Below are positions 1 through 64,000 of a DNA stretch of 64,000 nt, piece after piece. Source of the DNA: Luteolibacter luteus (GTDB taxonomy: Bacteria; Verrucomicrobiota; Verrucomicrobiia; Verrucomicrobiales; Akkermansiaceae). The DNA lies in contig NZ_CP051774.1 in NCBI RefSeq assembly GCF_012913485.1, positions 434,001-498,000 on the forward strand. Reading direction: 5' to 3'. The stretch's first letter is position 1. Each line of letters starts with the position of its first letter. The notes under the pieces were generated by a model. It had not been told where the DNA came from. It did no database searches and worked only from the letters and a program-made list of their open reading frames with translations. The translations under genes and the position numbers were made by a program.

Positions 1-683
1 AACTCGCCATCTTCGTGCCCTTGGTCCTTTTTGGTGCCGGCAGCCTGGCGAGAAAGGCGATCATCCGTTATGGCCAGCGGGCGGAGGTCCGGGTCGTCAT
101 CATGTTGGTGGTGATCACGGTTTGCGCGGAGGGAGCCCGCATGATCCGGCTGGAGGGCATCGTGGGGGCCTTTCTCGCCGGCATCGCGGTGAAGCGTGCC
201 ATGCGCGGGAAGTTCGTGGTGGAGCAGCTTGAAATCGTGGCGAAGTCCCTCTTTATCCCCGCCTTTTTCCTCACCACCGGCTTCCTTATCGATCTCGCGG
301 TGATGAAGCACAGCCTGCGGGAAAATCCGCTGCTCAGCCTCGGACTTCTGTTCGCGATCCTCGCAGGCAAAACGCTGGCCGCCTGGCTGAGCACCCGGAT
401 CTTCCGCCAGTCGTCCGCGGAGATGTGGACCATGGCCAGCCTTTCCTATCCGCAGATGGCGGCCACCCTCGCATCCGCGGTGGTGGGCTACCAGACCTTG
501 GATGCCGCGGGGGTGCGCCTGCTGGATTCCAGCTTCGTCAATGCCGTGGTGATCGTCATTGTGGTCACCTGCGTCCTCGGCCCTATCCTCACCACACGCT
601 ACGCCACCCGCATGCTATCTGAAGCGCCCCCCGCTCCCGGGGGCACCTCATCCGATCCTCCACCTCGAGCCCTCGCCTCATGA
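1..683 (+). CDS. Cation:proton antiporter, CPA2/Kef-type, C-terminal part (5' end outside window)
   Basis: Only the last 226 or so residues are present; the frame is open from the first bases, so the start lies upstream. The product is an integral membrane exchanger of the Na+/H+ exchanger (CPA2) superfamily, expected to swap Na+ or K+ for H+ across the inner membrane. The visible part has several hydrophobic helices, including stretches around VGAFLAGIAVKRA and FIPAFFLTTGFLIDL, the polar-interrupted helices typical of the transport domain. It ends in a short Pro/Ser tail without a TrkA-N or USP domain. The stop overlaps the next start (ATGA at 680-683), so the two genes are probably translationally coupled. 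The family is fairly sure; the transported ion is not. Confidence 0.8.
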   Translation, partial: LAIFVPLVLFGAGSLARKAIIRYGQRAEVRVVIMLVVITVCAEGARMIRLEGIVGAFLAGIAVKRAMRGKFVVEQLEIVAKSLFIPAFFLTTGFLIDLAVMKHSLRENPLLSLGLLFAILAGKTLAAWLSTRIFRQSSAEMWTMASLSYPQMAATLASAVVGYQTLDAAGVRLLDSSFVNAVVIVIVVTCVLGPILTTRYATRMLSEAPPAPGGTSSDPPPRALAS

Positions 684-1954
684 ATATCCGCCACCTCCTT
701 GCCTCCGCTTGCATCATCGCGCCAGCCCTTGCCCAGGAAGCCCCCGCCACCTTCGAGTCCGGGGTGCTGCTGAAAGCTTCCGACCTCCTCCCTGCAGACA
801 TGCTCCGCGGCCCCTCCTATCGCGTGCGCGATCAGGTGCCGACAGATGGCTACATGGCCTACATTGATATCGATACCGATTTCGGCACCTTCCGCGCGAT
901 CGGCGTGCCGGAGGCCAAGCGGCGGATCGTGGAAGCGGAGGCGATCCGCAAGCTGGTGGAAACCAGCAAGGGCGATCTCTTCGCCCAAGGGCTGAAACGC
1001 TCCGTCGAGCAACCGATCGATGCGGTAAAGAACATCGTGACGAACCCCGTGGAGTCGGTGAAGCAGGCCCCGAAGACCGTGGGCCATTTCTTCGCGAAGG
1101 TCGGCTCCGGGATTGGCCGCGGCGTCGCCAAGACCGTGGACCGGGTGAGCGAGGCGGCCCACGAAGATCGTGATCCCGGTCAATCCGCGGCAGCCGCAGG
1201 TCGAGGTCTGGGAAACGCCGCGAAGAGCGCGGCAGGCTTTGACAAGGCGAAGCTGGACACCGCGAAGCAGCTCGGCGTGGACCCTTATTCCGACAATGCG
1301 CGCCTGCAGGAAGAAATGGACAAGGTGACATGGGCCTTCTTCGCCGGCGGCCTGCCCTTGCGGATTGGCGCGGCAGCAGCCTCGGCCGGACTGGCAGTGG
1401 CCGCTACCGAGATGGTGGGCGTCCCCGCGGACACCTATGCCCTGACCAGCGGCGAACTGGCGCTACGCGATGAGCGGGCCTTGGCCGCCATGGGTGTGAG
1501 CTTGGAGGACATCAAGAACTTCCAGATTCATCCCGCCCTGAGCACCACCCGCCGCCACCGGATCGTGAGCTATCTGGAAGTCCTGTCGAAAGCCTCCGGC
1601 CGCGGACACATCGTGCAACTGGCGAACGGCTGCGAGGAAGCCGAGCAAGCGGAGTTCCTGATCTCCGGGCTCGCCATCCTGGCGGAGCGCCAGCGCTCGG
1701 GAGCCGCCGACTACGTTTCGCTGAAGGTGCTCGGCAGGCTGCCCGGTGGCCGCACGGCTGGAGGCCAGCTCCAGGTACCCGCCCCGGTCGATCACATCAC
1801 TTGGACGGAGGAAGTCGCTCATGTGGCCCATCGCGATGACTTGGGCAGCGATCCCAAGGTGCTGGTTCACACCGGCACCTTATCCTCCGCAGCCGCAGCC
1901 GGGATCAAGGCCGCCGGCTGGGAGCTCGTGGCGGTTCCCTATCCTTCGCGCTAG
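680..1954 (+). CDS. Secreted or envelope protein of unknown function
   Basis: A 424-residue protein that I do not recognise. It starts with a short export signal (MNIRHLLASACIIAPALAQ, cleavage after ALA-Q likely). Residues about 80-190 are Lys/Asp/Ala rich and look helical. Around 215-250 lies a Gly/Ala-rich hydrophobic segment (FFAGGLPLRIGAAAASAGLA) that could be membrane-inserted. The C-terminal 150 residues look globular. It is coupled to the upstream antiporter by an ATGA overlap, and a lipoprotein hydrolase follows 52 bp downstream, so an envelope role is plausible. No catalytic motif was identified. Confidence 0.75.
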   Translation: MNIRHLLASACIIAPALAQEAPATFESGVLLKASDLLPADMLRGPSYRVRDQVPTDGYMAYIDIDTDFGTFRAIGVPEAKRRIVEAEAIRKLVETSKGDLFAQGLKRSVEQPIDAVKNIVTNPVESVKQAPKTVGHFFAKVGSGIGRGVAKTVDRVSEAAHEDRDPGQSAAAAGRGLGNAAKSAAGFDKAKLDTAKQLGVDPYSDNARLQEEMDKVTWAFFAGGLPLRIGAAAASAGLAVAATEMVGVPADTYALTSGELALRDERALAAMGVSLEDIKNFQIHPALSTTRRHRIVSYLEVLSKASGRGHIVQLANGCEEAEQAEFLISGLAILAERQRSGAADYVSLKVLGRLPGGRTAGGQLQVPAPVDHITWTEEVAHVAHRDDLGSDPKVLVHTGTLSSAAAAGIKAAGWELVAVPYPSR

Positions 1955-2006
1955 GCCTTTGGGGAGCCGGGCCTGATTCACCATCCCTGCTTTCGTTCAC
2001 CCGCTC

Positions 2007-3641
2007 ATGAAAGCCCCGCTCCACCTCTTGCTCCTTGCGGCGTTTTTCTTCAGCGCCTGCTCGGCTCCGCTTTCCTTTCATGTCGTCGAAAGCAAGACGC
2101 CGCATGGGAACTACACGGAGTCACCGCTGGATGCCGCGCTGCGCGAGCTGGAAGAGGGAAAGAAGACCAGCGATCCCATGGTGGCCAGTACCCACTTCAT
2201 CGAAAGCGCACGGCTTGCAGGAGAAAAGGCACTGGCTGGCGAGAAGGGGGCCGTGGCTCTCTACAACCACGCCATTGGCCGTCTGGTGGAGGACCTCGAC
2301 AAGGCCGGCTCCCTGCCATGGGGCCGCCACATCACCACCGGTAGCGACCAGCTAGGCTGGAAACTTGCCGGAAAACTCGAACCCGGGGCTCCTGCGGGAG
2401 AACGCCACTATGTCCCGGTGGATTCCCTTGATTTCAAAGGGAAGTATTCCCACACCAAGGCCACGCGACCAGGTGTGGGAGCTCCCTTGGTGGCAATCTC
2501 CACCGACGATCCGAACTTCCGCAAGACCTTCGGGGTCCACCGCACCTACACCGCTCTCACTGCCATCCTGCGTTTCGGCTCCGGGAAATCCGTCACGCTG
2601 GAACTCCACGATCCCTTGGAGGAGGAACGCTTGTCCATCGCCGGACGGAATCCCCCGCTAGCTGCCGATTTCAGCTCTCCCGGCTCACTCCTCTTGGCGA
2701 CGGACCGGACCTACCGGCTGGGCATCATCCGGCTGCTCAATCCCCAGAAATACTCGGCCACCGCACGGCTCAGCCGCTTGCAGAAATACGACGCCGGACG
2801 CACCCCGGTGCTCTTCGTCCACGGCCTGCAGGACACCCCGGCGACTTGGATGCCGATGTATGAATCCCTGCTCCAGGATGCGGAGATCCGAAAGCACTAC
2901 CAGTTCTGGGTCTTCAGCTATCCCAGCGGCTATCCCTATCCCTACTCCGCCTCGCTCCTCCGCAAGGAGCTGGATGGCGTCGCGAAGGCCTTCCCCGGCC
3001 ACAAGCGGATCGTGATCGTGGGCCACAGCATGGGCGGGATCATCAGCAGGCTCATGGTCACGGATGCCGGTGACAAGATCTGGCGCGGCGTCTTTGGCAA
3101 GGGACCGGACGAAATGAAGATCAACGGGTCCAGCCGGAGGCTCCTGCTGGATTCCTATGTCTTCGAGCACCGGCCGGACATCCAACGGGCCATCTTCATC
3201 TCAGCTCCCCATCGCGGCTCGGCACTTGCCGAAAAGTGGTTCGGCCGCCTCGGCTCGCGCTTGGTGCGCATGCCTTCTTTCCTTGCGGATGCCAGGAACG
3301 CGGTGGCCTCCGTGCTGACCGCGGACAATGCCTCCATCCATCTCCAGCGGACACCGAACAGCATCGACACCCTTTCTCCTGACAATCCTTTCGTCCGCGA
3401 GGTGAACAAGCTGCCGATCGCCCCCGGAATCCCCTACCACTCGATCATGGGAGACCGCGGCAAGGGCGGAAACAAGGACCACACGCCGCCGGTCAGCAGC
3501 GATGGCGTGGTACCCTACTGGAGTTCGCACATGGACGGCGCGGTGTCAGAGAAGATCGTGCCGTCCCACCACAGTGCTCACCAGCATCCGGACGGTATCG
3601 CGGAGGTGAAACGGATCCTGAAGAAATACGCGGAAAAGTAG
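2007..3641 (+). CDS. Lipoprotein with alpha/beta-hydrolase (PGAP1/lipase-like) domain
   Basis: A 544-residue lipoprotein: the signal peptide ends in the lipobox FSAC with lipidated Cys18. The first 260 residues form an N-terminal domain of unknown role. From about residue 265 an alpha/beta-hydrolase fold begins with the oxyanion-type motif FVHG. The nucleophile elbow GHSMGG places the catalytic serine at Ser341. An aspartate in SSDGVVPY and a histidine in the PSHHSAHQHP segment near the C-terminus can complete the triad. This layout resembles PGAP1-like and lipase/esterase proteins acting on lipid esters in the envelope. The substrate is unknown. It precedes tgt by 259 bp that include a dispersed repeat, so it is probably its own unit. 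Confidence 0.8.
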   Translation: MKAPLHLLLLAAFFFSACSAPLSFHVVESKTPHGNYTESPLDAALRELEEGKKTSDPMVASTHFIESARLAGEKALAGEKGAVALYNHAIGRLVEDLDKAGSLPWGRHITTGSDQLGWKLAGKLEPGAPAGERHYVPVDSLDFKGKYSHTKATRPGVGAPLVAISTDDPNFRKTFGVHRTYTALTAILRFGSGKSVTLELHDPLEEERLSIAGRNPPLAADFSSPGSLLLATDRTYRLGIIRLLNPQKYSATARLSRLQKYDAGRTPVLFVHGLQDTPATWMPMYESLLQDAEIRKHYQFWVFSYPSGYPYPYSASLLRKELDGVAKAFPGHKRIVIVGHSMGGIISRLMVTDAGDKIWRGVFGKGPDEMKINGSSRRLLLDSYVFEHRPDIQRAIFISAPHRGSALAEKWFGRLGSRLVRMPSFLADARNAVASVLTADNASIHLQRTPNSIDTLSPDNPFVREVNKLPIAPGIPYHSIMGDRGKGGNKDHTPPVSSDGVVPYWSSHMDGAVSEKIVPSHHSAHQHPDGIAEVKRILKKYAEK

Positions 3642-3775
3642 ACGCGCTACTTCCGGACGGAGACCACTGGGAAAGATTCAGAAACGCCCCCGACTTGGTA
3701 AAAATCCCCCCATGTCGATTTCCTCAGCCATGGCTTCCCATCCGGATCGCTCCCACGGGTTCACCGGACCACATC

Positions 3776-3812
3776 GCCTGTTATTTTCCCTGTTTTAACA
3801 GGCATAACAGGC
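3776..3812 (+). repeat. 37-nt dispersed palindromic repeat, copy A
   Basis: The element begins GCCTGTTATTTTCCC and ends TAACAGGC-AT-AACAGGC, so GCCTGTT at its left end is the inverse of AACAGGC, which occurs twice at the right. A second copy at 42376-42412 matches at 33 of 37 positions. Both lie 90-140 bp upstream of a plus-strand gene (tgt here) and next to a run of C. It may be a transcribed hairpin, an operator, or a small mobile repeat. Confidence 0.7.
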
Positions 3813-3900
3813 GCCCCCCCACCCCTCCCTGAGGGAAGCCCGGTCTCACCAGTGATTCTGCCTTTCCACCCCGGGCTTTTGCCCCTAAACCGCGCCCCCG

Positions 3901-5031
3901 ATGTTTGAGGTTCTTGCACGCGATCCCTCCTGCAACGCCCGTCGCGGGCGCATGGAGCTGGCCCATGGCACGGTGGAAACACCCATTTTCATGCCGGTGG
4001 GCACCCAAGGCTCGGTGAAGACCCTTCACCCGGACGAGTTGGAGCTGCTCGGCTCCCAAATCATTCTCGGAAATACCTACCACCTGTGGCTTCGGCCGGG
4101 ACACGAGGTCATTCGTGACCTCGGCGCGCTCCATAAGTTCGCGAGCTGGGACCGGCCAATCCTGACCGACTCGGGCGGCTTCCAAGTATGGTCGCTGGCG
4201 AAGCTCCGGAAAATCACCGACGAGGGCGTGCGTTTCCAAAACCACATCGACGGCTCCCGGATGATGCTGACCCCGGAACTCAGCATGGAGATCCAGGCCT
4301 CGCTTGGCTCGGACATCGCGATGCTTTTCGACGAGTGCCCGCCTTACCCCTGCGAGCGCAAGTATGCGGAGAAGTCTCTGGACCTCACCACCCGCTGGGC
4401 GAAGCGCTGCAAGGACTGGATCGAAAAAAACCAGCCGCGGAGCGGAGAGGGCATCCAGCGCCACTTCGGAATCGTGCAAGGTTCGATCTGGGCGGACCTC
4501 CGGGAGAAATCCGCCCGCGAACTAGTAAACCTCGATTTTGATGGTTACGCCATCGGCGGCGTCTCGGTGGGCGAGCCGGAAGAGGAAATGATGAAGGCGG
4601 TGGAGCACAGCGTCCCCTTCCTCCCGGAGGACAAGCCTCGCTACGCCATGGGACTTGGCACTCCGCCTCAGATTTTGGAGATGATCGGGCGCGGCGTGGA
4701 CATGTTTGACTGCGTGATGCCCACCCGGGTCGCGCGCCACGGGCAGGCTTTCACCCTCGACGGGCCGATCCACATCAAGAATCTGGCCTATGAGCGGGAT
4801 GAGCGCCCCATCTGCGAAAGCTCTCACCCTCACGTCGCCCGATTCTCCCGGGCCTATATCCGGCACCTTTTCCGTGCCGGGGAAATCCTCGCTTTGCGGT
4901 TGCTTTCCTTTCACAATCTGCATTTCTTCCTCCGCCTCACCGCTAATGCGCGTCAGGCGATCAGCGAAGGTAACTTCCTCGAATTCAAGGAGTCCTTCAT
5001 TAGAAGATATACCCAAGCGAAATCCGAATGA
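3901..5031 (+). CDS. tgt: Queuine/preQ1 tRNA-guanine transglycosylase
   Basis: 376 residues, normal for bacterial TGT, which exchanges guanine-34 for preQ1 in tRNAs with GUN anticodons. The catalytic motifs are present: LTDSGGFQVWSL with the general acid/base Asp, and the nucleophilic Asp in MFDCVMPTR. The zinc site is unusual. Aligned from the FSRAY motif, the positions of E. coli Cys302, Cys304 and Cys307 are Ser307, His309 and Val312 here, while the final ligand is kept as His338; Cys305 and His311 are nearby possible substitutes. The gene overlaps yajC by ATGA (5028-5031), the common tgt-yajC-secDF arrangement. Confidence 0.95.
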   Translation: MFEVLARDPSCNARRGRMELAHGTVETPIFMPVGTQGSVKTLHPDELELLGSQIILGNTYHLWLRPGHEVIRDLGALHKFASWDRPILTDSGGFQVWSLAKLRKITDEGVRFQNHIDGSRMMLTPELSMEIQASLGSDIAMLFDECPPYPCERKYAEKSLDLTTRWAKRCKDWIEKNQPRSGEGIQRHFGIVQGSIWADLREKSARELVNLDFDGYAIGGVSVGEPEEEMMKAVEHSVPFLPEDKPRYAMGLGTPPQILEMIGRGVDMFDCVMPTRVARHGQAFTLDGPIHIKNLAYERDERPICESSHPHVARFSRAYIRHLFRAGEILALRLLSFHNLHFFLRLTANARQAISEGNFLEFKESFIRRYTQAKSE

Positions 5032-5366
5032 TGCCATCTTTCCTCACGCTGCTCGCCCAAGGGGCAGGTGCTCCGCAGAATACCGGAGGTGTTCTGGGCA
5101 ACCCCGCGATCATGATGGTGGTCATGGTGGTGATGTTCTATTTCCTGCTTATCCGCCCGCAGCAGCGCCAGCGTAAGGAATTGGAAAAGAGGATCTCAGC
5201 CCTTCAGAAGGGTGACGAGGTCGTCACCACCGCCGGAATCCACGCCATCGTCCACAACGTGAAGGAGCGGACTGTCGTCCTCAAGGTCGCCGAAGGCGTG
5301 ATGATGGAATTCGACAAGCCCGCCGTGGCTACCGTGATCAAAAAGGACAGCGCGGCTTCCGCGTAA
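5028..5366 (+). CDS. yajC: Sec translocase accessory subunit YajC
   Basis: 112 residues with one membrane helix (around MMVVMVVMFYFLLIRPQQRQ) followed by the conserved basic segment and the KGDEVVTTAGIHAIV fold typical of YajC. YajC associates with SecDF and SecYEG at the inner membrane and aids protein export. The start overlaps the tgt stop, and secDF starts 62 bp downstream, matching the classic operon. The N-terminal extension before the helix (about 30 residues, Gly/Gln rich) is common in this phylum. Confidence 0.95.
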   Translation: MMPSFLTLLAQGAGAPQNTGGVLGNPAIMMVVMVVMFYFLLIRPQQRQRKELEKRISALQKGDEVVTTAGIHAIVHNVKERTVVLKVAEGVMMEFDKPAVATVIKKDSAASA

Positions 5367-5428
5367 GTCCTATCTGAAGCCAGCACACGCGTCTCCTTTT
5401 CGCGTCACCCGCTCTCCCGTCTCCAGTC

Positions 5429-7885
5429 ATGTCTCTGCCCAATGTTCCATTGGCATCGGTTTTCCAGAACCCGATGACCCTATTCCTCGCCGGGCTCGCC
5501 CTGCTGTTCCTCTTCATCTGGTACTTCGCGACCGATTTCGAGCGACGCAAGCGTAACGTCGGCACCGTGCTGCTCGTCGGCATCTGCGGCATGTCCTTCC
5601 TCGCGATCTATCCGCCGAAGGAGAATCTGAAGGGCGGCATCGACCTCGTCGGTGGTTCCTCCTTCACGCTTCTGGTGAAGCCGAAAATCGATGAGGAGAC
5701 CGGCAAGCCTCTTGCGCTGACCAAGGAAGATCTCAAGCAGGCCCGCGCCACCGTCGAAAAGCGGGTGAACGCCTACGGCAACATCGACATGTTGGCCGTC
5801 GAGCAGGGCACCGACAAGATCCTCATCCAGATGCCGGGCATGGAGCCGGAGAGCGCTGCCGAGATCAAGGAGCTGCTTCAGAAGGTCGCCCGCCTCGAAC
5901 TCCGCAAGGTGAACAACGAAGGCTGGAGAACCGGTGCCGATGGCCGCACGATCGCCGACCGCATCGAGAGCGGCGATGATCCGCGCATCCCGGGCTTCAA
6001 GGTTTTCGACTACAATCGCAAGAACAAGGACGGCACGCTGACCAACAACCGCATCCTGCTCAGCAACCGCGTCGCCCTGACCGGTAAGGACGTCCAGACT
6101 GCCTATCCGGAATCGATGGCTGGCAGCCACGCCGTGGGGATCACCCTCACCAACGCTGGCACCGACAAGATGATCGCCCTGACGAAGGACCTCGTGCCGG
6201 ACCAAGACCACATCGCGGTGGTGCTCGACGGCGAGGTTCTCACTGCCCCCGTGCTCAAGAGCGTGCCGCTCGGCAAGCGCTTCCAGATCGAAGGCCAGGA
6301 GAGCTACGAGGAAGCCCGCGCGCTTTCCAACGCGATGATGAACCCGCTGGAAAACCCGCTCGAGATCATCGAAGAACGCACCATCTCCCCCACCCTCGGC
6401 GCCGCAGTCGTCCAGCAGGGCATGTGGGCCGGTCTTACGGGTCTCGCGATCACCGCCGTCTTCGTGCTCGTTTACTACCGCGTGGCAGGCATCGTCGCTC
6501 TTTTCGGCTTGGCGGTGAACGCGCTGCTGATCTTCGGCGGCATGGCCATCTTCAACTTCACCTTCACCCTCGCCGGTATCGCGGGCATGATCCTCTCGAT
6601 CGGCATGGCGGTGGACGCGAACGTGCTGATCTACGAGCGCTTGCGTGAGGAAATCGCCGCGGGCAAGACCCTGAAGACCGCCATCAACGCTTCCTACGAA
6701 AAGGCATTCACGGCCATTTTCGACTCGAACCTGACCTCCTTGATCACCGCGGTGATCCTCTACTGGCTCGGCAGCTCTTCGATCAAGGGCTTCGCGATCA
6801 CCCTGACCATCGGTATCGTGGCGTCGATGTTCTCGGCGATCCTCGTGACCCGGGTGCTCTTCCGCTGGTGCAATGACCTGAACCTGCTGAAGAAGCTGAG
6901 CTTCCTCGACCTGATCAAGGCGACCCGCTTTGACTTCCTGTCCAAGTCGAAGCTTTCCTACATCATCTCCGGCATCCTTGCCACCGCTTGTATCGCCGCA
7001 GTCGCCGTGAAGCGCGAGAACAGCCTCGGCATCGACTTCACCGGCGGCACGATCCTCGAATTCACCTTGGACCAAGGTGAAAGTGTCAGCCAAGCCGACG
7101 TCGAGAAGGCCCTCGAAAGCGTGAACGCGGAGAAGCGCCCGAGCGTGCAGATGGAGAAATCCGTCAACGTGGACATCCTGACCGTCCGCTGCGCCACTGC
7201 GGATGCGGAAAAGATCTCCGCCCACCTCCGCGAACACGTCGAGATCCTCGCCAAGAAGGAGACCTTGGATGGCAAGGAGCGCTATGCTGTCGAACAGAGC
7301 ACGCAGGGCGTGTCCCCCACCCTTGGTGGTGACTTCCTCAAGAGCTCGGCCATCGCCTTGGCCCTCGGCCTTCTGGGCATCCTGATCTACATCACGCTTC
7401 GTTTCGAGTTCTCCTTCGCGCTCGGTGGTTTCGTCGCACTTCTGCACGACGTGATCCTCTCGGCCGGCCTGGTGGTTCTCATTGGCGGCGAGCTTTCGCT
7501 GATCCACGTCGGTGCCTTGCTGACCATCGCCGGTTACTCGATCAACGACACCATCGTTATCTTCGACCGTATCCGCGAGTCCCTGAAGACCGACGAAGGC
7601 GATGTGAAAGCCCTCATGAACGAAGCCATCAATGCCACCCTCTCCCGCACGATCCTGACCTCGCTCACGACCATCGTGACCGTGGCCATCATCGCGATCT
7701 TCGGCGGTGCGGCCCTGAAGGACTTCTCGACCATGATCCTGATCGGTCTGGTGATCGGCACCTACTCCTCCGTCTTCATCGCCTCCCCGGTGGTGCTCTG
7801 GTGGAGCCAGCGCAAGGGTGGTAGCCTCCGCAAGGAAGTCATGCACACCACCTTGGCCGAATCGGACATCCAAGCTGCTCCGTAA
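5429..7885 (+). CDS. secDF: Protein translocase subunit SecDF, fused single chain
   Basis: 818 residues joining SecD and SecF in one polypeptide. SecDF uses the proton gradient to pull exported proteins through SecYEG. The SecD half has the DLVGGSSF motif near residue 75, a periplasmic P1 domain, then six membrane helices including the GMAVDANVLIYERLREE motif. The SecF half starts near residue 505, has IDFTGGTILEF and the equivalent YSINDTIVIFDRIRE helix motif. SecD and SecF are separate in E. coli but fused in Bacillus and many Verrucomicrobia, so the fusion is expected. A strong terminator follows directly. Confidence 0.97.
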   Translation: MSLPNVPLASVFQNPMTLFLAGLALLFLFIWYFATDFERRKRNVGTVLLVGICGMSFLAIYPPKENLKGGIDLVGGSSFTLLVKPKIDEETGKPLALTKEDLKQARATVEKRVNAYGNIDMLAVEQGTDKILIQMPGMEPESAAEIKELLQKVARLELRKVNNEGWRTGADGRTIADRIESGDDPRIPGFKVFDYNRKNKDGTLTNNRILLSNRVALTGKDVQTAYPESMAGSHAVGITLTNAGTDKMIALTKDLVPDQDHIAVVLDGEVLTAPVLKSVPLGKRFQIEGQESYEEARALSNAMMNPLENPLEIIEERTISPTLGAAVVQQGMWAGLTGLAITAVFVLVYYRVAGIVALFGLAVNALLIFGGMAIFNFTFTLAGIAGMILSIGMAVDANVLIYERLREEIAAGKTLKTAINASYEKAFTAIFDSNLTSLITAVILYWLGSSSIKGFAITLTIGIVASMFSAILVTRVLFRWCNDLNLLKKLSFLDLIKATRFDFLSKSKLSYIISGILATACIAAVAVKRENSLGIDFTGGTILEFTLDQGESVSQADVEKALESVNAEKRPSVQMEKSVNVDILTVRCATADAEKISAHLREHVEILAKKETLDGKERYAVEQSTQGVSPTLGGDFLKSSAIALALGLLGILIYITLRFEFSFALGGFVALLHDVILSAGLVVLIGGELSLIHVGALLTIAGYSINDTIVIFDRIRESLKTDEGDVKALMNEAINATLSRTILTSLTTIVTVAIIAIFGGAALKDFSTMILIGLVIGTYSSVFIASPVVLWWSQRKGGSLRKEVMHTTLAESDIQAAP

Positions 7886-7913
7886 TACCGGATCCACAGT
7901 TCCCTCTGAAAGA

Positions 7914-7942
7914 AGCCCGGCGAACAATCGCCGGGCTTTTTT
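7914..7942 (+). terminator. Rho-independent terminator after secDF
   Basis: A GC-rich perfect stem AGCCCGGCGA / TCGCCGGGCT with an ACAA loop is followed by six T. It ends the tgt-yajC-secDF transcription unit and shows that the next gene must start downstream of it. Confidence 0.93.
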
Positions 7943-8029
7943 GTGGGAAAGCGGCTCCGCTTCCGCTGGTCCTGTGGTCCTCGTCAAACCCGCCTTGCTC
8001 CTCAGGAGCGAATCTCCCATCTTCCGCCC

Positions 8030-8767
8030 ATGCGACGCCTGCTTCCCGTCCTCCCCCTCCTCTCTCCCTGTCTGGCCGGTGAACTCACGACGACTTCCGG
8101 GACCGCGAACACGGGTTCGGGTTCCAGCGATTCGGTGTCGGACATGCCCATCGGCATCGAGGTGGTGACCGGCTATCGCAGCGAATTCATCCACCGCGGC
8201 TTCAAGCTCGCGGACGACCTGATCGACGTGCAGGCGGAAGTGGAAATCGCCCTGACGAACGAATGGGTGCTCAGCCTCGGCGGTTACTACGGCACTGCCA
8301 CCGGCGACGAGGATTTCAGCGAGGCCGATGGCTTCATCGACCTGAAGTACGACACCAAGCAGTGGACAGCTGGATTCGCCGTGACCTACCGCAGTTTCGA
8401 AGAATCTTTCTTTGAGGACGGCTTCGACCTCAATCCCAGCTTCACCTGGCACCTGACCGAGGACTGGGACCTCGGTGCCGGCGTGGCCTACGACACCGGT
8501 GACGGCGGCTGGTACGGCAATCTGGAAGCCGGCTGGTCCAAACCAACGGGCGACGATTCCTTTTTCTCCGCCAAGGCTGGCACCAGCTTCACCAGCGACT
8601 ACTACGGCAGCGATGGCTGGCACGACCTCTACGCCCGCGTGAGCTGGACCTACGCCTTCAACAAGAACGTGGCCGTGACGCCCTTCCTCGGCACCTCGAT
8701 CCCGATGGAAAGCAGCCCCGAGACCGACCGCCTCTTCGGCGGCCTCTGGTTCGAGGTCTCCTTCTGA
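8030..8767 (+). CDS. Outer-membrane beta-barrel protein, unknown function
   Basis: 245 residues from the ATG at 8030. An in-frame upstream start at 7943 would lie on the terminator of secDF and give no signal peptide, whereas 8030 gives MRRLLPVLPLLSPCLAGE, a plausible export signal. The mature part is rich in alternating aromatic/small residues and repeated strand-turn patterns (for example WVLSLGGYYGTATGDEDF, SWTYAFNKNVAVTPFLGT) and ends in Phe (WFEVSF), the usual C-terminal signature of outer-membrane barrels. The motif GYRSEFIHRGFKLADD near the N-terminus is typical of a family of uncharacterised bacterial barrel proteins. It stands alone between the secDF terminator and the convergent folE2 gene. 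Confidence 0.8.
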   Translation: MRRLLPVLPLLSPCLAGELTTTSGTANTGSGSSDSVSDMPIGIEVVTGYRSEFIHRGFKLADDLIDVQAEVEIALTNEWVLSLGGYYGTATGDEDFSEADGFIDLKYDTKQWTAGFAVTYRSFEESFFEDGFDLNPSFTWHLTEDWDLGAGVAYDTGDGGWYGNLEAGWSKPTGDDSFFSAKAGTSFTSDYYGSDGWHDLYARVSWTYAFNKNVAVTPFLGTSIPMESSPETDRLFGGLWFEVSF

Positions 8768-8833
8768 AGCCCGCCCGAAGCTTGGAACGGGGTCGCGGAG
8801 CAACAACTCCGGCAACCCCTCCTTTCTGCGGGA

Positions 8834-9616
8834 TCAACCCACCTTCTCAATCACCGCGTATGCGTTGTGATTGTGGATCGACTCGAAATTCTCCGCTTCG
8901 ACGCGGTACCACGTGATATCCGCGTGCGCGTTCGAGCGTGAAGCCACATTCCGCACCAAGTCCTCGACGAAGACCGGATTGTCATAGGCACGCTCGGTCA
9001 CGGCCTTTTCATCCGGCCGCTTGAGGAGGCTATACAACTCGCAGCTCGCGGAGCGCTCGACGAGTTCGACCAGATCCTCGATCCACACCGGCTCCTTGCA
9101 GCGCACGGAGTAGGTCACCACGCCACGCTGGTTGTGAGCACCGCGATCGCTAATCTGCTTCGAGCAGGGGCAAAGCGTTGCCACCGGCACCATCACGGTG
9201 ACGATGAAATCAAGCGGACCATCCTTTTCCGCCTCCACCTCGAAACGGACCTCATAGTCCATCAGGCCGGCACGCCCCGTCACCGGAGCCGCCTTCGAGC
9301 GGAAGAAAGGAAACTGGAACTCCACATGAGCCTTCCGCGCATCGAGGCGCTTCAGCAGCTCGCGCGGCAGATTGGCCATGGTCCGGACGTCGATGCAGGA
9401 GCCGTGGGAATTCAGCACTTCCACGAAGCGGCTCATGTGCGTGCCCTTGTAGTGGTGCGGCAGATCCACTGCAAGGGCGACGGTCGCCACGGTCCGCTGC
9501 GCCGTGCCGCCCTTGTCGCTGACTTCCACCGGGAAGCGCAGGCCCTTCACGCCCACGCGGTCGATTGCCAGATTGCGGTCATCCCGCTCGTTCTGGGTGT
9601 CCTTGAGTTCCTTCAT
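8834..9616 (-). CDS. folE2: GTP cyclohydrolase FolE2 (type IB)
   Basis: 260 residues matching the FolE2 (COG1469) family, which converts GTP to 7,8-dihydroneopterin triphosphate, the first step of folate synthesis, and feeds preQ biosynthesis in some bacteria. Recognisable signatures are the SRFVEVL segment, the catalytic-region ATLCPCSKQISDRGAHNQR, and the C-terminal IHNHNAYAVIEK with conserved His. FolE2 works with metals other than zinc and often replaces the zinc enzyme FolE1 under zinc limitation; no Zur site was seen upstream. It is last in a minus-strand run after rpsR, but a hairpin in the 91-bp gap may separate them. Confidence 0.93.
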   Translation of the reverse strand: MKELKDTQNERDDRNLAIDRVGVKGLRFPVEVSDKGGTAQRTVATVALAVDLPHHYKGTHMSRFVEVLNSHGSCIDVRTMANLPRELLKRLDARKAHVEFQFPFFRSKAAPVTGRAGLMDYEVRFEVEAEKDGPLDFIVTVMVPVATLCPCSKQISDRGAHNQRGVVTYSVRCKEPVWIEDLVELVERSASCELYSLLKRPDEKAVTERAYDNPVFVEDLVRNVASRSNAHADITWYRVEAENFESIHNHNAYAVIEKVG

Positions 9617-9635
9617 CGTGTCCTGGGTAAACGAC

Positions 9636-9666
9636 GGAAGCCCGCCCGGTGAACGGGCAGGCTTCC
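9636..9666 (-). terminator. Hairpin between rpsR and folE2
   Basis: GGAAGCC pairs with GGCTTCC around an inner CGCCCG/CGGGC stem and a short loop. On the minus strand it lies 40 bp beyond the rpsR stop and is followed by a weak T-containing stretch (GTCGTTTACC), so it probably terminates or attenuates the ribosomal-protein transcript before folE2. Confidence 0.6.
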
Positions 9667-9707
9667 GGTAAAGCTGGTGATCAAATCAAACCGCTTCCTG
9701 CTGCCAA

Positions 9708-9950
9708 TCAAGGCATCAGGTTCACAGCGCGGGAGCGCTTGATCGAGCGGGTGATCTTGCGGTGAAGCTTCGCCGACACGCCCGTGACGCGGCGGGGAAG
9801 GATCTTGCCGGTTTCCGAAGTGAACTTCGAAAGCAGATCGGGATTCTTGTAATCAACGCCGTCCGCCGGGATATCGTGGCGGCGGGTGGTCATTTTGCGG
9901 TTCGCTTTGCGGAAGCGAATCCGACGTTCGACAGTCTTCGGTTCGGACAT
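9708..9950 (-). CDS. rpsR: 30S ribosomal protein bS18
   Basis: 80 residues with the bS18 core: [11 protein letters not shown], then the S18 signature [19 protein letters not shown] and a basic C-terminus. bS18 sits on the platform of the small subunit next to bS6. The usual rpsF-ssb-rpsR neighbours are absent; here it follows rpmG by only 3 bp, an arrangement typical of alternative, stress-related ribosomal-protein pairs but also seen as the only copy in some phyla. The N-terminal 25 residues are rich in Arg/Lys. Confidence 0.95.
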
Positions 9951-9953
9951 GAT

Positions 9954-10127
9954 TTAGCGGAGTTCGCGGTGGACGGTGCGGCGCTGCAGGGAAGGATTGA
10001 ATTTCACCTTCTCCAGACGGCCCGGCGTGCGCAGGCTCTTCTTATTGCGCGTGGTCACGTAGCGGGACGGGGGCTTGCCCTCCGCACGTGCTTCCGTGCA
10101 TTCAAGGATAATAATGTCGCGTGGCAT
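9954..10127 (-). CDS. rpmG: 50S ribosomal protein bL33
   Basis: A 57-codon gene starting MPRDIIILECTEARAEGK and ending VHRELR. It has the bL33 pattern: the strand-forming start IIILECTEA, then PSRYVTTRNK (the conserved YxTxKNK-like stretch), LEKVKFNP and the C-terminal basic segment. Only one cysteine (Cys10) is present, so it lacks the two CxxC pairs of zinc-binding bL33 and is a zinc-independent form. Three bases separate it from rpsR and 30 from the upstream DksA-like gene, so all three are probably cotranscribed. Confidence 0.93.
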   Translation of the reverse strand: MPRDIIILECTEARAEGKPPSRYVTTRNKKSLRTPGRLEKVKFNPSLQRRTVHRELR

Positions 10128-10157
10128 GAGCGGGAAACTAGGGGCGCGGAGACTAAT

Positions 10158-10802
10158 TCAGTCGTCGTCCTCGTCAAGCGAAACCGTTTCGGAATCTTCA
10201 TCGTCCTGATAATTACCACCGGCGAAGCCGACTTCATTGGACGGGCGGAAGCGGCGATTGCCGTATTCTTTCTCCCACTGGGCCTGGCATTCCACGGTCA
10301 GGCGGGCGAAAGGAATGGCTTCAAGGCGGGCCTGCGGGATCGCCTTGCCGGACATCTCGCAGATGCCGTAGGCACCGCGGTCGATGCGGCGGAGAGCCTG
10401 CTCGATCTCGTAAAGGGCGTCCTGTTCCTTGGCCAAAACGCTAAGGGCGAAATCGCGGTCGTAGGCATCGCTACCCGCATCCCCCTGGTGCATCCCGCTG
10501 CCGGAGGCCTCGCTGCCTTCCGGGGCATTGCGGATCTCACCGGTCATGCCGGACATGGCGTCCACCAGCTCGTCCCGCAGGTCGAGCAAGCGCTGGCGCT
10601 GCTTCAGCACAAATCCGCTGACCTTCACCGGGCCGGCAGCAGCAGGAGCTGGCGCGGCGACTTCCTCGGGCTCCGGCTTCGCCTTGGCGGCGGGGGCGGG
10701 CTTCTTGGCTTCTGCCTTCGGAGCAGGCTTCGCGGCTTTTGCGGCGGGCTTCTTCTCCGGGGCGGATGCCGCTTTCTTCGCGGGTTGCTTCTTGTCTGCC
10801 AT
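10158..10802 (-). CDS. DksA/TraR-family protein with Lys/Ala/Pro-rich N-terminus and degenerate zinc finger
   Basis: 214 residues from the ATG at 10802, which opens MADKKQPAKKAAS; an in-frame start 117 bp upstream would add a segment without family character. Residues 1-80 are a repetitive Lys/Ala/Pro-rich tail resembling histone H1-like linkers. The C-terminal 130 residues match the DksA/TraR family: a coiled-coil pair followed by the finger region YGICEMSGKAIPQARLEAI and RLTVECQAQW. Only the first Cys of each CxxC pair is kept (CEMS and CQAQ), so zinc binding by four Cys is not possible. Members bind RNA polymerase in the secondary channel and modulate rRNA and stress promoters. It heads the rpmG-rpsR transcript. 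Confidence 0.85.
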   Translation of the reverse strand: MADKKQPAKKAASAPEKKPAAKAAKPAPKAEAKKPAPAAKAKPEPEEVAAPAPAAAGPVKVSGFVLKQRQRLLDLRDELVDAMSGMTGEIRNAPEGSEASGSGMHQGDAGSDAYDRDFALSVLAKEQDALYEIEQALRRIDRGAYGICEMSGKAIPQARLEAIPFARLTVECQAQWEKEYGNRRFRPSNEVGFAGGNYQDDEDSETVSLDEDDD

Positions 10803-11049
10803 GGTCGGGCTAGGGGTCGTGAAAAACTTTGGAAATCCGGACTGCTTCCCGCTCGGGGAAAATCGGGCGCGGTCGATTAGCGCCTTGTTGATACCTCTGC
10901 AAGTTGAAATTTCATGCATCGATCCGTATCTTCAACGCCGGATTTTATTAAGAACCAGATTCAAACACGCCCCTGAACCGCCGGATCGGGGCTTTCAAAA
11001 CCGGCACGCTTGAAATGGCCGGTGGCTTGCCTAAGCTTCGCCGCCCGCC

Positions 11050-11751
11050 ATGGAATTGCCATCGATCGTCGAAGCCCTCCTGACCAGTTCGGACGAGCCC
11101 TTGCCCGCCGAGGAGATCGCCCGTCTGGTGCGCGCCCGCGTGGCCGAGGCTGAAGATTCGCGCGCCCGGAAAATCGAGGATGGCGAAACACCCGAGGAGC
11201 TTCCCGAGTGGCTTTCCAGCCTCGCGACCGTGTCTTCCGACCAGATCATCGTGGCGATCGCGAAGCTGAATCACGACTACGAGACTACAGGCCGCGCCTT
11301 CTTCCTGATGGAGCGCGCCAAAGGCTGGAAGCTTTTCACTCGCCCGAGCTACGGCGAGTTCGTCCGCCACCTTTTCCCCGGCCGCAAGCCGGAACGCCTC
11401 AGCGGCCCGGCGATGGAGACCCTGGCGATCATCGCCTACCGCCAACCCATCACGAAGGGTGCGATCGAGGCGGTCCGCGGCGTGGCCTGCGATGGCATGC
11501 TGCAAAAGCTGCTGGACCGCGAGCTCGTGCGCATCGGCGGCCGCGCCGAACTTCCCGGCCGTCCCCTGCTCTACGAGACGACCGAGCTTTTCTACGAACA
11601 TTTCGGCATCCGCAGCGTCGATGACCTGCCGAATGCCACGGAGCTCCGCCGCGTGAAGCTGCCGGAAGCCCCGGCCGAGTCCACCGGCACCGTCGAATCC
11701 CAGCTCGCCCTCAGTGCGACCGATGCGAAATCGGCAGAAAATGCCGAATGA
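11050..11751 (+). CDS. scpB: Segregation and condensation protein B (ScpB)
   Basis: 233 residues with the two winged-helix domains of ScpB, a kleisin-associated subunit of the SMC-ScpAB chromosome condensation complex. The signature SGPAMETLAIIAYRQPITKG (positions about 118-137) is diagnostic, followed by the GMLQKLLDRELVRIGGRAELPGRP second-wing region. The start MELPSIVEALL matches family N-termini. scpA is not next to it. The end of the gene lies inside an imperfect repeat (see 11740-11840), so the last residues may be an added tail. It is followed by pheA 94 bp downstream on the same strand. Confidence 0.95.
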   Translation: MELPSIVEALLTSSDEPLPAEEIARLVRARVAEAEDSRARKIEDGETPEELPEWLSSLATVSSDQIIVAIAKLNHDYETTGRAFFLMERAKGWKLFTRPSYGEFVRHLFPGRKPERLSGPAMETLAIIAYRQPITKGAIEAVRGVACDGMLQKLLDRELVRIGGRAELPGRPLLYETTELFYEHFGIRSVDDLPNATELRRVKLPEAPAESTGTVESQLALSATDAKSAENAE

Positions 11752-11840
11752 CGAATTCGCGAATGACGAATTGATCCCGACCGCTTTCTCTTCTCTCCAC
11801 ACACTTCATTCGACATTCGGACTTTCTGAATTCGGCATTG
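11740..11840. repeat. Imperfect inverted and direct repeats between scpB and pheA
   Basis: The left arm reads AATGCCGAATGACGAATTC followed by a direct copy GAATGACGAATT (11761-11772). The right arm, 11807-11840, reads as its inverse (CATTCGACATTCGG and GAATTCGGCATTG). The scpB stop codon is inside the left arm. Such GAATGACGAAT modules are short interspersed repeats; a hairpin role in termination or mRNA stability is possible. Confidence 0.65.
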
Positions 11841-11844
11841 GCTC

Positions 11845-12915
11845 ATGAATCTGGACGACATCCGCAAAGGCATCGACGAAATCGACGGCAAGCTTCTCGA
11901 CCTCCTCTCCGACCGCGCCGATCTGGTCCATGAAGTGGGTCTCGTGAAGAAGCGGGATGGCCTGCAGATCTACGCTCCGGAGCGCGAGGAAGCGCTACTG
12001 CGCCGCCTGATCGAGCGCAACAAGGGCCGCCTGCCGGAGAAGTCGATCCGCGCGATCTATCGCGAGATCATGTCCGCGGCGCTCGCCTTGGAGGATGACC
12101 TGAAGATCGCCTATCTGGGCCCCGAGGCATCGTGGACGCATCAGGCCGCGATCAAGAAATTCGGCCACTCGGTGGAATACACGCCGCTGCACAATTTCGC
12201 CGAGGTCTTTGACCAAGTGGCCCGCCGCCGTGCCGACTACGGAGTGGTGCCGATCGAAAACTCCACGGAAGGCGCGGTCTCGCATACACTGGATCTCTTC
12301 GTTGATTCCCCGCTACAGATCTGCGCGCAGATTCTCCTGCGGATCGAGAATTGCCTCGCCGCCGCGATCCCCCGGGAGCAGATCAAGACCCTCTACTCCC
12401 ACCCGCAGGCGCTCGCGCAGTGCCGCGGCTGGATCCTAAAGAACTTCCCGGAGGCTCATCTCATCGAGGTATCCTCCACCACCCGCGCCGCCCAACTCGC
12501 CCACGAGAAAGCCGCGGAAGGGGCGGCCGCCATCTGCAGCCCGCTGGGAGCGGAGATGCATGGCCTCGAGGTGCTGGAGCAATCGATCCAGGATCGCGCG
12601 ACCAACACCACCCGCTTCCTCGTGATCGGCGAAAAGACCTGCCCGCCGACCGGCAAGGACCGCACTTCCCTGCTCTTCGCAATCCATGATCGCCCGGGCT
12701 CGCTGGTGCGCGCGCTCCAAGCCTTCGATCAATTCCACATCAACATGTCGAAGATCGAATCCCGTCCCTCGAAGCGGAAGGATTGGGAGTATATCTTCTA
12801 CGTGGACCTCTCCGGCCACTGTGATGATCCGGTTCTGAAGAACGGCATCGAGGAACTGGAGAAGCACTGCTCGATGGTGAAGCTGCTGGGGTCTTATCCG
12901 GATGCGGGGGAATAA
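11845..12915 (+). CDS. pheA: Bifunctional chorismate mutase / prephenate dehydratase (P-protein)
   Basis: 356 residues in three parts. Residues 1-88 are an AroQ-type chorismate mutase (RKGIDEIDGKLLDLLSDRA start). Residues 90-275 are prephenate dehydratase, with AYLGPEASWTHQAA, the PIENSTEGAV motif and the catalytic TTRFLVIG. Residues 280-356 are an ACT regulatory domain with the ESRPSKRKDWEY motif that binds phenylalanine. The enzyme takes chorismate to phenylpyruvate and is normally feedback inhibited by Phe, for which the ESRP motif is intact. Its length equals that of other P-proteins. Start ATG at 11845. Confidence 0.96.
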   Translation: MNLDDIRKGIDEIDGKLLDLLSDRADLVHEVGLVKKRDGLQIYAPEREEALLRRLIERNKGRLPEKSIRAIYREIMSAALALEDDLKIAYLGPEASWTHQAAIKKFGHSVEYTPLHNFAEVFDQVARRRADYGVVPIENSTEGAVSHTLDLFVDSPLQICAQILLRIENCLAAAIPREQIKTLYSHPQALAQCRGWILKNFPEAHLIEVSSTTRAAQLAHEKAAEGAAAICSPLGAEMHGLEVLEQSIQDRATNTTRFLVIGEKTCPPTGKDRTSLLFAIHDRPGSLVRALQAFDQFHINMSKIESRPSKRKDWEYIFYVDLSGHCDDPVLKNGIEELEKHCSMVKLLGSYPDAGE

Positions 12916-13042
12916 GCACCGGAGTCAAGATACCAACCTCTTTGGCCGAACGTAGCGAGCGTCAACCGGCGGACACGGACTTGGCTGGCTTCACCAAGGC
13001 GACGGAAATTGAACTGCCAGCTGGCTTTACCAGCGGATCGCC

Positions 13043-13084
13043 ACGGAGGAAAAGGGCCACACGACCAGCTCAGTTTCTCCTCCG
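13043..13084 (-). terminator. Hairpin at the end of PEP-CTERM gene 1
   Basis: On the minus strand CCGGAGGAGAAAC, which holds the stop codon, can pair with CCCTTTTCCTCCG 25 nt later. The same module recurs after the second PEP-CTERM gene (13721-13762), so it belongs to the duplicated unit. It is probably a transcription terminator. Confidence 0.5.
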
Positions 13085-13701
13085 GCGACGCAGGGTCACA
13101 GCACCGGAAAGACCCGCAAGGATCGCCCCCGAAGGCTCGGGCACGGTGCCGTAAACATTCAGCGTATCGATCGAAAGATCCGCTCCCGGAAAATCCGCAG
13201 TGGCAAACAGGGCGAACTCAACGGTTCCCCCCGTTTGGATATCTTGAAAATCCCAGACGATTTCACCTCGTGGAATTGTGTAGTAGGTCTCCCCGAAGTT
13301 CCAAGTTCCCCGGTCCACGCGGTAGGCCAAGGTAAACGAGGTGATCCCCGGAGCGGGATTGCGCGAGCCGACGCCCTCGTCCTCGAAGCTCTTGAACGAG
13401 ATGTGGGTCAATGTGGCCTCGAATCCTGGCTCGGTGGTAACCGTGAAGCTCACATACTTGTCGAGCGTGTATCTGGATCCCCAACCGCCGAAATTCAAAC
13501 TGCCATCCCTCCGTTCAACGGAGTCATTGGAGCCAACCAGCGGGGATGCGACGCTCATCCCGGTCGAGTAAGCTGCCGGCGTGGGCAAGGAACCGTCGTC
13601 CGGAGCATGCTCGAGCTGTATTGGACGATCATTGCCGCCTGAAGGGCGGAAACAAGGCCGCTGGCCAACGCAAACAGAATGACGATTGCATTGAGTCTCA
13701 T
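13070..13701 (-). pseudogene. PEP-CTERM sorting protein paralogue 1, frameshifted after the signal peptide
   Basis: This gene is a close paralogue of the one at 13747-14397. The ATG at 13701 opens a good signal peptide (MRLNAIVILFALASGLVS) followed by MIVQYSS, exactly parallel to AVIVQYSS in the neighbour, but the frame then runs off. The remainder, from EHAPDDGSLPTPAAYSTG to the C-terminus, is in another frame. Comparison shows one base missing at about 13611-13614: AGCTCGAGCAT here against AGCTCCGAGCAT in the intact copy. The C-terminus keeps the sorting signal VPEPSGAILAGLSGAVTL plus RRRRRN. It is either a recent one-base inactivation or a sequencing error; the rest of the frame is intact, so decay is young at most. 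Confidence 0.8.
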
Positions 13702-13720
13702 GATAGGGGTCGGATCGCGA

Positions 13721-13762
13721 CGGAGGAAAAAAGGAATACGGCAAGCTTAGTTTCTCCTCCGG
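13721..13762 (-). terminator. Terminator at the end of PEP-CTERM gene 2
   Basis: On the minus strand CCGGAGGAGAAAC pairs with TTTTTTCCTCCG across a loop of about 17 nt, with a six-T run in the distal arm. It is the duplicate of the hairpin at 13043-13084 and separates the two PEP-CTERM genes. Confidence 0.55.
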
Positions 13763-14397
13763 CGCCGCAAGGCGACGGCGCTGGAGAGACCGGCAAGGAT
13801 CGCCACCGAAGGCTCGGGCACTGGCACAGAACCGTGGACATCCAAGGTGTCGATGGCGAGGTTCGCTCCCGGGGACTCCGCTGTCGCAAACAAAGCGAAC
13901 TCAATGATTCCCGTCGTGTAGATATCTTCAAAATCCCAGACCATCTCACTCTGCGGGACCGAATCATAAGTCTCCATGAAGATCCAAGCGCCAAAGCCAG
14001 CTCCCCAGTTCTCGCGATAGGCCAAGGTGAACTGGGTGATTCCCTGAGCCGGACTCCGCAAACCGATATTTCCGTCCGCGACGCTTTTGAATGAAAGGTG
14101 AGTCAAAACAAGCGAGAGTCCGGGATCTGCTGACACCGTGAAACCTACATACCTGTCGAGCGTGAACCGCGATTCCCAGCCGCTGTAAGCCAAACTACCA
14201 TCTCTCCGCTGGAGATCATCGCCGGAGGCGGTCAAGGGGGATGCAGTGGTGTTACCGGTCGAGAAAGCCGCGGGAGTCGGCAAAGAACCGTCCTCCGGGG
14301 CATGCTCGGAGCTATATTGGACGATGACCGCCGCATGGAGAGCGGGGACGAAGCTAGCACTCATCGCAAGCGCTACGAAAAATAATCCAAGGCTCAT
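13747..14397 (-). CDS. PEP-CTERM sorting domain-containing exported protein, paralogue 2
   Basis: 216 residues. An N-terminal signal peptide (MSLGLFFVALAMSASFVPA) is followed by a beta-rich domain of about 160 residues with an EHAPEDGSLPTPAAFSTG start, probably a jelly-roll fold. The C-terminus carries VPEPSVAILAGLSSAVAL plus RRRRRN, a PEP-CTERM signal: PEP motif, membrane helix and Arg cluster. Such signals are processed by exosortase and go with exopolysaccharide export. No exosortase gene is in the window. It lies 45 bp upstream of the frameshifted paralogue, a clear tandem duplication, and 10 bp downstream of the RCC1-repeat gene. Confidence 0.88.
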   Translation of the reverse strand: MSLGLFFVALAMSASFVPALHAAVIVQYSSEHAPEDGSLPTPAAFSTGNTTASPLTASGDDLQRRDGSLAYSGWESRFTLDRYVGFTVSADPGLSLVLTHLSFKSVADGNIGLRSPAQGITQFTLAYRENWGAGFGAWIFMETYDSVPQSEMVWDFEDIYTTGIIEFALFATAESPGANLAIDTLDVHGSVPVPEPSVAILAGLSSAVALRRRRRN

Positions 14398-14407
14398 GAT
14401 CAGATGT

Positions 14408-17400
14408 TTACGGAGAAAATGGAAGATAGGCGCTGAGATCCACCACCTCCACCTGGAGGTTTGTATTGGTTCCTGCCTGGAGATCCGCAGCTAGAATCAT
14501 CGCGTTGAGATCGACAATGCTGGGATTGACAAAGGTTCCAATAGAGCCTCCGCCCCAAACCGTGACTAGCACTAGCGAATCATTGACGACCAGGAAGGCG
14601 GGATTTCCCGAATCTCCAACGACAACATCTTCAAAGAACGCAGCCCGGAAAACGGGCAAGGTGGGTTTGGTGAAGCTTGCCCACGTCCGTAAGCCGCCCG
14701 AGGGATTCGGCTGGGTCACAAAACCTCCCCAATTCATCGCCAATGCTTTCTCTTCTTGGTCCAACGCGAGCGCAGGCACTGACCACACTCCCAGAGGCCC
14801 TAGCTTGTCCGCAAAGGATGCCGGGAGAATCTTGCAGGGAACAATTTCCGGAGGAAGATCGGCGTTCAAGGTATAGACCGCAAAGTCCAGATAGACACCT
14901 ACTGGAACGTAGTTCGGGTGGATCACCCTGCTCACGATTGTCCGGGTCACCACCGCATTCGATGCCGTCACAAAGCGAATGGTATCGCCAACATTCAGAG
15001 GAAAGTGGGCCGCGTTCAACACGTGGCGCCTTGTGATCGCCACCCCTGCTCTCAAATCGCCACCGGCACTGTTCCACGGGCTAATGCAACTCATCTGCGA
15101 GGCAAGACCATGAGCCCAGCAGTTCGTGTTCCTGGCATAAATTGCGTTTCCGTGATCCTTCGTGAAGTATACCGGCTTCGCGACGAGGGGATCCTTGCCG
15201 GAGATCCGGTTGTCGATCGCATCGGTGGCATCGCGACCAAGCGTTCCAAGAGGAAAAATGTTGCGCACTTGGGTCGTTGCAGACGCGGTCTGGCCCGATC
15301 TCCTTATTCCGAAATGACTGGCCCAAATGGAGAGATAGTTAAACGCCCCCAAGCTTCCATGCTTCATATAGACCTGCCCTCTACCATCCGGACCGGTTCT
15401 GGTTTCAATGGAGGTGCTCAATCCGCTTCCGTCATTTACGAGCGAGAGAAGCCAAGGGCTGGAAAGGGTTACCTCGAGCCACACAGGTGCATTCGCCAAG
15501 GGAATCCCATTTCGCCGGACCTCGAAGACCAGCGGCTCCGCCGAGAAGGCTCCAACCTCTGCATATTGTGCGTTTCCGCCGATCAAAACCAAATTCCGTG
15601 ATACGCCATTGTAGAAATCCTTGGGATCGCTCCCTTCCTGATATTCCGTCAGATTCGAAAGGGCATCGATGTCCGGATCCGAGTCCGCATCATTCTGCAG
15701 GTTGCCCCATTGGAGGATCTCCCAGTCATCCGGGAGGGCATCTTCGTCCGAATCATAGGGAGTGTGCAGGACGATGGAACCGGCCAGCGAATGCGAGCCG
15801 TTCGCATCGACGGCCACGGCATTGACCTCGATATCCCCCCAGGTCTCCGGAGTGTAGGTCCAGGAAAAGGGGTCGGTCTCATCTTCGGCGAGGAAGATCC
15901 CGCGCGAGTAGAAGGAGACTTTTTCCAAGGCCGCGCCGGTGGATTGGAAAACGCCCCCGATCTGGATGGAACTGCCCAAGGGAATGGATTTCCCATCGAA
16001 GGCCGACAAGGAATAGTCCGGGGTGGGCCAATGGCTATTGACGCCGAAAACAATCCCCGGAGCGAGGCGCGGCCCGTAGCCATCGGCCAGTTCGCCGCGG
16101 TTGCTGCTGCCCCAGGAAAGGACCTTGCCGTCTTCCTTCAGGGCGAAGCTTGCTCCGAGGGCACCGCAGACGCGCCGCAGTCCTTCCGCACCCGGCACGG
16201 AGACCGGTGCCGCCTTGTTCGCATAGCTGCCATCGCCCAGTTGGCCGTCGTAGTTCACGCCCCATGCCTGGAGGCTGCCACCGCTGCCGATGGCGAAGGA
16301 ATGGTTCTCACCGGCACCTACCGCGCGGATCCCTGCAAGGCCCGGAATCTTCGCCGACAAGCTGCCTCCGGAAGCGGTGCGTCCGAGCTTGCCGCCGGAA
16401 GAATCGCCCCATGAGGACACGCTGCCATCACCATGCAGGGCGAGGGAATGATTGATGCCCGTGGCGAGCGAGATCACCCCGGACAAGGAAGAAACCTGGC
16501 GCGGAAGCGATCCGGGCAAACCGCCGGTGCCCAATTGGCCGAGGCTGTCATCGCCCCACGCCCACACGGTGCCATCGTTCTTCAGGGCCAGCGCATGATC
16601 GCTCCCGGCATGGATCTCCTTCACGTCATTCAAACCGGAAACCGTCACCGGCAGCGGGGAACTGTCGCCGCTGCCATCCCCGAGCTGGCCGAGGGAGTTG
16701 TCTCCCCATGCCCGCACCGTACCATCCTCCAGCAGGGCCAGCGAGAAGCCCAACCCGCCGGCGACGGACTTCACCGCCGTGAGCCCGGACACCTGCACCG
16801 GCGAGGCCCTGCCCGACAAGCTGCCATCGCCCAATTGGCCGGAGGCATTCGATCCCCAGGTCCAGGCCGTGCCATCCGACTTCGCCACCAGCGCATGGCC
16901 GATCCCCGCGCTACAGGACTTCACACCGCCGATGCCATCGACAAGCGCGGGATAAAAATCGTCACCCCCGGCAAAGCCCTCGCCGAGGGTCCCCTTGGTA
17001 TTCGCACCCCATGCCAGAACCGAGCCATCGGACCGCACGGCGACGCCGAAATTCTCCCCCGCATCAAGATCGATGATGTTTCCGATACCGCTCACCTGCT
17101 CGGCGAGGTTCCTCGATCTCCGGAGCCCGCTACCGAGCTGGCCGAAGGCGTCATCGCCCCACGCCAGCACATCCCCGCCGGTGGCAAGCGCGAGCGAATG
17201 CTGCAGGCCCGCGGAAAGCTCGTCCACCGTTTCGCCCGCCGTGCTCTCGGCCACCGGTGCCAGCGATTCGGTATAACTGCCGGCACCATAGACGCCGAAG
17301 TTGCGAGCACCCCAGGACCAGATCACTCCCTCGTCATCGAGCGCCATCGAGCGGTTCCACCCGGCGGCGATGCGGACGATTCCATCGAGCGGGAGCGCGA

Positions 17401-18217
17401 TGGGGAGCGCGCTGTTCGTGCGGTTGCCGGTTCCGAGCGCGCCGGATGGATTCCTGCCCCAGGCCCAGGCGGTGCCATCCGACTGGAGTGCTAGGCTGTG
17501 ATCCCCGGCGGTGCAGATCTCGATGATGTCATGCAGGGTATTGATCTTCACCGGCACCTTGCTCGCCGGACCGCTGCCGTTTCCAAGCTGGCCATATTGG
17601 TTGCTGCCCCAGGCCCACACCTCGCCATTGCCGTCCAAGGCGAGGCTATGGCTTCCGCCGGCGCTCAGCTCCGTCATGCCGGAAAGGCTGCCAGCGCGCA
17701 CCGGCAGCAGGCGGGTGGAAGTAGAGCCGTCTCCCAATTGGCCGGTGCTGTTGTAGCCCCAGGCAAACACGCGGCCCTGACCGTCCAAGGCTAGGGAATG
17801 CGACTTGCCCGCACTGGCTGCCACGATTCCCGAAAGCCCACCACCCACGGTCACAGGAACGGAGCGATTGGTCTGGGTGCCGTCTCCCAGCACGCCATAG
17901 GTATTCCCACCCCAGGCCACAACCGAGCCATCGGACTTCACCGCCAGCGCATGATTGTCTCCGGCCGCGATCCATATCGCGTCGTCCGCAATGGCGGCGA
18001 TCCCGACCGGGAAGGGAGAGTGCTGGAGGGATCCGATGCCCAGTTGACCGCCGGAGTTGTTCCCCCATGCGCGGACGCTTCCGTCATCGTGCAGCAGGAA
18101 AGAGCCGAAGTTTCCGGTGGCGAGGATGCCCTGCTCCGCGGCCAAAGGCTGGAAGCAGAGTGCCGCAAGGAAGGCCGCCATGAGAGCAAGCGGCCCGGAG
18201 TTCTTTGGCGGCATCAT
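14408..18217 (-). CDS. Large secreted mosaic protein: 14 RCC1 repeats, Ig-like domains and C-terminal trypsin-like protease
   Basis: 1269 residues. A signal peptide (about 1-27, ending PLAAEQ) is followed by 14 RCC1-type repeats, each with a W-G-x-N/D-x-x-G-x-L-G core such as VRAWGNNSGGQLG; fourteen fits two seven-bladed propellers. After about residue 725 come an Ig-like domain, a calcium-binding DSDEDALPDDWE type-3 repeat (about 820-850), a second Ig-like (Big_1-like) domain, and from about 1000 a trypsin-like domain. The triad is visible: His in HVLNAAHF, Asp in YLDFAVYTL and Ser in VVGDSGNPAF. It should be an exported or surface protease with binding propellers; substrate unknown. It starts by overlapping the stop of the small gene upstream. 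Confidence 0.85.
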   Translation of the reverse strand: MMPPKNSGPLALMAAFLAALCFQPLAAEQGILATGNFGSFLLHDDGSVRAWGNNSGGQLGIGSLQHSPFPVGIAAIADDAIWIAAGDNHALAVKSDGSVVAWGGNTYGVLGDGTQTNRSVPVTVGGGLSGIVAASAGKSHSLALDGQGRVFAWGYNSTGQLGDGSTSTRLLPVRAGSLSGMTELSAGGSHSLALDGNGEVWAWGSNQYGQLGNGSGPASKVPVKINTLHDIIEICTAGDHSLALQSDGTAWAWGRNPSGALGTGNRTNSALPIALPLDGIVRIAAGWNRSMALDDEGVIWSWGARNFGVYGAGSYTESLAPVAESTAGETVDELSAGLQHSLALATGGDVLAWGDDAFGQLGSGLRRSRNLAEQVSGIGNIIDLDAGENFGVAVRSDGSVLAWGANTKGTLGEGFAGGDDFYPALVDGIGGVKSCSAGIGHALVAKSDGTAWTWGSNASGQLGDGSLSGRASPVQVSGLTAVKSVAGGLGFSLALLEDGTVRAWGDNSLGQLGDGSGDSSPLPVTVSGLNDVKEIHAGSDHALALKNDGTVWAWGDDSLGQLGTGGLPGSLPRQVSSLSGVISLATGINHSLALHGDGSVSSWGDSSGGKLGRTASGGSLSAKIPGLAGIRAVGAGENHSFAIGSGGSLQAWGVNYDGQLGDGSYANKAAPVSVPGAEGLRRVCGALGASFALKEDGKVLSWGSSNRGELADGYGPRLAPGIVFGVNSHWPTPDYSLSAFDGKSIPLGSSIQIGGVFQSTGAALEKVSFYSRGIFLAEDETDPFSWTYTPETWGDIEVNAVAVDANGSHSLAGSIVLHTPYDSDEDALPDDWEILQWGNLQNDADSDPDIDALSNLTEYQEGSDPKDFYNGVSRNLVLIGGNAQYAEVGAFSAEPLVFEVRRNGIPLANAPVWLEVTLSSPWLLSLVNDGSGLSTSIETRTGPDGRGQVYMKHGSLGAFNYLSIWASHFGIRRSGQTASATTQVRNIFPLGTLGRDATDAIDNRISGKDPLVAKPVYFTKDHGNAIYARNTNCWAHGLASQMSCISPWNSAGGDLRAGVAITRRHVLNAAHFPLNVGDTIRFVTASNAVVTRTIVSRVIHPNYVPVGVYLDFAVYTLNADLPPEIVPCKILPASFADKLGPLGVWSVPALALDQEEKALAMNWGGFVTQPNPSGGLRTWASFTKPTLPVFRAAFFEDVVVGDSGNPAFLVVNDSLVLVTVWGGGSIGTFVNPSIVDLNAMILAADLQAGTNTNLQVEVVDLSAYLPFSP

Positions 18218-18498
18218 TGTTCGCTCTTGCCCCCCTCCGGTTCCATGCCGAGATCAAGCGGCAGCGCGCCGGTTTCATTCGGGTCCGAGTCGTTGAGGAA
18301 CTCGGTCCCGTTCGGGATTCCATCCTGGTCCGGATCATCCTCCGTGGCCTGCGAGGAAATGCTCCCGAAATGGAAGCGTTCCCATTCGTCGGAAAGGCCA
18401 TCACCATCCGCATCGTCGGGATTCCATGGCGGGACATCATCCACGGCACCGCAAGGCGATGCCAGGAACAGCATGAACGGAAGAAGGAGGACTTTCAC
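18214..18498 (-). CDS. Small secreted protein with thrombospondin type-3-like calcium repeats
   Basis: 94 residues if the GTG at 18498 is used, which gives a good signal peptide (KVLLLPFMLFLASPCGA). A GTG at 18564 in the same frame would add 22 residues without a signal and is less likely. The mature part has two acidic repeats: DDADGDGLSDEWERFHFG and EDDPDQDGIPNGTEFLND, of the D-x-D-x-D-G-x-x-D/N type that binds Ca2+ and joins domains in verrucomicrobial secreted proteins. Its stop overlaps the start of the RCC1-protease gene (ATG at 18217), so the two are coupled. Role unknown, possibly a partner or a split linker of the big protein. Confidence 0.6.
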   Translation of the reverse strand: MKVLLLPFMLFLASPCGAVDDVPPWNPDDADGDGLSDEWERFHFGSISSQATEDDPDQDGIPNGTEFLNDSDPNETGALPLDLGMEPEGGKSEQ

Positions 18499-18854
18499 GG
18501 GAGGGAAAGCAAGGAGGAGGTCCGGATCACCCGCCGGACCGGGGCATCCTTCCGGATGCAGCACCTAACATGCGCATCCCGCTACACATATCTTTATCAC
18601 AACCCAAGAAAAACCTCGGAAGATCAAGTGACAATTCAACGGACGCGGGCCGCATTGAATGACCCTTTATTTCAATCTTCGGATGGCGGCAGCTTGAGGT
18701 GCCCGGCCGTGGCGGCAGAGTTCACCCCCTTCAGTTGGCACCATTCGGGGCATTTGATCGGCAATCCGTAAGCGCTCTCAGGCAAAAAGAAGCGCTGCAG
18801 GCTGCGTCGCCCAGCCGGGAAAGCAGCTTAACTTGGCACTACTCGGGAAAACCT
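18499..18854. other. Intergenic region, no gene recognised
   Basis: About 356 bp separate the small calcium-repeat gene from the end of hisD. It should hold the minus-strand promoter of the secreted-protein unit, in the AT-richer part near 18585-18665. Two partly matching stretches, TTGGCACCATTCGGG at 18735 and TTGGCACTACTCGGG at 18833, are the only repeats seen. No structured RNA was recognised. Confidence 0.4.
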
Positions 18855-20135
18855 TCACTCCACCCGGATCGCCGTCGAGCGACCGTGCGCATCAAGCCCC
18901 TCGATCCGCGCGAACTCTTGCACGACCTCCAGCGACTTCCGCACCGACTTCTTGTCGAGCTTCACGATGCTGGTGCGGCGCTGGAATTGATCCGCGCGCA
19001 GACCGGAGAACGAGCGGCCGCTACCGCCGGTCGGCAGGGTGTGACTCGGACCAGCGAGGAAATCGCCCACAGCCACCGGCGAATTGTTGCCGAGGTAGAT
19101 CGCACCCGCGGTGCGGATCTGCGGTAGCCACTTCTTCTCATCCGCGCAGATCAGCGAGACGTGCTCGGAGGCGAAGGCATTCGAAATCTCGACCGCTTCC
19201 GCCATGTTGCGGACGTTCAAGATAAAGGTTCCCTGCTTCAGCACTTCCTTGATGTACTTCGCGCGATTTAGGGTCAGGAGCTGCTTCTCCACGGCCTTCA
19301 CCACCTTGCCAATGAGCGCCTTCGAGTCGGTGATGAAACCGATCACGCTATCGCCACCGTGCTCGGCCTGGGCCAGCAGGTCAGCGGCGATGTAGTCCGG
19401 ATTACCCGTCTTGTCGGAAATGATCAGCACTTCGCTCGGCCCCGGCAGCAGGTCGATCGAAACCGCGCCGAAAAGCTGGCGCTTCGCCTCAACCACAAAG
19501 CGATTTCCAGGACCGAAGAGACGATCCACCGGCTTCACCGTCTTCGTGCCCAGTGCCAGCGCGGCGATTGCCTGGGCACCGCCGATCTTGAGGATCTCCG
19601 TCACCCCCGCGGCCTTCAGCGCATAGAGCAGCTCCGGGTTCACCTTGCCATCCGGACCACAGGGTGTGGCCGCGATGATCTCCGGCACGCCGGCCGCCTT
19701 GGCGAAGCCGGCGGTCATCAGCGCGGTGGAAACCAGCGGCGCCTTGCCGCCCGGGACGTAAACGCCCACACGGTCGAAGGGCTGGAAACGCTCGCCCACG
19801 CGGGCACCCTCCGCATTGATCATCGACCAATCCTTGCGCAGGCCGCCTTTGGCGAAGGCGATGATATTCTTCAGGCTGGCCGCCACCGCTTTCTTGGTGG
19901 AAGGAGCCACCTTCACGTCAGCCAGTTCCTCCGGCGTAATGAAAAGCTTCTTCGCATTCAGCTCCACGTTGTCGAAACGCTTCGCATAGGCCACCAGCGC
20001 CTTGTCCCCCTGCCCTGCCACCTCGGCGATAATATCGGCCACCAGATCACGCACGTCATGCGTCGGCAGCGCACGGCGGTTCAGGCGCTTCACGAAGGAC
20101 TCGTAGTCGGCGTCGCGGTATCCGAGGATTTTCAT
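18855..20135 (-). CDS. hisD: Histidinol dehydrogenase
   Basis: 426 residues, standard for HisD, which oxidises L-histidinol to L-histidine in two NAD+-dependent steps. Family motifs are present: the FDRVGVYVPGGKAPLVSTALM segment is the nucleotide-binding entry, followed by GPGNRFVVEAKRQLFG, and the zinc/substrate region with LAQAEHGGDS and FLAGPSHTLPTGG. The protein ends in a basic C-terminus (HGRSTAIRVE). It lies 13 bp after the DUF420 gene and may be the last gene of the oxidase-assembly transcript; no other his gene is nearby. Confidence 0.95.
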   Translation of the reverse strand: MKILGYRDADYESFVKRLNRRALPTHDVRDLVADIIAEVAGQGDKALVAYAKRFDNVELNAKKLFITPEELADVKVAPSTKKAVAASLKNIIAFAKGGLRKDWSMINAEGARVGERFQPFDRVGVYVPGGKAPLVSTALMTAGFAKAAGVPEIIAATPCGPDGKVNPELLYALKAAGVTEILKIGGAQAIAALALGTKTVKPVDRLFGPGNRFVVEAKRQLFGAVSIDLLPGPSEVLIISDKTGNPDYIAADLLAQAEHGGDSVIGFITDSKALIGKVVKAVEKQLLTLNRAKYIKEVLKQGTFILNVRNMAEAVEISNAFASEHVSLICADEKKWLPQIRTAGAIYLGNNSPVAVGDFLAGPSHTLPTGGSGRSFSGLRADQFQRRTSIVKLDKKSVRKSLEVVQEFARIEGLDAHGRSTAIRVE

Positions 20136-20148
20136 GGGAAGTACGGAA

Positions 20149-20712
20149 CTAATAGTACGGCTTCAGCATCAGGTAGCAGATCGGCCCGGTCACGGCCACG
20201 TAGAGCCAGATCGGGAAAACCCACTTTGCCAGGCGGCGGTGCGCTGCAAAGCGATTCGTCCACCCCGCAATGAAGGTAAAAAGGATGAAAGGCAAGCTTA
20301 CCCCGGCCAGCACGATGTGGGTGATGAGGAAGAAGAAATACACGCCACGCATCGCACCCGTGCCGCCATAACGCGTCTCCACCGTGGTGAAGTGATAGGC
20401 CACGTAGCAAAGGAGGAAAGCCACGGAGAGACCCATGGCAGCGAAAATAGCCTTCCGATGCAGGGCAATCTTTCCCTGTTTCACCGCCACCAACGCGATG
20501 ATCAGAGCCACCGCCACCAGCGAATTCAACACCGCGTGAACCGGCGGCAAGAAAGTAAAGCTGACACCCTCCGGCAGAGGAATCCGCACCGTGCGCATGA
20601 GCCCTACCAAGCCGAGAACGGCGGCGGTCAGGACCCAGGCGATGATTCCCAGCTTCTTCGAAAGCGCATCTTGTGGCGCGCGGGACAACCACTCCTTCCG
20701 TTCTTCAGTCAT
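20149..20712 (-). CDS. DUF420 membrane protein (cytochrome oxidase-associated, YozB/CtaM-like)
   Basis: 187 residues with five predicted membrane helices. The helix pattern with conserved His residues (LPPVHAVLNSLVAVALI, YVAYHFTT, FFFLITHIVLAGVS, AAHRRLAKWVFPIWLYVAVTG) matches DUF420. Members such as Bacillus CtaM support assembly of haem-copper oxidases. Its place right after the two SCO-like genes and ctaB fits that job. The start overlaps the end of the upstream SCO gene by 8 nt. Confidence 0.88.
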   Translation of the reverse strand: MTEERKEWLSRAPQDALSKKLGIIAWVLTAAVLGLVGLMRTVRIPLPEGVSFTFLPPVHAVLNSLVAVALIIALVAVKQGKIALHRKAIFAAMGLSVAFLLCYVAYHFTTVETRYGGTGAMRGVYFFFLITHIVLAGVSLPFILFTFIAGWTNRFAAHRRLAKWVFPIWLYVAVTGPICYLMLKPYY

Positions 20713-21514
20713 CCTTTACCGGTTCGTTGATGGCCTGTGGATCGGCGGATTCTTCCGGCGTTTCCGCGTCGAGATGTTCGATGCCCGCGGACTCGTTCTT
20801 GTCCAACTCTTCATGGATACGGTCCATCAGCTCCTTCTTGAGCTTCTCATAGAGATGCGGGTCACGACGGCGGCCCTCTTCGGACTTCGCGTCGTAGAGC
20901 GGCCACTTGCCAAGGATGTTCCATTCACGGTCCACCAGCATGATTCCCATGTCGTGGGCGAAGCGTCCGTTCGACTCGCGATCCAGCGGATCCGTGCGCT
21001 CGCGGACCTTGAAGAAACCAAGGGTCTTCTCGAGGTAGTCGTGCGTCTCCTGCTGGTTTGGGTGAGTGACGAACCACCAGTTCTTGGAATCCGCCGTCAG
21101 GGCCTTGCCGTAGTCCTGGAGCTTTTCGTGCGTGTCCGTTTCCGGATCGACCGAAATGCAGACCATCTGGAAATCCGGGTGATCCTTGAAGCTGTCGTAG
21201 ATCTCCTTCAGCTCCACACCGTTCCGCACCGCGCAGTGCGGGCAGATGGCGAAGAACTCGGAAACGACCCAAACCTTCCCCTTCAGGTCGGAGAGTTTGA
21301 CCTGCTTCCCGTCCTGGTTGACGCCGGCGAAGTCCGCCTTGATGGGCATGAAGGCATCCTCCTTCGGAGTGCCCACGTCGCTGAAATCCGGCACGATCTC
21401 CGGTGCCGGTTGATCCGGCACCTGGCTGCTCAGATAGATACCGCCTGCGATCAGTGCGGCAGAGATGACAGCCACGCTGCCGTAGATCATCGCGATTTTT
21501 CCCCGGTCGTTCAT
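20705..21514 (-). CDS. SCO1/SenC-family copper chaperone / thioredoxin-like protein
   Basis: 269 residues: an N-terminal membrane anchor (about 8-30) and a periplasmic thioredoxin fold. The copper-binding features are the FFAICPHCAVRN motif with Cys91 and Cys94 and the distal His187 in RFAHDMGIMLVD. Classical SCO proteins use CxxxC; this one has CxxC, so it may also act as a thiol-disulfide reductant. SCO proteins load or reduce the CuA site of cytochrome oxidase subunit II. It is followed by a charged Glu/Asp-rich tail of about 40 residues. It overlaps the upstream SCO-like gene by 4 nt, so the pair is coupled. Confidence 0.85.
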   Translation of the reverse strand: MNDRGKIAMIYGSVAVISAALIAGGIYLSSQVPDQPAPEIVPDFSDVGTPKEDAFMPIKADFAGVNQDGKQVKLSDLKGKVWVVSEFFAICPHCAVRNGVELKEIYDSFKDHPDFQMVCISVDPETDTHEKLQDYGKALTADSKNWWFVTHPNQQETHDYLEKTLGFFKVRERTDPLDRESNGRFAHDMGIMLVDREWNILGKWPLYDAKSEEGRRRDPHLYEKLKKELMDRIHEELDKNESAGIEHLDAETPEESADPQAINEPVKDD

Positions 21515-22275
21515 TTCGTCGTTACGGGTTTCGCCAGCACGTGGTCGATCACATGCTGGAGCAGGTTCTCAAGATCCCGCGAGACCCGTGTCGGATCCCC
21601 GGGCGTGGGGTGCTCGGCATCCCACTTGGCGGCAGCTTCGAAATCGAAAGGCGCATCCATGCGCGCACGCTTGTCGGTGCGCACCGTCCCCTTGCGGATG
21701 TGGCGGTCACGATCGATCACCACCAGGGTGCCGTCGTAAACCCACTCTTCATCCACCTTGTGAGGGATCATTTCCATCTTCAGGATGTTCTTGAGGAACT
21801 TGTGGACACTTTCTTCCCGCGTAGCTCCGAGCCACCACTGCGGAAGCTTCGCGCCGAGCTGCTCGGCATAGCCTTTCAGCTTCGCGGGAGGCTCGCCCTC
21901 AGGGTCCACCGTCAGGCAGATGATGTGAAAATCGGAACGGCCGGCGTAACGCAGGGAAAGCCGCTCCAGCACCTCACGGGTGTGCTTCCATGTCTCCGGC
22001 TTGCTGAAGAGCACAGGGGCGATCACGTAGACCTCCCCATCCATCTCCGCCAGATCGCCTTCACTTTCGTCCTGGCGCCAGACCTTGAAGTTCTTCTCGA
22101 TGCGGCCCTTGAAGGACGGCGTCTCGTCCGAAGCCTGGCGCTCGGCCAGCTTCATGTAAGCGATATAGACACCGATCGCGCTGACGATCATCAGCGTCAC
22201 CAAGGTGAGCGCGGTGCGCCGCAGCTTCACGGGATCGCGCTCGGCGGGAATCAATGGCTCGGCAGGCGTCCTCAT
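21511..22275 (-). CDS. SCO-like protein lacking the copper ligands
   Basis: 254 residues, with one membrane helix (about 24-44) and a thioredoxin-like domain that parallels the next gene (IICLTVDPEGEPPAKLKGYAE against the neighbour's CISVDPETDTHEKLQDYGK). The CxxC/CxxxC pair is absent: the corresponding segment reads IAPVLFSKPETW. The distal His position is Tyr in WVYDGTLVVID. All three metal ligands are therefore missing and it cannot act as a conventional copper chaperone. Since its overlap with the active SCO gene is kept, it is probably a structural or regulatory partner in oxidase assembly rather than a decayed gene. Confidence 0.75.
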   Translation of the reverse strand: MRTPAEPLIPAERDPVKLRRTALTLVTLMIVSAIGVYIAYMKLAERQASDETPSFKGRIEKNFKVWRQDESEGDLAEMDGEVYVIAPVLFSKPETWKHTREVLERLSLRYAGRSDFHIICLTVDPEGEPPAKLKGYAEQLGAKLPQWWLGATREESVHKFLKNILKMEMIPHKVDEEWVYDGTLVVIDRDRHIRKGTVRTDKRARMDAPFDFEAAAKWDAEHPTPGDPTRVSRDLENLLQHVIDHVLAKPVTTK

Positions 22276-22293
22276 GGGGCGGCGGAAACTAGA

Positions 22294-23307
22294 CTAGCGC
22301 CACGCGATGGCAAGCAATCCAAGCTCCAGTGGCAGGTAGAGCAGCGTGAAAAGGAAAAGCTTCCGGAAGGAAGTCCGCTGGCCATCCCGCATGAAACGCC
22401 CCGCCAGCGCCGCCATCAGAAGACCTGCCAGCACCCCGCCGACCAACGCCACGATGCCCAGAATCCCGGGCGTCGAGCCCGCAAACCACGGCCAAATCGG
22501 CAGTGCGGCCAGCATCAACGCGAAAATCGCCGCCAATTTCCCGCTGTGGCGGCCGCTCACGTCGCCGTCCGACCACATCTTGTAGCCGGCGCTTTCATAC
22601 TCCTCGCGGCAGAGCCAGTTGATCGCCACGAAATGCGGGAGCTGCCACAGGAAGAGCAGCGCGAAAAGGAACCACGCGGAGTTGTCCACCGGCCCGCCCG
22701 CCGCGGTCCAACCGATCACCGGGGGAATTGCCCCGGGAATCGCGCCGACCAGCGTGTTCGTGCTGCTGACGCGCTTTAGCGGGGTGTAGACGAAAACGTA
22801 GATCGCTACCGTCGCCGCGGCCAGCCAGGCAGGCCATGCTCCGACTTTCGCCGCCAGGTGGATGATTCCCGCCGCGGAAAGAATCCAGCCCACCGCGAAG
22901 GCGAAAAGCGGATCCATGCGCCGCGAGGGCAGCGGCCGGTTGGCCGTGCGTTTCATCCGGGCGTCCAGGTCCACTTCCATCACCTGGTTAAAAGCCGCGG
23001 AACCGAAGGCCGCCGCCGCTGTGCCGATGATCGTGTGAGCCAGAATCATCAGGTCGAAGCTCCGGCCGCCGGAGCGGGAGGCCAGCAGGAAGCCGAAAAA
23101 GGTGGTGATGAGGACGAAGACATTCAGCCGCATCTTGGTAAGAACCAGCAGGTCCTTCCGCAGGCCGGGATCCTCCATTTCCGACTCTGAGGGCACCACC
23201 TGTTCCGTCACCGCCCCCTCCTCTGCCGGGGTTACTACAGTCCCCACCGAGGCCGTCTCGGAGGTCTCGGGAGTCTTCGGTTCTTCGGCAGGAGCAGGAT
23301 CAACCAT
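22294..23307 (-). CDS. ctaB: Protoheme IX farnesyltransferase (haem O synthase)
   Basis: 337 residues from the ATG at 23307 (MVDPAPAEEP), preferred over an upstream in-frame start because the N-terminus is in any case a disordered acidic/Pro-rich extension of about 60 residues, unusual for the family. The rest is a UbiA-superfamily polytopic membrane enzyme that adds farnesyl to haem B to make haem O for terminal oxidases. The first Asp-rich motif is NQVMEVDLDARMKRTANRPL; the second region is YTPLKRVSSTNTLVGAIPG. It is first in the minus-strand unit ctaB, SCO-like, SCO, DUF420, hisD, with gaps of -8 to 18 bp. Confidence 0.92.
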   Translation of the reverse strand: MVDPAPAEEPKTPETSETASVGTVVTPAEEGAVTEQVVPSESEMEDPGLRKDLLVLTKMRLNVFVLITTFFGFLLASRSGGRSFDLMILAHTIIGTAAAAFGSAAFNQVMEVDLDARMKRTANRPLPSRRMDPLFAFAVGWILSAAGIIHLAAKVGAWPAWLAAATVAIYVFVYTPLKRVSSTNTLVGAIPGAIPPVIGWTAAGGPVDNSAWFLFALLFLWQLPHFVAINWLCREEYESAGYKMWSDGDVSGRHSGKLAAIFALMLAALPIWPWFAGSTPGILGIVALVGGVLAGLLMAALAGRFMRDGQRTSFRKLFLFTLLYLPLELGLLAIAWR

Positions 23308-23543
23308 CGGCGGAACGCCGGAAAGAGAACCCGCCCCGCCCGGCATGGCACGGAAAATGTCGCGCGGATCGCCAAATCAAAACGCCTTGGCGCTTGCTTG
23401 CACTCCGTCTGGGCGGCGCTATCCCGTAGACAGACAAGGCACGGGCTGACGCTACTTTTCCGACAGACCGACCGTATCCGGGAGCAGGCTTTATTCCTCC
23501 ATTCCCCTTGCACCCCGGTCATTCCCTCATAGCCTCGCAACCG

Positions 23544-25055
23544 ATGTTCGCGCGAATCCTCGCCACACTCGCCCTTTTTACGGCCAGCCAAGTGCTGGCA
23601 CAGACCGAAGCCCCTGCGGCGGCTCCCCCAGAAACCCCGCCGATCCCGGATACGCCGGCTGGCGCCCCCTCCGATATCTACCGTTCGGTGGTCCGGATCG
23701 AGGCCGCGGCCCAAGTCCCGGACTACACCACCCCGTGGAATAGCGGTCGCTTCGGCGGAGGAATCGGCACCGGTTTCCTGATCGGAGAGAATACCTTCCT
23801 CACCAATGCCCACGTGGTCTCGAACGAGCGCCGCCTGCTCATCACGGTCCACGGTAGCCCGCGGAAGTATCCGGCGAAGGTGAAATTCATTGCCCACGAT
23901 TGCGACCTCGCACTGCTCGAGGTGGAGGATTTCACCGATTTCGAGAAATTCCCGAAGCTCTCCTTGGGTGATGTGCCGCAGCTCGAAAGCCAAGTCCGCG
24001 TGATCGGCTACCCGATCGGCGGCGAGCGCCTCTCCGTCACCCGCGGCGTGGTTTCCCGGATCGACTTCTCGTCCTACTCCCACTCGCGCGCCGATCAGCA
24101 TCTGATCGTGCAGATCGACGCCGCGATCAATCCCGGCAACTCCGGCGGTCCCGTGCTGCAGGATGGCAAAGTGGTGGGCGTGGCCTTCCAAGGCCTGCGC
24201 CAAGCCGACAATACCGGCTACATCATCCCCACCCCGGTGATCCGCCGCTTCCTCAAGGACATCGAGGACGGCCAATACGATTTCTACGTGGACCTCGGCG
24301 TGGCCACCTTCCCGCTCTATAACCCGGCGATGCGCAAGGCGCTGAAGCTCGCGGACAACGGCTTGGGCGTGCTGGTCACCGACGTGACTCCCACGGGTGC
24401 CTGCGATGGCATCCTGAAGCCGGGCGATGTCTTGCTCACCATCGATGGCCACGAGATCGACAGCGCCGGGCAGATCCTGCTTGATGGCGAAAAGGTGGAT
24501 CTGAACGAAGTCGTCGAGCGCAAGTTCGCCGGGGACAAGGTGAAGCTCCGCTGGCAGAACTCGGAAGGCAGCAAGGAAGCGGACGTGGCGCTGAAGCCCC
24601 TGCCGCCCGCGCGCATGTATGCCATCCAGTACGAGAAGAAGCCGCGCTACCTCGTCTTCGCTGGCCTCGTCTTCCAACCGCTCGACACGAATCTCTTCGC
24701 CTCCGCGAAGTTCGACAACGTGAACGTGCGCCGGCTCTACACCGACTACGTGCCGAAGGGCATCTTCACCGAGCGTCAGGACATCGTGCTGCTCACCCGC
24801 GTGGAGAGTGATCCCATCAACAGCCAGCTCGCTGACTTCGCCGGTCTCGCCGTGGACAAGATCAATGGCGTCACCGTGAAGAGCCTCAAGCATGCCGACG
24901 AACTCCTCCACCCGGCCACGCCGCCGGAGTTCCATGTGATCGAGCTCTTCGGAGCTCCGCGTCCGGTCGTGATCCCCGCCAGCGCGGTGGAAGCGGCCAA
25001 TACACGCGTGAAGAAAACCTACGCCATCGAACGCCTTTCCAATTTCACCGAGTGA
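23544..25055 (+). CDS. HtrA/Deg-family trypsin-like serine protease with PDZ domains
   Basis: 503 residues from the ATG at 23544, which opens the signal peptide MFARILATLALFTASQVLA; a start 36 bp upstream adds residues before the signal. The catalytic triad is complete: His90 in FLTNAHVV, Asp121 in HDCDLALL and Ser200 in INPGNSGGP. After it come PDZ-like domains (LGVLVTDVTPTGACDGILKP near 275, and one in the C-terminal third). Sequence around GYPIGGERLSVTRGVVSRID and GYIIPTPVIRRFL resembles plant DEG2/DEG9 more than E. coli DegP. It should degrade or regulate envelope proteins in the periplasm. The stop overlaps the start of its pseudoprotease neighbour. Confidence 0.9.
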   Translation: MFARILATLALFTASQVLAQTEAPAAAPPETPPIPDTPAGAPSDIYRSVVRIEAAAQVPDYTTPWNSGRFGGGIGTGFLIGENTFLTNAHVVSNERRLLITVHGSPRKYPAKVKFIAHDCDLALLEVEDFTDFEKFPKLSLGDVPQLESQVRVIGYPIGGERLSVTRGVVSRIDFSSYSHSRADQHLIVQIDAAINPGNSGGPVLQDGKVVGVAFQGLRQADNTGYIIPTPVIRRFLKDIEDGQYDFYVDLGVATFPLYNPAMRKALKLADNGLGVLVTDVTPTGACDGILKPGDVLLTIDGHEIDSAGQILLDGEKVDLNEVVERKFAGDKVKLRWQNSEGSKEADVALKPLPPARMYAIQYEKKPRYLVFAGLVFQPLDTNLFASAKFDNVNVRRLYTDYVPKGIFTERQDIVLLTRVESDPINSQLADFAGLAVDKINGVTVKSLKHADELLHPATPPEFHVIELFGAPRPVVIPASAVEAANTRVKKTYAIERLSNFTE

Positions 25056-26599
25056 TGTCCCTGCCATCCATGCGTTATCTCCTGTTGCTGTCCTTCGCCT
25101 TCTCGTCGGGCTGCGAACAACATCAGGGTGCTGAAGAAGCCCCGAAGGTGGTGGTCGAAGTCCCTGAAGGACCAGTCCCCGGACCGAAGGATCTGCTGAA
25201 GTCCGTGGTGCGCATCAGCACCACCCAGCAAGCTTGGAACCAGGCCCAGCCTTGGGAAAAGCTTTCGCCGAGCACCCGCCGCTCGCTTGGTGCCATCGTC
25301 GCCAAGGACAAGGTGCTGACCACCGCGGAAATGGCGGCCGATGCCACCTACATCGAGCTCGAGTCCTCCGATGGCAAGCGCTTGGCTCCGGCCAAGGTGC
25401 TGGCCGTGGACTATGAGGCAAACCTCGCCCTGCTCGGCGTGGAGTCGGAGACTGATGCGAAGTTCTTCGACGGCACCGATCCCTTGGAAATCGCCGCGCG
25501 CCCGAAGCCCGGCGAGACCCTCGACATCGTGCAGCTTGAGGAGAACGGAACCCCGCTCGTGACCACCGGTGCGATCCAGAGCATCGACATCGTCTCCAAT
25601 TTCCTGCCCGGCCAGTTTTTCCTTACTTACGAGGTGAAGGCTTCCATGCAGAGCGCCGCCAATAGCTTCTCGCTGCCCGTGCTGCGGGATGGCAAGCTGG
25701 CTGGCATCCTGACCAGCTACGACTCGAAGGATCAGCTCAGCGACGTGATGGCCACAGACATCGTGGAGCGCTTCGTCCGCGAGGCGGGCGATGGCGACTA
25801 CGCCGGTTTCCCATCCCTCGGGATCTCAACGACCCGCACGGAGGACATCAACTTCCGCGCCTGGCTGAAGCTTACGGAAGACGTCGGCGGCCTCTACGTC
25901 TCCATCGTCCGAGTCGGCAGCGCTGCGGAGAAGGCAGGCCTGAAGAAGGGCGATGTCATCGTGTCCATCGACGGTCATGACATCGATCGGCTCGGCTACT
26001 TCGACGACCCTCACTACGGCCGCCTCTACTGGAGCCATCTGGTGCGCGGCGCGAAGAGCAGCGGCGACAAGGTGCTCATGGAAATCATCCGCGATGGCCA
26101 GCGCTCGAAGGTCGAAGCCGAGTTGGATCGTCGCGATGAAAAGGACCAGCTGGTTCCCGGCTACACGTTTGGCAAGGCACCTTCCTATCTCGTGAAGGGC
26201 GGCCTGGTGTTCCAAGAGCTCACCCGTCCCCTGCTCGAGTCCTTCGGCGAGGAATGGCAATCCCGCGCACCGCTCAACCTGCTGGATGTTTTTGAGAACC
26301 CTCAGAAATATGAAGCACGCGGCCGCCGCATCGTCTTCCTGGCCGGTGTGATCGCCACACCTGCCACGGTCGGCTACGAGCCGCTGCGGAACATGGTCGT
26401 CACCAAGGTGAACGGGAAGGACATCAAGGACATGAAGTCCCTGATCGAAGCCTTCAAGGAGCCGGGTGCCGAAGGCATGCACCAGATCGAATTCGACGAG
26501 GAGAAGTTCAAGGTTCACCTCGACGAAGCCATCTCCACCGCCGTCGACAGCCAGCTGATCCAGCGTGGCCTCGCACCGCTCTCACGGGCGGAAGACTAA
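25055..26599 (+). CDS. Catalytically dead HtrA-like lipoprotein with PDZ domain
   Basis: 514 residues from the ATG at 25055 (a second ATG at 25070 is also possible). The signal peptide ends in a lipobox, FSSGC with Cys20, so it is a lipoprotein. The trypsin fold is recognisable but its catalytic residues are replaced: the His site reads LTTAEMAADA (Glu92), the Asp site reads YEANLALL (Asn123), and GNSGGP has become ANSFSLP. The PDZ region (VGSAAEKAGLKKGDVIVSIDGHDID) is well kept. The gene follows the active protease with 1-nt overlap, so it is likely to pair with it as scaffold, substrate adaptor or inhibitor. Confidence 0.85.
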   Translation: MSLPSMRYLLLLSFAFSSGCEQHQGAEEAPKVVVEVPEGPVPGPKDLLKSVVRISTTQQAWNQAQPWEKLSPSTRRSLGAIVAKDKVLTTAEMAADATYIELESSDGKRLAPAKVLAVDYEANLALLGVESETDAKFFDGTDPLEIAARPKPGETLDIVQLEENGTPLVTTGAIQSIDIVSNFLPGQFFLTYEVKASMQSAANSFSLPVLRDGKLAGILTSYDSKDQLSDVMATDIVERFVREAGDGDYAGFPSLGISTTRTEDINFRAWLKLTEDVGGLYVSIVRVGSAAEKAGLKKGDVIVSIDGHDIDRLGYFDDPHYGRLYWSHLVRGAKSSGDKVLMEIIRDGQRSKVEAELDRRDEKDQLVPGYTFGKAPSYLVKGGLVFQELTRPLLESFGEEWQSRAPLNLLDVFENPQKYEARGRRIVFLAGVIATPATVGYEPLRNMVVTKVNGKDIKDMKSLIEAFKEPGAEGMHQIEFDEEKFKVHLDEAISTAVDSQLIQRGLAPLSRAED

Positions 26600-26616
26600 G
26601 CGGATGACGTTCTTAC

Positions 26617-26650
26617 AACCCGGGGCAAGCGAACGCGGCCCCGGGTTTTT
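26617..26650 (+). terminator. Rho-independent terminator after the protease pair
   Basis: Perfect ten-base stem AACCCGGGGC / GCCCCGGGTT with an 11-nt loop, followed by a T-rich stretch. It lies 18 bp after the stop of the pseudoprotease gene and 38 bp before the end of the convergent cyclase gene, so it may serve both directions. Confidence 0.9.
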
Positions 26651-26687
26651 CGTTTCTACGAGGCGAGTGCTGCGAAGCGCGAAAGCC

Positions 26688-27863
26688 TCAAGCCCGCGGC
26701 ACCGGCTGCGCAGCATCCACCACGCCCTGCTTCTCCCGCAGCGCGTCCAGACAGGCATCCACCAGGCCTTCATCAAGGGCATGCACATCCTGCCCGATGC
26801 CTGCATCACGCAGCAGCAACACGGTCAGCTCCCCGCCCAAGTGCTCACGGAACTCCTCGAGCCCCGCATGCACCAGACGGCGGCCACTACCGTCGCGCAA
26901 GTCCAGCGCGGGGTGCCACAGCGGCAGCTTCAAGCCGGAGATCACATCGATCACCCGCTCTGCCACACAATCGCGCAACAAACCGCAGCGCGAAGAGTAA
27001 AGCGTATCCAAGGCACAGCCGATCGCCACCGCGTGCGCATGACTCACGGCAAAACCGCTCAGCTGCTCCAGCTTGTGGGCCGACCAGTGACCGAAGTCCA
27101 GAGGACGGCTGCTACCGGTCTCGAAAGGATCACCGCCCTGCGAAATGTGAGTCGCGTGCAGAAGCGCCGAACGCTCCACGCATTCTTCAAGCGCCTCGGG
27201 CACCAGCTTCGCGAGTTCATCCACCTGCGTCTCGATCCAGCGGAAGAACTCGCCATCCTTCACCAGAGAAACCTTCACCGCCTCGATCAAGCCGGCGCGG
27301 CAGGTCTCCTCATCCTGGCTGAGGAGGAAGTTGAAATCATTGATCACCGCGAAGGGCACCGCAAAGGCACCGATCCAGTTCTTCTTGCCGAAGCCATTGA
27401 TCGCGCACTTCACCCCCACCCCGCTGTCATCCTGCGAAAGCGTGGTGGTGGGAAAGCGGACCAAGCGGACGCCGCGGTGGGCGGTCGCAGCGGCGAAGCC
27501 GACGGCATCGAGGAAGGCACCGCCGCCGATCACGAGGATGTAGGAGTGGCGGTCGATGTGCTCGCGGTCCACGGTTTCCCAGATCCGGCGCACGAGGGAG
27601 TCATCCGTTTTCACCGCCTCACCACCCGGCAGGACATGCAGGCCCCGCCAATCGAAGCCGAGGTCCGCGAAATAGGTTTCGACGTTCCGGGAAAGCTCCG
27701 GCCACGCCTTCGCCACGCTTTCTTCCACCAGCACGAGAACCCGGCGGCCACCGCCCTCGATGAGAATTTCGCCCAGCATCGGATTGGCCGGACCGAAGGC
27801 ATCACGGGTGAAGCAAACGCGGTGCTTGAAGGTGACGGGAATTTGGAAATCGTGACGCGACAT
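26688..27863 (-). CDS. Sugar-phosphate cyclase of the 3-dehydroquinate-synthase fold, EboD-like
   Basis: 391 residues with the AroB fold. NAD-binding is shown by IGGGAFLDAVGFAAATAHRG and the metal ligands are kept: Glu in RAGLIEAVKVSLVKD, and His in LDFGHWSAHKLEQL and VSHAHAVAIG. The sequences around FKHRVCFTRDAFGPANP and FGHWSAHKLE are unlike housekeeping DHQ synthase and recall EboD, the cyclase of the ebo/edb operon, or the valiolone-type cyclases. No other ebo gene is adjacent (a UbiA-like gene is 15 kb away). The natural substrate is unknown; a sedoheptulose phosphate or DAHP is likely. Convergent with the protease pair and divergent from the NUDIX gene. Confidence 0.78.
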   Translation of the reverse strand: MSRHDFQIPVTFKHRVCFTRDAFGPANPMLGEILIEGGGRRVLVLVEESVAKAWPELSRNVETYFADLGFDWRGLHVLPGGEAVKTDDSLVRRIWETVDREHIDRHSYILVIGGGAFLDAVGFAAATAHRGVRLVRFPTTTLSQDDSGVGVKCAINGFGKKNWIGAFAVPFAVINDFNFLLSQDEETCRAGLIEAVKVSLVKDGEFFRWIETQVDELAKLVPEALEECVERSALLHATHISQGGDPFETGSSRPLDFGHWSAHKLEQLSGFAVSHAHAVAIGCALDTLYSSRCGLLRDCVAERVIDVISGLKLPLWHPALDLRDGSGRRLVHAGLEEFREHLGGELTVLLLRDAGIGQDVHALDEGLVDACLDALREKQGVVDAAQPVPRA

Positions 27864-27915
27864 CGTGACGGGGAAACAGTGCCTCCGATACGGCCGTCAG
27901 CCAACAAATCTTCCG

Positions 27916-28434
27916 ATGAACCAGCCTGAGACTTTGTTCGAAACCCGATGGTTAGGCCTCTATCGCATTGGTCATTGGGACTTTGCGAAGCGGCCGAATG
28001 CCGATGCCTGCGTAGGAATACTAGCGATCACCCCGCAGGACGAAGTGGTTCTGGTGGAACAGTTCCGCATCCCGGTTCAGCAGAAAGTGATGGAAGTCCC
28101 CGCGGGACTGGTGGGCGATGAAGAAGAATTCCGCGGCGAAGAGCTGGCCGCCACGGCCGCACGGGAGCTGCTAGAGGAAACCGGCTACCGCGCCGGGAAG
28201 GTGGAACTCCTACTCGCGACTCCCACTTCCGCCGGCATGACCCCGGAACTGACCCACCTCTTCCTGGCGACCGATTTGGTGAAGGAAACCGAAGGCGGAG
28301 GCAACGAACACGAAGACATCAAGGTCCACCTCGTCCCCCGGGCGGAACTGCGGACATGGCTCAAGGAGAAGGAAGCGGAAGGTTATCTCATCGATTTCAA
28401 GATCCACGCCAGCCTCTGGGCGGCAGGACTCTGA
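27916..28434 (+). CDS. NUDIX hydrolase, ADP-ribose pyrophosphatase-like
   Basis: 172 residues from the ATG at 27916 (MNQPETLFETRWLGLYR). The NUDIX box is complete: G-x5-E-x7-REL-x-EE-x-G, read as GEELAATAARELLEETGY, around residues 75-93. The EVVLVEQFRIPVQQKVMEVPAG segment upstream is typical of ADP-ribose diphosphatase and related NudF-like enzymes that clear ADP-sugars. It stands alone, divergent from the cyclase gene with 52 bp between the starts. Confidence 0.88.
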   Translation: MNQPETLFETRWLGLYRIGHWDFAKRPNADACVGILAITPQDEVVLVEQFRIPVQQKVMEVPAGLVGDEEEFRGEELAATAARELLEETGYRAGKVELLLATPTSAGMTPELTHLFLATDLVKETEGGGNEHEDIKVHLVPRAELRTWLKEKEAEGYLIDFKIHASLWAAGL

Positions 28435-28478
28435 CTTACCCCTGGCCAGCGGACGACACGGACGACGTAGTCGCGTCG

Positions 28479-29042
28479 CTACTGCGGCTCCCTCGGTATG
28501 ACCGTGATCGAGCCATCCGGATGGATTCGGACGATCTCGCCCCTTTCATAACGGAACACCGAGCCGCTTCGCAGAAGCGATGCTTCATCCTGCGCGATCG
28601 AGCCGTAGCCGAAGATCGCATCATCTCCGGCAAGGATGGGAAACCACTCCGACTCGAGATCCAGCTCGCCGGTTCCGAAGGTCACTCGCCACGCACCGGC
28701 AATATTCTCCGTGAAATCGTAGTCCTCGCCATCCAACATGATGAACGCAACGAAGCGCGTGAATGAGTAGCCATCCGGAGCCTTCACGACGCGACCCGTG
28801 ATTCCACAACGCGGGGTCGTGAATTCGACATAGGCTTCAGGCACCACCTCCACGACGGCATACTGCAGGCTCGGATCCTCCAAATCCTGCCCAACTCCAT
28901 CAATCCGATGGCTCCAGCCCCAGCCCGGCGAGCATTGGATCAAAAGCTTTGACCCAATGACGTCCGGGCACTCCAGCGAGAGCCCCGAGGGAACGAGCTT
29001 CGAGGGCGGAGGTTTCATGGATTCGCGCCGCCCCCGTCCCAA
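28479..29042 (-). CDS. Protein of unknown function
   Basis: 187 residues (187 codons from 29042; an internal Met at 29018 is an alternative start). I do not recognise the family. The protein is acidic, with many aromatic and beta-forming residues (WGWSHRIDGVGQ, EAYVEFTTPRCGITGRVV, FTRFVAFIMLDGEDYDF) and no signal peptide or membrane helix. It begins 1 bp after the accA stop on the same strand and so is probably the last gene of an accA-containing transcript. Confidence 0.6.
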   Translation of the reverse strand: MGRGRRESMKPPPSKLVPSGLSLECPDVIGSKLLIQCSPGWGWSHRIDGVGQDLEDPSLQYAVVEVVPEAYVEFTTPRCGITGRVVKAPDGYSFTRFVAFIMLDGEDYDFTENIAGAWRVTFGTGELDLESEWFPILAGDDAIFGYGSIAQDEASLLRSGSVFRYERGEIVRIHPDGSITVIPREPQ

Positions 29043-29043
29043 C

Positions 29044-29997
29044 TCACACCTGCTCCCACTCGCCGAACTTCCGGAACTTCTGGTATCGTGCTTCCAGCAG
29101 CTCTTCCGTGCTGAGCTTCTCCAGCTCCGCCAAGTTCGTGAGGATCGCTTCCTTCAGCGCATTGGACGTCGCGGCGTGATCATGATGAGCACCGCCGGTC
29201 GGTTCCGGGATGTAGCCGTCGATCAAGCCCAGCTTGAGAAGATCCGGCGCAGCCAGCTTCATCGCCTCGGCAGCTTCCGGAGCATGCTTGCGGTGCTTCC
29301 AAAGGATCGCCGCGCAGCCTTCCGGACTGATTACCGAGTAATAAGCATTTTCCAACATCAGCACGCGGTCGGCGATGCCAATACCCAGCGCTCCACCGGA
29401 CCCACCCTCACCGAGCACCACGGCGATGACGGGCACTTTCAGTAGCATCATCTCCCGCAGGTTGTAGGCGATCGCCTCGGCGATATTCCGCTCTTCCGCA
29501 CCGATGCCCGGATAAGCTCCCGGCGTGTCGATCAGCGTCACGACCGGCAGATTGAATTTCTCTGCCAGCTTCATCAGGCGCAGGGCCTTGCGATAGCCTT
29601 CCGGATGAGCGCTGCCGAAGTTCCGCTTCAGGTTCTCCTTCGTGTCCCGGCCCTTCTGGTGGCCGATCACCACCACACGGCGGCCGCCGATGCGGGCGAA
29701 GCCGCCGGGCATCGCATGGTCGTCACCGATCCGGCGATCGCCGTGAAGCTCGCAGAAATCGGAGAAAGCATGAGCGATGTAATCGAGCATGAAAGGCCGC
29801 TGGGTGTGCCGGGCGATCTGCACACGTTGCCACGGTGTCAGATTCTGATAGATCCGCATACGGGTTTCTGCCAGCTTGTCCTCCATTTTTGAGATTTCGC
29901 CGGACATGTCGATGTCCTGCGAAGCGGCCTTGGTGCGCAGCTTGTCGAGCTCGCGCTCGAGTTCGGCGATCGGCTTTTCGAATTCCAGCAGTTGCAT
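29044..29997 (-). CDS. accA: Acetyl-CoA carboxylase carboxyltransferase subunit alpha
   Basis: 317 residues, the usual length. AccA pairs with AccD to transfer carboxyl from carboxybiotin to acetyl-CoA, giving malonyl-CoA for fatty acid synthesis. It has the family start FEKPIAELERELDKLR, the QRPFMLDYI segment, the glycine-rich carboxybiotin/CoA site (GAYPGIGAEERNIAEAIA, VLGEGGSGGALGIG), and EGCAAILWK. accD is not in the window. It sits upstream of a small unknown gene and downstream of a LysM protein, all on the minus strand; acpP lies 1.6 kb upstream on the same strand, so fatty-acid genes cluster here loosely. Confidence 0.97.
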   Translation of the reverse strand: MQLLEFEKPIAELERELDKLRTKAASQDIDMSGEISKMEDKLAETRMRIYQNLTPWQRVQIARHTQRPFMLDYIAHAFSDFCELHGDRRIGDDHAMPGGFARIGGRRVVVIGHQKGRDTKENLKRNFGSAHPEGYRKALRLMKLAEKFNLPVVTLIDTPGAYPGIGAEERNIAEAIAYNLREMMLLKVPVIAVVLGEGGSGGALGIGIADRVLMLENAYYSVISPEGCAAILWKHRKHAPEAAEAMKLAAPDLLKLGLIDGYIPEPTGGAHHDHAATSNALKEAILTNLAELEKLSTEELLEARYQKFRKFGEWEQV

Positions 29998-30038
29998 GCG
30001 ATTTGGGAAAGTTGGTGCGGGCAGGAGGCGGCGGGAAG

Positions 30039-30941
30039 CTAGGGCCCGCTCACGCGGATTTCCACCTCATTCCCCGGCCGGAGAAGAAGTGCAAGCTCTT
30101 CAGCATCCTCCGCAGACAACAGGAAACCGGCACCCGCAGGCTCTGCGGCGGTCTCCTTGCCATCTCCCGGCTCCGCGGAACGGATGTGAAGGGAGGATTT
30201 TTCCAGACTGAAATTCTTCACGGACTCCCGATAGGCAGGCATCCCCGGTGTCACGCGACGATCTCCGGCCAGCCCGGATTTGGAAGCGATCTTGGTCTTC
30301 AGCCCGCCTTTCTGGTTTCCCAAGCCCGCGGAAAGCAGCGGGTATTCCTTCACGAATTGCCCGCCCTTCCACAGCGAAAGCGCCTTACGGCCCGGCTCGA
30401 TCAGCACCCGCAGTTCCAGTGGCATCACGATCATCTCTTCGCCCGGATGGAGCCCCTTCAGGTCCATCAGGCCGTTCAGATACATGATGCAATCGAGGCT
30501 CGTATTGTGCTTCGCCGCGATCCCGAGAAAGGACTCCCCGGAGCGGACGATGTGGATCTCCTTGCCGTCCATGTTGGAAACGGAAAGGAGCTCATCGAGA
30601 TTCATCTCTCCCACGATCCGCCGTGCCTCCGGGGCCGCCTTCGAGCGCGGATAAATGCTCACCACCGTGCGGAGGCGCTCTTGGGCCGCCGCGAGATCGC
30701 CGATCGCGATCAGCTCGCGAGCTTTCTCAAAGACCTTCGCACCCGGATCGATCTCCGGCAGGTTCGCATCCGCTTTCGGCAGGGTGTTGACCGGCTTGGG
30801 ATCGAATTGCACCGGGACAAGCTCGGAAAACACGCCCCCGAGCGGCTCCATCTGGACGTGCCAGACCAGCAATCCGGTAAACACGGTGACCCCAAGGACC
30901 ACCGCCCCCGCCACCAGCTTGATCAAAGTCCACAATCGCAT
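30039..30941 (-). CDS. Membrane-anchored LysM protein with a degenerate L,D-transpeptidase-like domain
   Basis: 300 residues: a membrane anchor (about 7-27), a helical stretch with a TPR-like look (KVFEKARELIAIGDLAAAQE), a LysM domain (about 128-175, IHIVRSGESFLGIAAKHNTS) that binds peptidoglycan, then a YkuD-like fold starting LRVLIEPGRKALSLWKGG. In active L,D-transpeptidases the motif HGT followed by SHGC(I/V)R supplies His and Cys. Here the equivalents are SLHIRS and GAGFLLSAEDAEEL: the catalytic Cys is missing. It is therefore probably a binding or structural protein of the cell wall. Confidence 0.78.
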   Translation of the reverse strand: MRLWTLIKLVAGAVVLGVTVFTGLLVWHVQMEPLGGVFSELVPVQFDPKPVNTLPKADANLPEIDPGAKVFEKARELIAIGDLAAAQERLRTVVSIYPRSKAAPEARRIVGEMNLDELLSVSNMDGKEIHIVRSGESFLGIAAKHNTSLDCIMYLNGLMDLKGLHPGEEMIVMPLELRVLIEPGRKALSLWKGGQFVKEYPLLSAGLGNQKGGLKTKIASKSGLAGDRRVTPGMPAYRESVKNFSLEKSSLHIRSAEPGDGKETAAEPAGAGFLLSAEDAEELALLLRPGNEVEIRVSGP

Positions 30942-30956
30942 CCCCGGCGCGTTCTA

Positions 30957-31493
30957 TCAAAGCAGTCCCCGCCTGTGGAAGTCGAAGCGGTTGATCGCCC
31001 AAGATTGGCGGATCATTTCGAAGGCGAATTTGAAAACGGACACTTCCCAGGCATCATCCACGCCCTCGATCACCGCGCGGGCGGGATTTCCGAGGCGGCG
31101 GGATTCTTCCAGGATCCGGTCCCGCACGACATCCATCGAGTCGTGGACGATCTCCTCGTGCACCTTGCCGCTGCGGAAACGAAAGCCGTAGCGCAGGAAA
31201 GCCAGATCCTTCCCCTGTGATTGCATTTTCTCGATCAGCGCATCCATCCGCTCGCGGGCCTTGTCGCCGAAGCCTTCCAGCTCGATGTCATTCATCGAAT
31301 CCGGACGCAGGATCCGCGGCCTCATGGCCTCCATTTCACCGGTGCGCACACGCACTTCGCCAGCACGATCCATCAGCTCGCTGAGTAAAAGAAACTCGAA
31401 GCGGGTATCGCCAAAGGTATCGATCCGGCGGTCCGGCTCCAGCAGGACGCGGGTCGTCTCCAAGGCGTATTGGATGTTATCGGGCGAATGCAT
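30957..31493 (-). CDS. Conserved protein of unknown function
   Basis: 178 residues from the ATG at 31493 (MHSPDNIQYALETTRVLLEP); an upstream start at 31550 would run through the acpP terminator region and is unlikely. The protein is charged and helical, without a signal or membrane segment; noticeable parts are ERMDALIEKMQSQGKDLAFL and YGFRFRSGKVHEEIVHDS. It lies between acpP and the LysM gene on the same strand (15 bp to the latter), so they probably share a transcript. No motif gives a function. Confidence 0.65.
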   Translation of the reverse strand: MHSPDNIQYALETTRVLLEPDRRIDTFGDTRFEFLLLSELMDRAGEVRVRTGEMEAMRPRILRPDSMNDIELEGFGDKARERMDALIEKMQSQGKDLAFLRYGFRFRSGKVHEEIVHDSMDVVRDRILEESRRLGNPARAVIEGVDDAWEVSVFKFAFEMIRQSWAINRFDFHRRGLL

Positions 31494-31531
31494 GTTTCGG
31501 GACGGAGCGTCCCATCGGTTCAGTATAGTGC

Positions 31532-31563
31532 AAAAAAAAGGCAGACCCACCTGGAGTCCGCCC
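31532..31563 (-). terminator. Rho-independent terminator after acpP
   Basis: On the minus strand GGCGGAC pairs with GTCTGCC (one G-U) around a nine-nt loop and is followed by eight T. It sits 30 bp past the acpP stop, between acpP and the unknown gene. Confidence 0.88.
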
Positions 31564-31593
31564 TTTCATGATTACTCGGCAGAGCGGCAGGGC

Positions 31594-31833
31594 TCAGCTC
31601 TGGCTCTTGATGTAGGTGACGACATCGCCCACGGACTGGAGCTTCTCGGCTTCCTCGTCCGGCACTTCGATCTCGAACTCCTCTTCGAAGGCCATCACGA
31701 GTTCGACCGTGTCAAGGGAGTCGGCACCGAGGTCTTCGATGAACTTGGCCTCCAGGGTCACCTGGTCGGCGTTGACGCCGAGCTGGTCGACGATGATGTC
31801 CTTAACGCGGTCTTCGATGCTCTTGTCAGACAT
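31594..31833 (-). CDS. acpP: Acyl carrier protein
   Basis: 79 residues from the ATG at 31833 ([10 protein letters not shown]); an in-frame start 60 bp upstream has no family support. The 4'-phosphopantetheine attachment serine is Ser39 in the [10 protein letters not shown] motif. The protein is strongly acidic and of normal ACP length, and carries growing acyl chains in fatty acid synthesis. A strong terminator follows, so it is likely a highly expressed single gene with its promoter in the 89 bp up to the next minus-strand gene. Confidence 0.97.
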
Positions 31834-31922
31834 TGGAATGTACTTGGTGGTTGACGCTGCGGAGGGATTACCGCCCTCGCCGGACCTTGGCAACCCCGAA
31901 AAACACCTCGATCTGCCAGCAC

Positions 31923-32741
31923 TCAGGCCTGCGGCGGCGCTTGTTCCGCGGGCTCTTCCGTCTCGGCGACGTACTCGATGATCTCTCCTTTGAAATTCTC
32001 CTTCAAACGCCCCATCAGGCGCTCGGCAGGCTCATCCTGCTCTTTCTTGAATCCACCGTACGTCAGACCGTCGATCCGCATCTTGCGCTCACCCCCGGAT
32101 GCCCCGCCCGCCCACAGGAAGGCGAGACCCTTGGTATCCCACTTCCGCAGGTCGAGCCGCACCAGATCGCCAAAGGGGACCTTGCCGCCATCCGCGGGAT
32201 AAAATGCCTCACCATCCACCGCCATGCTGCGGCCCAGAGTCCGGATCAGCACCCATGCGGCTCCTAACGATAGCACCAGGCAGATGACGAAGACCACCCA
32301 TTGCTCGTTGATCTTGCCCGCCGGATAATCGTGTTCCGGGGCGTCCTTTTTCATCCCGGCCTGAAGACGGTAATCGTTGAAAAGCTTGTTCTTCTCCCCG
32401 GTACGCGCGGCCTTCATGGCATCATAGTCGCTCAGGATCGCAGGCCAAGCCATCGGGATCCGGGTTCCCTCGGGAAGGATCGAGTGGTCCTCGGGAAAGC
32501 TTACCGTCTGCTTCTCGGCATAGGAACGCCATTCAGCCGGACTCATCACTCCCTCCTTGGTTTCGAAATCCTTGGCTGCCTGCTCGAAGGCCTTCGAGAC
32601 ATGATAGGACAGGTTCTTCTCACGATAGCCCCACTTCCCGTCGATGAAGAAGAGGACCGTGAAAATACCGAACATCAATAACATTGCCGCAGCGCGCAGC
32701 AGGAACCAGGGGGTGGGTTTGCAGACAATACGCTCGCTCAT
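31923..32741 (-). CDS. Membrane protein of unknown function
   Basis: 272 residues with two membrane helices: about 14-33 ([18 protein letters not shown]) and about 147-167 ([19 protein letters not shown]). The segment between them, about 110 residues, is outside the membrane and hydrophilic ([20 protein letters not shown]). The C-terminal 100 residues are probably cytoplasmic, start near [18 protein letters not shown], and look like a small beta domain. I do not recognise the family. It is the first minus-strand gene opposite the divergent thiH. Confidence 0.65.
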
Positions 32742-32935
32742 GGAACTAGGGGAAAAGCAGCGGCAGGAAAGCCAAGCGGGCGGAATTTGGCAAGCTTCGG
32801 AGATACGGACACGGATACCTGCAAATGGTTCCGGCCGCGCGCGGCAGCCCCGATAACTCCCCTCACCCGCCGACCCTACAATCCCGGGGATCGCGCTTTG
32901 ACGACCCGCCTCGCCTGATCCAAGCTCCCCGCGAC

Positions 32936-34069
32936 GTGAGTTTTTCTGCCCATCTCGCCTCCGCCCTTGAGAGGAAATCCCCGCTGCTCCAGCGCTTCGA
33001 GCGGCTCATCGCCCCGGCCTCCGATCGTGAGCTGGAAGCACTCGCCCGCGAAAGCCAGCGCCTGACCCGCCACCATTTCGGCCGGACGATGCGCCTTTTC
33101 GCGCCGCTCTACCTTTCGAACGAGTGTGTGAATAACTGCTCCTACTGCGGTTTTTCCCGGGACAATGGAATCCTGCGGGTGACCCTGACGGTGGAGCAGG
33201 TGCTACGGGAGGCCCGCTATCTTCATGATCTAGGCTTCCGAAATATCCTGCTGGTGGCGGGCGAGCACCCGAAATTCGTGTCCGAGGGTTACCTCCAAGA
33301 GTGTATCGATGCGCTGAAGGGGATGTTCCCGACCATCGGCATCGAGGTCGGTCCCATGGAGGATGACCAATATGCAGAAATCGTACGCCACGGTGCGGAG
33401 GGCTTGATCGTGTATCAGGAGACCTACCAGCCGGAGACTTATGCCAAGCTCCACACCGCCGGACCGAAGAAAAACTTCGGCTGGCGCCTCGACTGCCCCG
33501 AGCGGGCCTATGCCGGAGGCTTCCGCCGCATCGGCATCGGTGCCCTTTTCGGCCTCGCCGAGTGGCAAAAGGAGGCCATGGCCTTGGCGGCTCATCTTGA
33601 ATATCTCTACAAGCACTGCTGGAAGGCCCAGTTCACCGTCGCCTTCCCGCGCATGCGCCCCTACGCCGGGAACTACCAGTATGAGGCGGATGAGCAGCTC
33701 TATCTTTCCGACCGCGCGCTGGTGCAATTGACCTGCGCCTTCCGCGTCTGCTTCCCGCAAGTGGGAATCGTCCTTTCCACCCGCGAGTCTCCGGCTTTCC
33801 GTGATGCACTTGCTCCACTCGGCGTGACCAGCATGTCGGCCGGTGCCCGCACCGAGCCAGGCGGCTACACCGGTGCCGGCAGCGAGGACCTGCACCTCAC
33901 CGTGAAAGGCCGCCGCGTCGAATTGGAAAAGGTCACCGGCTGCGAGAAGGCGACCGAGCAATTCAAGATCGACGACAGCCGCTCGCCTGCGGAAGTCGCA
34001 GCCATGCTGAAGTCAAAGCAGCTCGATCCAGTCTGGAAGGACTGGGACGAGGCAATCTTGGCGCACTGA
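32936..34069 (+). CDS. thiH: 2-iminoacetate synthase (radical SAM, thiazole branch of thiamine synthesis)
   Basis: 377 residues from the GTG at 32936 (VSFSAHLASALERK); this fits the usual ThiH length, while a start at 32825 would add 37 residues without homologous character. The radical SAM cluster motif is CVNNCSYCGF. ThiH cleaves tyrosine to dehydroglycine and p-cresol, and dehydroglycine supplies the C2-N3 unit of the thiazole ring. Further family segments are GFRNILLVAGEHPKF, EVGPMEDDQYAE and VYQETYQPETYAKLHTAGPK. thiS follows 27 bp downstream; thiG and thiF are not in the window. No TPP riboswitch was recognised in the 190 bp upstream. Confidence 0.94.
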   Translation: MSFSAHLASALERKSPLLQRFERLIAPASDRELEALARESQRLTRHHFGRTMRLFAPLYLSNECVNNCSYCGFSRDNGILRVTLTVEQVLREARYLHDLGFRNILLVAGEHPKFVSEGYLQECIDALKGMFPTIGIEVGPMEDDQYAEIVRHGAEGLIVYQETYQPETYAKLHTAGPKKNFGWRLDCPERAYAGGFRRIGIGALFGLAEWQKEAMALAAHLEYLYKHCWKAQFTVAFPRMRPYAGNYQYEADEQLYLSDRALVQLTCAFRVCFPQVGIVLSTRESPAFRDALAPLGVTSMSAGARTEPGGYTGAGSEDLHLTVKGRRVELEKVTGCEKATEQFKIDDSRSPAEVAAMLKSKQLDPVWKDWDEAILAH

Positions 34070-34096
34070 TCCCACCTTCTTCTTTTTCAATCCGAC

Positions 34097-34300
34097 ATGA
34101 ATCTTGTGATCAACGGGGAGTCCCGTTTCTTGGAATCCGACACCTTCAATGTCGCCACGCTCCTCGAAGCCCTTGGCTTCGGCGGCAAGCCCGTCGTGGT
34201 GGAATTGAATGAAGAGGCGGTGTTTCCAGCGAGCTATCCGACCACCGATATAAAAGAGGGAGCCAAGCTTGAGATCGTGATGATCGCGGCAGGAGGTTAG
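34097..34300 (+). CDS. thiS: Sulfur carrier protein ThiS
   Basis: 67 residues of ubiquitin-like fold ending in the essential Gly-Gly (MIAAGG), which is adenylated by ThiF and turned into a thiocarboxylate that gives sulfur to the thiazole ring. It has the family start MNLVINGESRFLESDT and the EGAKLEIVMI strand before the tail. It is directly behind thiH, so they form a two-gene thi unit. A small GGAGG/CCTCC hairpin spans its end and the convergent gene's end. Confidence 0.95.
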   Translation: MNLVINGESRFLESDTFNVATLLEALGFGGKPVVVELNEEAVFPASYPTTDIKEGAKLEIVMIAAGG

Positions 34301-34311
34301 CACGCCTCCCG

Positions 34312-35013
34312 TCACTCCGGCAGCGTCTCCTTCCCGCCAAGATGCCTCGGCCTCGTCCCGAGCACATTCACATCCAGCCACATCTTCACCCGCGCACCGA
34401 CCTCCCGGACGCGCGTCTTCAGCCCGCCCCGCGTCGCGACGTCCTGGGCATTGAAACCATTCACCTTCATGCCATTTGCCTCGGCCAGGTAGATGGCTCG
34501 CTCATTGTGGAAACGCTGGGTGATGAAGGTTACCTCATTGAGCCCGAAGATCTCTTTCCCCCGCACCACCGAGTCGAGGGTGCGGAGCCCGGCGTAGTCG
34601 CAGGCGATCCGGTTTTCCGGGATGCCGCGCTCGATCAGGGCGCGCTTCATCTTCACGGGCTCGTTGTAGTATTTATCGCTATTGTCACCGGACACTAGGA
34701 TCACCTGGATCTTGCCCGCCCGCCACAGCTTCTCGGCCGCGTCGATCCGGTAGCGGAAGTAGAGGTTCTCACGATCTTGGAAACGATCGGTGGTCCCGAA
34801 GACCAGACCGACCTTGCAGGCCGGGATCTTCGCCACGTCATCGTAGAGCTTGCCGCGGCTCGCATGCACGGCGGCGAAATTCGCCCACGCGATGAAGCTC
34901 ACTCCTGCCAAGCAGAGTGCCAGCATCGCCAGAAGGAGACGCTTCAACCAGCGCTTCCATCCGCCCTTCTGCCCCTTCACTTCCGTCACACCTTCTGTTC
35001 GACGGGTTTCCAC
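34312..35013 (-). CDS. SanA/YdcF-like (DUF218) membrane-anchored protein
   Basis: 233 residues: a Lys/Arg-rich start, a membrane helix (about 27-45), then a DUF218 domain with VGLVFGTTDRFQDRENLYF, KIQVILVSGDNSDKYYNEP, YAGLRTLDSVVRGKEIFG and TFITQRFHNERAIYLAEANG, the pattern of SanA. SanA affects outer-membrane and cell-wall permeability (vancomycin sensitivity in E. coli); the biochemical activity is not settled. It overlaps the end of the upstream lipid kinase gene by 28 nt, which suggests cotranscription and an envelope role. Confidence 0.85.
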   Translation of the reverse strand: METRRTEGVTEVKGQKGGWKRWLKRLLLAMLALCLAGVSFIAWANFAAVHASRGKLYDDVAKIPACKVGLVFGTTDRFQDRENLYFRYRIDAAEKLWRAGKIQVILVSGDNSDKYYNEPVKMKRALIERGIPENRIACDYAGLRTLDSVVRGKEIFGLNEVTFITQRFHNERAIYLAEANGMKVNGFNAQDVATRGGLKTRVREVGARVKMWLDVNVLGTRPRHLGGKETLPE

Positions 35014-36008
35014 TTGGTCCAGGAGACCATCGCTTTCACGGCTTCCACGAAGCGGCTGCCGATCGGCTCTTCCGGTGCGATCACCCGCAAGCGGCCGGGA
35101 TCTTCGTTCCCGAATTTCACTTCCTGCCAGCGACCAGCCAACTCGCCATCCACCTGCACCGGCACCTCGCGGTCTGCCGTGACCGTCAGGCTATGCGCCT
35201 GGAGGTAGCTGACCGTGGATCCAGCGGCCTCGAGATTGCCGGTGGCGATGCCCCGCAGGGAATCCAGCACCAGCTTGTAGCCGGCTTCCTTGAAGACCAG
35301 GACATCCAGCATGCTATCGCGATTGTCCGCTTTGTGGAAAAGTTTGAACTGCCCGCCATAGAGCGAGCCATTGCCAGCCAGCACCGCGACTCCTTCCTCA
35401 TGCTGGCCATCGCCGCAGACGACCTGCATTCGCGGCGGGGATTCGCCGAGGACCTTCACCGCAGAGAGCAGGTAGGCCAGAGGACCGAGCATCTTCTTGC
35501 TCTCCCAGGTCGTCTCCTCGATCACCATGGCGTCGAAGCCGACCCCCGCCATCTGCATGAACGGGATGCCGTTCGCTTCGAAAAGGTCGATCTCCTTCAC
35601 CAACCCGGCCTCGATCACCTCGAAGGCGCGCGGCAGGTTGTCGAAAGGGATGCCCAGCTCCCGCGCGAAAACATTCATGGTCCCAGCGGGAAGGACTCCC
35701 AGCGCGGTCTCCGATCCGGCCAGCCCCTGCACCACGGCATTCAGGGTACCATCGCCCCCGGCGGCGATCACCACCGGCTCTCCATTGCGGGCGAAGAGGG
35801 AGGCCAGCTCCCGCGCCTCCTCGGCACTGCTCGTGGCGTGAAGCGCGAAACGGGTCGCGTGATCCATCAAGAATCTCAACGCCCGCTGCCCCTTTTGGCT
35901 GCGAGCCTTCGGATTAAAAATGAGCGGATACCGCCGTGCCCGGATCACCCCCCGAATGGAAACCGGGACCTGCGAACTTCCAAGTGCGAACTTGGTGGAG
36001 TTTCCCAC
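34986..36008 (-). CDS. Diacylglycerol/lipid kinase family protein (YegS/BmrU-like)
   Basis: 340 residues, start GTG at 36008. The diacylglycerol kinase catalytic motif is clear: IFNPKARSQKG at the start of the domain, then VVIAAGGDGTLNAVVQGLAG with the GGDGT loop, VLPAGTMNVFARELGIP and the C-terminal beta-sandwich ending in LTVTADREVPVQVDGELAG. These enzymes phosphorylate lipid alcohols such as diacylglycerol, linking phospholipid turnover to phosphatidic acid. It is followed, with overlap, by the SanA-like gene and lies 14 bp downstream of maf. Confidence 0.9.
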   Translation of the reverse strand: MGNSTKFALGSSQVPVSIRGVIRARRYPLIFNPKARSQKGQRALRFLMDHATRFALHATSSAEEARELASLFARNGEPVVIAAGGDGTLNAVVQGLAGSETALGVLPAGTMNVFARELGIPFDNLPRAFEVIEAGLVKEIDLFEANGIPFMQMAGVGFDAMVIEETTWESKKMLGPLAYLLSAVKVLGESPPRMQVVCGDGQHEEGVAVLAGNGSLYGGQFKLFHKADNRDSMLDVLVFKEAGYKLVLDSLRGIATGNLEAAGSTVSYLQAHSLTVTADREVPVQVDGELAGRWQEVKFGNEDPGRLRVIAPEEPIGSRFVEAVKAMVSWTKWKPVEQKV

Positions 36009-36021
36009 TCGCGCGGGAAGT

Positions 36022-36579
36022 TCAGAAACCCGCCTTCAGCACCTCCACCACCTTTGCCACCGGCAGCCCCATGACATTGTCGAATGCCCCCTCGATCCGA
36101 TCCACGATCAGCTCTCCACTCTCTTGGATTCCGTAGGCCCCCGCTTTGTCGAGCGGGTTCGCTTTTTCAAAATATTCGCTGATCCGAGCCTCATCGAGAG
36201 GGAGGAAATGAACCGCCGTCAGATCGTGGAAACGCCTCACCACTCCTCCGGGAAAGATCACGCACACACCGGTACAAACCGTGTGCGAACGACCGCCCAA
36301 CTTCCTGAGCATCGCCCGGGCATCATCCATGTCCTTGGGTTTACCCAAGGGCTCGCCATCGATCCAAACCAAGGTGTCGGCTCCGATGACGGCTGCATCC
36401 GCATTTGAAACGGCGACCGCCTCTGCTTTGAGTTCCGCGTTCTTTTCGCAGAGCTCACTCAGCGGAATGGAGGCATCGTGAATCTCCTCCGCGGGCGAAA
36501 CAATCACTTCAAACAAAACTCCAGCTTCCGCTAGAAGCTCGCGACGCCTTGGAGAACCGGAAGCCAGAATGATTTTCAC
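36022..36579 (-). CDS. maf: Maf nucleotide pyrophosphatase
   Basis: 185 residues with the family start IILASGSPRRRELLAEAG, the EEIHD and AVIGADTLV motifs and the C-terminal GAYGIQESGELIVDRIEG with catalytic residues. Maf proteins hydrolyse dTTP/UTP or modified nucleoside triphosphates to monophosphates and arrest cell division when overproduced. It is first of a three-gene minus-strand run (maf, lipid kinase, SanA-like). Its start faces the AT-rich region shared with the divergent znuA-like gene. Confidence 0.94.
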   Translation of the reverse strand: MKIILASGSPRRRELLAEAGVLFEVIVSPAEEIHDASIPLSELCEKNAELKAEAVAVSNADAAVIGADTLVWIDGEPLGKPKDMDDARAMLRKLGGRSHTVCTGVCVIFPGGVVRRFHDLTAVHFLPLDEARISEYFEKANPLDKAGAYGIQESGELIVDRIEGAFDNVMGLPVAKVVEVLKAGF

Positions 36580-36669
36580 GGGCGTTCCTGTAGCGGGCTT
36601 GCAACACTTGGCAAACTTGATGTCGCGGGAATGCAGTTATTCACAATCCAATCGTTTGCTTTTTCAATT

Positions 36670-36709
36670 TCGATTGAATCAATCGATTGAATCAAAAGAT
36701 TCAATCGAT
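36670..36709. promoter_or_regulatory. AT-rich inverted-repeat element in the maf/znuA divergent region
   Basis: CGATTGAATC occurs at 36671 and again at 36684, and the second copy forms a perfect 12-bp stem: ATCGATTGAATC, loop AAAA, GATTCAATCGAT. No T tract follows, and both neighbours are transcribed away from it, so it is more likely an operator or promoter structure than a terminator. The surrounding 270 bp are strikingly AT-rich for this genome. Confidence 0.65.
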
Positions 36710-36853
36710 CTTTATTTGGATAAATCATTAATTCTGAGCAGAAACAAATAATCAAACACCATTCTATCAATCGCTTGAAATAACATCCTCGGAACTTTCC
36801 TTTCATTATCGCAATCCACTTGCATCATCCTCTTCCCTGCTCATTTTTCAGCC

Positions 36854-37732
36854 ATGCGCTTTCCAATTCTCTCCCTCATTCTCTCCCTCGCTTCCGCCTC
36901 TGCCGCGGAGCTCAAGGTTGCCACCCTCCACCCCCTCCTCGGCGACCTCGCCCGGCAAGTCGGCGGCGAGCGAGTGGAAGTCATCGACCTGATCGGGAAA
37001 AACGGCGACCCGCACCATTTCGAGCCCGTTCAGGCCGATCTTCAGAAGGCGGCGGACGCGAAGCTCTACTTGGCCTCCGGAATGGGCCTCGAAAGCTACC
37101 TCACTTTGCTCCGCGGGATCCTCGGGGAAAAGGCGCAAGTCGTTGAAATTGGGAAGGATCTTCCCTCGATCGAGGGGGAATGCGACCACGAGGGACACGA
37201 TCACGAGCATCACGATCACGAGATCGACCCCCATTGGTGGCACTCCATCGACCTCTTCCGCCGCGCGACGACCATCACCGCGGAAACTTTTACAAAAGCC
37301 GATCCGGCTGGCGCTGAAAATTATTCAAAAAACGCCGCAAGCTATCGCGCCAAACTGGACGAATTGGAGCGCTGGACCCGCAAGGAAGTCGCACGCATCC
37401 CGAAAGCCAAACGCCACCTCGCGACCGCCCACGCGGCCTTCGGATACTTCTGCAAGGACTTCGGATTTGAGCCCTTGGCAGTCCAGGGACTGAACCGCGA
37501 GAGGATGCCGGATCCCAAGAAACTGGCCGCCATCCTTGCAGAGCTGAAGGAGCATCAGGTGGCCGCGATCTTTCCCGAAAAGGAATCGAACCCGAAGATC
37601 CTACAGGCCCTGACCGGAGACACCGGCATCAAGCTCGGCGAGGCCCTGATCGCGGACGGTTCCACGGCGGAAAGCTACGAGGCCATGGTCCGCCACAATG
37701 TCTCAGCGATCACCGCAGGACTGTCAAAATAG
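36854..37732 (+). CDS. Zinc/manganese ABC-transporter substrate-binding protein (ZnuA-like), no transporter genes nearby
   Basis: 292 residues with a short signal peptide (MRFPILSLILSLASASAA) and the cluster A-I fold. Metal ligands are likely: the GKNGDPHHFEP motif (His), the DPHWWHSID segment, the HAAFGYFCKDFG segment, and an acidic residue near the C-terminus. A His/Asp-rich loop with EGHDHEHHDHE lies just before DPHWWH, as in zinc-specific members. It scavenges Zn2+ in the periplasm for an ABC permease, but no znuB/znuC is in the next genes, so the partner must be elsewhere. The AT-rich region with a 12-bp palindrome upstream is the likely control region. Confidence 0.9.
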   Translation: MRFPILSLILSLASASAAELKVATLHPLLGDLARQVGGERVEVIDLIGKNGDPHHFEPVQADLQKAADAKLYLASGMGLESYLTLLRGILGEKAQVVEIGKDLPSIEGECDHEGHDHEHHDHEIDPHWWHSIDLFRRATTITAETFTKADPAGAENYSKNAASYRAKLDELERWTRKEVARIPKAKRHLATAHAAFGYFCKDFGFEPLAVQGLNRERMPDPKKLAAILAELKEHQVAAIFPEKESNPKILQALTGDTGIKLGEALIADGSTAESYEAMVRHNVSAITAGLSK

Positions 37733-37844
37733 GCCCGCCTCAGTGCCGGGACAGCGAGAAGTTCCGATTGTTCAAAAGTTTCGATAAAAGGATTGTCGGA
37801 TTTTTAAAATATGTTAAGGACTTCCTCGCTGTTGCCCGTAAAAC

Positions 37845-39872
37845 ATGAAAAACCAACTCGCGAGGTTGCCCCACCTCTGTGTTGGCCTTCTTGCCCTGAC
37901 TGCCCTGCTCCCCGCCCCTGTGTCCGCGGCCGAACCCGCGCAGACACCCAATCCCATTGGTCGCGTAGCCCGGTTATTCAATCGCAAGCTGGTCGATACG
38001 GAAGACCGGATCCGTTGGCTCCAAGGCCGCTTGGACAACCTCGCCGATTTTACGGAGAAGCCCCTCAAGGAAACCATCGGATGGCGCTGTGGTTTGGAAG
38101 ACGAAGCCACCGGCGATCCTTGGATCTGCCTTGATTTCGGGAAGGACATTTCCCTGGATCACCTTTTCCTCGTTCCGGCCCAGACACAGCCGGGCGAGAC
38201 CAATGACCTGTTCCCCCGCCGCTTCCGGATCGAAGCCGCAACTCAGGAAGATTTTTCCGATAGCCGCCAGATCTATCGCACCGGCGGCATGGCCCACTCT
38301 TCGCCGCAGGGCTTTCCGGTCCAGATCAATGGCGACGGGGGCTCTGCCCGCTACGTCCGGCTGACCTTGGAAGAAGGCCACCGCCGCGGCCTCGCGGGTG
38401 TCTGCGCCCTCTCGGAAATCTTCGTCTTCTCGGATCGCATTCCGGTTTCCTTCGGGGCGAAAGTCACGGCCTCTCATTCGGTGGATGTGCCCGGAGTCTG
38501 GGACCCCTCATTCGTCGTGGACGGACGCACCCCGCTCGGCGTCTGGCAAGGCGGCCTCTGGGCACCCTCGCACGGCGACTGCCTGGAGGTGCCCGGTGAC
38601 AACCCGAAGGTCGAGTGGGTCCTCGATCTCGGCCAAGAGGCACCCGTCGACCGCGTGATCCTCTTCCCCTACGCCGTCCCGGAACTCTCCGGCCCGGGAG
38701 TAATTCCGCCAGTCCTCAAGCTGGAGTTGGCCGGCAAAGCCGATTTCAGTGACGCCAAGTGCATCGCCGATACCGGCCCGCGTGACCTGCCGGTGGATCT
38801 CACCACCCCTGTCGTGCTTCCTTCCCCGGAGGCCAAGGGGCGCTACCTCCGGATCACCTCGGAGCGGGCATGGCAGCTCGGCAACCGCCATTTGCAAGCA
38901 CTGGGAGAAATCGAAGTCTGGTCCGGAAACCGGAATCTCGCCTCGGGTCGGGAGGTGACCGCCATCCACGGCGGCATCGAGCAGCCCTCCGAGGAACTCA
39001 CCGATGGCTCGGGCTATCGCTACCAGATCCTCCCCATCCACTCCTGGCTCACCCAGCTCGTGGAAAGGAATCATTTCCGCCAGGAAATGGACATCCTCAG
39101 CTCCGCCCGGAAGACCATGGCATCGGAGAGCGAGCTGAATACCACCTGGGGCGCCGCCATCGCCCTCGGCCTGACCTTCCTGATCCCCGTCGCCATCGTC
39201 GAACGCCGCCGCCTGGTCTCCCGCACCCAGCTCGACAAGCTCCGCAAGCGCATCGCCTCCGACCTGCACGACGACATCGGCAGTAACCTCGGCAGCATCT
39301 CCCTCATCGCACGCTCCGCGAAGCGCGACCTGGAGCGCCTCAAGGGCCCGGACGAGGTGGCCCACGACCTCGGCGAGGTGGAAACCATTGCCCGTGAAAG
39401 CTCCTTGGCCATGCGGGACATCGTCTGGCTCTTGGAACGCCGTCAGGACACCATCGGTGACCTCGTCCAGCGGATGCGCGATTGCGCCGCCCGCCTTCTG
39501 CGAGAAGTCGAGTATTCGCTCGTCTGCCGGTCCTCGAAAACCACCGCAAAACTCACGCTGGACTCAAAACGCCATCTTTTCCTCTTCTACAAGGAGGCCC
39601 TTCACAATATTGTTAAGCATTCCAAAGCGACACTGGTCACCGTGCGGCTCTACGATGCCCGCGACCGGCTGGTGATGGAAGTGAGCGACAACGGCATCGG
39701 CCTGCCTCGCGACGCCGAAGATCAGATGGCAGCCGTGAAAAAACTTACCGATCGCGCCAGGGTGCTGGAAGGTACCCTGCACGTGGAATCATCCCCTGGA
39801 GCCGGCACAACACTGCGCCTTTCCGTGAAACGAACCAGCCTGATGGCTACTAAAGCTACCGCCAATGAGTGA
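37845..39872 (+). CDS. Sensor histidine kinase with two discoidin-like extracytoplasmic domains
   Basis: 675 residues. A signal peptide (1-28) is followed by two beta-sandwich regions with F5/8 type C (discoidin) character, about 75-195 and 205-360: PWICLDFGKDISLDHLFLV, SARYVRLTLEEGH, KVEWVLDLGQEAPVDRVILF and GRYLRITSE. A membrane helix (about 435-453) leads to a HisKA_3 domain with His475 in SDLHDDIGSNLGSISL and a HATPase with SDNGIGLP. Discoidin folds bind carbohydrates or lipids, so the sensed ligand may be a glycan. The gene overlaps the LuxR-type regulator by 8 nt, a standard kinase-regulator pair. Confidence 0.9.
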   Translation: MKNQLARLPHLCVGLLALTALLPAPVSAAEPAQTPNPIGRVARLFNRKLVDTEDRIRWLQGRLDNLADFTEKPLKETIGWRCGLEDEATGDPWICLDFGKDISLDHLFLVPAQTQPGETNDLFPRRFRIEAATQEDFSDSRQIYRTGGMAHSSPQGFPVQINGDGGSARYVRLTLEEGHRRGLAGVCALSEIFVFSDRIPVSFGAKVTASHSVDVPGVWDPSFVVDGRTPLGVWQGGLWAPSHGDCLEVPGDNPKVEWVLDLGQEAPVDRVILFPYAVPELSGPGVIPPVLKLELAGKADFSDAKCIADTGPRDLPVDLTTPVVLPSPEAKGRYLRITSERAWQLGNRHLQALGEIEVWSGNRNLASGREVTAIHGGIEQPSEELTDGSGYRYQILPIHSWLTQLVERNHFRQEMDILSSARKTMASESELNTTWGAAIALGLTFLIPVAIVERRRLVSRTQLDKLRKRIASDLHDDIGSNLGSISLIARSAKRDLERLKGPDEVAHDLGEVETIARESSLAMRDIVWLLERRQDTIGDLVQRMRDCAARLLREVEYSLVCRSSKTTAKLTLDSKRHLFLFYKEALHNIVKHSKATLVTVRLYDARDRLVMEVSDNGIGLPRDAEDQMAAVKKLTDRARVLEGTLHVESSPGAGTTLRLSVKRTSLMATKATANE

Positions 39873-40521
39873 CACCACCACCGCCCCGCTCCGGATCTGG
39901 ATTCTTGAGGATCACGCGAACTTCGCGAAACAGATCACCCGGCTCATTTCGGGCGAAGATGATCTGATCTGCGAAAAGGCGTTCTCTCACCCGGACGACC
40001 TCTTTGCCGAGCTGAACTACTGCACCTCCCCGCCGGACTTGCTGATGCTCGACCTCGGCCTCCCGGGGAAAGACGGCCTGCAGGTGCTGCGCGAGGTGAA
40101 GGTGAAGGTGCCGGAACAGAAGGTCGTCATCCTGACCTCCTTTGACGACCGCGAGCGCGTCTATCGCGCCATCTGCAACGGGGCATCCGGCTACCTGCTG
40201 AAAACCGCCGACCCGGACGATATCCTTTCCGGCATCCGCGATGTGATGCAGGGCTCCGCCGCACTGAGCAGCCCGATCGCGAACATGATTCTCGAAGGCT
40301 TCGCCAAGCACGGCCCTGTCGATGAGACCGAACCCCTCACCTCCCGCGAGGAAGAGGTCCTGCGCCTGCTGGTGAAGGGCTTCATCAAGAAGGAGATCGG
40401 CGATCAGCTCGACATCTCCCAGCACACCGTGGACATGCACCTGCGCAGCGTCTACCGGAAGCTGCATGTCCGCACCCAGACGGAAGCCGTCTCGAAGGCG
40501 CTGCGGAAAGGATTGGTGTAA
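39865..40521 (+). CDS. Response regulator, NarL/FixJ (LuxR-type HTH) family
   Basis: 218 residues: a receiver domain (about 8-125) with acidic start ILEDH, the phosphorylated Asp63 in LLMLDLGLPGKD and the invariant Thr/Lys switch region (ILTSF, YLLK), then a LuxR-type helix-turn-helix (about 155-218, EPLTSREEEVLRLLVKG and ISQHTVDMHLRSVYRKL). It is the cognate partner of the upstream kinase, whose gene it overlaps. Target genes are unknown. A terminator follows the stop by 30 bp. Confidence 0.95.
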   Translation: MSDTTTAPLRIWILEDHANFAKQITRLISGEDDLICEKAFSHPDDLFAELNYCTSPPDLLMLDLGLPGKDGLQVLREVKVKVPEQKVVILTSFDDRERVYRAICNGASGYLLKTADPDDILSGIRDVMQGSAALSSPIANMILEGFAKHGPVDETEPLTSREEEVLRLLVKGFIKKEIGDQLDISQHTVDMHLRSVYRKLHVRTQTEAVSKALRKGLV

Positions 40522-40550
40522 GCCTCTGGCCAACCTTATCGAATCTCCAA

Positions 40551-40582
40551 AAGCCCGGGGTCGCTCGATCTCGGGCTTTTTC
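40551..40582 (+). terminator. Rho-independent terminator after the two-component system
   Basis: AAGCCCGGGG pairs with CTCGGGCTT (one mismatch or G-T) over a short loop, followed by TTTTTC. It isolates the sensor-regulator unit from the HMG-CoA reductase gene 110 bp downstream. Confidence 0.85.
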
Positions 40583-40691
40583 ATTTCTGCCCGCATCATC
40601 CACGCTATGGGGGAAAACCTCAGGGCATCCCTTTTTATCCGGATCGGATTCCATTGTGGCCCCCGCCACCAGGGTGTAGTTCCTTGCCGGG

Positions 40692-41978
40692 ATGACGGGA
40701 AAACGCGGGCTGACCCAGCAACATGTGGCACGGATGTTAGGCGGGGATAGCGTCGAGGACGCGGCGGCACGGCTAGCACCGGATTTCAAGGACCTGCCAA
40801 AGGTCCCGGCAGGCAGCGCAAAAGTCAGCCGCGAGCGTGCCGGGGAGCTCTGGGAAGAGACTGGCCTGCCCACCCGCCTGAAGGAGATCCTCTTGGATCA
40901 ATCCCCCGGCGATCTCTCGGTCTATCAAGGGAATATCGAAAACGCCATCGGCGAGATGCGCATGCCCTTGGGCCTCGCAGGGCCCCTCCGCGTGAATGGC
41001 GTCTCCGCAAAGGGTGACTTCCACATTCCCCTCGCCACCACGGAGGCCGCCCTCGTCGCGAGCTACCACCGCGGCTGCCGGCTTCTCACTGCCGCAGGCG
41101 GATGCTCCGCGCTGGTGCTTTATGAGAGCCTGAGCCGGGCACCCTCGTTCGTCTTCGATACCTTCTCCGAAGCCAGCCGCTTCACCGTTTGGGCCGTGGA
41201 TCAATTCGAGACCTTCCAACAGGTCGCCGGCACCACCACCTCGCATGGCAAGCTCGTCGATGTCGGTGTCACGCTTGAAGGAAACCACGCCTACTTCAAT
41301 TTCGAGTTCACCACCGGCGATGCCTCCGGCCAGAACATGGTCACCATCGCCACCCAGGCGATCTGCGATCACATCCTGGCCCACACGCCGATCCAACCGC
41401 AACGCTACTACATCGAGTCGAACCTCTCCGGCGACAAGAAGGCCAGCACCCGTGCCTTCACCACCACCCGCGGCAAGAAGGTCACCGCAGAGGCCCACCT
41501 TTCCGCAGAGCTGGTAAAGAAGCACCTCCACACCACGCCTCGCGCCATGGAGCAGTACTGGCAGATGTCCGCCATCGGCGGCGTGCTCAGCGGCACCCTC
41601 GGCATCCACGGCCATTTCGCGAATGGCCTCACCGCCCTCTATCTTGCCACCGGCCAGGATGCCGCTTGCGTCGCCGAATCTGCAACCGGCGTGACCCGCT
41701 TCGAGGTGACCGAGGATGGCGGACTCTACGCCTCCGTCACCCTGCCCGGCATCATGGTCGGCACCGTGGGAGGCGGCACCGGCCTGCCAACCCAGAAAGC
41801 CTGCCTCGAACTCATGGGCCTCGCAGGCGCAGGCAAGTCCCGGGCCCTCGCCGAAGTCTGCACCGGCCTCCTCCTCGCCGGCGAACTCTCGATCATCGGT
41901 GCCCTCAGCGCCGGCCACTTTTCACGCGCCCACCGCAAGCTCGCCCGCGACCGCCAGAAAGGCAGCAAGGAGAGCTGA
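40692..41978 (+). CDS. Hydroxymethylglutaryl-CoA reductase, class I-like
   Basis: 428 residues. It carries the class I HMGR signatures: ENAIGEMRMPLGLAGPL, ATTEAALVAS with catalytic Glu118, TGDASGQNM (NADPH-binding) and GTVGGGTGLPTQ. The other catalytic residues are Lys249/250 in SGDKKAST, Asp323 in GQDAACV and His414 in SRAHRKLAR. It reduces HMG-CoA to mevalonate, the committed step of the mevalonate pathway. Most Verrucomicrobia make isoprenoids by the MEP pathway, so this single gene is unusual; no mevalonate kinase or decarboxylase is seen here. It is upstream of the UbiA operon on the same strand, separated by repeats. Confidence 0.9.
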   Translation: MTGKRGLTQQHVARMLGGDSVEDAAARLAPDFKDLPKVPAGSAKVSRERAGELWEETGLPTRLKEILLDQSPGDLSVYQGNIENAIGEMRMPLGLAGPLRVNGVSAKGDFHIPLATTEAALVASYHRGCRLLTAAGGCSALVLYESLSRAPSFVFDTFSEASRFTVWAVDQFETFQQVAGTTTSHGKLVDVGVTLEGNHAYFNFEFTTGDASGQNMVTIATQAICDHILAHTPIQPQRYYIESNLSGDKKASTRAFTTTRGKKVTAEAHLSAELVKKHLHTTPRAMEQYWQMSAIGGVLSGTLGIHGHFANGLTALYLATGQDAACVAESATGVTRFEVTEDGGLYASVTLPGIMVGTVGGGTGLPTQKACLELMGLAGAGKSRALAEVCTGLLLAGELSIIGALSAGHFSRAHRKLARDRQKGSKES

Positions 41979-42019
41979 AGAAGGCACGACCACGAGTGAA
42001 TGGCCATCGGAGCACTCTG

Positions 42020-42200
42020 AATCCCCGACGGGGCGACCGGGAGATAGCCCAGGGTAAGCGCGCAACACACAGCATCTAGAGCCCCAACGGGATGATCGGG
42101 AGATAGCCCAGGGTAAGCGCGCAACACACAGCCTCTAAAGCCCCAACGGGGCGACCGGGAGATAGCCCAGGGTAAGCGCGCAGCGCGCAACCCTGGGTAT
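42020..42200. repeat. Three tandem copies of a 59-bp repeat with internal hairpin
   Basis: Copies of a unit containing GGGAGATAGCCCAGGGTAAG start near 42039, 42098 and 42157 (period 59); each includes CCCAACGGG-like and AAGCGCGCAACACACAGC segments, and the last copy ends AGCGCGCAACCCTGGG, which pairs with its own CCCAGGGT. Similar TAGCCCAGGGT repeats are common in verrucomicrobial and planctomycetal intergenic regions. Confidence 0.75.
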
Positions 42201-42375
42201 CCACGGAAAAGGAATCGCACCCTGAAAGGGTGCCGGGAGCCCACTAACTTCTCCCGTCCCGCTTTAGTCGATCCTGGCAGTAGAAACCCACCCCGCCATC
42301 TTCGAAACTCCCTTCCAGCATGTCCTCCAAAGCCACTTCGACCTCACCCCACCCTCTTCACGCCCCCCCAAACCC

Positions 42376-42412
42376 GCCTGTTAATTTCCCTGTTATAACA
42401 GGCGGAACAGGC
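42376..42412 (+). repeat. 37-nt dispersed palindromic repeat, copy B
   Basis: Aligned with copy A at 3776-3812 without gaps and 33 of 37 identical: GCCTGTTA at the left and TAACAGGC then AACAGGC at the right. Located 102 bp upstream of the UbiA start, again next to a C run and ahead of a plus-strand gene. Confidence 0.7.
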
Positions 42413-42513
42413 CGCAAATCCCAAGCATCCCGATCGTCCCGACCCGCACTTGCACCATCACTGAGACTCGTTAGAGTGGCACGGGGAAAAGAGTCCCTTC
42501 CTTGGTCGCCACC

Positions 42514-43416
42514 ATGACAATTCTCCAGAGGCTGTGGACATACCAGAAGGAGCGCTTCCCGCTCTTCGCTCACGGCCCTCTCATCGCAGCCTTCAGCGCC
42601 TGCGCCGTCTCCTTCTCCTCGCTGATCCGCCACGCCCCTCCTCCCGGTTGGGACATGTACCTGACCGCCTTCGTCGTCTGCCTGCTGATGTTCCTTCAGC
42701 TTCGCATCGCGGATGAGTTCAAGGATGCCGAGGACGACGCCCGCTGGCGCCCCTACCGCCCCGTGCCCCGCGGCCTGATCAAGCTCTCCGAGCTGAGGAT
42801 CCTCTTCATCGTCACCGCCGCCATCCAGCTCGGCTTGGTCCTTTGGCTTGATCCACGCCTTACCTGGGTGCTCGGCATCGCATGGACCTACCTCGCCTTG
42901 ATGAGCGTGGAGTTCTTCTGCCGGGATTGGCTGAAGGCCCGCCCCATCGTCTACCTCGTGAGCCACATGGGCATCATGCCCCTCGTGGACTTCTTCGGCA
43001 CCGCCTGCGAATGGTTGCCACGTGCCGGATCTCCACCCGGCGGGCTCGGTTGGTTCCTTGCCGCCAGTTTCTTCAATGGCATCGTGATCGAGCTCGGACG
43101 CAAGCTTCGTCAGCCCGCCGATGAGGAGGAAGGCGTGGAAACCTACAGCCGCCTCTGGGGCATGAAGGGTGGCGTCCTCGTCTGGCTCGCCACCCTTGCC
43201 GTCACCTTCACCTGCGCCGTGGTGGCCTCGCAGGCGATCCACTTCATGCGCCCGGTCTGCATCGGCCTCGGCCTGGTCTTCGGCTTCGCCCTCTGCACCG
43301 GCTGGCGCTATCTCGCGAAGGGCGCCTCCGGGAAGAAGATCGAAATGATCTCCGGGATCTGGACCCTCGCACTCTATCTCCTCCTCGGCCTCATTCCGCT
43401 GTGGCTGCATTCTTGA
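42514..43416 (+). CDS. UbiA-family prenyltransferase
   Basis: 300 residues from the ATG at 42514; a TTG 12 bp upstream is less likely. It is polytopic with about eight helices. The first Asp-rich motif reads RIADEFKDAEDDARWRPYRP, which matches the NDxxDxxxD-type diphosphate/Mg2+ site, and a second polar motif is GRKLRQPADEEEGVE. The enzyme should transfer a prenyl group from a diphosphate donor to an aromatic or other acceptor. It is the first gene of a six-gene unit with overlaps and lies behind HMG-CoA reductase, suggesting an isoprenoid product. EboC-like enzymes also belong here, but the other ebo genes are missing. Confidence 0.85.
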   Translation: MTILQRLWTYQKERFPLFAHGPLIAAFSACAVSFSSLIRHAPPPGWDMYLTAFVVCLLMFLQLRIADEFKDAEDDARWRPYRPVPRGLIKLSELRILFIVTAAIQLGLVLWLDPRLTWVLGIAWTYLALMSVEFFCRDWLKARPIVYLVSHMGIMPLVDFFGTACEWLPRAGSPPGGLGWFLAASFFNGIVIELGRKLRQPADEEEGVETYSRLWGMKGGVLVWLATLAVTFTCAVVASQAIHFMRPVCIGLGLVFGFALCTGWRYLAKGASGKKIEMISGIWTLALYLLLGLIPLWLHS

Positions 43417-43420
43417 AACG

Positions 43421-45862
43421 ATGAATCTTCTCTTCCCTGGGACCAGCAGCAGCCGCTTCGGCGGAAAAGGCGCGGCGCTCGCCAAGCTCGGCGAAGCGGG
43501 CTTCGATGTCCCCGCATGGTTCGCCGTGCCGCCGGAAGCCACTTGGGAAACAGGCGACCTCACCAACGCCCTCGCCCAAGTCGGTGAAGGCCCCTTCGCC
43601 GTGCGATCTTCCGCCACCATGGAAGACGGTGCCGGGCATTCCTTCGCGGGGCAATTCGAGACCTTCCTGGAAGTCCCGGCTTCCGAGGTCGAACAACGCA
43701 TCCGCGACGTCCGTGATTCCTCAAAGCGCGAGGCCGTGCTCACCTATTGCCGCGAACGCGGCCTGCCGCTTCCGGAGCCACCCACCGTTCTGGTCCAGCG
43801 GATGATCCAGCCGCGCTGCGCGGGAGTTGCTTTCTCTGCCGATCCTGTCTCCGGCCAGCGCAGCGTCGCCGTGGTATCTGCAGTGGAAGGCACCGGCGAA
43901 AAGCTCGTCTCCGGTGAGGTCGATGGCGAGGACTGGCGCATCGGCAGCGGGACGGCCTCATCGCCCGGGAAGCTACTCTCCGAAAGCGAAGCCCGCGGGA
44001 TCGCAACCTTGGCAAAGCGCTGCGAGAAACACTTCGGCCGGCCGCAGGACATCGAGTGGGCCATCGATCGGGCAGGAAAGCTCTGGCTTCTGCAATCGCG
44101 CCCCATCACCACGCTGGCGAACCAAGCCGATCCCGATGACACCCTGCGTGTCTGGGATAACAGCAACATCGCCGAAAGCTACGGCGGCGTTACCACGCCC
44201 CTCACCTTCTCGTTCGCTCGGCGGATTTACGAATCCGTCTATCGCGAGTTCTGCCGCTTGATGTCGGTTCCGGCCGAACGCATCGAGCGCTCCGATGACG
44301 TCTTCCCGCAGATGCTCGGCCTTATCCGTGGCCGCACCTACTACAACCTTGCGAGTTGGTATCGCGTGCTCGCCTTGCTCCCCGGCTTCCAGTTGAACCG
44401 CTCTTTCATGGAGCAGATGATGGGCGTGAAAGAGCCCCTGCCGGAATCCTTGGTCCAAAAGATCATCGCGGAGTCCACCGTCAGCCGTTCCGCCGACATG
44501 CGGGCACTGGTCGGCACCTGCCTCGGCCTCCTCAGGCAGCTCCGCGGACTCGACAAGCAGATCGCGTCTTTCCAAGTCCGGCTCGACCGAGCCCTCGCCC
44601 CACCACTCGTGCCTCTCGCCCAAATGAGCGGCGAGGATCTGGTGAGCCACTACCGCGACCTCGAGCGGAAGCTCCTCAAGCGCTGGGACGCACCATTGGT
44701 GAATGATTTCTTCGCCATGATCTTCTACGGCGTGCTCCGTAGTTTGTGCACCAAGTGGGCGGGCGATAACAGCGGCACCCTCCAGAATGATCTTCTGGCA
44801 GACACCGGAGGCATTATCAGCGCCGAGCCACCACGCCGCATCATCCGCATGGCGAAGCTCGCCAAGGAATCCCCCGGTCTCCCCGCCTTGCTCGCATCGC
44901 CTGAAACTCCGGAGAAGGAGAAGCTCGCCGCGCTCTCACGGCATCCCGAGCTTTCCAAGGAGTTCCAGCGCTACCTCGATGAATTCGGTGATCGCTGCTT
45001 GGAAGAGCTGAAACTGGAGAGCCCCACGGTCCGTGACGATGCCACCACCCTGCTTGCCTCCATCGGTGCCCTCGCCCTCCGCCAGCAATTGCCCGAGGAA
45101 AGCAGGACCGAGCCCACCAAGCCTCCCGCCATCGGCAATCCGCTCAAAAGCGGGATCTTCAGCTATGTGCTGCGCCAAGCTCGCGAACGCGTCCGCAGCC
45201 GGGAGAATCTCCGCTTTGAGCGCACCCGTCTCTTCGGCCGGGTCCGCAGCATCCTTCGGGAACTCGGCAAGCGCCTGCACGCCGATGGCCAACTGGAATC
45301 CGCCGACGACATCTTCTACCTGGAGCTCGGCGAGGTGCTGGCCACATGGGAAGCCACCGGCACCATTCTCAAGCTGGGCGATCTGGCAGCCCAGCGCCGC
45401 GCGGAGTTCGCGATCTATCAAAATGAAACCCCGCCGCCCGATCGCTTCGAGACCCACGGTCCCGTCCATCGCTACACCGTCTTCGAAGAGACGCGGAAAC
45501 AGGAAGAAGCCGCTGGAAACACGGAAGGAATCAAGGGCATCGGGGCTTGTCCCGGGAAGGTCACCGGCCGTGTCCGCGTCGTGCTCGATCCACGCGGAGC
45601 CCGCCTTGAACCCCGAGAAATTCTCGTCGCCCTACAGACCGACCCTGGCTGGGTAGTTCTTTTCCCCGCTGCCTCAGGTCTCCTTGTCGAGCGCGGCAGC
45701 CTGCTATCCCACTCCGCCATCGTTTCCCGCGAACTGCGCCTGCCCTGCATCGTGTCGCTGCCACGCATCACCACCACGCTGAAGACCGGTGATCTGGTGG
45801 AGATGGATGGCAGCACCGGCAGCGTCCGTATCTTGGAATCCCCAGCCACCTCCCTTTCATGA
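43421..45862 (+). CDS. PEP synthase / rifampin phosphotransferase-like protein
   Basis: 813 residues in three parts: an N-terminal ATP-binding (PPDK_N) domain (about 1-230, with SSATMEDGAGHSFAGQ and WLLQSRPIT), a central helical domain (about 240-690) with many charged residues, and a C-terminal swivelling phosphohistidine domain (about 700-813) with the catalytic His764 in GSLLSHSAIVSRELRLP. Such proteins move phosphate from ATP via a phosphohistidine to pyruvate or to a small alcohol, as in rifampin phosphotransferase; a PEP/pyruvate barrel is lacking here, so a small-molecule or lipid acceptor is more likely. It starts 4 bp after the UbiA stop, and its end overlaps the next gene by ATGA. 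Confidence 0.85.
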   Translation: MNLLFPGTSSSRFGGKGAALAKLGEAGFDVPAWFAVPPEATWETGDLTNALAQVGEGPFAVRSSATMEDGAGHSFAGQFETFLEVPASEVEQRIRDVRDSSKREAVLTYCRERGLPLPEPPTVLVQRMIQPRCAGVAFSADPVSGQRSVAVVSAVEGTGEKLVSGEVDGEDWRIGSGTASSPGKLLSESEARGIATLAKRCEKHFGRPQDIEWAIDRAGKLWLLQSRPITTLANQADPDDTLRVWDNSNIAESYGGVTTPLTFSFARRIYESVYREFCRLMSVPAERIERSDDVFPQMLGLIRGRTYYNLASWYRVLALLPGFQLNRSFMEQMMGVKEPLPESLVQKIIAESTVSRSADMRALVGTCLGLLRQLRGLDKQIASFQVRLDRALAPPLVPLAQMSGEDLVSHYRDLERKLLKRWDAPLVNDFFAMIFYGVLRSLCTKWAGDNSGTLQNDLLADTGGIISAEPPRRIIRMAKLAKESPGLPALLASPETPEKEKLAALSRHPELSKEFQRYLDEFGDRCLEELKLESPTVRDDATTLLASIGALALRQQLPEESRTEPTKPPAIGNPLKSGIFSYVLRQARERVRSRENLRFERTRLFGRVRSILRELGKRLHADGQLESADDIFYLELGEVLATWEATGTILKLGDLAAQRRAEFAIYQNETPPPDRFETHGPVHRYTVFEETRKQEEAAGNTEGIKGIGACPGKVTGRVRVVLDPRGARLEPREILVALQTDPGWVVLFPAASGLLVERGSLLSHSAIVSRELRLPCIVSLPRITTTLKTGDLVEMDGSTGSVRILESPATSLS

Positions 45863-46965
45863 GCAAGTCCGAGATCCAGCACCGCGCCGATTTCTCCGCC
45901 GTCCGCTATGCCCAGTGCTGGGAGGATTCCCTGCTGCTGGTAGAAGCCATGAAACCCGCCGGCAGGCATTGCCTCAGCATCGGTTCGGCCGGTGACAATA
46001 GCTTCGCACTCCTCGCCGCGGGCGCGGCCTCCGTCACGGCCGTGGAAATGAATCCCACCCAGGTCGCCTGCATCGAACTACGGAAAGCGGCGTACTTGCA
46101 GCTCGATCACTCCGGCTTCCTCGAACTCCATGGCTCGCGGCCATCCTCGCGCCGGGCATCGCTCTACCGCGAATGCCGGGACCTGCTCCCCGCTCCCGCG
46201 CGCGAATTCTGGGACGCCCGTCCCGAGGCCGTCGAGGGCGGCATCGGTGGCTGCGGGAAATTCGAGAATTACTTCAAGCTCTTCCGCTCCAAAGTCCTGC
46301 CCATCGCCCATCCGCGGAAGCGAGTGCTGTCCTTGATGCAATCCCGCTCGCCCGACGAGCGGCTGAAGTTCTATGAGGAGGTCTGGAATAATCGCCGCTG
46401 GCGCTCCATCTTCCATGTCTTCTTCTCCCGCGCGCTGATGGGTGCCCTGGGCCGCGATCCGGAGTTCTTCAAATACGTGGAAGGCTCGGTGGCGGAACGG
46501 ATCCTTTCCCGCACCCGCCACGCATTGGCGGTGCTCGATCCCTCGGCCAATCCTTACCTCCACTGGATCCTCACCGGGACCCACGGCGATCACCTGCCTT
46601 ATTCGCTCGAAGCATCCAACTACGCACTGATCCGCAGCGCCCTCCAGCAGGACCGCTTCCGCGTGGTGGAAAGCCCCATCGAGGCACTGCTCGAAGCCGA
46701 GCCGGCCAAGCGCTACGATGCCTACAATCTGAGCGACATTTTCGAGTATATGAGCGAGGCAAACACCGAAAAGCTGCTGCGCACCTTGGTCGCCGCTTCG
46801 AATACCGGCGCGCGTCTCGCCTACTGGAACATGCTCGCCCCACGCTCCCGCCCGGAATCGATGGCGGACCTGTTGAAGCCTTGTGAAGAGGAAGCCCAGG
46901 CCCTCTTCAAGCAAGACCGCGCCTTTTTCTACAGCCGCTTGGTGGTGGAGGAGGTGCGCGGATGA
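45859..46965 (+). CDS. DUF3419 / BtaA-like S-adenosylmethionine:lipid 3-amino-3-carboxypropyltransferase
   Basis: 368 residues matching DUF3419. BtaA moves the 3-amino-3-carboxypropyl group of SAM to diacylglycerol to make diacylglyceryl-homoserine, the first step of betaine lipids. Recognisable are YAQCWEDSLLLVEAM near the N-terminus, the SAM-binding CLSIGSAGDNSFALLAAGA (motif GSAGDNS), and AVEMNPTQVACIELR. The methyltransferase BtaB, which would finish DGTS, is absent from the operon; a GNAT enzyme two genes on could acylate the free amine instead. Coupled by ATGA at both ends. Confidence 0.85.
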   Translation: MSKSEIQHRADFSAVRYAQCWEDSLLLVEAMKPAGRHCLSIGSAGDNSFALLAAGAASVTAVEMNPTQVACIELRKAAYLQLDHSGFLELHGSRPSSRRASLYRECRDLLPAPAREFWDARPEAVEGGIGGCGKFENYFKLFRSKVLPIAHPRKRVLSLMQSRSPDERLKFYEEVWNNRRWRSIFHVFFSRALMGALGRDPEFFKYVEGSVAERILSRTRHALAVLDPSANPYLHWILTGTHGDHLPYSLEASNYALIRSALQQDRFRVVESPIEALLEAEPAKRYDAYNLSDIFEYMSEANTEKLLRTLVAASNTGARLAYWNMLAPRSRPESMADLLKPCEEEAQALFKQDRAFFYSRLVVEEVRG

Positions 46966-48281
46966 CGGTTCAGGAATGGCTGGCCATCGCGGGCGTGCTC
47001 GCGGCACTCATGCTCGGCCTGCCGCTGTTCCGCTGGCTCTGCGAGCGCAGCGGTGCCTCCGCGGAGGCATCCCGGAAGTCGGTCCATGTTGCCATGGGCC
47101 TCGCCTGTGCCGCCTTCCCATGGATCTTCGATCGCCCTCTGCCGGTGTGGATCCTCGCGGCCCTCGCCACCTTGCCCTTGCTGCTCCTGCGCTGTGTCCC
47201 CGCGCTGCGCTCGGGCCTCGGCTCCACGCTGCACGGGGTAAAGCGCGTCTCCTATGGCGAGATCCTCTTCGCCCCGGCAGTGGCCGCGGTCTTTGACCTC
47301 TCGAATGGCGATACCTTGCTCCACGTGATTCCGGTCGGAATTCTCACCGTCGCCGATGCGGCCGGTGCCATCGCCGGAACGAAATGGGGCCACCGCTTTT
47401 ATGCCTGCGGCACGGGCAGAAAGAGTGCTGAAGGCTCCGCGGCCTTTCTTGTAGTCGCCTTCCTCTGCGCTTTCCTTCCCCTCATCCTCACCGGGCGGGT
47501 CGATGCGTCCTATGCCGTCTGGATCGCGCTTACCCTCGCGGTGCTATCGATGATGGCGGAAGGCATCTCCGATCGCGGCTTCGATAACCTCATCATCCCT
47601 CTTGGCTGCCACTTCATCCTCGCCCGCTTGCTGGCCAGCGACATGCCGCACCTGATCACCCGCTTCACGGCGGCCGTGATCCTTCTCGGCATCGTGACGG
47701 CAGGCGCACGTCATAGCACCCTCAGCGGCAGCTCGCTGATTGGCGGTGCCTTGCTCGGCTACGGTTGCGCGATCCTTGCCGATCCCCGCTTCACGCTTCC
47801 CCCTCTCGCGATCTTCTTCAGCCACCTGATCACCACTCGCCGCCACAAGCTTACCGGGGTCTTCGACCATCGTCTCGATGCCGTGATCTCCCACGCCATC
47901 GGCTGCCTCAGCTGGTCGCTGGCCGTGAACCTCGGATGGATCGATTCCGTTACCGGCCTCTGCGGCGTTTCCTTTGCAATGGCGGTGCAGCTTGCGATGG
48001 CCGATGTGGCCACGCAAACTTGGCTGCATTCCACCAAGCCGCAGCTCCTTCGTGCTACCATCAAGGGTTGGTTGGTCGGGGCGCTCCCCGGCCTGATCTG
48101 GCTCTGGCAAGACGCCATCCGGATCGCGCCGGTCCTGGCCATCGTGCTCATCCTGACTCCCGTTGCCTGCCTGCTTTCCCACTGGATCGAATCCCGCTAC
48201 GCTGGCAGCCCCACCCGGCTCTGGATGATCAAAGGGACACTCTCCTTCCTGGCTTCAACTCCTGCCCTGCTCCTCCGATGA
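46962..48281 (+). CDS. Phytol/dolichol/diacylglycerol kinase-like membrane protein (SEC59/DGK1/VTE5 type), double length
   Basis: 439 residues, polytopic. The first half has the CTP-dependent lipid-alcohol kinase features: ASRKSVHVAMGL (the R-K-x-x-H motif, residues 38-42), VADAAGAIAGTKWGHRF and GTGRKSAEGSAAF. Such kinases phosphorylate phytol, dolichol or diacylglycerol. The second half (about 220-439) is another bundle of helices with SSLIGGALLGYGCAILAD and KLTGVFDHRLDAVISHAI, possibly resembling the DUF92/VTE6 family (phytyl phosphate kinase); this resemblance is weak. Normal VTE5-like proteins have 200-300 residues, so this one looks like a fusion. It overlaps neighbours by ATGA on both sides. 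Confidence 0.75.
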   Translation: MTVQEWLAIAGVLAALMLGLPLFRWLCERSGASAEASRKSVHVAMGLACAAFPWIFDRPLPVWILAALATLPLLLLRCVPALRSGLGSTLHGVKRVSYGEILFAPAVAAVFDLSNGDTLLHVIPVGILTVADAAGAIAGTKWGHRFYACGTGRKSAEGSAAFLVVAFLCAFLPLILTGRVDASYAVWIALTLAVLSMMAEGISDRGFDNLIIPLGCHFILARLLASDMPHLITRFTAAVILLGIVTAGARHSTLSGSSLIGGALLGYGCAILADPRFTLPPLAIFFSHLITTRRHKLTGVFDHRLDAVISHAIGCLSWSLAVNLGWIDSVTGLCGVSFAMAVQLAMADVATQTWLHSTKPQLLRATIKGWLVGALPGLIWLWQDAIRIAPVLAIVLILTPVACLLSHWIESRYAGSPTRLWMIKGTLSFLASTPALLLR

Positions 48282-49270
48282 ACGAACCCCGATACCTGAT
48301 TCATGAAGGCTCCGACCTTCCGGAGATCCCGGTGGCCGATGGTTTGAGCCGGCCCGAAGCCTTGGCAGGACCGGAGGAAGCCATGGATGCCCGCGTCTTC
48401 ATCACCGATGATGAAGGCCGCTCGATCGGTCATGCGGCGCTGTGGTGGAGCGACGCACCGCCGCTGGAAGGCCACAAGCCCGGCACCATCGGCGGCTTCG
48501 ATTCCACGGACGAGGCCACCGCGATCCAGCTTCTGGAAGTCGCCACCAGCTATCTCCGCAAGCTCGGCTGTACGCTCGCGATCGGACCGATGAACGGTAA
48601 CACTTGGCGCCGCCATCGCTACGTCATCGGAAGCAGCGGCCGTGGCCCCTTCCTCCTCGAGCCGCGCAATCCCGCGCCTCATCCCATCTGGTGGCATGCT
48701 GCGGGCTTCGAAGAGCTTTCCCGCTACTCCTCCTCGCTGATGCCGCTCGACGGAGAAGCCGCCGTTTCCCCCGCATTGAAGGAGCGCTTGGAGAAATCCG
48801 GCATCGTCATCCGTCCGCTCGACGCCTCCCGCTACGACGACGAACTGCGCACGATCCACGAAATCAGCCTGAAGAGCTTCTCGAACAACTTCCTCTACAC
48901 ACCTCTGGAGGAAGACTCATTCATCGCTTCCTATCGCAAGGTGAAGGATCGCGTGGACCCGGATTTTGTTCGTATCGCCGAGAAGGATGGCGAGACCTGC
49001 GGCTTTGTCTTCGCCATCGCCGACCTCGAATCGGCCGCCCGGGGCGAGAAGCCCGCACTCATTGTCAAGACACTGGCCGTCGACCCCTCCTCCCGCAGCG
49101 CCGGACTCGGCAGCCTCCTGGTCGATGAGGTTCACCGTCTCGGCCGCGAGAAAGGCTTCACGGAAGCCATCCATGCCTTGCAGCATGAAACGAATACCTC
49201 GCTGAAAATCACCGGCCGCCATCATGGCGAAGCTTTCCGTCGCTACGCGCTCTTCTCGAAACCACTATGA
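48278..49270 (+). CDS. GNAT-family acyltransferase, tandem-GNAT YghO-like
   Basis: 330 residues starting MNEPRYLIHEGS at the ATGA overlap (48278-48281). The N-terminal half has a degenerate GNAT fold with TIGGFDSTDEATAIQLLEVA and LAIGPMNGNTWRRHRYV, as in YghO-like proteins. The C-terminal half has a full GNAT acetyl-CoA/acyl-CoA site: VKTLAVDPSSRSAGLGSLLV (Q/R-x-x-G-x-G/A region). The enzyme may transfer an acyl group to an amine. Its position between the lipid kinase-like gene and the acyl-activating ligase fits N-acylation of an aminolipid, but the substrate is unknown. Confidence 0.85.
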   Translation: MNEPRYLIHEGSDLPEIPVADGLSRPEALAGPEEAMDARVFITDDEGRSIGHAALWWSDAPPLEGHKPGTIGGFDSTDEATAIQLLEVATSYLRKLGCTLAIGPMNGNTWRRHRYVIGSSGRGPFLLEPRNPAPHPIWWHAAGFEELSRYSSSLMPLDGEAAVSPALKERLEKSGIVIRPLDASRYDDELRTIHEISLKSFSNNFLYTPLEEDSFIASYRKVKDRVDPDFVRIAEKDGETCGFVFAIADLESAARGEKPALIVKTLAVDPSSRSAGLGSLLVDEVHRLGREKGFTEAIHALQHETNTSLKITGRHHGEAFRRYALFSKPL

Positions 49271-50865
49271 ACCTCGTAGCGATCCTGCGCGAACGCGCCG
49301 TCATGCATCCCGACCGCCCGGCGCTCGTCGACCGGTGGAAGGGCAAGGATCGCTCGATCAGCTTCCGCGAACTTCAGGATCGCGTCGAGCGGGGCTCCGC
49401 CCGCCTCCAGGAACTCGGACTGAAGCGCGGCAGTACAATCATGGTCCTGCACCCCATCGCGATCGAACTCTACGAGATCCTGCTCTCCGCCTTCCACTCG
49501 GGCATGCGCGTGATGCTCGTCGATCCCGGCGTGGGCAAGGGCTTCATCAGCAACTGCTGCAAGCGAGTCGCACCCGATGCCTTCTTCGGCTCATGGAAAG
49601 CCCAGATGCTGCGCTACTTCGAGCACGGCCTCAAGCAGGTCCCGCTGAAGATCCGCTCGGGGGCATGGTTTCCGGGCACCGTGCCTTGGCAAAAAAACCT
49701 TGAAGGCAAAGCCCTCACCGACCTTCCCGAAGACGAAGCCGCTCTCATCACCTTCACCAGTGGCAGCACCGGCGCACCGAAAGCCGCCGTGCGTACCCAT
49801 GGCTTCCTGATCGCCCAGCACAAGGCGCTTTCAAAGGCACTGGACTACGAGGATGGCGAAGTCGATCTGGTCACCCTGCCCGTATTCGTCCTTGCGAATC
49901 TCGCCTCCGGACTCACCAGCGTGCTTGCGGACTTCAAACTCGGAAAAGACGGCTCTGAGGGAGCGGCACGAGTGCGCGAACAATGCCTCCGCTATCACGT
50001 CACGCGTTGCGCGGCATCACCCCACTTCTTCGAGGTGATGCTCACCGTACCGGATTCGATGGCCACGCTGAAGAAGGTCTACACCGGCGGTGCCGCGGTC
50101 TTCCCGGAGCTGATGAAGCGGCTGACCAATGTCTTGCCGGAATCATCCATCACCGCCGTCTTCGGCTCCACCGAGGCCGAGCCCATGGCCCACCTTGATG
50201 TCCGCGAGTATGACCTCGTGAAGATGACGATGACCAGCGAAGGCTATGGCCTCTGCGCGGGACATCCGGTGGAGGAAGTCGAACTGCGGATCATCAAGAA
50301 CAGCTGGGGCACTCCCTTGAAGGCACTCGACCCGGCGTCCTTCGATTCCATGACCCTGCCGCAAGGCCAACCCGGTGAAGTCGTGGTCACGGGTGATCAT
50401 GTCCTCTCCGGCTACCTCGGCGGCGTGGGCGATGAAGAGACAAAGATCCACGTCGGCGGCAAGGTTTGGCACCGCACCGGCGATGCCGCATGGCTCGACA
50501 AAAACGGCTGCCTCTGGCTGCTCGGTCGTTGCTCGGCCAAGCTGCCCTCCTCGCCCGTGGCACCACCGGAACTACCTGAGGGCGCACTGGATTACCCCTT
50601 CGCCATCGAGGCCGCTGTCGGCATGCGTTACCCGCAGGTTGTCAGCGCCGCCATCGGATGGAAGGACAAGCGCACACTCGTCTTCGGCCATGGCCAACCC
50701 GACCCGGCCACGTCCGAGGAAATGGCACGGGAGTTCGAAACACTCGGCATCCAACAAGTCATCTTCGCAGGCGGCAAGCTGCCCATGGATCGACGCCATC
50801 ATGCTAAGATTGATTACCCCGCTCTCCGCGCGATGCTGGAAGCGCGCGAGGCAAAAGCCTCCTGA
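49267..50865 (+). CDS. AMP-dependent ligase, OleC/fatty acyl-activating type
   Basis: 532 residues of the adenylate-forming (ANL) superfamily. The ATP site is FTSGSTGAPKAAVRTHG; further motifs are GSTEAEPMAH and HRTGDAAWLDKNGCLW, and a C-terminal Lys in MDRRHHAKIDYP that helps adenylation. The stretches GHPVEEVELRIIK and WLLGRCSAKL recall OleC (beta-lactone synthetase) and related fatty-acid ligases. It activates a carboxylic acid as an acyl-adenylate. It overlaps the GNAT gene by 4 nt and is last in the UbiA-to-ligase operon; the next gene is 190 bp on. Confidence 0.88.
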   Translation: MNLVAILRERAVMHPDRPALVDRWKGKDRSISFRELQDRVERGSARLQELGLKRGSTIMVLHPIAIELYEILLSAFHSGMRVMLVDPGVGKGFISNCCKRVAPDAFFGSWKAQMLRYFEHGLKQVPLKIRSGAWFPGTVPWQKNLEGKALTDLPEDEAALITFTSGSTGAPKAAVRTHGFLIAQHKALSKALDYEDGEVDLVTLPVFVLANLASGLTSVLADFKLGKDGSEGAARVREQCLRYHVTRCAASPHFFEVMLTVPDSMATLKKVYTGGAAVFPELMKRLTNVLPESSITAVFGSTEAEPMAHLDVREYDLVKMTMTSEGYGLCAGHPVEEVELRIIKNSWGTPLKALDPASFDSMTLPQGQPGEVVVTGDHVLSGYLGGVGDEETKIHVGGKVWHRTGDAAWLDKNGCLWLLGRCSAKLPSSPVAPPELPEGALDYPFAIEAAVGMRYPQVVSAAIGWKDKRTLVFGHGQPDPATSEEMAREFETLGIQQVIFAGGKLPMDRRHHAKIDYPALRAMLEAREAKAS

Positions 50866-51054
50866 GAAATTCATTTATCTACCTAGAAGTATGAATTAGG
50901 ATTGCCAGATCATCCCGATCCCCTAGCCTCTCCGCGTTCACCGCCATCGCGGGGAACCGCCACGGGGACCACCCCGGGCCGCTGACAACACCATACGACC
51001 CGCACGGAGCAGACCAGACCTCTGGATCTTCGGCATCACCTGCCGCCACTCCGT

Positions 51055-52005
51055 ATGCCTCGCAAGCCACCGGTCCTTCTCATCTCCTTCAATCGCCCGC
51101 ATCTCTCGCAGCGGGTCTTCGAGCGGATCCGGATCTACCAACCGGATCGCCTCTACCTTGCCGTCGATGGCCCGCGCGCGGAGGAGACCCATCCGCGCGA
51201 TGCCGCTGGCGTGGCCGCCTGCAAGGATCTCGCCCAAGCCGTCGATTGGCCCTGCGAAGTCTTCACCCGCTTCTCCGATGTCAATCAGGGCTGCGGTCGC
51301 GGCGTGAGCAATGCGATCACCTGGATGTTCGAGCAAGAAAGCCACGGCATCATCCTGGAGGACGACTGCGTCCCGGAGCCGACCTTCTTCGATTACTGCG
51401 CGGATCTTTTAGATCGCTACCGGGATCACCCGCAGGTCATGCACGTCAGCGGCAACAACTTCGGCGGCGAGGGCACTGCGGAAGCCTGCGCGCCGTTCAG
51501 CTACGCCTTCACCCGCTACGCCGATCTCTGGGGCTGGGCCACTTGGGCGCGGGCATGGGCGCACTTCCGCTACCAGATCCCTCCACCGGCAGAGGTACCG
51601 AAGTCGCACTTTATCCAGGAAGGCGTGGACCGCTACCGCCAGTATGCACAGCGCGATCGCGTGCTCTCCACCCGGCAGAAGACCAGCATGTGGGGCTACC
51701 AGTGGCAGTATGCCGTGCTGAAAAACCGCGGCCTCTGCGCCGCACCCGCCGTGAACCAGATCTCGAATACCGGCTTCGGCGAGGAAGCGACCCACACCAC
51801 CGGAAGCGGCAGCCTCCACGCAGCGAATGTCCCCACCACCCCGCTCACTTTCCCCCTCTCTCACCCGCCGGAGGTCGTCGTCTCGCCGCGATACAACCGC
51901 ATCTACGCCGATAACGTGCTGGGAACCACCGGCCGCTACCGCAAGCGCTACCTGAAGCGCTGGATCCGCACCCTGCTGATCCCTGGCTACGTGCCGAAGA
52001 AGTGA
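51055..52005 (+). CDS. Glycosyltransferase, GT-A fold (family 2-like)
   Basis: 316 residues with a nucleotide-sugar-binding GT-A domain: PVLLISFNRPHLSQRVFERI at the N-terminus, the metal-binding EDDCVPEPTFFDYC (DxD-like), and VMHVSGNNFGG. The family includes hypothetical glycosyltransferases of surface-polysaccharide loci. No signal or membrane helix. It is followed 4 bp later by a nitroreductase-like gene and then by a polysaccharide pyruvyl transferase, so it probably builds an exopolysaccharide or capsule. Confidence 0.82.
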   Translation: MPRKPPVLLISFNRPHLSQRVFERIRIYQPDRLYLAVDGPRAEETHPRDAAGVAACKDLAQAVDWPCEVFTRFSDVNQGCGRGVSNAITWMFEQESHGIILEDDCVPEPTFFDYCADLLDRYRDHPQVMHVSGNNFGGEGTAEACAPFSYAFTRYADLWGWATWARAWAHFRYQIPPPAEVPKSHFIQEGVDRYRQYAQRDRVLSTRQKTSMWGYQWQYAVLKNRGLCAAPAVNQISNTGFGEEATHTTGSGSLHAANVPTTPLTFPLSHPPEVVVSPRYNRIYADNVLGTTGRYRKRYLKRWIRTLLIPGYVPKK

Positions 52006-52009
52006 CGCC

Positions 52010-53047
52010 ATGCGATTCCTCCGCCGCCTGCTCCGCAAGCTCGACCCCGTCCTCGCCCGCGCGGCAGCCCGCAGCCGGCTCGGATCGTCCCTTTACTACG
52101 GCATCTATCGTACCGATTTCCTCCGGGAGCAGCGCTCCTTCGCCGCCGGTCGCCAAGCCTATCAGGATTCCCTTGCGAAACCCGGCAGCAGCATGGCCAT
52201 CCTCCGCCGGAATGTTCACCGCATCGAAAAAGGCCTGCTAATGCAGCCGCGGCGAGTCCCCTTCGCCCTCGATTACATCGGCGAGACCGTCGCCGCCTTC
52301 GCCACCGCCTGCAAGGCTCCGCTGGAGGCCGAGGAATTCGCCTGGGGCCGCGATGTCCTCTCCGAGTACTTCGCCGTCCACGAAAAGGAAGCGAAAGCAA
52401 ACCCCCACGCCGAAAAGTTCTACACCGCCCTCTCCACATCCGGCTGGATCGCCGACGAAAGCACGCCGCGCATCCCTTATCGCCGTGATACCGCGGCGCC
52501 CCTGCCTGTCGATCTCGAGTCCCTGCGCGCCCTCGCCCGTCATCGTCGATCGGTGCGCTGGTTCTTGCAGAAGCCCGTGCCCCGTAGCGCCATCGATGCC
52601 GCCATCGAGATCGGCACTCAGGCACCCAGCGCCTGCAACCGCCAACCCTTCGAGTTCCGCATCTTCGATGACCGCGAGCTGGTGGAGCAGGTCATCGATA
52701 TCCCCTTCGGGCTCGCTGGCTATGGCCACAATGTCCCCGTGCTCATCGTCGTCGTCGGACAGCAGCGGAATTTCTTCAGCGAGCGCGACCGCCATCTCAT
52801 CTACATCGATGCCTCACTCGCTGTCATGGGCCTGCTCTACGGACTCGAAGTGCAGGGCCTCAGTTCCTGCTGCGTGAACTGGCCGGACATCGAGGAAAAC
52901 GAAACGCGCATGGCGGAGCTGCTCAAGCTCTCCGCCGACGAGCGCCCCGTCATGCTCGTCGCTCTCGGCTATCCCGATCCCCAGGGCATGGTCGCCCGCT
53001 CCGTGAAGAAAAGCCTGCCCGTGATCCGCCGCTACAATTTCGAATGA
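52010..53047 (+). CDS. Nitroreductase-family flavoprotein with N-terminal extension
   Basis: 345 residues: about 165 N-terminal residues of unknown fold rich in basic residues (MRFLRRLLRKLDPVLARAAA), then a nitroreductase domain with RHRRSVRWFLQKPVP, AIEIGTQAPSACNRQPFEF (FMN-binding), and GLSSCCVNWPDI. Such enzymes reduce substrates with FMN and NAD(P)H. Similar proteins occur in polysaccharide loci next to pyruvyl transferases, where their role is unknown. It overlaps the next gene by 4 nt. Confidence 0.85.
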   Translation: MRFLRRLLRKLDPVLARAAARSRLGSSLYYGIYRTDFLREQRSFAAGRQAYQDSLAKPGSSMAILRRNVHRIEKGLLMQPRRVPFALDYIGETVAAFATACKAPLEAEEFAWGRDVLSEYFAVHEKEAKANPHAEKFYTALSTSGWIADESTPRIPYRRDTAAPLPVDLESLRALARHRRSVRWFLQKPVPRSAIDAAIEIGTQAPSACNRQPFEFRIFDDRELVEQVIDIPFGLAGYGHNVPVLIVVVGQQRNFFSERDRHLIYIDASLAVMGLLYGLEVQGLSSCCVNWPDIEENETRMAELLKLSADERPVMLVALGYPDPQGMVARSVKKSLPVIRRYNFE

Positions 53048-54198
53048 AGCAGCCCCTCACCATCGAGATCCACGGCACCGGTACGCACAACCGCGGCGCG
53101 GAGCTCATGGCCATCGCCATCGCCGAACGCCTGCGCGCGAAGTATCCCGGCGTCCGCATCGTCGTGCCACCCGGCTTCGGTGATTTCGAAGCACGCGCAC
53201 GCCACGGCTTCTGGACCACCTGGGAGTTCTCGCGCCGCTGGCAGAGCCGCTTCGCCGCGAAGTGGATCCAGCGCTACTCGAAGGACATCGAGGAAGCCTC
53301 CGGCATCGTCGATCCCTCGGAGATCGATGTCGTCCTGGACGCCTCCGGTTTCTCCTTCTCCGACAAGTGGGGCCCGAAAGGCGCACGCCATCTCCTGAAG
53401 AGAATGACGCGCGGAGGTCGCGCAGGAAAGCCCCTCGTTCTCCTCCCCCAGGCCTTCGGTCCTTTCACCCAGCCTGAAGTCGCAGACGCCACCCGCAAGC
53501 TCTGCCAGCGCGCGAGCCTAGTCTGCGCCCGCGATGCACGATCACGCGAGGAAGTGCTGAAGCTCGCCACCTTGCCCACGCTGCGCGTCTATCCGGATTT
53601 CACCGTCGGCATCAAGCCGCAGCGCCCGGCCAACCTGCGTATCCCCGAACAATTCTCCGCCGTCGTCCCGAACCAGCGCATGGTCGACAAGGGCCAGTCC
53701 GGCGAAGCTTACCTCGGCTTCATTGGCGCGGCAGTGCACTCCCTCAAGCGCCGCGGCCTCAATCCCGTCTTCCTCCTTCACGATGCCAACGATGACCGCA
53801 AGGTCGTCTCCGCCATGAGGGAACGTGGCATCGACATCCCCGTCCTGGAGCACGAGGACGCCCGTGTCTTGAAAGCCATCCTCGGCAAGGCGACGCTAGT
53901 CATCGGCTCAAGATTCCACGCCCTCGTCAGCACCCTGTCCCAAGGCCTCCCCGCCATCGCCGCCGGCTGGTCCCACAAGTATCCCGAACTCTACGCTGAC
54001 TTCGGATGCCCCGAGTTCCTCATCGGCGACCTCGCCGACGATGCCCTGTTAGAAGCAGCCATCGATCGCCTCGCCACCCCGGAAGGACGCGCCTCTTATA
54101 AGCAGCGCCTCCAGGAAGCCGCCACCCGCATCAAGGCCCAGAACGAAGCCATGTGGACCGAAGTTGAAGCGGTGATCCACGCGAGCCAAACAAGGTAA
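53044..54198 (+). CDS. Polysaccharide pyruvyl transferase
   Basis: 384 residues of the PF04230 family, which adds pyruvate ketals from PEP to sugar residues of exopolysaccharides. Evidence: IEIHGTGTHNRGAELMAIAI start (GxNxGAxL-like), the LVLLPQAFGPF motif, ARDARSREEVLKL, the SRFHALVSTLSQGLPAIAAG site with Arg-His, and WSHKYPELYADFG. It is coupled to the upstream nitroreductase by an ATGA overlap. The product is probably an acidic surface polysaccharide. About 170 bp separate it from a convergent methyltransferase gene. Confidence 0.9.
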   Translation: MKQPLTIEIHGTGTHNRGAELMAIAIAERLRAKYPGVRIVVPPGFGDFEARARHGFWTTWEFSRRWQSRFAAKWIQRYSKDIEEASGIVDPSEIDVVLDASGFSFSDKWGPKGARHLLKRMTRGGRAGKPLVLLPQAFGPFTQPEVADATRKLCQRASLVCARDARSREEVLKLATLPTLRVYPDFTVGIKPQRPANLRIPEQFSAVVPNQRMVDKGQSGEAYLGFIGAAVHSLKRRGLNPVFLLHDANDDRKVVSAMRERGIDIPVLEHEDARVLKAILGKATLVIGSRFHALVSTLSQGLPAIAAGWSHKYPELYADFGCPEFLIGDLADDALLEAAIDRLATPEGRASYKQRLQEAATRIKAQNEAMWTEVEAVIHASQTR

Positions 54199-54367
54199 CG
54201 CTCCACCCGATCGCTCCGATATTGGGCCGGACGCCCCCGGCCGACCGCAGGAGCGGCCTAACAACAAGGAGCCGCACCGCATTCCCACGAATGCGCTTAC
54301 ATGGCCCTTGGAAATATAGGCTCGCTCGTGAGAACGAGGGAGCGGCAGACGATGGAGAATCCCCCAT

Positions 54368-54958
54368 TCAGTATCTCTCCGGATCGCGATACAACCGGAT
54401 AATATCATCCCGCACCGTCATGCTGTAGGGCGAATGCGTCCTCACGAATTTCCACAGCCTCCCGATCTTCGGATACGAATTTTTCCCAACGAAAAGCCGC
54501 GCATCATCGATAAAGATCAGGTGCTCCTGCGAAGGATTCCCGAAGATGATCGAAAGCTCCTCCTCGATCGGGCACTCGCGGCTCGCCTTCCCGGTCCGTG
54601 GTCCCGAATAATGTGCGTCCAGCCAGAACACCGCCGGACCATCCAGCTTCGCGATGATCTTCGGCAGCACCTCCGCGCTGTTCCCGTGATAAGCCTCCAC
54701 GTTCACGTGATCCGCAAACCTCGCCGCCGCTTTCCGCGCCAGCTCCTCGTGGATCTCCACCGTAAAGACCTTCTTGTAGAGCGCCGCCATCGCCGCCGTC
54801 GTCTCACCGAGGTAGGTGCCGGTTTCCACGAAGTGATCGTACTTCCTGGCATACGCACCCAGCTTCTCGCGCTTCTCCTCCGGCAGGAGATGAGTGAAGA
54901 GGGAGTGCTCGCGGGAGTTGAGCGCATAGTGGAAGTCCCTGACGAATTGCTTGATCAT
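54368..54958 (-). CDS. Class I SAM-dependent methyltransferase-like protein
   Basis: 196 residues from the ATG at 54958 (MIKQFVRDFHYALNSREH); an upstream frame is open for a further 61 codons but is hydrophobic, Ser/Pro rich and has no family likeness. The SAM-binding motif is FVETGTYLGETTAAMAAL. Further features are VFTVEIHEELARKAAARF (acidic loop) and FWLDAHYSGPRTG. The protein resembles FkbM/TylF-type O-methyltransferases of sugar or polysaccharide loci, so it may modify the surface glycan made by the convergent genes. Confidence 0.8.
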   Translation of the reverse strand: MIKQFVRDFHYALNSREHSLFTHLLPEEKREKLGAYARKYDHFVETGTYLGETTAAMAALYKKVFTVEIHEELARKAAARFADHVNVEAYHGNSAEVLPKIIAKLDGPAVFWLDAHYSGPRTGKASRECPIEEELSIIFGNPSQEHLIFIDDARLFVGKNSYPKIGRLWKFVRTHSPYSMTVRDDIIRLYRDPERY

Positions 54959-55582
54959 AGGATGAGGAGAAATGGGGTGTGAGACTACGGGGATGGATGA
55001 AAGGAGAAGAAGAGTGAGAGACGATGACCACGGCGGGCTCGGGAAAACCCAAAATCCCGCGCCCACCGTGGCGTCTCGTGCAGCCCGCCGGTGAAAACCC
55101 AAAAACACCGGAATGGGCAGCGGAGAAATGGCCTCCGGCATGCGGAGAATGAGCTGGCGCGGATTGGCATCACCACCGGCGCAGCCCTGTGGCTAGCATC
55201 GACACGAAAGCAACGCGAAGAAATCGGAATGAGTCGTCATGAGCAGGGAGCGTTTGTGCGATTCGCTGCAGCGGGTGGCGGAGGAAGATCCGCGTGAACC
55301 ACAGCACCATTGCCAACAAGCTCCCCTGCGCGGGGTCGCGCTTCGCGTGCCTGCTTGCTCTCTTGGTAGAGCGGAAAGCGGCCCGCGGCTGACGGAGGAA
55401 TAAATACCCACCACTAAGTGGGAATTCAAGAAATCTTTTCCCCTAACCGCAACTTTTCCCAAAGCGGCCCCGCCGCCTTGGACTGCTGCCGGTTTACCGA
55501 CGGACTGGGAGCGCAGAACTCCAGTTCCGCTTGGACAGTCCGGCAAAGACCATCCCTCCCCCGACTGCATTCCCCTCTTATC
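54959..55582. other. Intergenic region without a recognised gene; bears a palindrome
   Basis: About 620 bp. Several short frames are seen but none has a plausible start and family. The motif GAAAACCCAAAA occurs twice near 55040 and 55095. A 24-bp palindrome at 55403-55426 (separate entry) is the most structured part. The minus-strand promoter of the methyltransferase gene should be here. Confidence 0.45.
55403..55426. promoter_or_regulatory. Operator-like palindrome, copy 1 (AATaCCCAC-N6-GTGGGAATT)
   Basis: Stem CCCAC/GTGGG with a six-base spacer and AAT/ATT outer bases, one mismatch; it continues CAAGAAAT at the right. It matches copy 2 at 61708-61731 in inverse orientation, with the same spacer length, and flanks the sulfur operon on the cysK side. 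A dimeric regulator site is likely; an inverted repeat of a mobile module is the alternative. Confidence 0.6.
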
Positions 55583-56596
55583 TTATCTCCTCTCTCCAAA
55601 CACCTCCTCCACCTCCATCCCCGGTTCCAGCCCGTTCTCTAGCAACCACTCCGCGTTAAACAGCTTCGATTGGTACTTCGCCCCCGAGTCACAGAGGATC
55701 GTCGCGATCGTCAGCCCCGGCCCATGCTCCAGCGCATACCGCACCGCACCTGCCACATTGATCCCGCTCGAAAGCCCCACGAAGATCCCCTCCTCGTGCA
55801 GTAGCTGATAGACCACCGCCAGCGCCGTCTGGTCATCGATCCGGTATGCCTTGTCGATTGCCAGGCCTTCGATGTTCCGGGTCACGCGCCCCTGCCCGAT
55901 GCCCTCCGCGAAGGAATCGCCATCGTCGTCGTCGAGGTTTCCGTTCGTGAACCACGACCACATCGCCGCGCCATAAGGATCCGCGCAAACCGCCGCGATC
56001 CCCGGCTTTTGCTCCTTCAAAAACTGCGTCGTCCCCGCCAGCGTGCCACCCGTGCCTACCGCCGCCACAAAGGCATCCACGGTGCCCCCGGTCTGTTCCC
56101 AGATCTCTGGACCGGTGCTCAGGTAGTGCGCCTGACGGTTCGCCGTATTGTCGAATTGATTCGCCCAGAACCACCCGCGCTCCTCGGCCAGGCCGCGCGC
56201 GATGTGATTGTAGTTCCCCGGGTCGCTATACGGCTTTGCCGGCACCGGAATCACCTCCGCACCCAGCGTCCGCAGTTGCTGGAACTTCTCCGGCGATTGC
56301 GTCTCGGGAATCACGATCACCGTCTTGTAGCCGCGCGCATGGCCGATCACCGTCAGGCCGATCCCCGTGTTCCCTGCGGTCCCCTCCACGATCGTCGCCC
56401 CCGGCTTCAGCAGGCCACGCGACTCCGCATCCTTGATGATGCCATAGGCCGCGCGATCCTTCACCGAGCCACCCGGATTCATGAACTCCGCCTTCGCCAG
56501 GATCTCGCAACCGGTCAGCTCGGACAACTTCTTCAGGCGGATCAGCGGCGTCTTGCCGACGTGGTGATCGACTCCGTGGTATTGGGGGCGGCTCAT
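55583..56596 (-). CDS. cysK: Cysteine synthase (O-acetylserine sulfhydrylase)
   Basis: 337 residues from the ATG at 56596 (MSRPQYHGVDHHVGKTPLIR). The PLP-binding Lys46 is in NPGGSVKDRAA and the substrate loop is EGTAGNTGIGL; GTGGTLAGT is the phosphate-binding loop and SGINVAGA lies in the C-terminal domain. The enzyme makes cysteine from O-acetylserine and sulfide. It follows serine acetyltransferase by 23 bp, so both final steps of cysteine synthesis are encoded together with the encapsulin. The TAGNTG loop (not TSGNTG) is seen in one subgroup of cysteine synthases. Confidence 0.92.
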   Translation of the reverse strand: MSRPQYHGVDHHVGKTPLIRLKKLSELTGCEILAKAEFMNPGGSVKDRAAYGIIKDAESRGLLKPGATIVEGTAGNTGIGLTVIGHARGYKTVIVIPETQSPEKFQQLRTLGAEVIPVPAKPYSDPGNYNHIARGLAEERGWFWANQFDNTANRQAHYLSTGPEIWEQTGGTVDAFVAAVGTGGTLAGTTQFLKEQKPGIAAVCADPYGAAMWSWFTNGNLDDDDGDSFAEGIGQGRVTRNIEGLAIDKAYRIDDQTALAVVYQLLHEEGIFVGLSSGINVAGAVRYALEHGPGLTIATILCDSGAKYQSKLFNAEWLLENGLEPGMEVEEVFGERR

Positions 56597-56619
56597 GGCA
56601 GGAAAGGAATAATGGCTTG

Positions 56620-57609
56620 TTAGATCGACCATAGCAGATCCGCCTGGTCGCGCCCCTTGCCCTTGCGGGGAGGCTTCGTCTTGATGCTAAGGTTTTTCTC
56701 CTCGTAGATCACCAGCGAATTCGGCGCGATGCTGTGCATCAGGAAAACGTTCGCGCCAATGGTCGAGTTCTCGCCGATCACGGTATCGCCGCCGAGGATC
56801 GTCGAGTTCGGGTAAATCGTCACGTTGTCCCCCAGATCCGGGTGACGCTTCAGGCCCTTCACCACATTCCCGTCCTCATCCTTGATGAAAGTCCGCGTGC
56901 CCAGTGTCACTCCGTGGTAAATCTTGCAGTGGTTCCCGATGTAGCAGGTCTCCCCAATCACCACGCCGGTCCCGTGGTCGATGAAGAAATGCGAGCCAAT
57001 GCTTGCACCCGGATGGATGTCGATCCCCGTCCGCGAGTGCGCCCACTCCGTCATCATCCGCGGGATGATTGGCGCGCCCGCACGATAGAGCCGGTGCGCC
57101 AGCCGCTGGATCGCGATCGCCTCGATGAAGGGATAAGAAAGAATCACCTCCTCCCGGCTCCGTGCCGAGGGGTCGTTCGCATACGCCGCCTCGATGTCCG
57201 TGCGCAGCACCTCCCGCACGATGTGTAGCGCGCGGCAAAACTTCTGCATGATCGGTGGCGTCTTCCCTGTCGGAACGTTCGGATTGCCGATCCGCACGCT
57301 CTTCCGCACTTGGTCTTCCAAGCGCGAGATCACATCCCACAAACGCCGCGCCGTCAGTTCCGCCAGCGTCCCGTTCGGAACCACATCGCTATCGAGGAAG
57401 CCCGGGAAAAGCAGCTTCAGCAGATCCTCGCAAATCTCCCCCACGATGTGCTTCGAGGGCAGGTTCAGAGCCTCCGCGTTGTTCCATCCGCCGAAGCGTT
57501 CGTACGAGGCCAGCAGCTTCGGCACATACTCGCCGTAAGGGATCTCGAAGGGCGATGGGGAGGCGTGGTCGAACTTGGAAACGGAGAGAGGCGTCTCACT
57601 CATGATCAT
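56620..57609 (-). CDS. cysE: Serine O-acetyltransferase (EpsC-type)
   Basis: 329 residues from the ATG at 57609, which overlaps the rhodanese stop by ATGA; an ATG six bases later is equally possible. The C-terminal left-handed beta-helix of hexapeptide repeats starts at about residue 205 (HPGASIGSHFFIDHGTGVVI, GETCYIGNHCKIYHGVTLG) with the conserved DHGTG and His residues. The 200-residue N-terminal part is helical and longer than E. coli CysE, as in EpsC-type enzymes. It makes O-acetylserine for cysK. In other family 2A encapsulin loci a serine acetyltransferase is a frequent neighbour. Confidence 0.93.
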   Translation of the reverse strand: MIMSETPLSVSKFDHASPSPFEIPYGEYVPKLLASYERFGGWNNAEALNLPSKHIVGEICEDLLKLLFPGFLDSDVVPNGTLAELTARRLWDVISRLEDQVRKSVRIGNPNVPTGKTPPIMQKFCRALHIVREVLRTDIEAAYANDPSARSREEVILSYPFIEAIAIQRLAHRLYRAGAPIIPRMMTEWAHSRTGIDIHPGASIGSHFFIDHGTGVVIGETCYIGNHCKIYHGVTLGTRTFIKDEDGNVVKGLKRHPDLGDNVTIYPNSTILGGDTVIGENSTIGANVFLMHSIAPNSLVIYEEKNLSIKTKPPRKGKGRDQADLLWSI

Positions 57610-58142
57610 GATCCGGAGCGCTGGTTCCATGGTGCCTTGGCCAGCAGCAGGCCCATCCCGCACCAATCCGTGATCCCCGCGAAGACGAGCCCCGCACCGA
57701 CGAAGGCCGAGAGCCCGAAAAAGCCGGGATGGAAGAACCATCCCAAGATCACACCGGTCAGCACCAGAGTGCCGGCGCCGATCCGCACCTGCCGCTCCAG
57801 GGAGATCACCTTCCCCTGCCCGCGCGTCACCGGAAGATCTGCCGCCACCCACGCCTGCGTGCCACCTTCCACCACCACGGTGTTCTCATAACCGGAGGCC
57901 AGGAATTGGTCGCTCGCCTTTTGAGCCCGGCCACCGCTTTGGCACAGGATGAAGATCGGCTCGGATTTCGGCAGCAGCGAATTCTCGATCAACTGCTTCG
58001 GATTCAGCTCGCCCAGCGGATAGTTGCGAGCCTGCGGCACATGCACCTGGTCGAATTCGACGGGCGTGCGGACATCGATGACGGTGGCACCCGGACTTTC
58101 ATCCAGGTGGCGCTTCAGGTCGGTGGCGGAGATGGTGCTCAT
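57606..58142 (-). CDS. Rhodanese-domain protein with two membrane helices (YgaP-like)
   Basis: 178 residues: an N-terminal rhodanese domain (about 1-105) with ATVIDVRTPVEFDQVHVPQA, and the active-site Cys67 in ILCQSGGRAQ, followed by two membrane helices (VLTGVILGWFFHPGFFGLSA and FVGAGLVFAGITDWCGMGLL) of DUF2892 type, as in YgaP. It accepts sulfane sulfur as a persulfide and could move it between the shell and membrane. A rhodanese is a recurring gene beside cysteine-desulfurase encapsulins. It overlaps cysE by 4 nt and lies 17 bp after the HAD gene. Confidence 0.93.
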   Translation of the reverse strand: MSTISATDLKRHLDESPGATVIDVRTPVEFDQVHVPQARNYPLGELNPKQLIENSLLPKSEPIFILCQSGGRAQKASDQFLASGYENTVVVEGGTQAWVAADLPVTRGQGKVISLERQVRIGAGTLVLTGVILGWFFHPGFFGLSAFVGAGLVFAGITDWCGMGLLLAKAPWNQRSGS

Positions 58143-58159
58143 GAGCGGGAAGAAAGGGA

Positions 58160-58630
58160 TCAGGATCGCAGGGTGGAAATCAAGCGGCGCGGATGCTTCA
58201 GCAGATCGAGCGCATCACCGATGCTCGGGGAAAGCAGATCCGCGTTCTGGATCGCGGCCGCCGCAGTGCCTTCCTTTTGCAGCACCGCGATTCCCAGCGC
58301 CGCCGCCTTCAACATCAGCCGGTCGTTGCGGCCGTTGCCGATCGCGATCACGCGGTCCTCGCCCAGATTGCGGATGTATTCCAGCTTCGTCTCCGCCTGA
58401 GCCTCGGCCGGGATGATCCGCAGGGTCACTGGCAAGCCCGCCAGCTGCTCTGCCGCACGATGATTCGTGTCCGCGGTGATGACGTGCAGCTTGAAGCTCT
58501 TCGCCAGGCAGCGCAGGTCCTCGGGGATCCCCAGCTGGATGTGCCCGTCCAGCGCCAGGGTCCCGTTGTAGTCCATCACCACATGCTCGATGTGCAGTTG
58601 GTCGAAGCCCGGAATATCGATCTCAAACAT
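58160..58630 (-). CDS. HAD-superfamily phosphatase-like protein
   Basis: 156 residues from the ATG at 58630 (MFEIDIPGFDQLHIEHVV). The nucleophile motif is DYNGT (Asp20, Asn22), a variant of DxDGT in which the second Asp is Asn. Later motifs are KLHVITADTNH (T/S motif) and VIAIGNGRNDRLMLKAA (GDxxND-like). The sequence resembles small soluble P-type-ATPase-like HAD proteins (COG4087). It sits between the cargo desulfurase and the rhodanese. The substrate is unknown, and such a gene is not part of the described core of the encapsulin locus. Confidence 0.82.
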   Translation of the reverse strand: MFEIDIPGFDQLHIEHVVMDYNGTLALDGHIQLGIPEDLRCLAKSFKLHVITADTNHRAAEQLAGLPVTLRIIPAEAQAETKLEYIRNLGEDRVIAIGNGRNDRLMLKAAALGIAVLQKEGTAAAAIQNADLLSPSIGDALDLLKHPRRLISTLRS

Positions 58631-58650
58631 AGCCTCACTCTTCAGTTCAT

Positions 58651-60453
58651 TCAGCGGCGCACGATCTGGTGCAGCGCATGAATCAGCGCATCCACATCCG
58701 CGCGGTTGTTGTAAAACGCAAGCGAAGGACGGATCGTGCCCTCCACGCCGAAGTGACGCACCGCCGGCATCGCACAATGGTGCCCCGCACGCACCGCGAT
58801 TCCCTGCTGGTCCAGATGCTTCGCGATCCGCTCGTTCGGAATCCCCGGCACTACGAAACCGAAGACGCTCGCCTTGTCCGAGGCCGTGCCGATCTGGCGC
58901 ACGCCATGCACGGAGCGCAGCGCCTCCTCCGCATACTCCAGCAGCGAGTGCTCATACGCGGCAAGTGCCGGGATCCCGAGCTCGAACATGTAATCGATCG
59001 CCGCGCCCAGACCCACGACGCCCGCGATGTCCGGGGTACCGGCCTCGAACTTCTCCGGCGGCGCGTTATACACCGTCCGTTCGAAGCTCACATCCTTGAT
59101 CATGTGCCCCCCGCCCTGCCACGGCGGCATCGCCTCCAGCAGGTGCGACTTGCCGTAAAGCGCGCCGATCCCCGTGGGACCGAAAACCTTGTGTCCGGAG
59201 AAGACGAAGAAATCCGCATCCAGCGCCTGCACGTTGATCGGCAGGTGCGGCGTCGATTGCGCTCCATCCACCAGTACCGGAATCCCGCGCGAGTGCGCCA
59301 TCGCGATGATTTCTTGTACGGGATTCACCGTACCAAGGGCGTTCGAGACCTGCGTCACCGAAACAATCTTCGTCCGCTCGTTCAGCAAGCGCGGCAGCTC
59401 CTCGATCAAAAGCTCGCCGCGGTCGTTGATCGGGATCACCCGCAGGTTCGCACCCACTTGGCTTGCCAGGATCTGCCACGGCACGATGTTCGCGTGATGC
59501 TCCAGCTGGCTCACCAGGATCTCGTCACCTTGGCCAATGTTCTGGTGCCCCCAGCTCTGCGCCACCAGGTTGATGGCCTCCGTCGTTCCGCGTACGAAGA
59601 CGATCTCCTTCGCATCCGCCGCGCCCAGGAATTGCCGAACTTTCTCCCGACCGCCTTCGAAAAGTTCGGTCGACCGTGCCGCCAGCGTGTGCGCCGCACG
59701 GTGGATGTTCGAGTTATCCCGCGAATAAAAGCGCGAGGTTGCATCGATCACGCTCTGCGGCTTGTGCGTCGTCGCCGCATTGTCCAGCCACACCAGGGTC
59801 TTGCCATTCACGTGCTGCTGCAGCGCCGGGAAGTCCTTCCGCACCCCATCCACATTGAAATCCGGCAGTGCGGCAAAGGCCGATGGCTGCGTGCCGAAAG
59901 TCGAAAACGAGGGGATATGCGGAGCATCCTTCAGGAAATAGAACTCGGCCAGAGACTCCTCTGTTAGACCCGGCAGTTGCCAGTCCGGCTTGGCACCGTC
60001 CCGCTTCACCGGCACCTCCAGCCGTGACCCTAGATCCTGCGCATAAAAAGACGGCTCGCCGAATTCGTGCGAGCGCGTATCGCCCGGACGATGCGTCCCT
60101 GTCGGCGGCTGCTCGTTCTTCGGCGCAGGCTCAGGCTCCGCCGCCACTACCGTCGGATGCACCGGCGGCGCGGAGATTGCGGAGGCATTCGGAAACCCAC
60201 CGGAAAGCGCGATATCCCGGTTGCCCCCCTGCCCGCCTTGCGGTGCCTCCAGTGGATTCACCGGCACCTCGCCCGGCTCCACCGGCAGCCCCGCCACCGT
60301 GTGCGGCAGCGAAACCGGCGAGACGGACGGCGCGTTCCCCGCAGCCGCGCCCGAGAAGAACTCGTTCGCCAGCCGCGAGATCAGCGCCGTGCCAAAATCC
60401 TCCGTCCCCGAATCGAACGAAGGAAGGGACGGTTCAAGCCGTGGGATAGACAT
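58651..60453 (-). CDS. Encapsulin-associated cysteine desulfurase (SufS-type) with long disordered N-terminus
   Basis: 600 residues from the ATG at 60453 (MSIPRLEPSLPSFDSG). Residues 1-200 are a Pro/Ala/Ser/Gly-rich extension, predicted disordered, with short conserved-looking islands near 135-195 (EFGEPSFYAQDLGSRLEV). The catalytic part is SufS-type: PLP Lys422 in FSGHKVFGPTG, and catalytic Cys560 in RAGHHCAMPAV. It strips sulfur from cysteine, leaving persulfide. In Synechococcus elongatus and others the extension of such CyD cargo proteins targets them into the family 2A shell. The gene overlaps the shell gene by 20 nt. Confidence 0.92.
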   Translation of the reverse strand: MSIPRLEPSLPSFDSGTEDFGTALISRLANEFFSGAAAGNAPSVSPVSLPHTVAGLPVEPGEVPVNPLEAPQGGQGGNRDIALSGGFPNASAISAPPVHPTVVAAEPEPAPKNEQPPTGTHRPGDTRSHEFGEPSFYAQDLGSRLEVPVKRDGAKPDWQLPGLTEESLAEFYFLKDAPHIPSFSTFGTQPSAFAALPDFNVDGVRKDFPALQQHVNGKTLVWLDNAATTHKPQSVIDATSRFYSRDNSNIHRAAHTLAARSTELFEGGREKVRQFLGAADAKEIVFVRGTTEAINLVAQSWGHQNIGQGDEILVSQLEHHANIVPWQILASQVGANLRVIPINDRGELLIEELPRLLNERTKIVSVTQVSNALGTVNPVQEIIAMAHSRGIPVLVDGAQSTPHLPINVQALDADFFVFSGHKVFGPTGIGALYGKSHLLEAMPPWQGGGHMIKDVSFERTVYNAPPEKFEAGTPDIAGVVGLGAAIDYMFELGIPALAAYEHSLLEYAEEALRSVHGVRQIGTASDKASVFGFVVPGIPNERIAKHLDQQGIAVRAGHHCAMPAVRHFGVEGTIRPSLAFYNNRADVDALIHALHQIVRR

Positions 60454-61378
60454 ACTCGTGGTAGTTGCCGAGGGAAACGCCATCCAGGCTCGCCAGCGCA
60501 TCCTCGCCCAGCTTCGCGAGGGAGAAGTATCGCGTCACCAGATGCGAGGCGATCGAATGCTTGTTCGTGCCCATGTAGCGCACCGAAAGACCCGGCTCGA
60601 TCTCCCCTGCCACGCCCGCCTTCTGCAGGCCCACCACGCCGCGCTGCTTCTCGCCCACCCGCAGCAGCAGGATGCTCGTCGTGCCATCCTGGATCGGCAA
60701 TTTGTCGCTCGGGATCAGCGGAATCCCGCGCCACGTGATGAAGGGAGAGCCAAAGAGCGTCACCGTCGGCGGCGGCACGCCGCGGCGCGTCGCCTCCCGG
60801 CCAAAGGCGGTGATTGCCTTCGGATGCGCCAGGAAGAAAGCGGGTTTCTTCCACACCAAGGAAATCAGTTCATCCAAGTCATCCGGCGTCGGCGGTCCCT
60901 TGCGCGTCTGGATCCGCTGGGAAGGGATCACTGAATTCAGCAGGCCGAAGCTCGGGTGGTTCACCAGTTCGTACTCCTCCCGCTCCTTCACCGCTTCCAC
61001 CGTCAGCCGCACCTGCTCTCGCAGCTGGTCGATCGCGTTGCTGTAGAGATCCGTGATCCGCGTGTGCGTCTGAAGTACGGTCTGGATCGTACTAAGGTGA
61101 TACTCCCGCGGGTCCTGCTCGTAATCGATATAGTCGCGCGGTAGCTCCGGCTCACCATCGTCCACCGTCAGCAGGTCCACGGTGATGCCTTGCGTGTTCT
61201 GTTTCACGCGGTTCACGCGATAGACGCCGCCGTCGACGTCCACCCAAGGCAAGAGAAGATGCAGCCAGCGGGGCGTGATCTCATCCCACTGCGGTGGGGT
61301 CACGGTCGCGGTGGCAAGATTGCGGGCAGCCTCGGCACTCACGCTGAGGCGGGCGGGGACATCGGACGGATCGCTCAT
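60434..61378 (-). CDS. Family 2A encapsulin nanocompartment shell protein
   Basis: 314 residues of HK97 fold, similar to SrpI of Synechococcus (319 aa). It has DEITPRWLHLLLPWVDVDGG and VYRVNRVKQN near the N-terminus, the E-loop-like region, YELVNHPSFGLLNSV, HPKAITAFGREATRRG and the C-terminal SIASHLVTRYFSLAKLGE and GDALASLDG-type end. No cyclic-nucleotide-binding domain is inserted, so it is 2A, not 2B. Family 2A shells house cysteine desulfurase and are induced on sulfur starvation or used for sulfur storage. It is first in the minus-strand operon, with its stop inside the desulfurase start. Confidence 0.93.
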   Translation of the reverse strand: MSDPSDVPARLSVSAEAARNLATATVTPPQWDEITPRWLHLLLPWVDVDGGVYRVNRVKQNTQGITVDLLTVDDGEPELPRDYIDYEQDPREYHLSTIQTVLQTHTRITDLYSNAIDQLREQVRLTVEAVKEREEYELVNHPSFGLLNSVIPSQRIQTRKGPPTPDDLDELISLVWKKPAFFLAHPKAITAFGREATRRGVPPPTVTLFGSPFITWRGIPLIPSDKLPIQDGTTSILLLRVGEKQRGVVGLQKAGVAGEIEPGLSVRYMGTNKHSIASHLVTRYFSLAKLGEDALASLDGVSLGNYHEYVYPTA

Positions 61379-62042
61379 GATTTGAACGGGGAGAGTAGTG
61401 GTTTGGATAGTGAGAAAGCCGCTCCTGCGGCATGCCGGGCGCGATCCCTCCGCAGCACGGGCGGGATCGCATCACATCAGTTCACCGGGGGCCTTCCCTT
61501 GCACGGGATGAGCATCGGCCCGGGTGCCTCCAAACACATGGTCGGCAGCTTCGCGAATCCGCGGGGTTGTCTTTGTGGGACTCGCCACTCGCAGGGAAGC
61601 GCCGCGACGCTGCTCCTCCGGCCCCCTGTTGTCAATCCGAAGAAATCCCCTCAATCGATAGACAATTGGCCAAGACCCTTAATTTACAGATCAAAAAATA
61701 AATCTTGAATTCCCACACAAGCGTGGGAATTATATTTTGATCACTTCGCCAACCGGCCTTTCAATAGGCCTCCAAGGCGTGTTCTTCGGGACGCTGTCCC
61801 ATGTTAGGATCGACCCTAATGTTTCCCGTACTTTCCAGCTCCACCCCTGCATTCCGGACTCTCCGCTCCGGAATCGTCGGCTGTTGTTGCTGTTGAGAGC
61901 CCTCAGGAAGCGACCGCTATGGCGGTGAATGGCACCCCAGCATCCCCGGGGCATCGTCATGGCTTTCAGAGGTCCCCGGCCATTCAGGCCGGACAAGCGG
62001 GCAAACCTTTGTCTTCAATCCACCTTTCACATTTCAGATCCC
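61379..62042. other. Intergenic region with the encapsulin operon control region
   Basis: About 660 bp. The AT-rich part, 61670-61745, holds the nested palindrome and is the probable promoter/operator for the minus-strand encapsulin operon, 330 bp upstream of its first start; the leader between is GC-rich and could be structured. From 61745 to 62042, ahead of the small plus-strand gene, I see no clear element. Confidence 0.5.
61689..61742. promoter_or_regulatory. Nested palindrome upstream of the encapsulin operon, copy 2
   Basis: An inner perfect palindrome AATTCCCAC-ACAAGC-GTGGGAATT (61708-61731) is flanked by outer GATCAAAA (61689-61696) and TTTTGATC (61735-61742). It shares the spacer and arms, and the adjoining ATCTTGA/CAAGA(A)AT sequence, with the inverted copy at 55403-55426. 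The likely role is binding of a dimeric sulfur- or redox-sensing regulator. Confidence 0.7.
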
Positions 62043-62384
62043 ATGCTTTACCTCGTCCACGCTGGCACCGTCATTTCAACAGCCTCCGAACTCGAACCCG
62101 CCTATCCCGGCCGCTGGCAACGCGGTCAGATCCTCTACTTCTCTATCAATTCCGAACCGCTCGACGACAACATCGAGGAAGCGGCCCTGATGAATAGCTC
62201 AGGAGAACTGTGGCACGTCGAGATCCTAACCTCCTCCCACCCGCGAAACCGGGATTCCCCCGCTCTCTCCGGCGTCGTCGCCCGGGTACTCCGGAAGCTC
62301 GAAGCCGATGCGGCCCTGTTGTCGCTACTGCCGCAGCGCCCGAAGATCTCCGCATTTCCCCTCACCCGGGAATATGCGGCATGA
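62043..62384 (+). CDS. Protein of unknown function
   Basis: 113 residues from the ATG at 62043 (MLYLVHAGTVISTASELEP); in-frame sequence upstream is Pro/Arg rich and unlike a protein N-terminus. I do not recognise the family. It contains a beta-strand-like start and a stretch IEEAALMNSSGELWHVEIL; no signal or membrane segment is apparent. It is convergent with plsC, 22 bp away. Confidence 0.5.
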   Translation: MLYLVHAGTVISTASELEPAYPGRWQRGQILYFSINSEPLDDNIEEAALMNSSGELWHVEILTSSHPRNRDSPALSGVVARVLRKLEADAALLSLLPQRPKISAFPLTREYAA

Positions 62385-62406
62385 CGAGGAGCTGCGGCTG
62401 CAGCTC

Positions 62407-63018
62407 CTAGAGCGCCTTTACCGCGTCCATGATCCGGTCCGCGATGTGTTGGTAGCCGTGCTTCCCCTTCGCCGTCTCGAGCTCCTCTGCGGTAAGCCGG
62501 ATCGGCGGACCGATATGCAGTGAGATCTGGCTAAAGCGCACACGGGCCGAACCACGCGGCAATGCCTCACGCGCACCACGGATACGGATCGGTTGGATCA
62601 CCGCATTCGTCTTCACCGCGATGAGTCCCACGCCTGGCTGGGCCACGCCCAGATCACCGGTGAGACTGCGCTCCCCTTCCGGGAAGATCAGCACCCGCTT
62701 GCCGGAGCTCAGCAGCTTGATGATGGCCTTCAGGCTGGTCATGTCCGGCCGGTCCTGATCCACCGGGATGGAGTTCCACGCGAGGTAGATCCACTTCAGC
62801 AGAGCCCCCTTCATGAGGGTCTTCCGCGCGAGGTAGAACATCTCGTCGTGATAGAGCGTCCCGATCAACGGCGGATCCAGGAAGCTCTCGTGGTTCGCGG
62901 CGATGAGCACCGCGCCTTCAGTCACGAGATGCTCGCGACCCACGACTTTCAGACCGAAAAGCGAGCGATAGGCACTCCCGAAGAGCGACCAACCGAACCA
63001 GTATACCCAACGCATCAT
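62407..63018 (-). CDS. plsC: 1-acyl-sn-glycerol-3-phosphate acyltransferase
   Basis: 203 residues from 63018 (MMRWVYWFGW). The acyltransferase motif NHESFLDP (His43, Asp48) and the FPEGERSLTG motif are present, with a membrane-associated hydrophobic start. PlsC adds a second acyl chain to lysophosphatidic acid to give phosphatidic acid for phospholipid synthesis. The gene follows cmk by 28 bp on the same strand, a frequent aroA-cmk-plsC order. Confidence 0.92.
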   Translation of the reverse strand: MMRWVYWFGWSLFGSAYRSLFGLKVVGREHLVTEGAVLIAANHESFLDPPLIGTLYHDEMFYLARKTLMKGALLKWIYLAWNSIPVDQDRPDMTSLKAIIKLLSSGKRVLIFPEGERSLTGDLGVAQPGVGLIAVKTNAVIQPIRIRGAREALPRGSARVRFSQISLHIGPPIRLTAEELETAKGKHGYQHIADRIMDAVKAL

Positions 63019-63046
63019 AGGCCAAGGAGAAGCAGGAAAAGTTCTA

Positions 63047-63727
63047 TCAGATCGAGCCGTCCCCCGACCAAGCACTCTCGGGGATCGGGAAACCCTGGCT
63101 CACCAGGATTTCCAAAGCAGCCGCCACGCCGGTTTCGATCGTGTGTCCTGAGGTATCGAGAATCGCGGCACCTTCCGCGATCTTCAACGGAGCCGTTTCG
63201 CGGCGGCTATCAGCGTGATCGCGCGCGGCCACGGAATCCACCTCGCCGACTTCCTCACGACGCGCCTCGCGCACCGTCGGGTCGGCATCCATGTAAATCT
63301 TGTACGGCGTCTCGGGAAAGACGACGGTGCCGATGTCCCGGCCTTCCATCACCACATCGCCCAGCTTCAGGTAATCCCGCTGCAGGGAAACGAGGCACTC
63401 GCGGACTTCCGGCACCGCGGCCACCGCGGAGACGTTCGCATTCACCTCCTCGCTGCGGAGTTCATCACCGGGATCCACTCCGTCGACGGCTACGGTGGAA
63501 GATAATCCATCCACCCCGCACTGGAGCTCCATGCCCTTCAGCGCCTCGACCACAGCCAGGCGGTCGTTCGCATCCACGCCCAATTGCAGGACCTTCCAGG
63601 TCACGGCCCGATACATCGCGCCGGAGTTCACCATGATCAGGCCGAGGCGCTTCGAGAGGATGCGCGCAAGCGTGCTCTTCCCGGACGCGGCCGGACCGTC
63701 AATGGCGATGGCTCGATGAAGGATCAT
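63047..63727 (-). CDS. cmk: Cytidylate kinase
   Basis: 226 residues. The P-loop is GPAASGKST (about 11-19), followed by NSGAMYRAVTWKVL and the EGRDIGTVVFPE motif with the nucleotide-binding Arg/Asp, and a DADPTVREARR segment. Cmk phosphorylates CMP and dCMP. It overlaps aroA by ATGA at 63724-63727. Confidence 0.96.
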   Translation of the reverse strand: MILHRAIAIDGPAASGKSTLARILSKRLGLIMVNSGAMYRAVTWKVLQLGVDANDRLAVVEALKGMELQCGVDGLSSTVAVDGVDPGDELRSEEVNANVSAVAAVPEVRECLVSLQRDYLKLGDVVMEGRDIGTVVFPETPYKIYMDADPTVREARREEVGEVDSVAARDHADSRRETAPLKIAEGAAILDTSGHTIETGVAAALEILVSQGFPIPESAWSGDGSI

Positions 63728-64000
63728 GGCTGAACGGGAACCGTGGGCAGATCGTAGTCAGCCTCGACCTTGCTTTCGGCGAGAACCGCGGCGAGCTGCT
63801 TGGAGAAACCGGGATAAGACGTGTTCACGCACTCGGTATTGCGCATCACCGTCTCGCCGCTGGCGAAAAGCCCTGCGATCGCGAAGGCCATTGCGATGCG
63901 GTGATCGCCATGGCTCTCCATCGTGGCGGCATGAAGCGGTGAACCACCGGTAATCTCCATGCCGTCCTCGAATTCTTCCACCTGACCGCCCATCGCACGC
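63724..64000 (-). CDS. aroA: 3-phosphoshikimate 1-carboxyvinyltransferase, C-terminal part (start outside window)
   Basis: About 91 C-terminal residues are present and the frame is open at the window edge. The end of EPSP synthase is recognised by SHGDHRIAMAFAIAG, with the conserved His-Arg and Asp, followed by the CVNTSYPGFSKQL region. The enzyme joins shikimate-3-phosphate to PEP in the aromatic pathway. It is coupled to cmk by an ATGA overlap. Confidence 0.92.
   Translation of the reverse strand, partial: RAMGGQVEEFEDGMEITGGSPLHAATMESHGDHRIAMAFAIAGLFASGETVMRNTECVNTSYPGFSKQLAAVLAESKVEADYDLPTVPVQP

Follow-up and report, generated by a model that had tools for sequence, protein, structure and literature searches.

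A seven-gene operon with an FcrA-type relative of HMG-CoA reductase, possibly for an undescribed lipid

Seven genes of Luteolibacter luteus form a self-contained, patchily distributed operon that might make an undescribed lipid, in which a fatty alcohol would be combined with the 3-amino-3-carboxypropyl unit of SAM, N-acylated, and phosphorylated or prenylated (probability roughly 0.45). The gene set, its conservation and the FcrA-type residues of its first protein are seen in the sequence, from which the product and the steps towards it are inferred. The "HMG-CoA reductase" of the operon bears the marks of a fatty-alcohol-making enzyme and not those of an isoprenoid enzyme. The evidence supports an operon that is real and inherited as a unit and that appears to be undescribed: the open-access PubMed Central matches listed (titles and beginnings of abstracts) include no description of the seven-gene set, in agreement with the original prediction, which knew of no pathway with these genes. 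In passages of the Lipocone paper, HMG-CoA reductase (HMGR) and UbiA appear in other contexts (PMC12419801).

Structure and conservation of the operon

The window is a 64,000-nt stretch of L. luteus DNA (GCF_012913485.1, NZ_CP051774.1, positions 434,001-498,000). The region studied, 40692..50865 of this window, contains the following features:

40692..41978, + strand: HMGR-like protein with FcrA-type residues (E242, F410, and Met292 at the position of human K735) and catalytic E83, K249, D323 and H414 (sequence comparison; FcrA residues from PMC11948995)
42015..42189, + strand: repeat array inside the operon, in which a 57-nt repeat occurs three times in tandem with 59-nt spacing
42514..43416, + strand: UbiA-family membrane transferase (Pfam UbiA, 6.5e-13; open frame listed from TTG 42502)
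43421..45862, + strand: phosphoenolpyruvate synthase (PEPS)-like protein, a dikinase-type phosphotransferase with PPDK_N and a His mobile domain, His764 (Pfam)
45859..46965, + strand: DUF3419 (BtaA-like) protein, probable SAM-dependent transferase with the motif NLSDIFEY (Pfam, 4.1e-61)
46962..48281, + strand: VTE5/CdsA-like polytopic membrane protein, possibly a CTP-dependent lipid-alcohol kinase (weak evidence)
48278..49270, + strand: GNAT acyltransferase (Pfam Acetyltransf_1, 5.7e-8)
49267..50865, + strand: OleC-like acyl ligase, AMP-forming, from the PRK09274/OleC-like group (Pfam AMP-binding, 9.4e-47)

The six genes from 42514 to 50865 had been described as lying head to tail on one strand behind the HMGR-like gene, and all of these coordinates were borne out, as were the tight junctions, which consist of four 4-base ATGA overlaps and one 4-bp gap (43417-43420). 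The limit of six genes was too narrow, since in a same-genus genome (locus L028) the HMGR-like gene lies 11 bp from the UbiA gene and has to be counted in the operon, making seven. In the window this spacing is 535 bp and includes the repeat array. The 57-nt repeat has 29 matches across the genome, this array included, and the array is an interruption of the operon, not a working part of it.

Conservation was assessed on contigs of the genome collection with at least 8 kb on each side of the BtaA-like gene (fully flanked loci), a gene being scored as present if tblastn matched it anywhere in the stretch of about 20 kb. All seven genes were found in 31 of the 36 fully flanked loci, a co-inheritance beyond chance, and the six without HMGR in 32. 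Within Verrucomicrobiota (eight fully flanked loci) the full set occurs in five and the six genes in seven, so that the joint conservation of the six genes, on which the original prediction depended, holds in other Verrucomicrobia as well. The gene order of the window recurs in 37 of 80 loci and GNAT-OleC comes first in nine of the 80; in rearranged operons the blocks HMGR, UbiA-PEPS, BtaA-VTE5 and GNAT-OleC are usually intact. There is no conserved eighth gene, no flanking family being shared by more than 8 of 96 loci.

The loci in the BtaA-like tree bear 18 phylum labels, isolates among them, and the labels change 26 times on the tree against a minimum possible of 17, which is not proof of transfer. 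A Roseinatronobacter plasmid carries a copy of the operon. Its HMGR gene is missing from the gene table because it crosses the start of the record, but both pieces match (50% and 54%), with the FcrA-type Glu. Two loci (L110 and L122) represent a variant in which VTE5 is missing and a class III aminotransferase protein stands in its place, accompanied by an additional dikinase and a SnoaL-like protein. In L110 the aminotransferase is fused to an acyl-ACP-reductase-like domain; acyl-thioester reduction therefore recurs in a variant operon.

The HMG-CoA reductase-like protein

The HMGR-like protein of the window matches Pfam HMG-CoA_red (E = 8.8e-113), and its TIGR00533 score of 326.8 lies under the cut-off of 441.8. 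Catalytic E83, K249, D323 and H414 are kept in all 65 cluster proteins. Nevertheless, the pocket differs from that of 26 canonical HMGRs at three positions. That of human Ser684 is Glu (E242) in 65/65 cluster proteins and Ser in 26/26 canonical ones; that of human Leu862 is Phe (F410) in 65/65 and Leu in 26/26; and the Lys at the position of human Lys735 (residue 292), present in every canonical sequence, is gone from every cluster protein, where Met (40), Val (15), Phe (3), Ala, Ile and Thr (2 each) and Leu (1) take its place. The HMG-binding Ser and Lys of the mevalonate-pathway enzyme are thus missing. The neighbouring residue 291 is Arg or Lys in 49/65 cluster and 24/26 canonical proteins. 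In a tree of 25 sequences, all of them cluster or canonical HMGRs, the 18 cluster proteins form one branch (support 100/100) separate from the seven canonical ones. High-scoring cluster-type HMGRs were found in 11 of 288 phylum genomes, all 11 of which also have a close BtaA-like gene.

This pattern resembles that of FcrA, a relative of class I HMGR that acts as a fatty acyl-CoA reductase and was described in 2025 (Grossi et al., PMC11948995). FcrA, one of which was assayed, differs from HMGR at the Ser684, Leu862 and carboxylate-binding Lys positions; this Lys is Lys795 in the numbering of that study and Lys735 elsewhere, and its substitutes in FcrA are generally small (PMC11948995). The cluster proteins share with FcrA the catalytic residues, the change of Ser684 to Glu, the loss of the carboxylate-binding Lys and a bulky residue for Leu862, and many hosts of both lack the mevalonate pathway. 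Yet the bulky residue is Phe in the cluster proteins and Trp in FcrA, and the Lys position is mostly Met or Val and not small. Judging by numbering (E83 against Glu236), the cluster protein also lacks the long N-terminal carrier domain, which is confined to certain FcrA (PMC11948995). Finally, the cluster reductase gene belongs to a seven-gene operon, which the main text of the FcrA study does not mention, neither "UbiA" nor "gene cluster" occurring in it (PMC11948995). E242 had at first been considered as a binding site for a substrate amine, a view given up in favour of the FcrA residue pattern (PMC11948995).

The original prediction had taken the HMGR as a sign of isoprenoid making, an interpretation of the first gene that is probably wrong given the FcrA-type residues in 65/65 proteins. 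The genomic context also speaks against it. A model search found no HMG-CoA synthase in the genome of the window (the model matching in four of 14 control genomes), nor any diphosphomevalonate decarboxylase over the cut-off, and an IspH-family gene is present. HMG-CoA synthase is missing from 10 of 15 phylum genomes and from all eight genomes behind other loci, and the five phylum relatives that have both mevalonate enzymes all keep a second, canonical HMGR elsewhere. A role in mevalonate supply was dropped on these grounds.

The other proteins of the operon

The DUF3419 protein belongs to what we take to be the BtaA family. It shares the Pfam domain and a similar SAM-site region with BtaA, the SAM:diacylglycerol 3-amino-3-carboxypropyltransferase of btaAB, but only 32 of 77 near-invariant cluster residues are shared with a Rhizobium protein (L173), and NLSDIFEY is a conserved motif of the cluster proteins' own. 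The BtaB partner is also missing from the operon, whereas the rhizobial gene adjoins a BtaB-type methyltransferase; none of the remaining six genes has a Pfam match to a methyltransferase, and no conserved eighth gene supplies one. The DUF3419 profile had no sequence match in the PDB at E <= 1, and Foldseek counted none for the model of the DUF3419 protein at E <= 0.001.

UbiA exceeds its Pfam cut-off (49 against 34.2 bits), its first Asp motif (D67/D71/D75) occurs in at least 97% of the set of 76 sequences, and E193, R196, K197, R199 and E204 are conserved in the region of the second; a prenyl part in the product is thus possible. The VTE5-like protein of the window has no Pfam match, and Foldseek found nothing for its model at E <= 0.001, the fold match being not above chance for helical models. 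Besides lacking a Pfam match, it differs from the VTE5/dolichol kinase/CdsA group by an extra C-terminal half. For this half of the 439-aa protein, a DUF92 match at E <= 0.1 was obtained in 5 of 59 members of the VTE5-like family (best 0.0036), one weak match (E = 0.04) being placed at residues 240-336. A VTE5-VTE6 fusion was the first idea for this protein, but the DUF92 match is too weak. An archaeal-type ether lipid, with UbiA as digeranylgeranylglyceryl phosphate synthase and the VTE5-like protein as CarS, was rejected, as geranylgeranylglyceryl phosphate synthase had no match in 13 of 15 phylum genomes, that of the window included; partial matches come from two genomes, G243, whose 25.1 bits exceed the cut-off of 23.9, and G056, which stays below it.

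The label of PEP synthase holds for the PPDK_N (2e-45) and PEP-utilizers (1.3e-21) domains but not for the PEP/pyruvate-binding C-terminal barrel, which Pfam did not match. Among solved structures the protein matches 5fbs best, an entry that bears the title phosphoenolpyruvate synthase and is presumably a rifampin phosphotransferase. The protein resembles the PRK06241 dikinases and rifampin phosphotransferase in its ATP-binding and phospho-His domains, with His764, but stays under the cut-off of every model listed. The best NCBIfam model of the OleC-like ligase is PRK09274 (306.6, cut-off 478), two OleC models follow (195.2/900 and 175.3/850), and all three scores are below cut-off. The ligase had no PDB match at 1e-20 and, unlike in OleC systems, no thiolase, hydrolase or dehydrogenase partner is found among the seven genes.

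Possible product and alternatives

The proposed product, a homoserine-type unit with N-acylation, is still our best guess from the gene content. The FcrA-type reductase would use NADPH to reduce a fatty acyl-CoA to a fatty alcohol, and the DUF3419 enzyme would transfer the 3-amino-3-carboxypropyl group of SAM to an alcohol, yielding an O-alkyl-homoserine; the acceptor is a guess, this fatty alcohol being the simplest candidate. The OleC-like ligase could then activate a carboxylic acid with which the GNAT protein would acylate the amine, giving a glycerol-free, two-chain amino-acid ether lipid. The VTE5-like protein, the dikinase and UbiA might attach phosphate and prenyl (or similar) groups as head or tail, possibly before the acylation. 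The product is probably membrane-bound and would be exported in some hosts. The VTE5-UbiA fusion of L087 and the MMPL-type genes at three loci, both described below, agree with this reading. It is doubtful, but conceivable, that the product represents a glycerol-free class of membrane lipids, N-acyl-O-alkyl-homoserines bearing phosphate and/or prenyl groups. One mobile operon would make such lipids from fatty alcohol and SAM in many bacterial phyla, and they would have been overlooked owing to the annotation of the operon's genes as HMG-CoA reductase, PEP-binding, DUF3419 or hypothetical.

Alternatively, the ligase, dikinase and GNAT could build and cap the core scaffold of a small secondary metabolite (a signal, a pigment-like molecule or a bioactive alkyl/prenyl compound). 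We consider this rather unlikely, even though the patchy spread over 18 phylum labels and the plasmid-borne copy would suit it. A P450 and a sulfotransferase gene lie next to L072, the dikinase also gives sub-threshold matches to PigC and RedH, two models of prodigiosin ligases, the ligase resembles beta-lactone synthetase models, also below cut-off, and the L110 fusion matches the aminotransferase 4ppm, which we take to be PigE of prodigiosin synthesis. Nevertheless, the flanking families include no recurrent carrier protein, synthase or resistance gene, membrane- and lipid-type enzymes predominate, and MMPL-type genes occur at three loci (L087 by Pfam, L082 and L065 by similarity).

An isoprenoid version of the homoserine-type lipid, prenylated by the VTE5-like kinase and UbiA with the HMGR-like protein as isoprenoid supply, would fit the UbiA score, the faint resemblance (E = 0.039) between UbiA and digeranylgeranylglyceryl phosphate synthase and a natural fusion of a VTE5-like domain to UbiA in L087 (Pfam UbiA 28 bits, below cut-off). 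It appears improbable in view of the changed HMGR pocket, the lack of HMG-CoA synthase in the window's genome and the scarcity of geranylgeranylglyceryl phosphate synthase, one of whose two partial matches is just over cut-off. An ordinary HMGR supplying mevalonate alongside the MEP route is very hard to credit: the four catalytic residues and the Pfam and TIGR00533 matches agree with it, but the sub-threshold TIGR00533 score, the two missing mevalonate enzymes and the separate canonical HMGR of the five relatives do not. Equally remote are wax esters, which FcrA serves in haloarchaea (PMC11948995), and an ordinary DGTS-type betaine lipid. Wax synthase (WS/DGAT) was not found in 22 of the 23 cluster-bearing genomes searched: it is absent from all 15 phylum genomes, though no control matched there, and from seven of eight others, the same model matching in the eighth. 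As for DGTS, the presumed BtaA family membership of DUF3419 is offset by the lack of the BtaB-type methyltransferase that adjoins the rhizobial gene.

If the product of the operon is indeed a lipid, its distribution would span many phyla, and the annotation of class I HMG-CoA reductase in MEP bacteria would often mislead.

Gene content and layout of the module

The seven genes occupy the positions given in the original prediction, and its tight junctions correspond to four overlaps of 4 bases and one 4-bp gap. Its family names also stand, with three qualifications: the VTE5-like protein of the window lacks a Pfam match, the OleC-like ligase scores under the OleC cut-offs, and no PEP/pyruvate barrel is matched in the PEP-synthase (PEPS)-like dikinase. 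The HMG-CoA reductase (HMGR)-like and UbiA genes are separated by 535 bp in the window versus 11 bp in L028, a locus from a same-genus genome. The window's spacer contains:

Window 42015-42189: tandem 57-nt repeat, three copies, between the HMGR-like and UbiA genes

This repeat has 29 matches across the genome, the HMGR-UbiA site included. Directly upstream of the module (37845-40521) lie a histidine kinase whose F5/8 type C match stays under threshold and a LuxR-type response regulator; both are retained in L028 (75% and 94% identity) and have no counterpart found in the neighbourhoods L029 or L030. After the module (51055-54198) come a Pfam-less protein, a nitroreductase-family gene and a polysaccharide pyruvyl transferase gene, unmatched in the neighbour loci save for one nitroreductase-like match in L074.

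Conservation of the module

DUF3419 (BtaA-like) relatives at E <= 1e-10 are present in 21 of 288 phylum genomes, 17 of them with close relatives (at least 260 bits) and four with distant ones only. The neighbourhoods of the 16 close-relative genomes besides the window's and of two distant-only genomes were compared. The co-occurrence that the original prediction proposed to check in other Verrucomicrobia is borne out, as at least one further module gene adjoins the DUF3419 gene in 15 of the 16 close-relative neighbourhoods. No other module gene was found beside it in the sole exception, L034, whose genome has an HMGR-like gene elsewhere, or in the neighbourhoods of the two distant relatives (L044, L045). 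Five of the eight phylum loci for which 8 kb or more was available on each side of the DUF3419 gene contain all seven genes.

A genome_contigs scan of 84,980 species yielded at least 550 confirmed DUF3419 relatives, the best 80 of which were analysed. Among these 80 loci, the order HMGR-UbiA-PEPS-BtaA-VTE5-GNAT-OleC occurs in 37 and GNAT-OleC is placed in front in nine, many of the remaining loci being interrupted by contig ends; with at least 8 kb on each side, 31 of 36 contain all seven genes. Complete sets occur, among other isolates, in Haloferula luteola, Rubritalea profundi, Natronospirillum operosum, Alkalilimnicola ehrlichii, Methylomonas sp. SURF-1 and Desulfobulbus rhabdoformis. A Roseinatronobacter plasmid also has all seven; its gene table holds six, two of them called hypothetical protein, and its HMGR gene spans the start of the sequence record. 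The DUF3419 tree, whose 80 rows are the window plus 79 of the best 80 loci (two rows unlabelled), includes 18 phylum labels and requires 26 label changes against a minimum of 17, which does not give a number of transfers, since labels come from record titles and bins may be contaminated. No conserved eighth gene was found among the flanking genes of the compared loci.

The first gene: mevalonate synthesis or fatty acyl reduction

The original prediction placed the genes in an isoprenoid/aminolipid-type cluster. Using the window protein as query, HMGR matches were found in 57/288 phylum genomes; 11 reach at least 369.9 bits (next best 214.7), and all 11 have a close DUF3419 gene. HMG-CoA synthase is encoded by five of the 15 DUF3419-bearing phylum genomes searched; these five also have a diphosphomevalonate decarboxylase over the cut-off and a second, canonical HMGR. 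No HMG-CoA synthase was found in eight genomes behind other loci. The window's genome has two IspH-family matches (G000:C1:5358298-5359317 and 3390317-3391081). This family is likewise doubled in three relatives, each genome having one strong and one weaker match.

The cluster HMGRs retain the catalytic Glu, Lys, Asp and His in 65/65 sequences. Two papers name Ser684 and Lys735 among the residues with which the human enzyme binds the HMG moiety or a statin analogue of it (PMC9500038, PMC3875450). All 65 have Glu at the Ser684 position, Phe at Leu862 and no Lys at Lys735 (Met in 40, Val in 15, others in 10), whereas Ser, Leu and Lys occupy these positions in 26/26 canonical HMGRs (19 others of the phylum, the five second copies and two solved structures). 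The Lys735 site is not wholly devoid of charge in cluster HMGRs, because the adjoining residue 291 is basic in 49/65, versus 24/26 canonical sequences. In the example described by Grossi et al. 2025 of FcrA, a fatty acyl-CoA reductase related to class I HMGR, Trp replaces Leu862 and Gly replaces the Lys (PMC11948995); the cluster enzymes differ in having Phe as the bulky residue and mostly Met or Val at the Lys position. By these residues, the first module gene is predicted to be FcrA-like.

Two loci have a variant operon:

L110 4634-9917: class III aminotransferase protein, second dikinase, SnoaL-like protein
L122 4656-9925: the same variant operon

These identities come from Pfam on L110. 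The large aminotransferase proteins of L110 and L122 share 65% identity, and L083 has a partial one. The VTE5-like gene was not found in either operon, nor was HMGR in the available sequence, which covers less than 1.2 kb upstream of UbiA and is occupied there by another gene. The L110 protein is a fusion whose C-terminal part matches the acyl-ACP reductase 6jzq (E 6e-12). Both operon forms therefore seem to share an acyl-thioester reduction, in better agreement with FcrA than with mevalonate making.

Other arrangements include a natural fusion of VTE5-like and UbiA-like domains (L087 11092-12783, 563 aa), MMPL-type genes at L065, L082 and L087, and a P450 and a sulfotransferase at L072. A different DUF3419 neighbourhood on Rhizobium plasmid pMK-2 (L174 1177-4655), with a protein annotated "CoF synthetase", a hypothetical protein and, just before, an MBL hydrolase gene, is possibly another small cluster of uncharacterised function.

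Proposed product

A fatty-alcohol, SAM-derived aminolipid is tentatively preferred as the product (probability about 0.45), since the reductase, the DUF3419 enzyme, the ligase and the GNAT would each have a function in its synthesis; roles for UbiA, the VTE5-like protein and the dikinase are assigned with much less certainty. The chief difficulty is that the genome search found no HMGR at all in the module-bearing genomes G006, G117, G230 and G084. FcrA itself is already published, and a described enzyme family can be assigned to every part except the VTE5-like one; no description of the seven-gene combination was found in the open-access literature searched. As to kind, the module is rated as belonging with bacterial ether/amino lipid operons, and there is a real chance that its product is a new lipid class.
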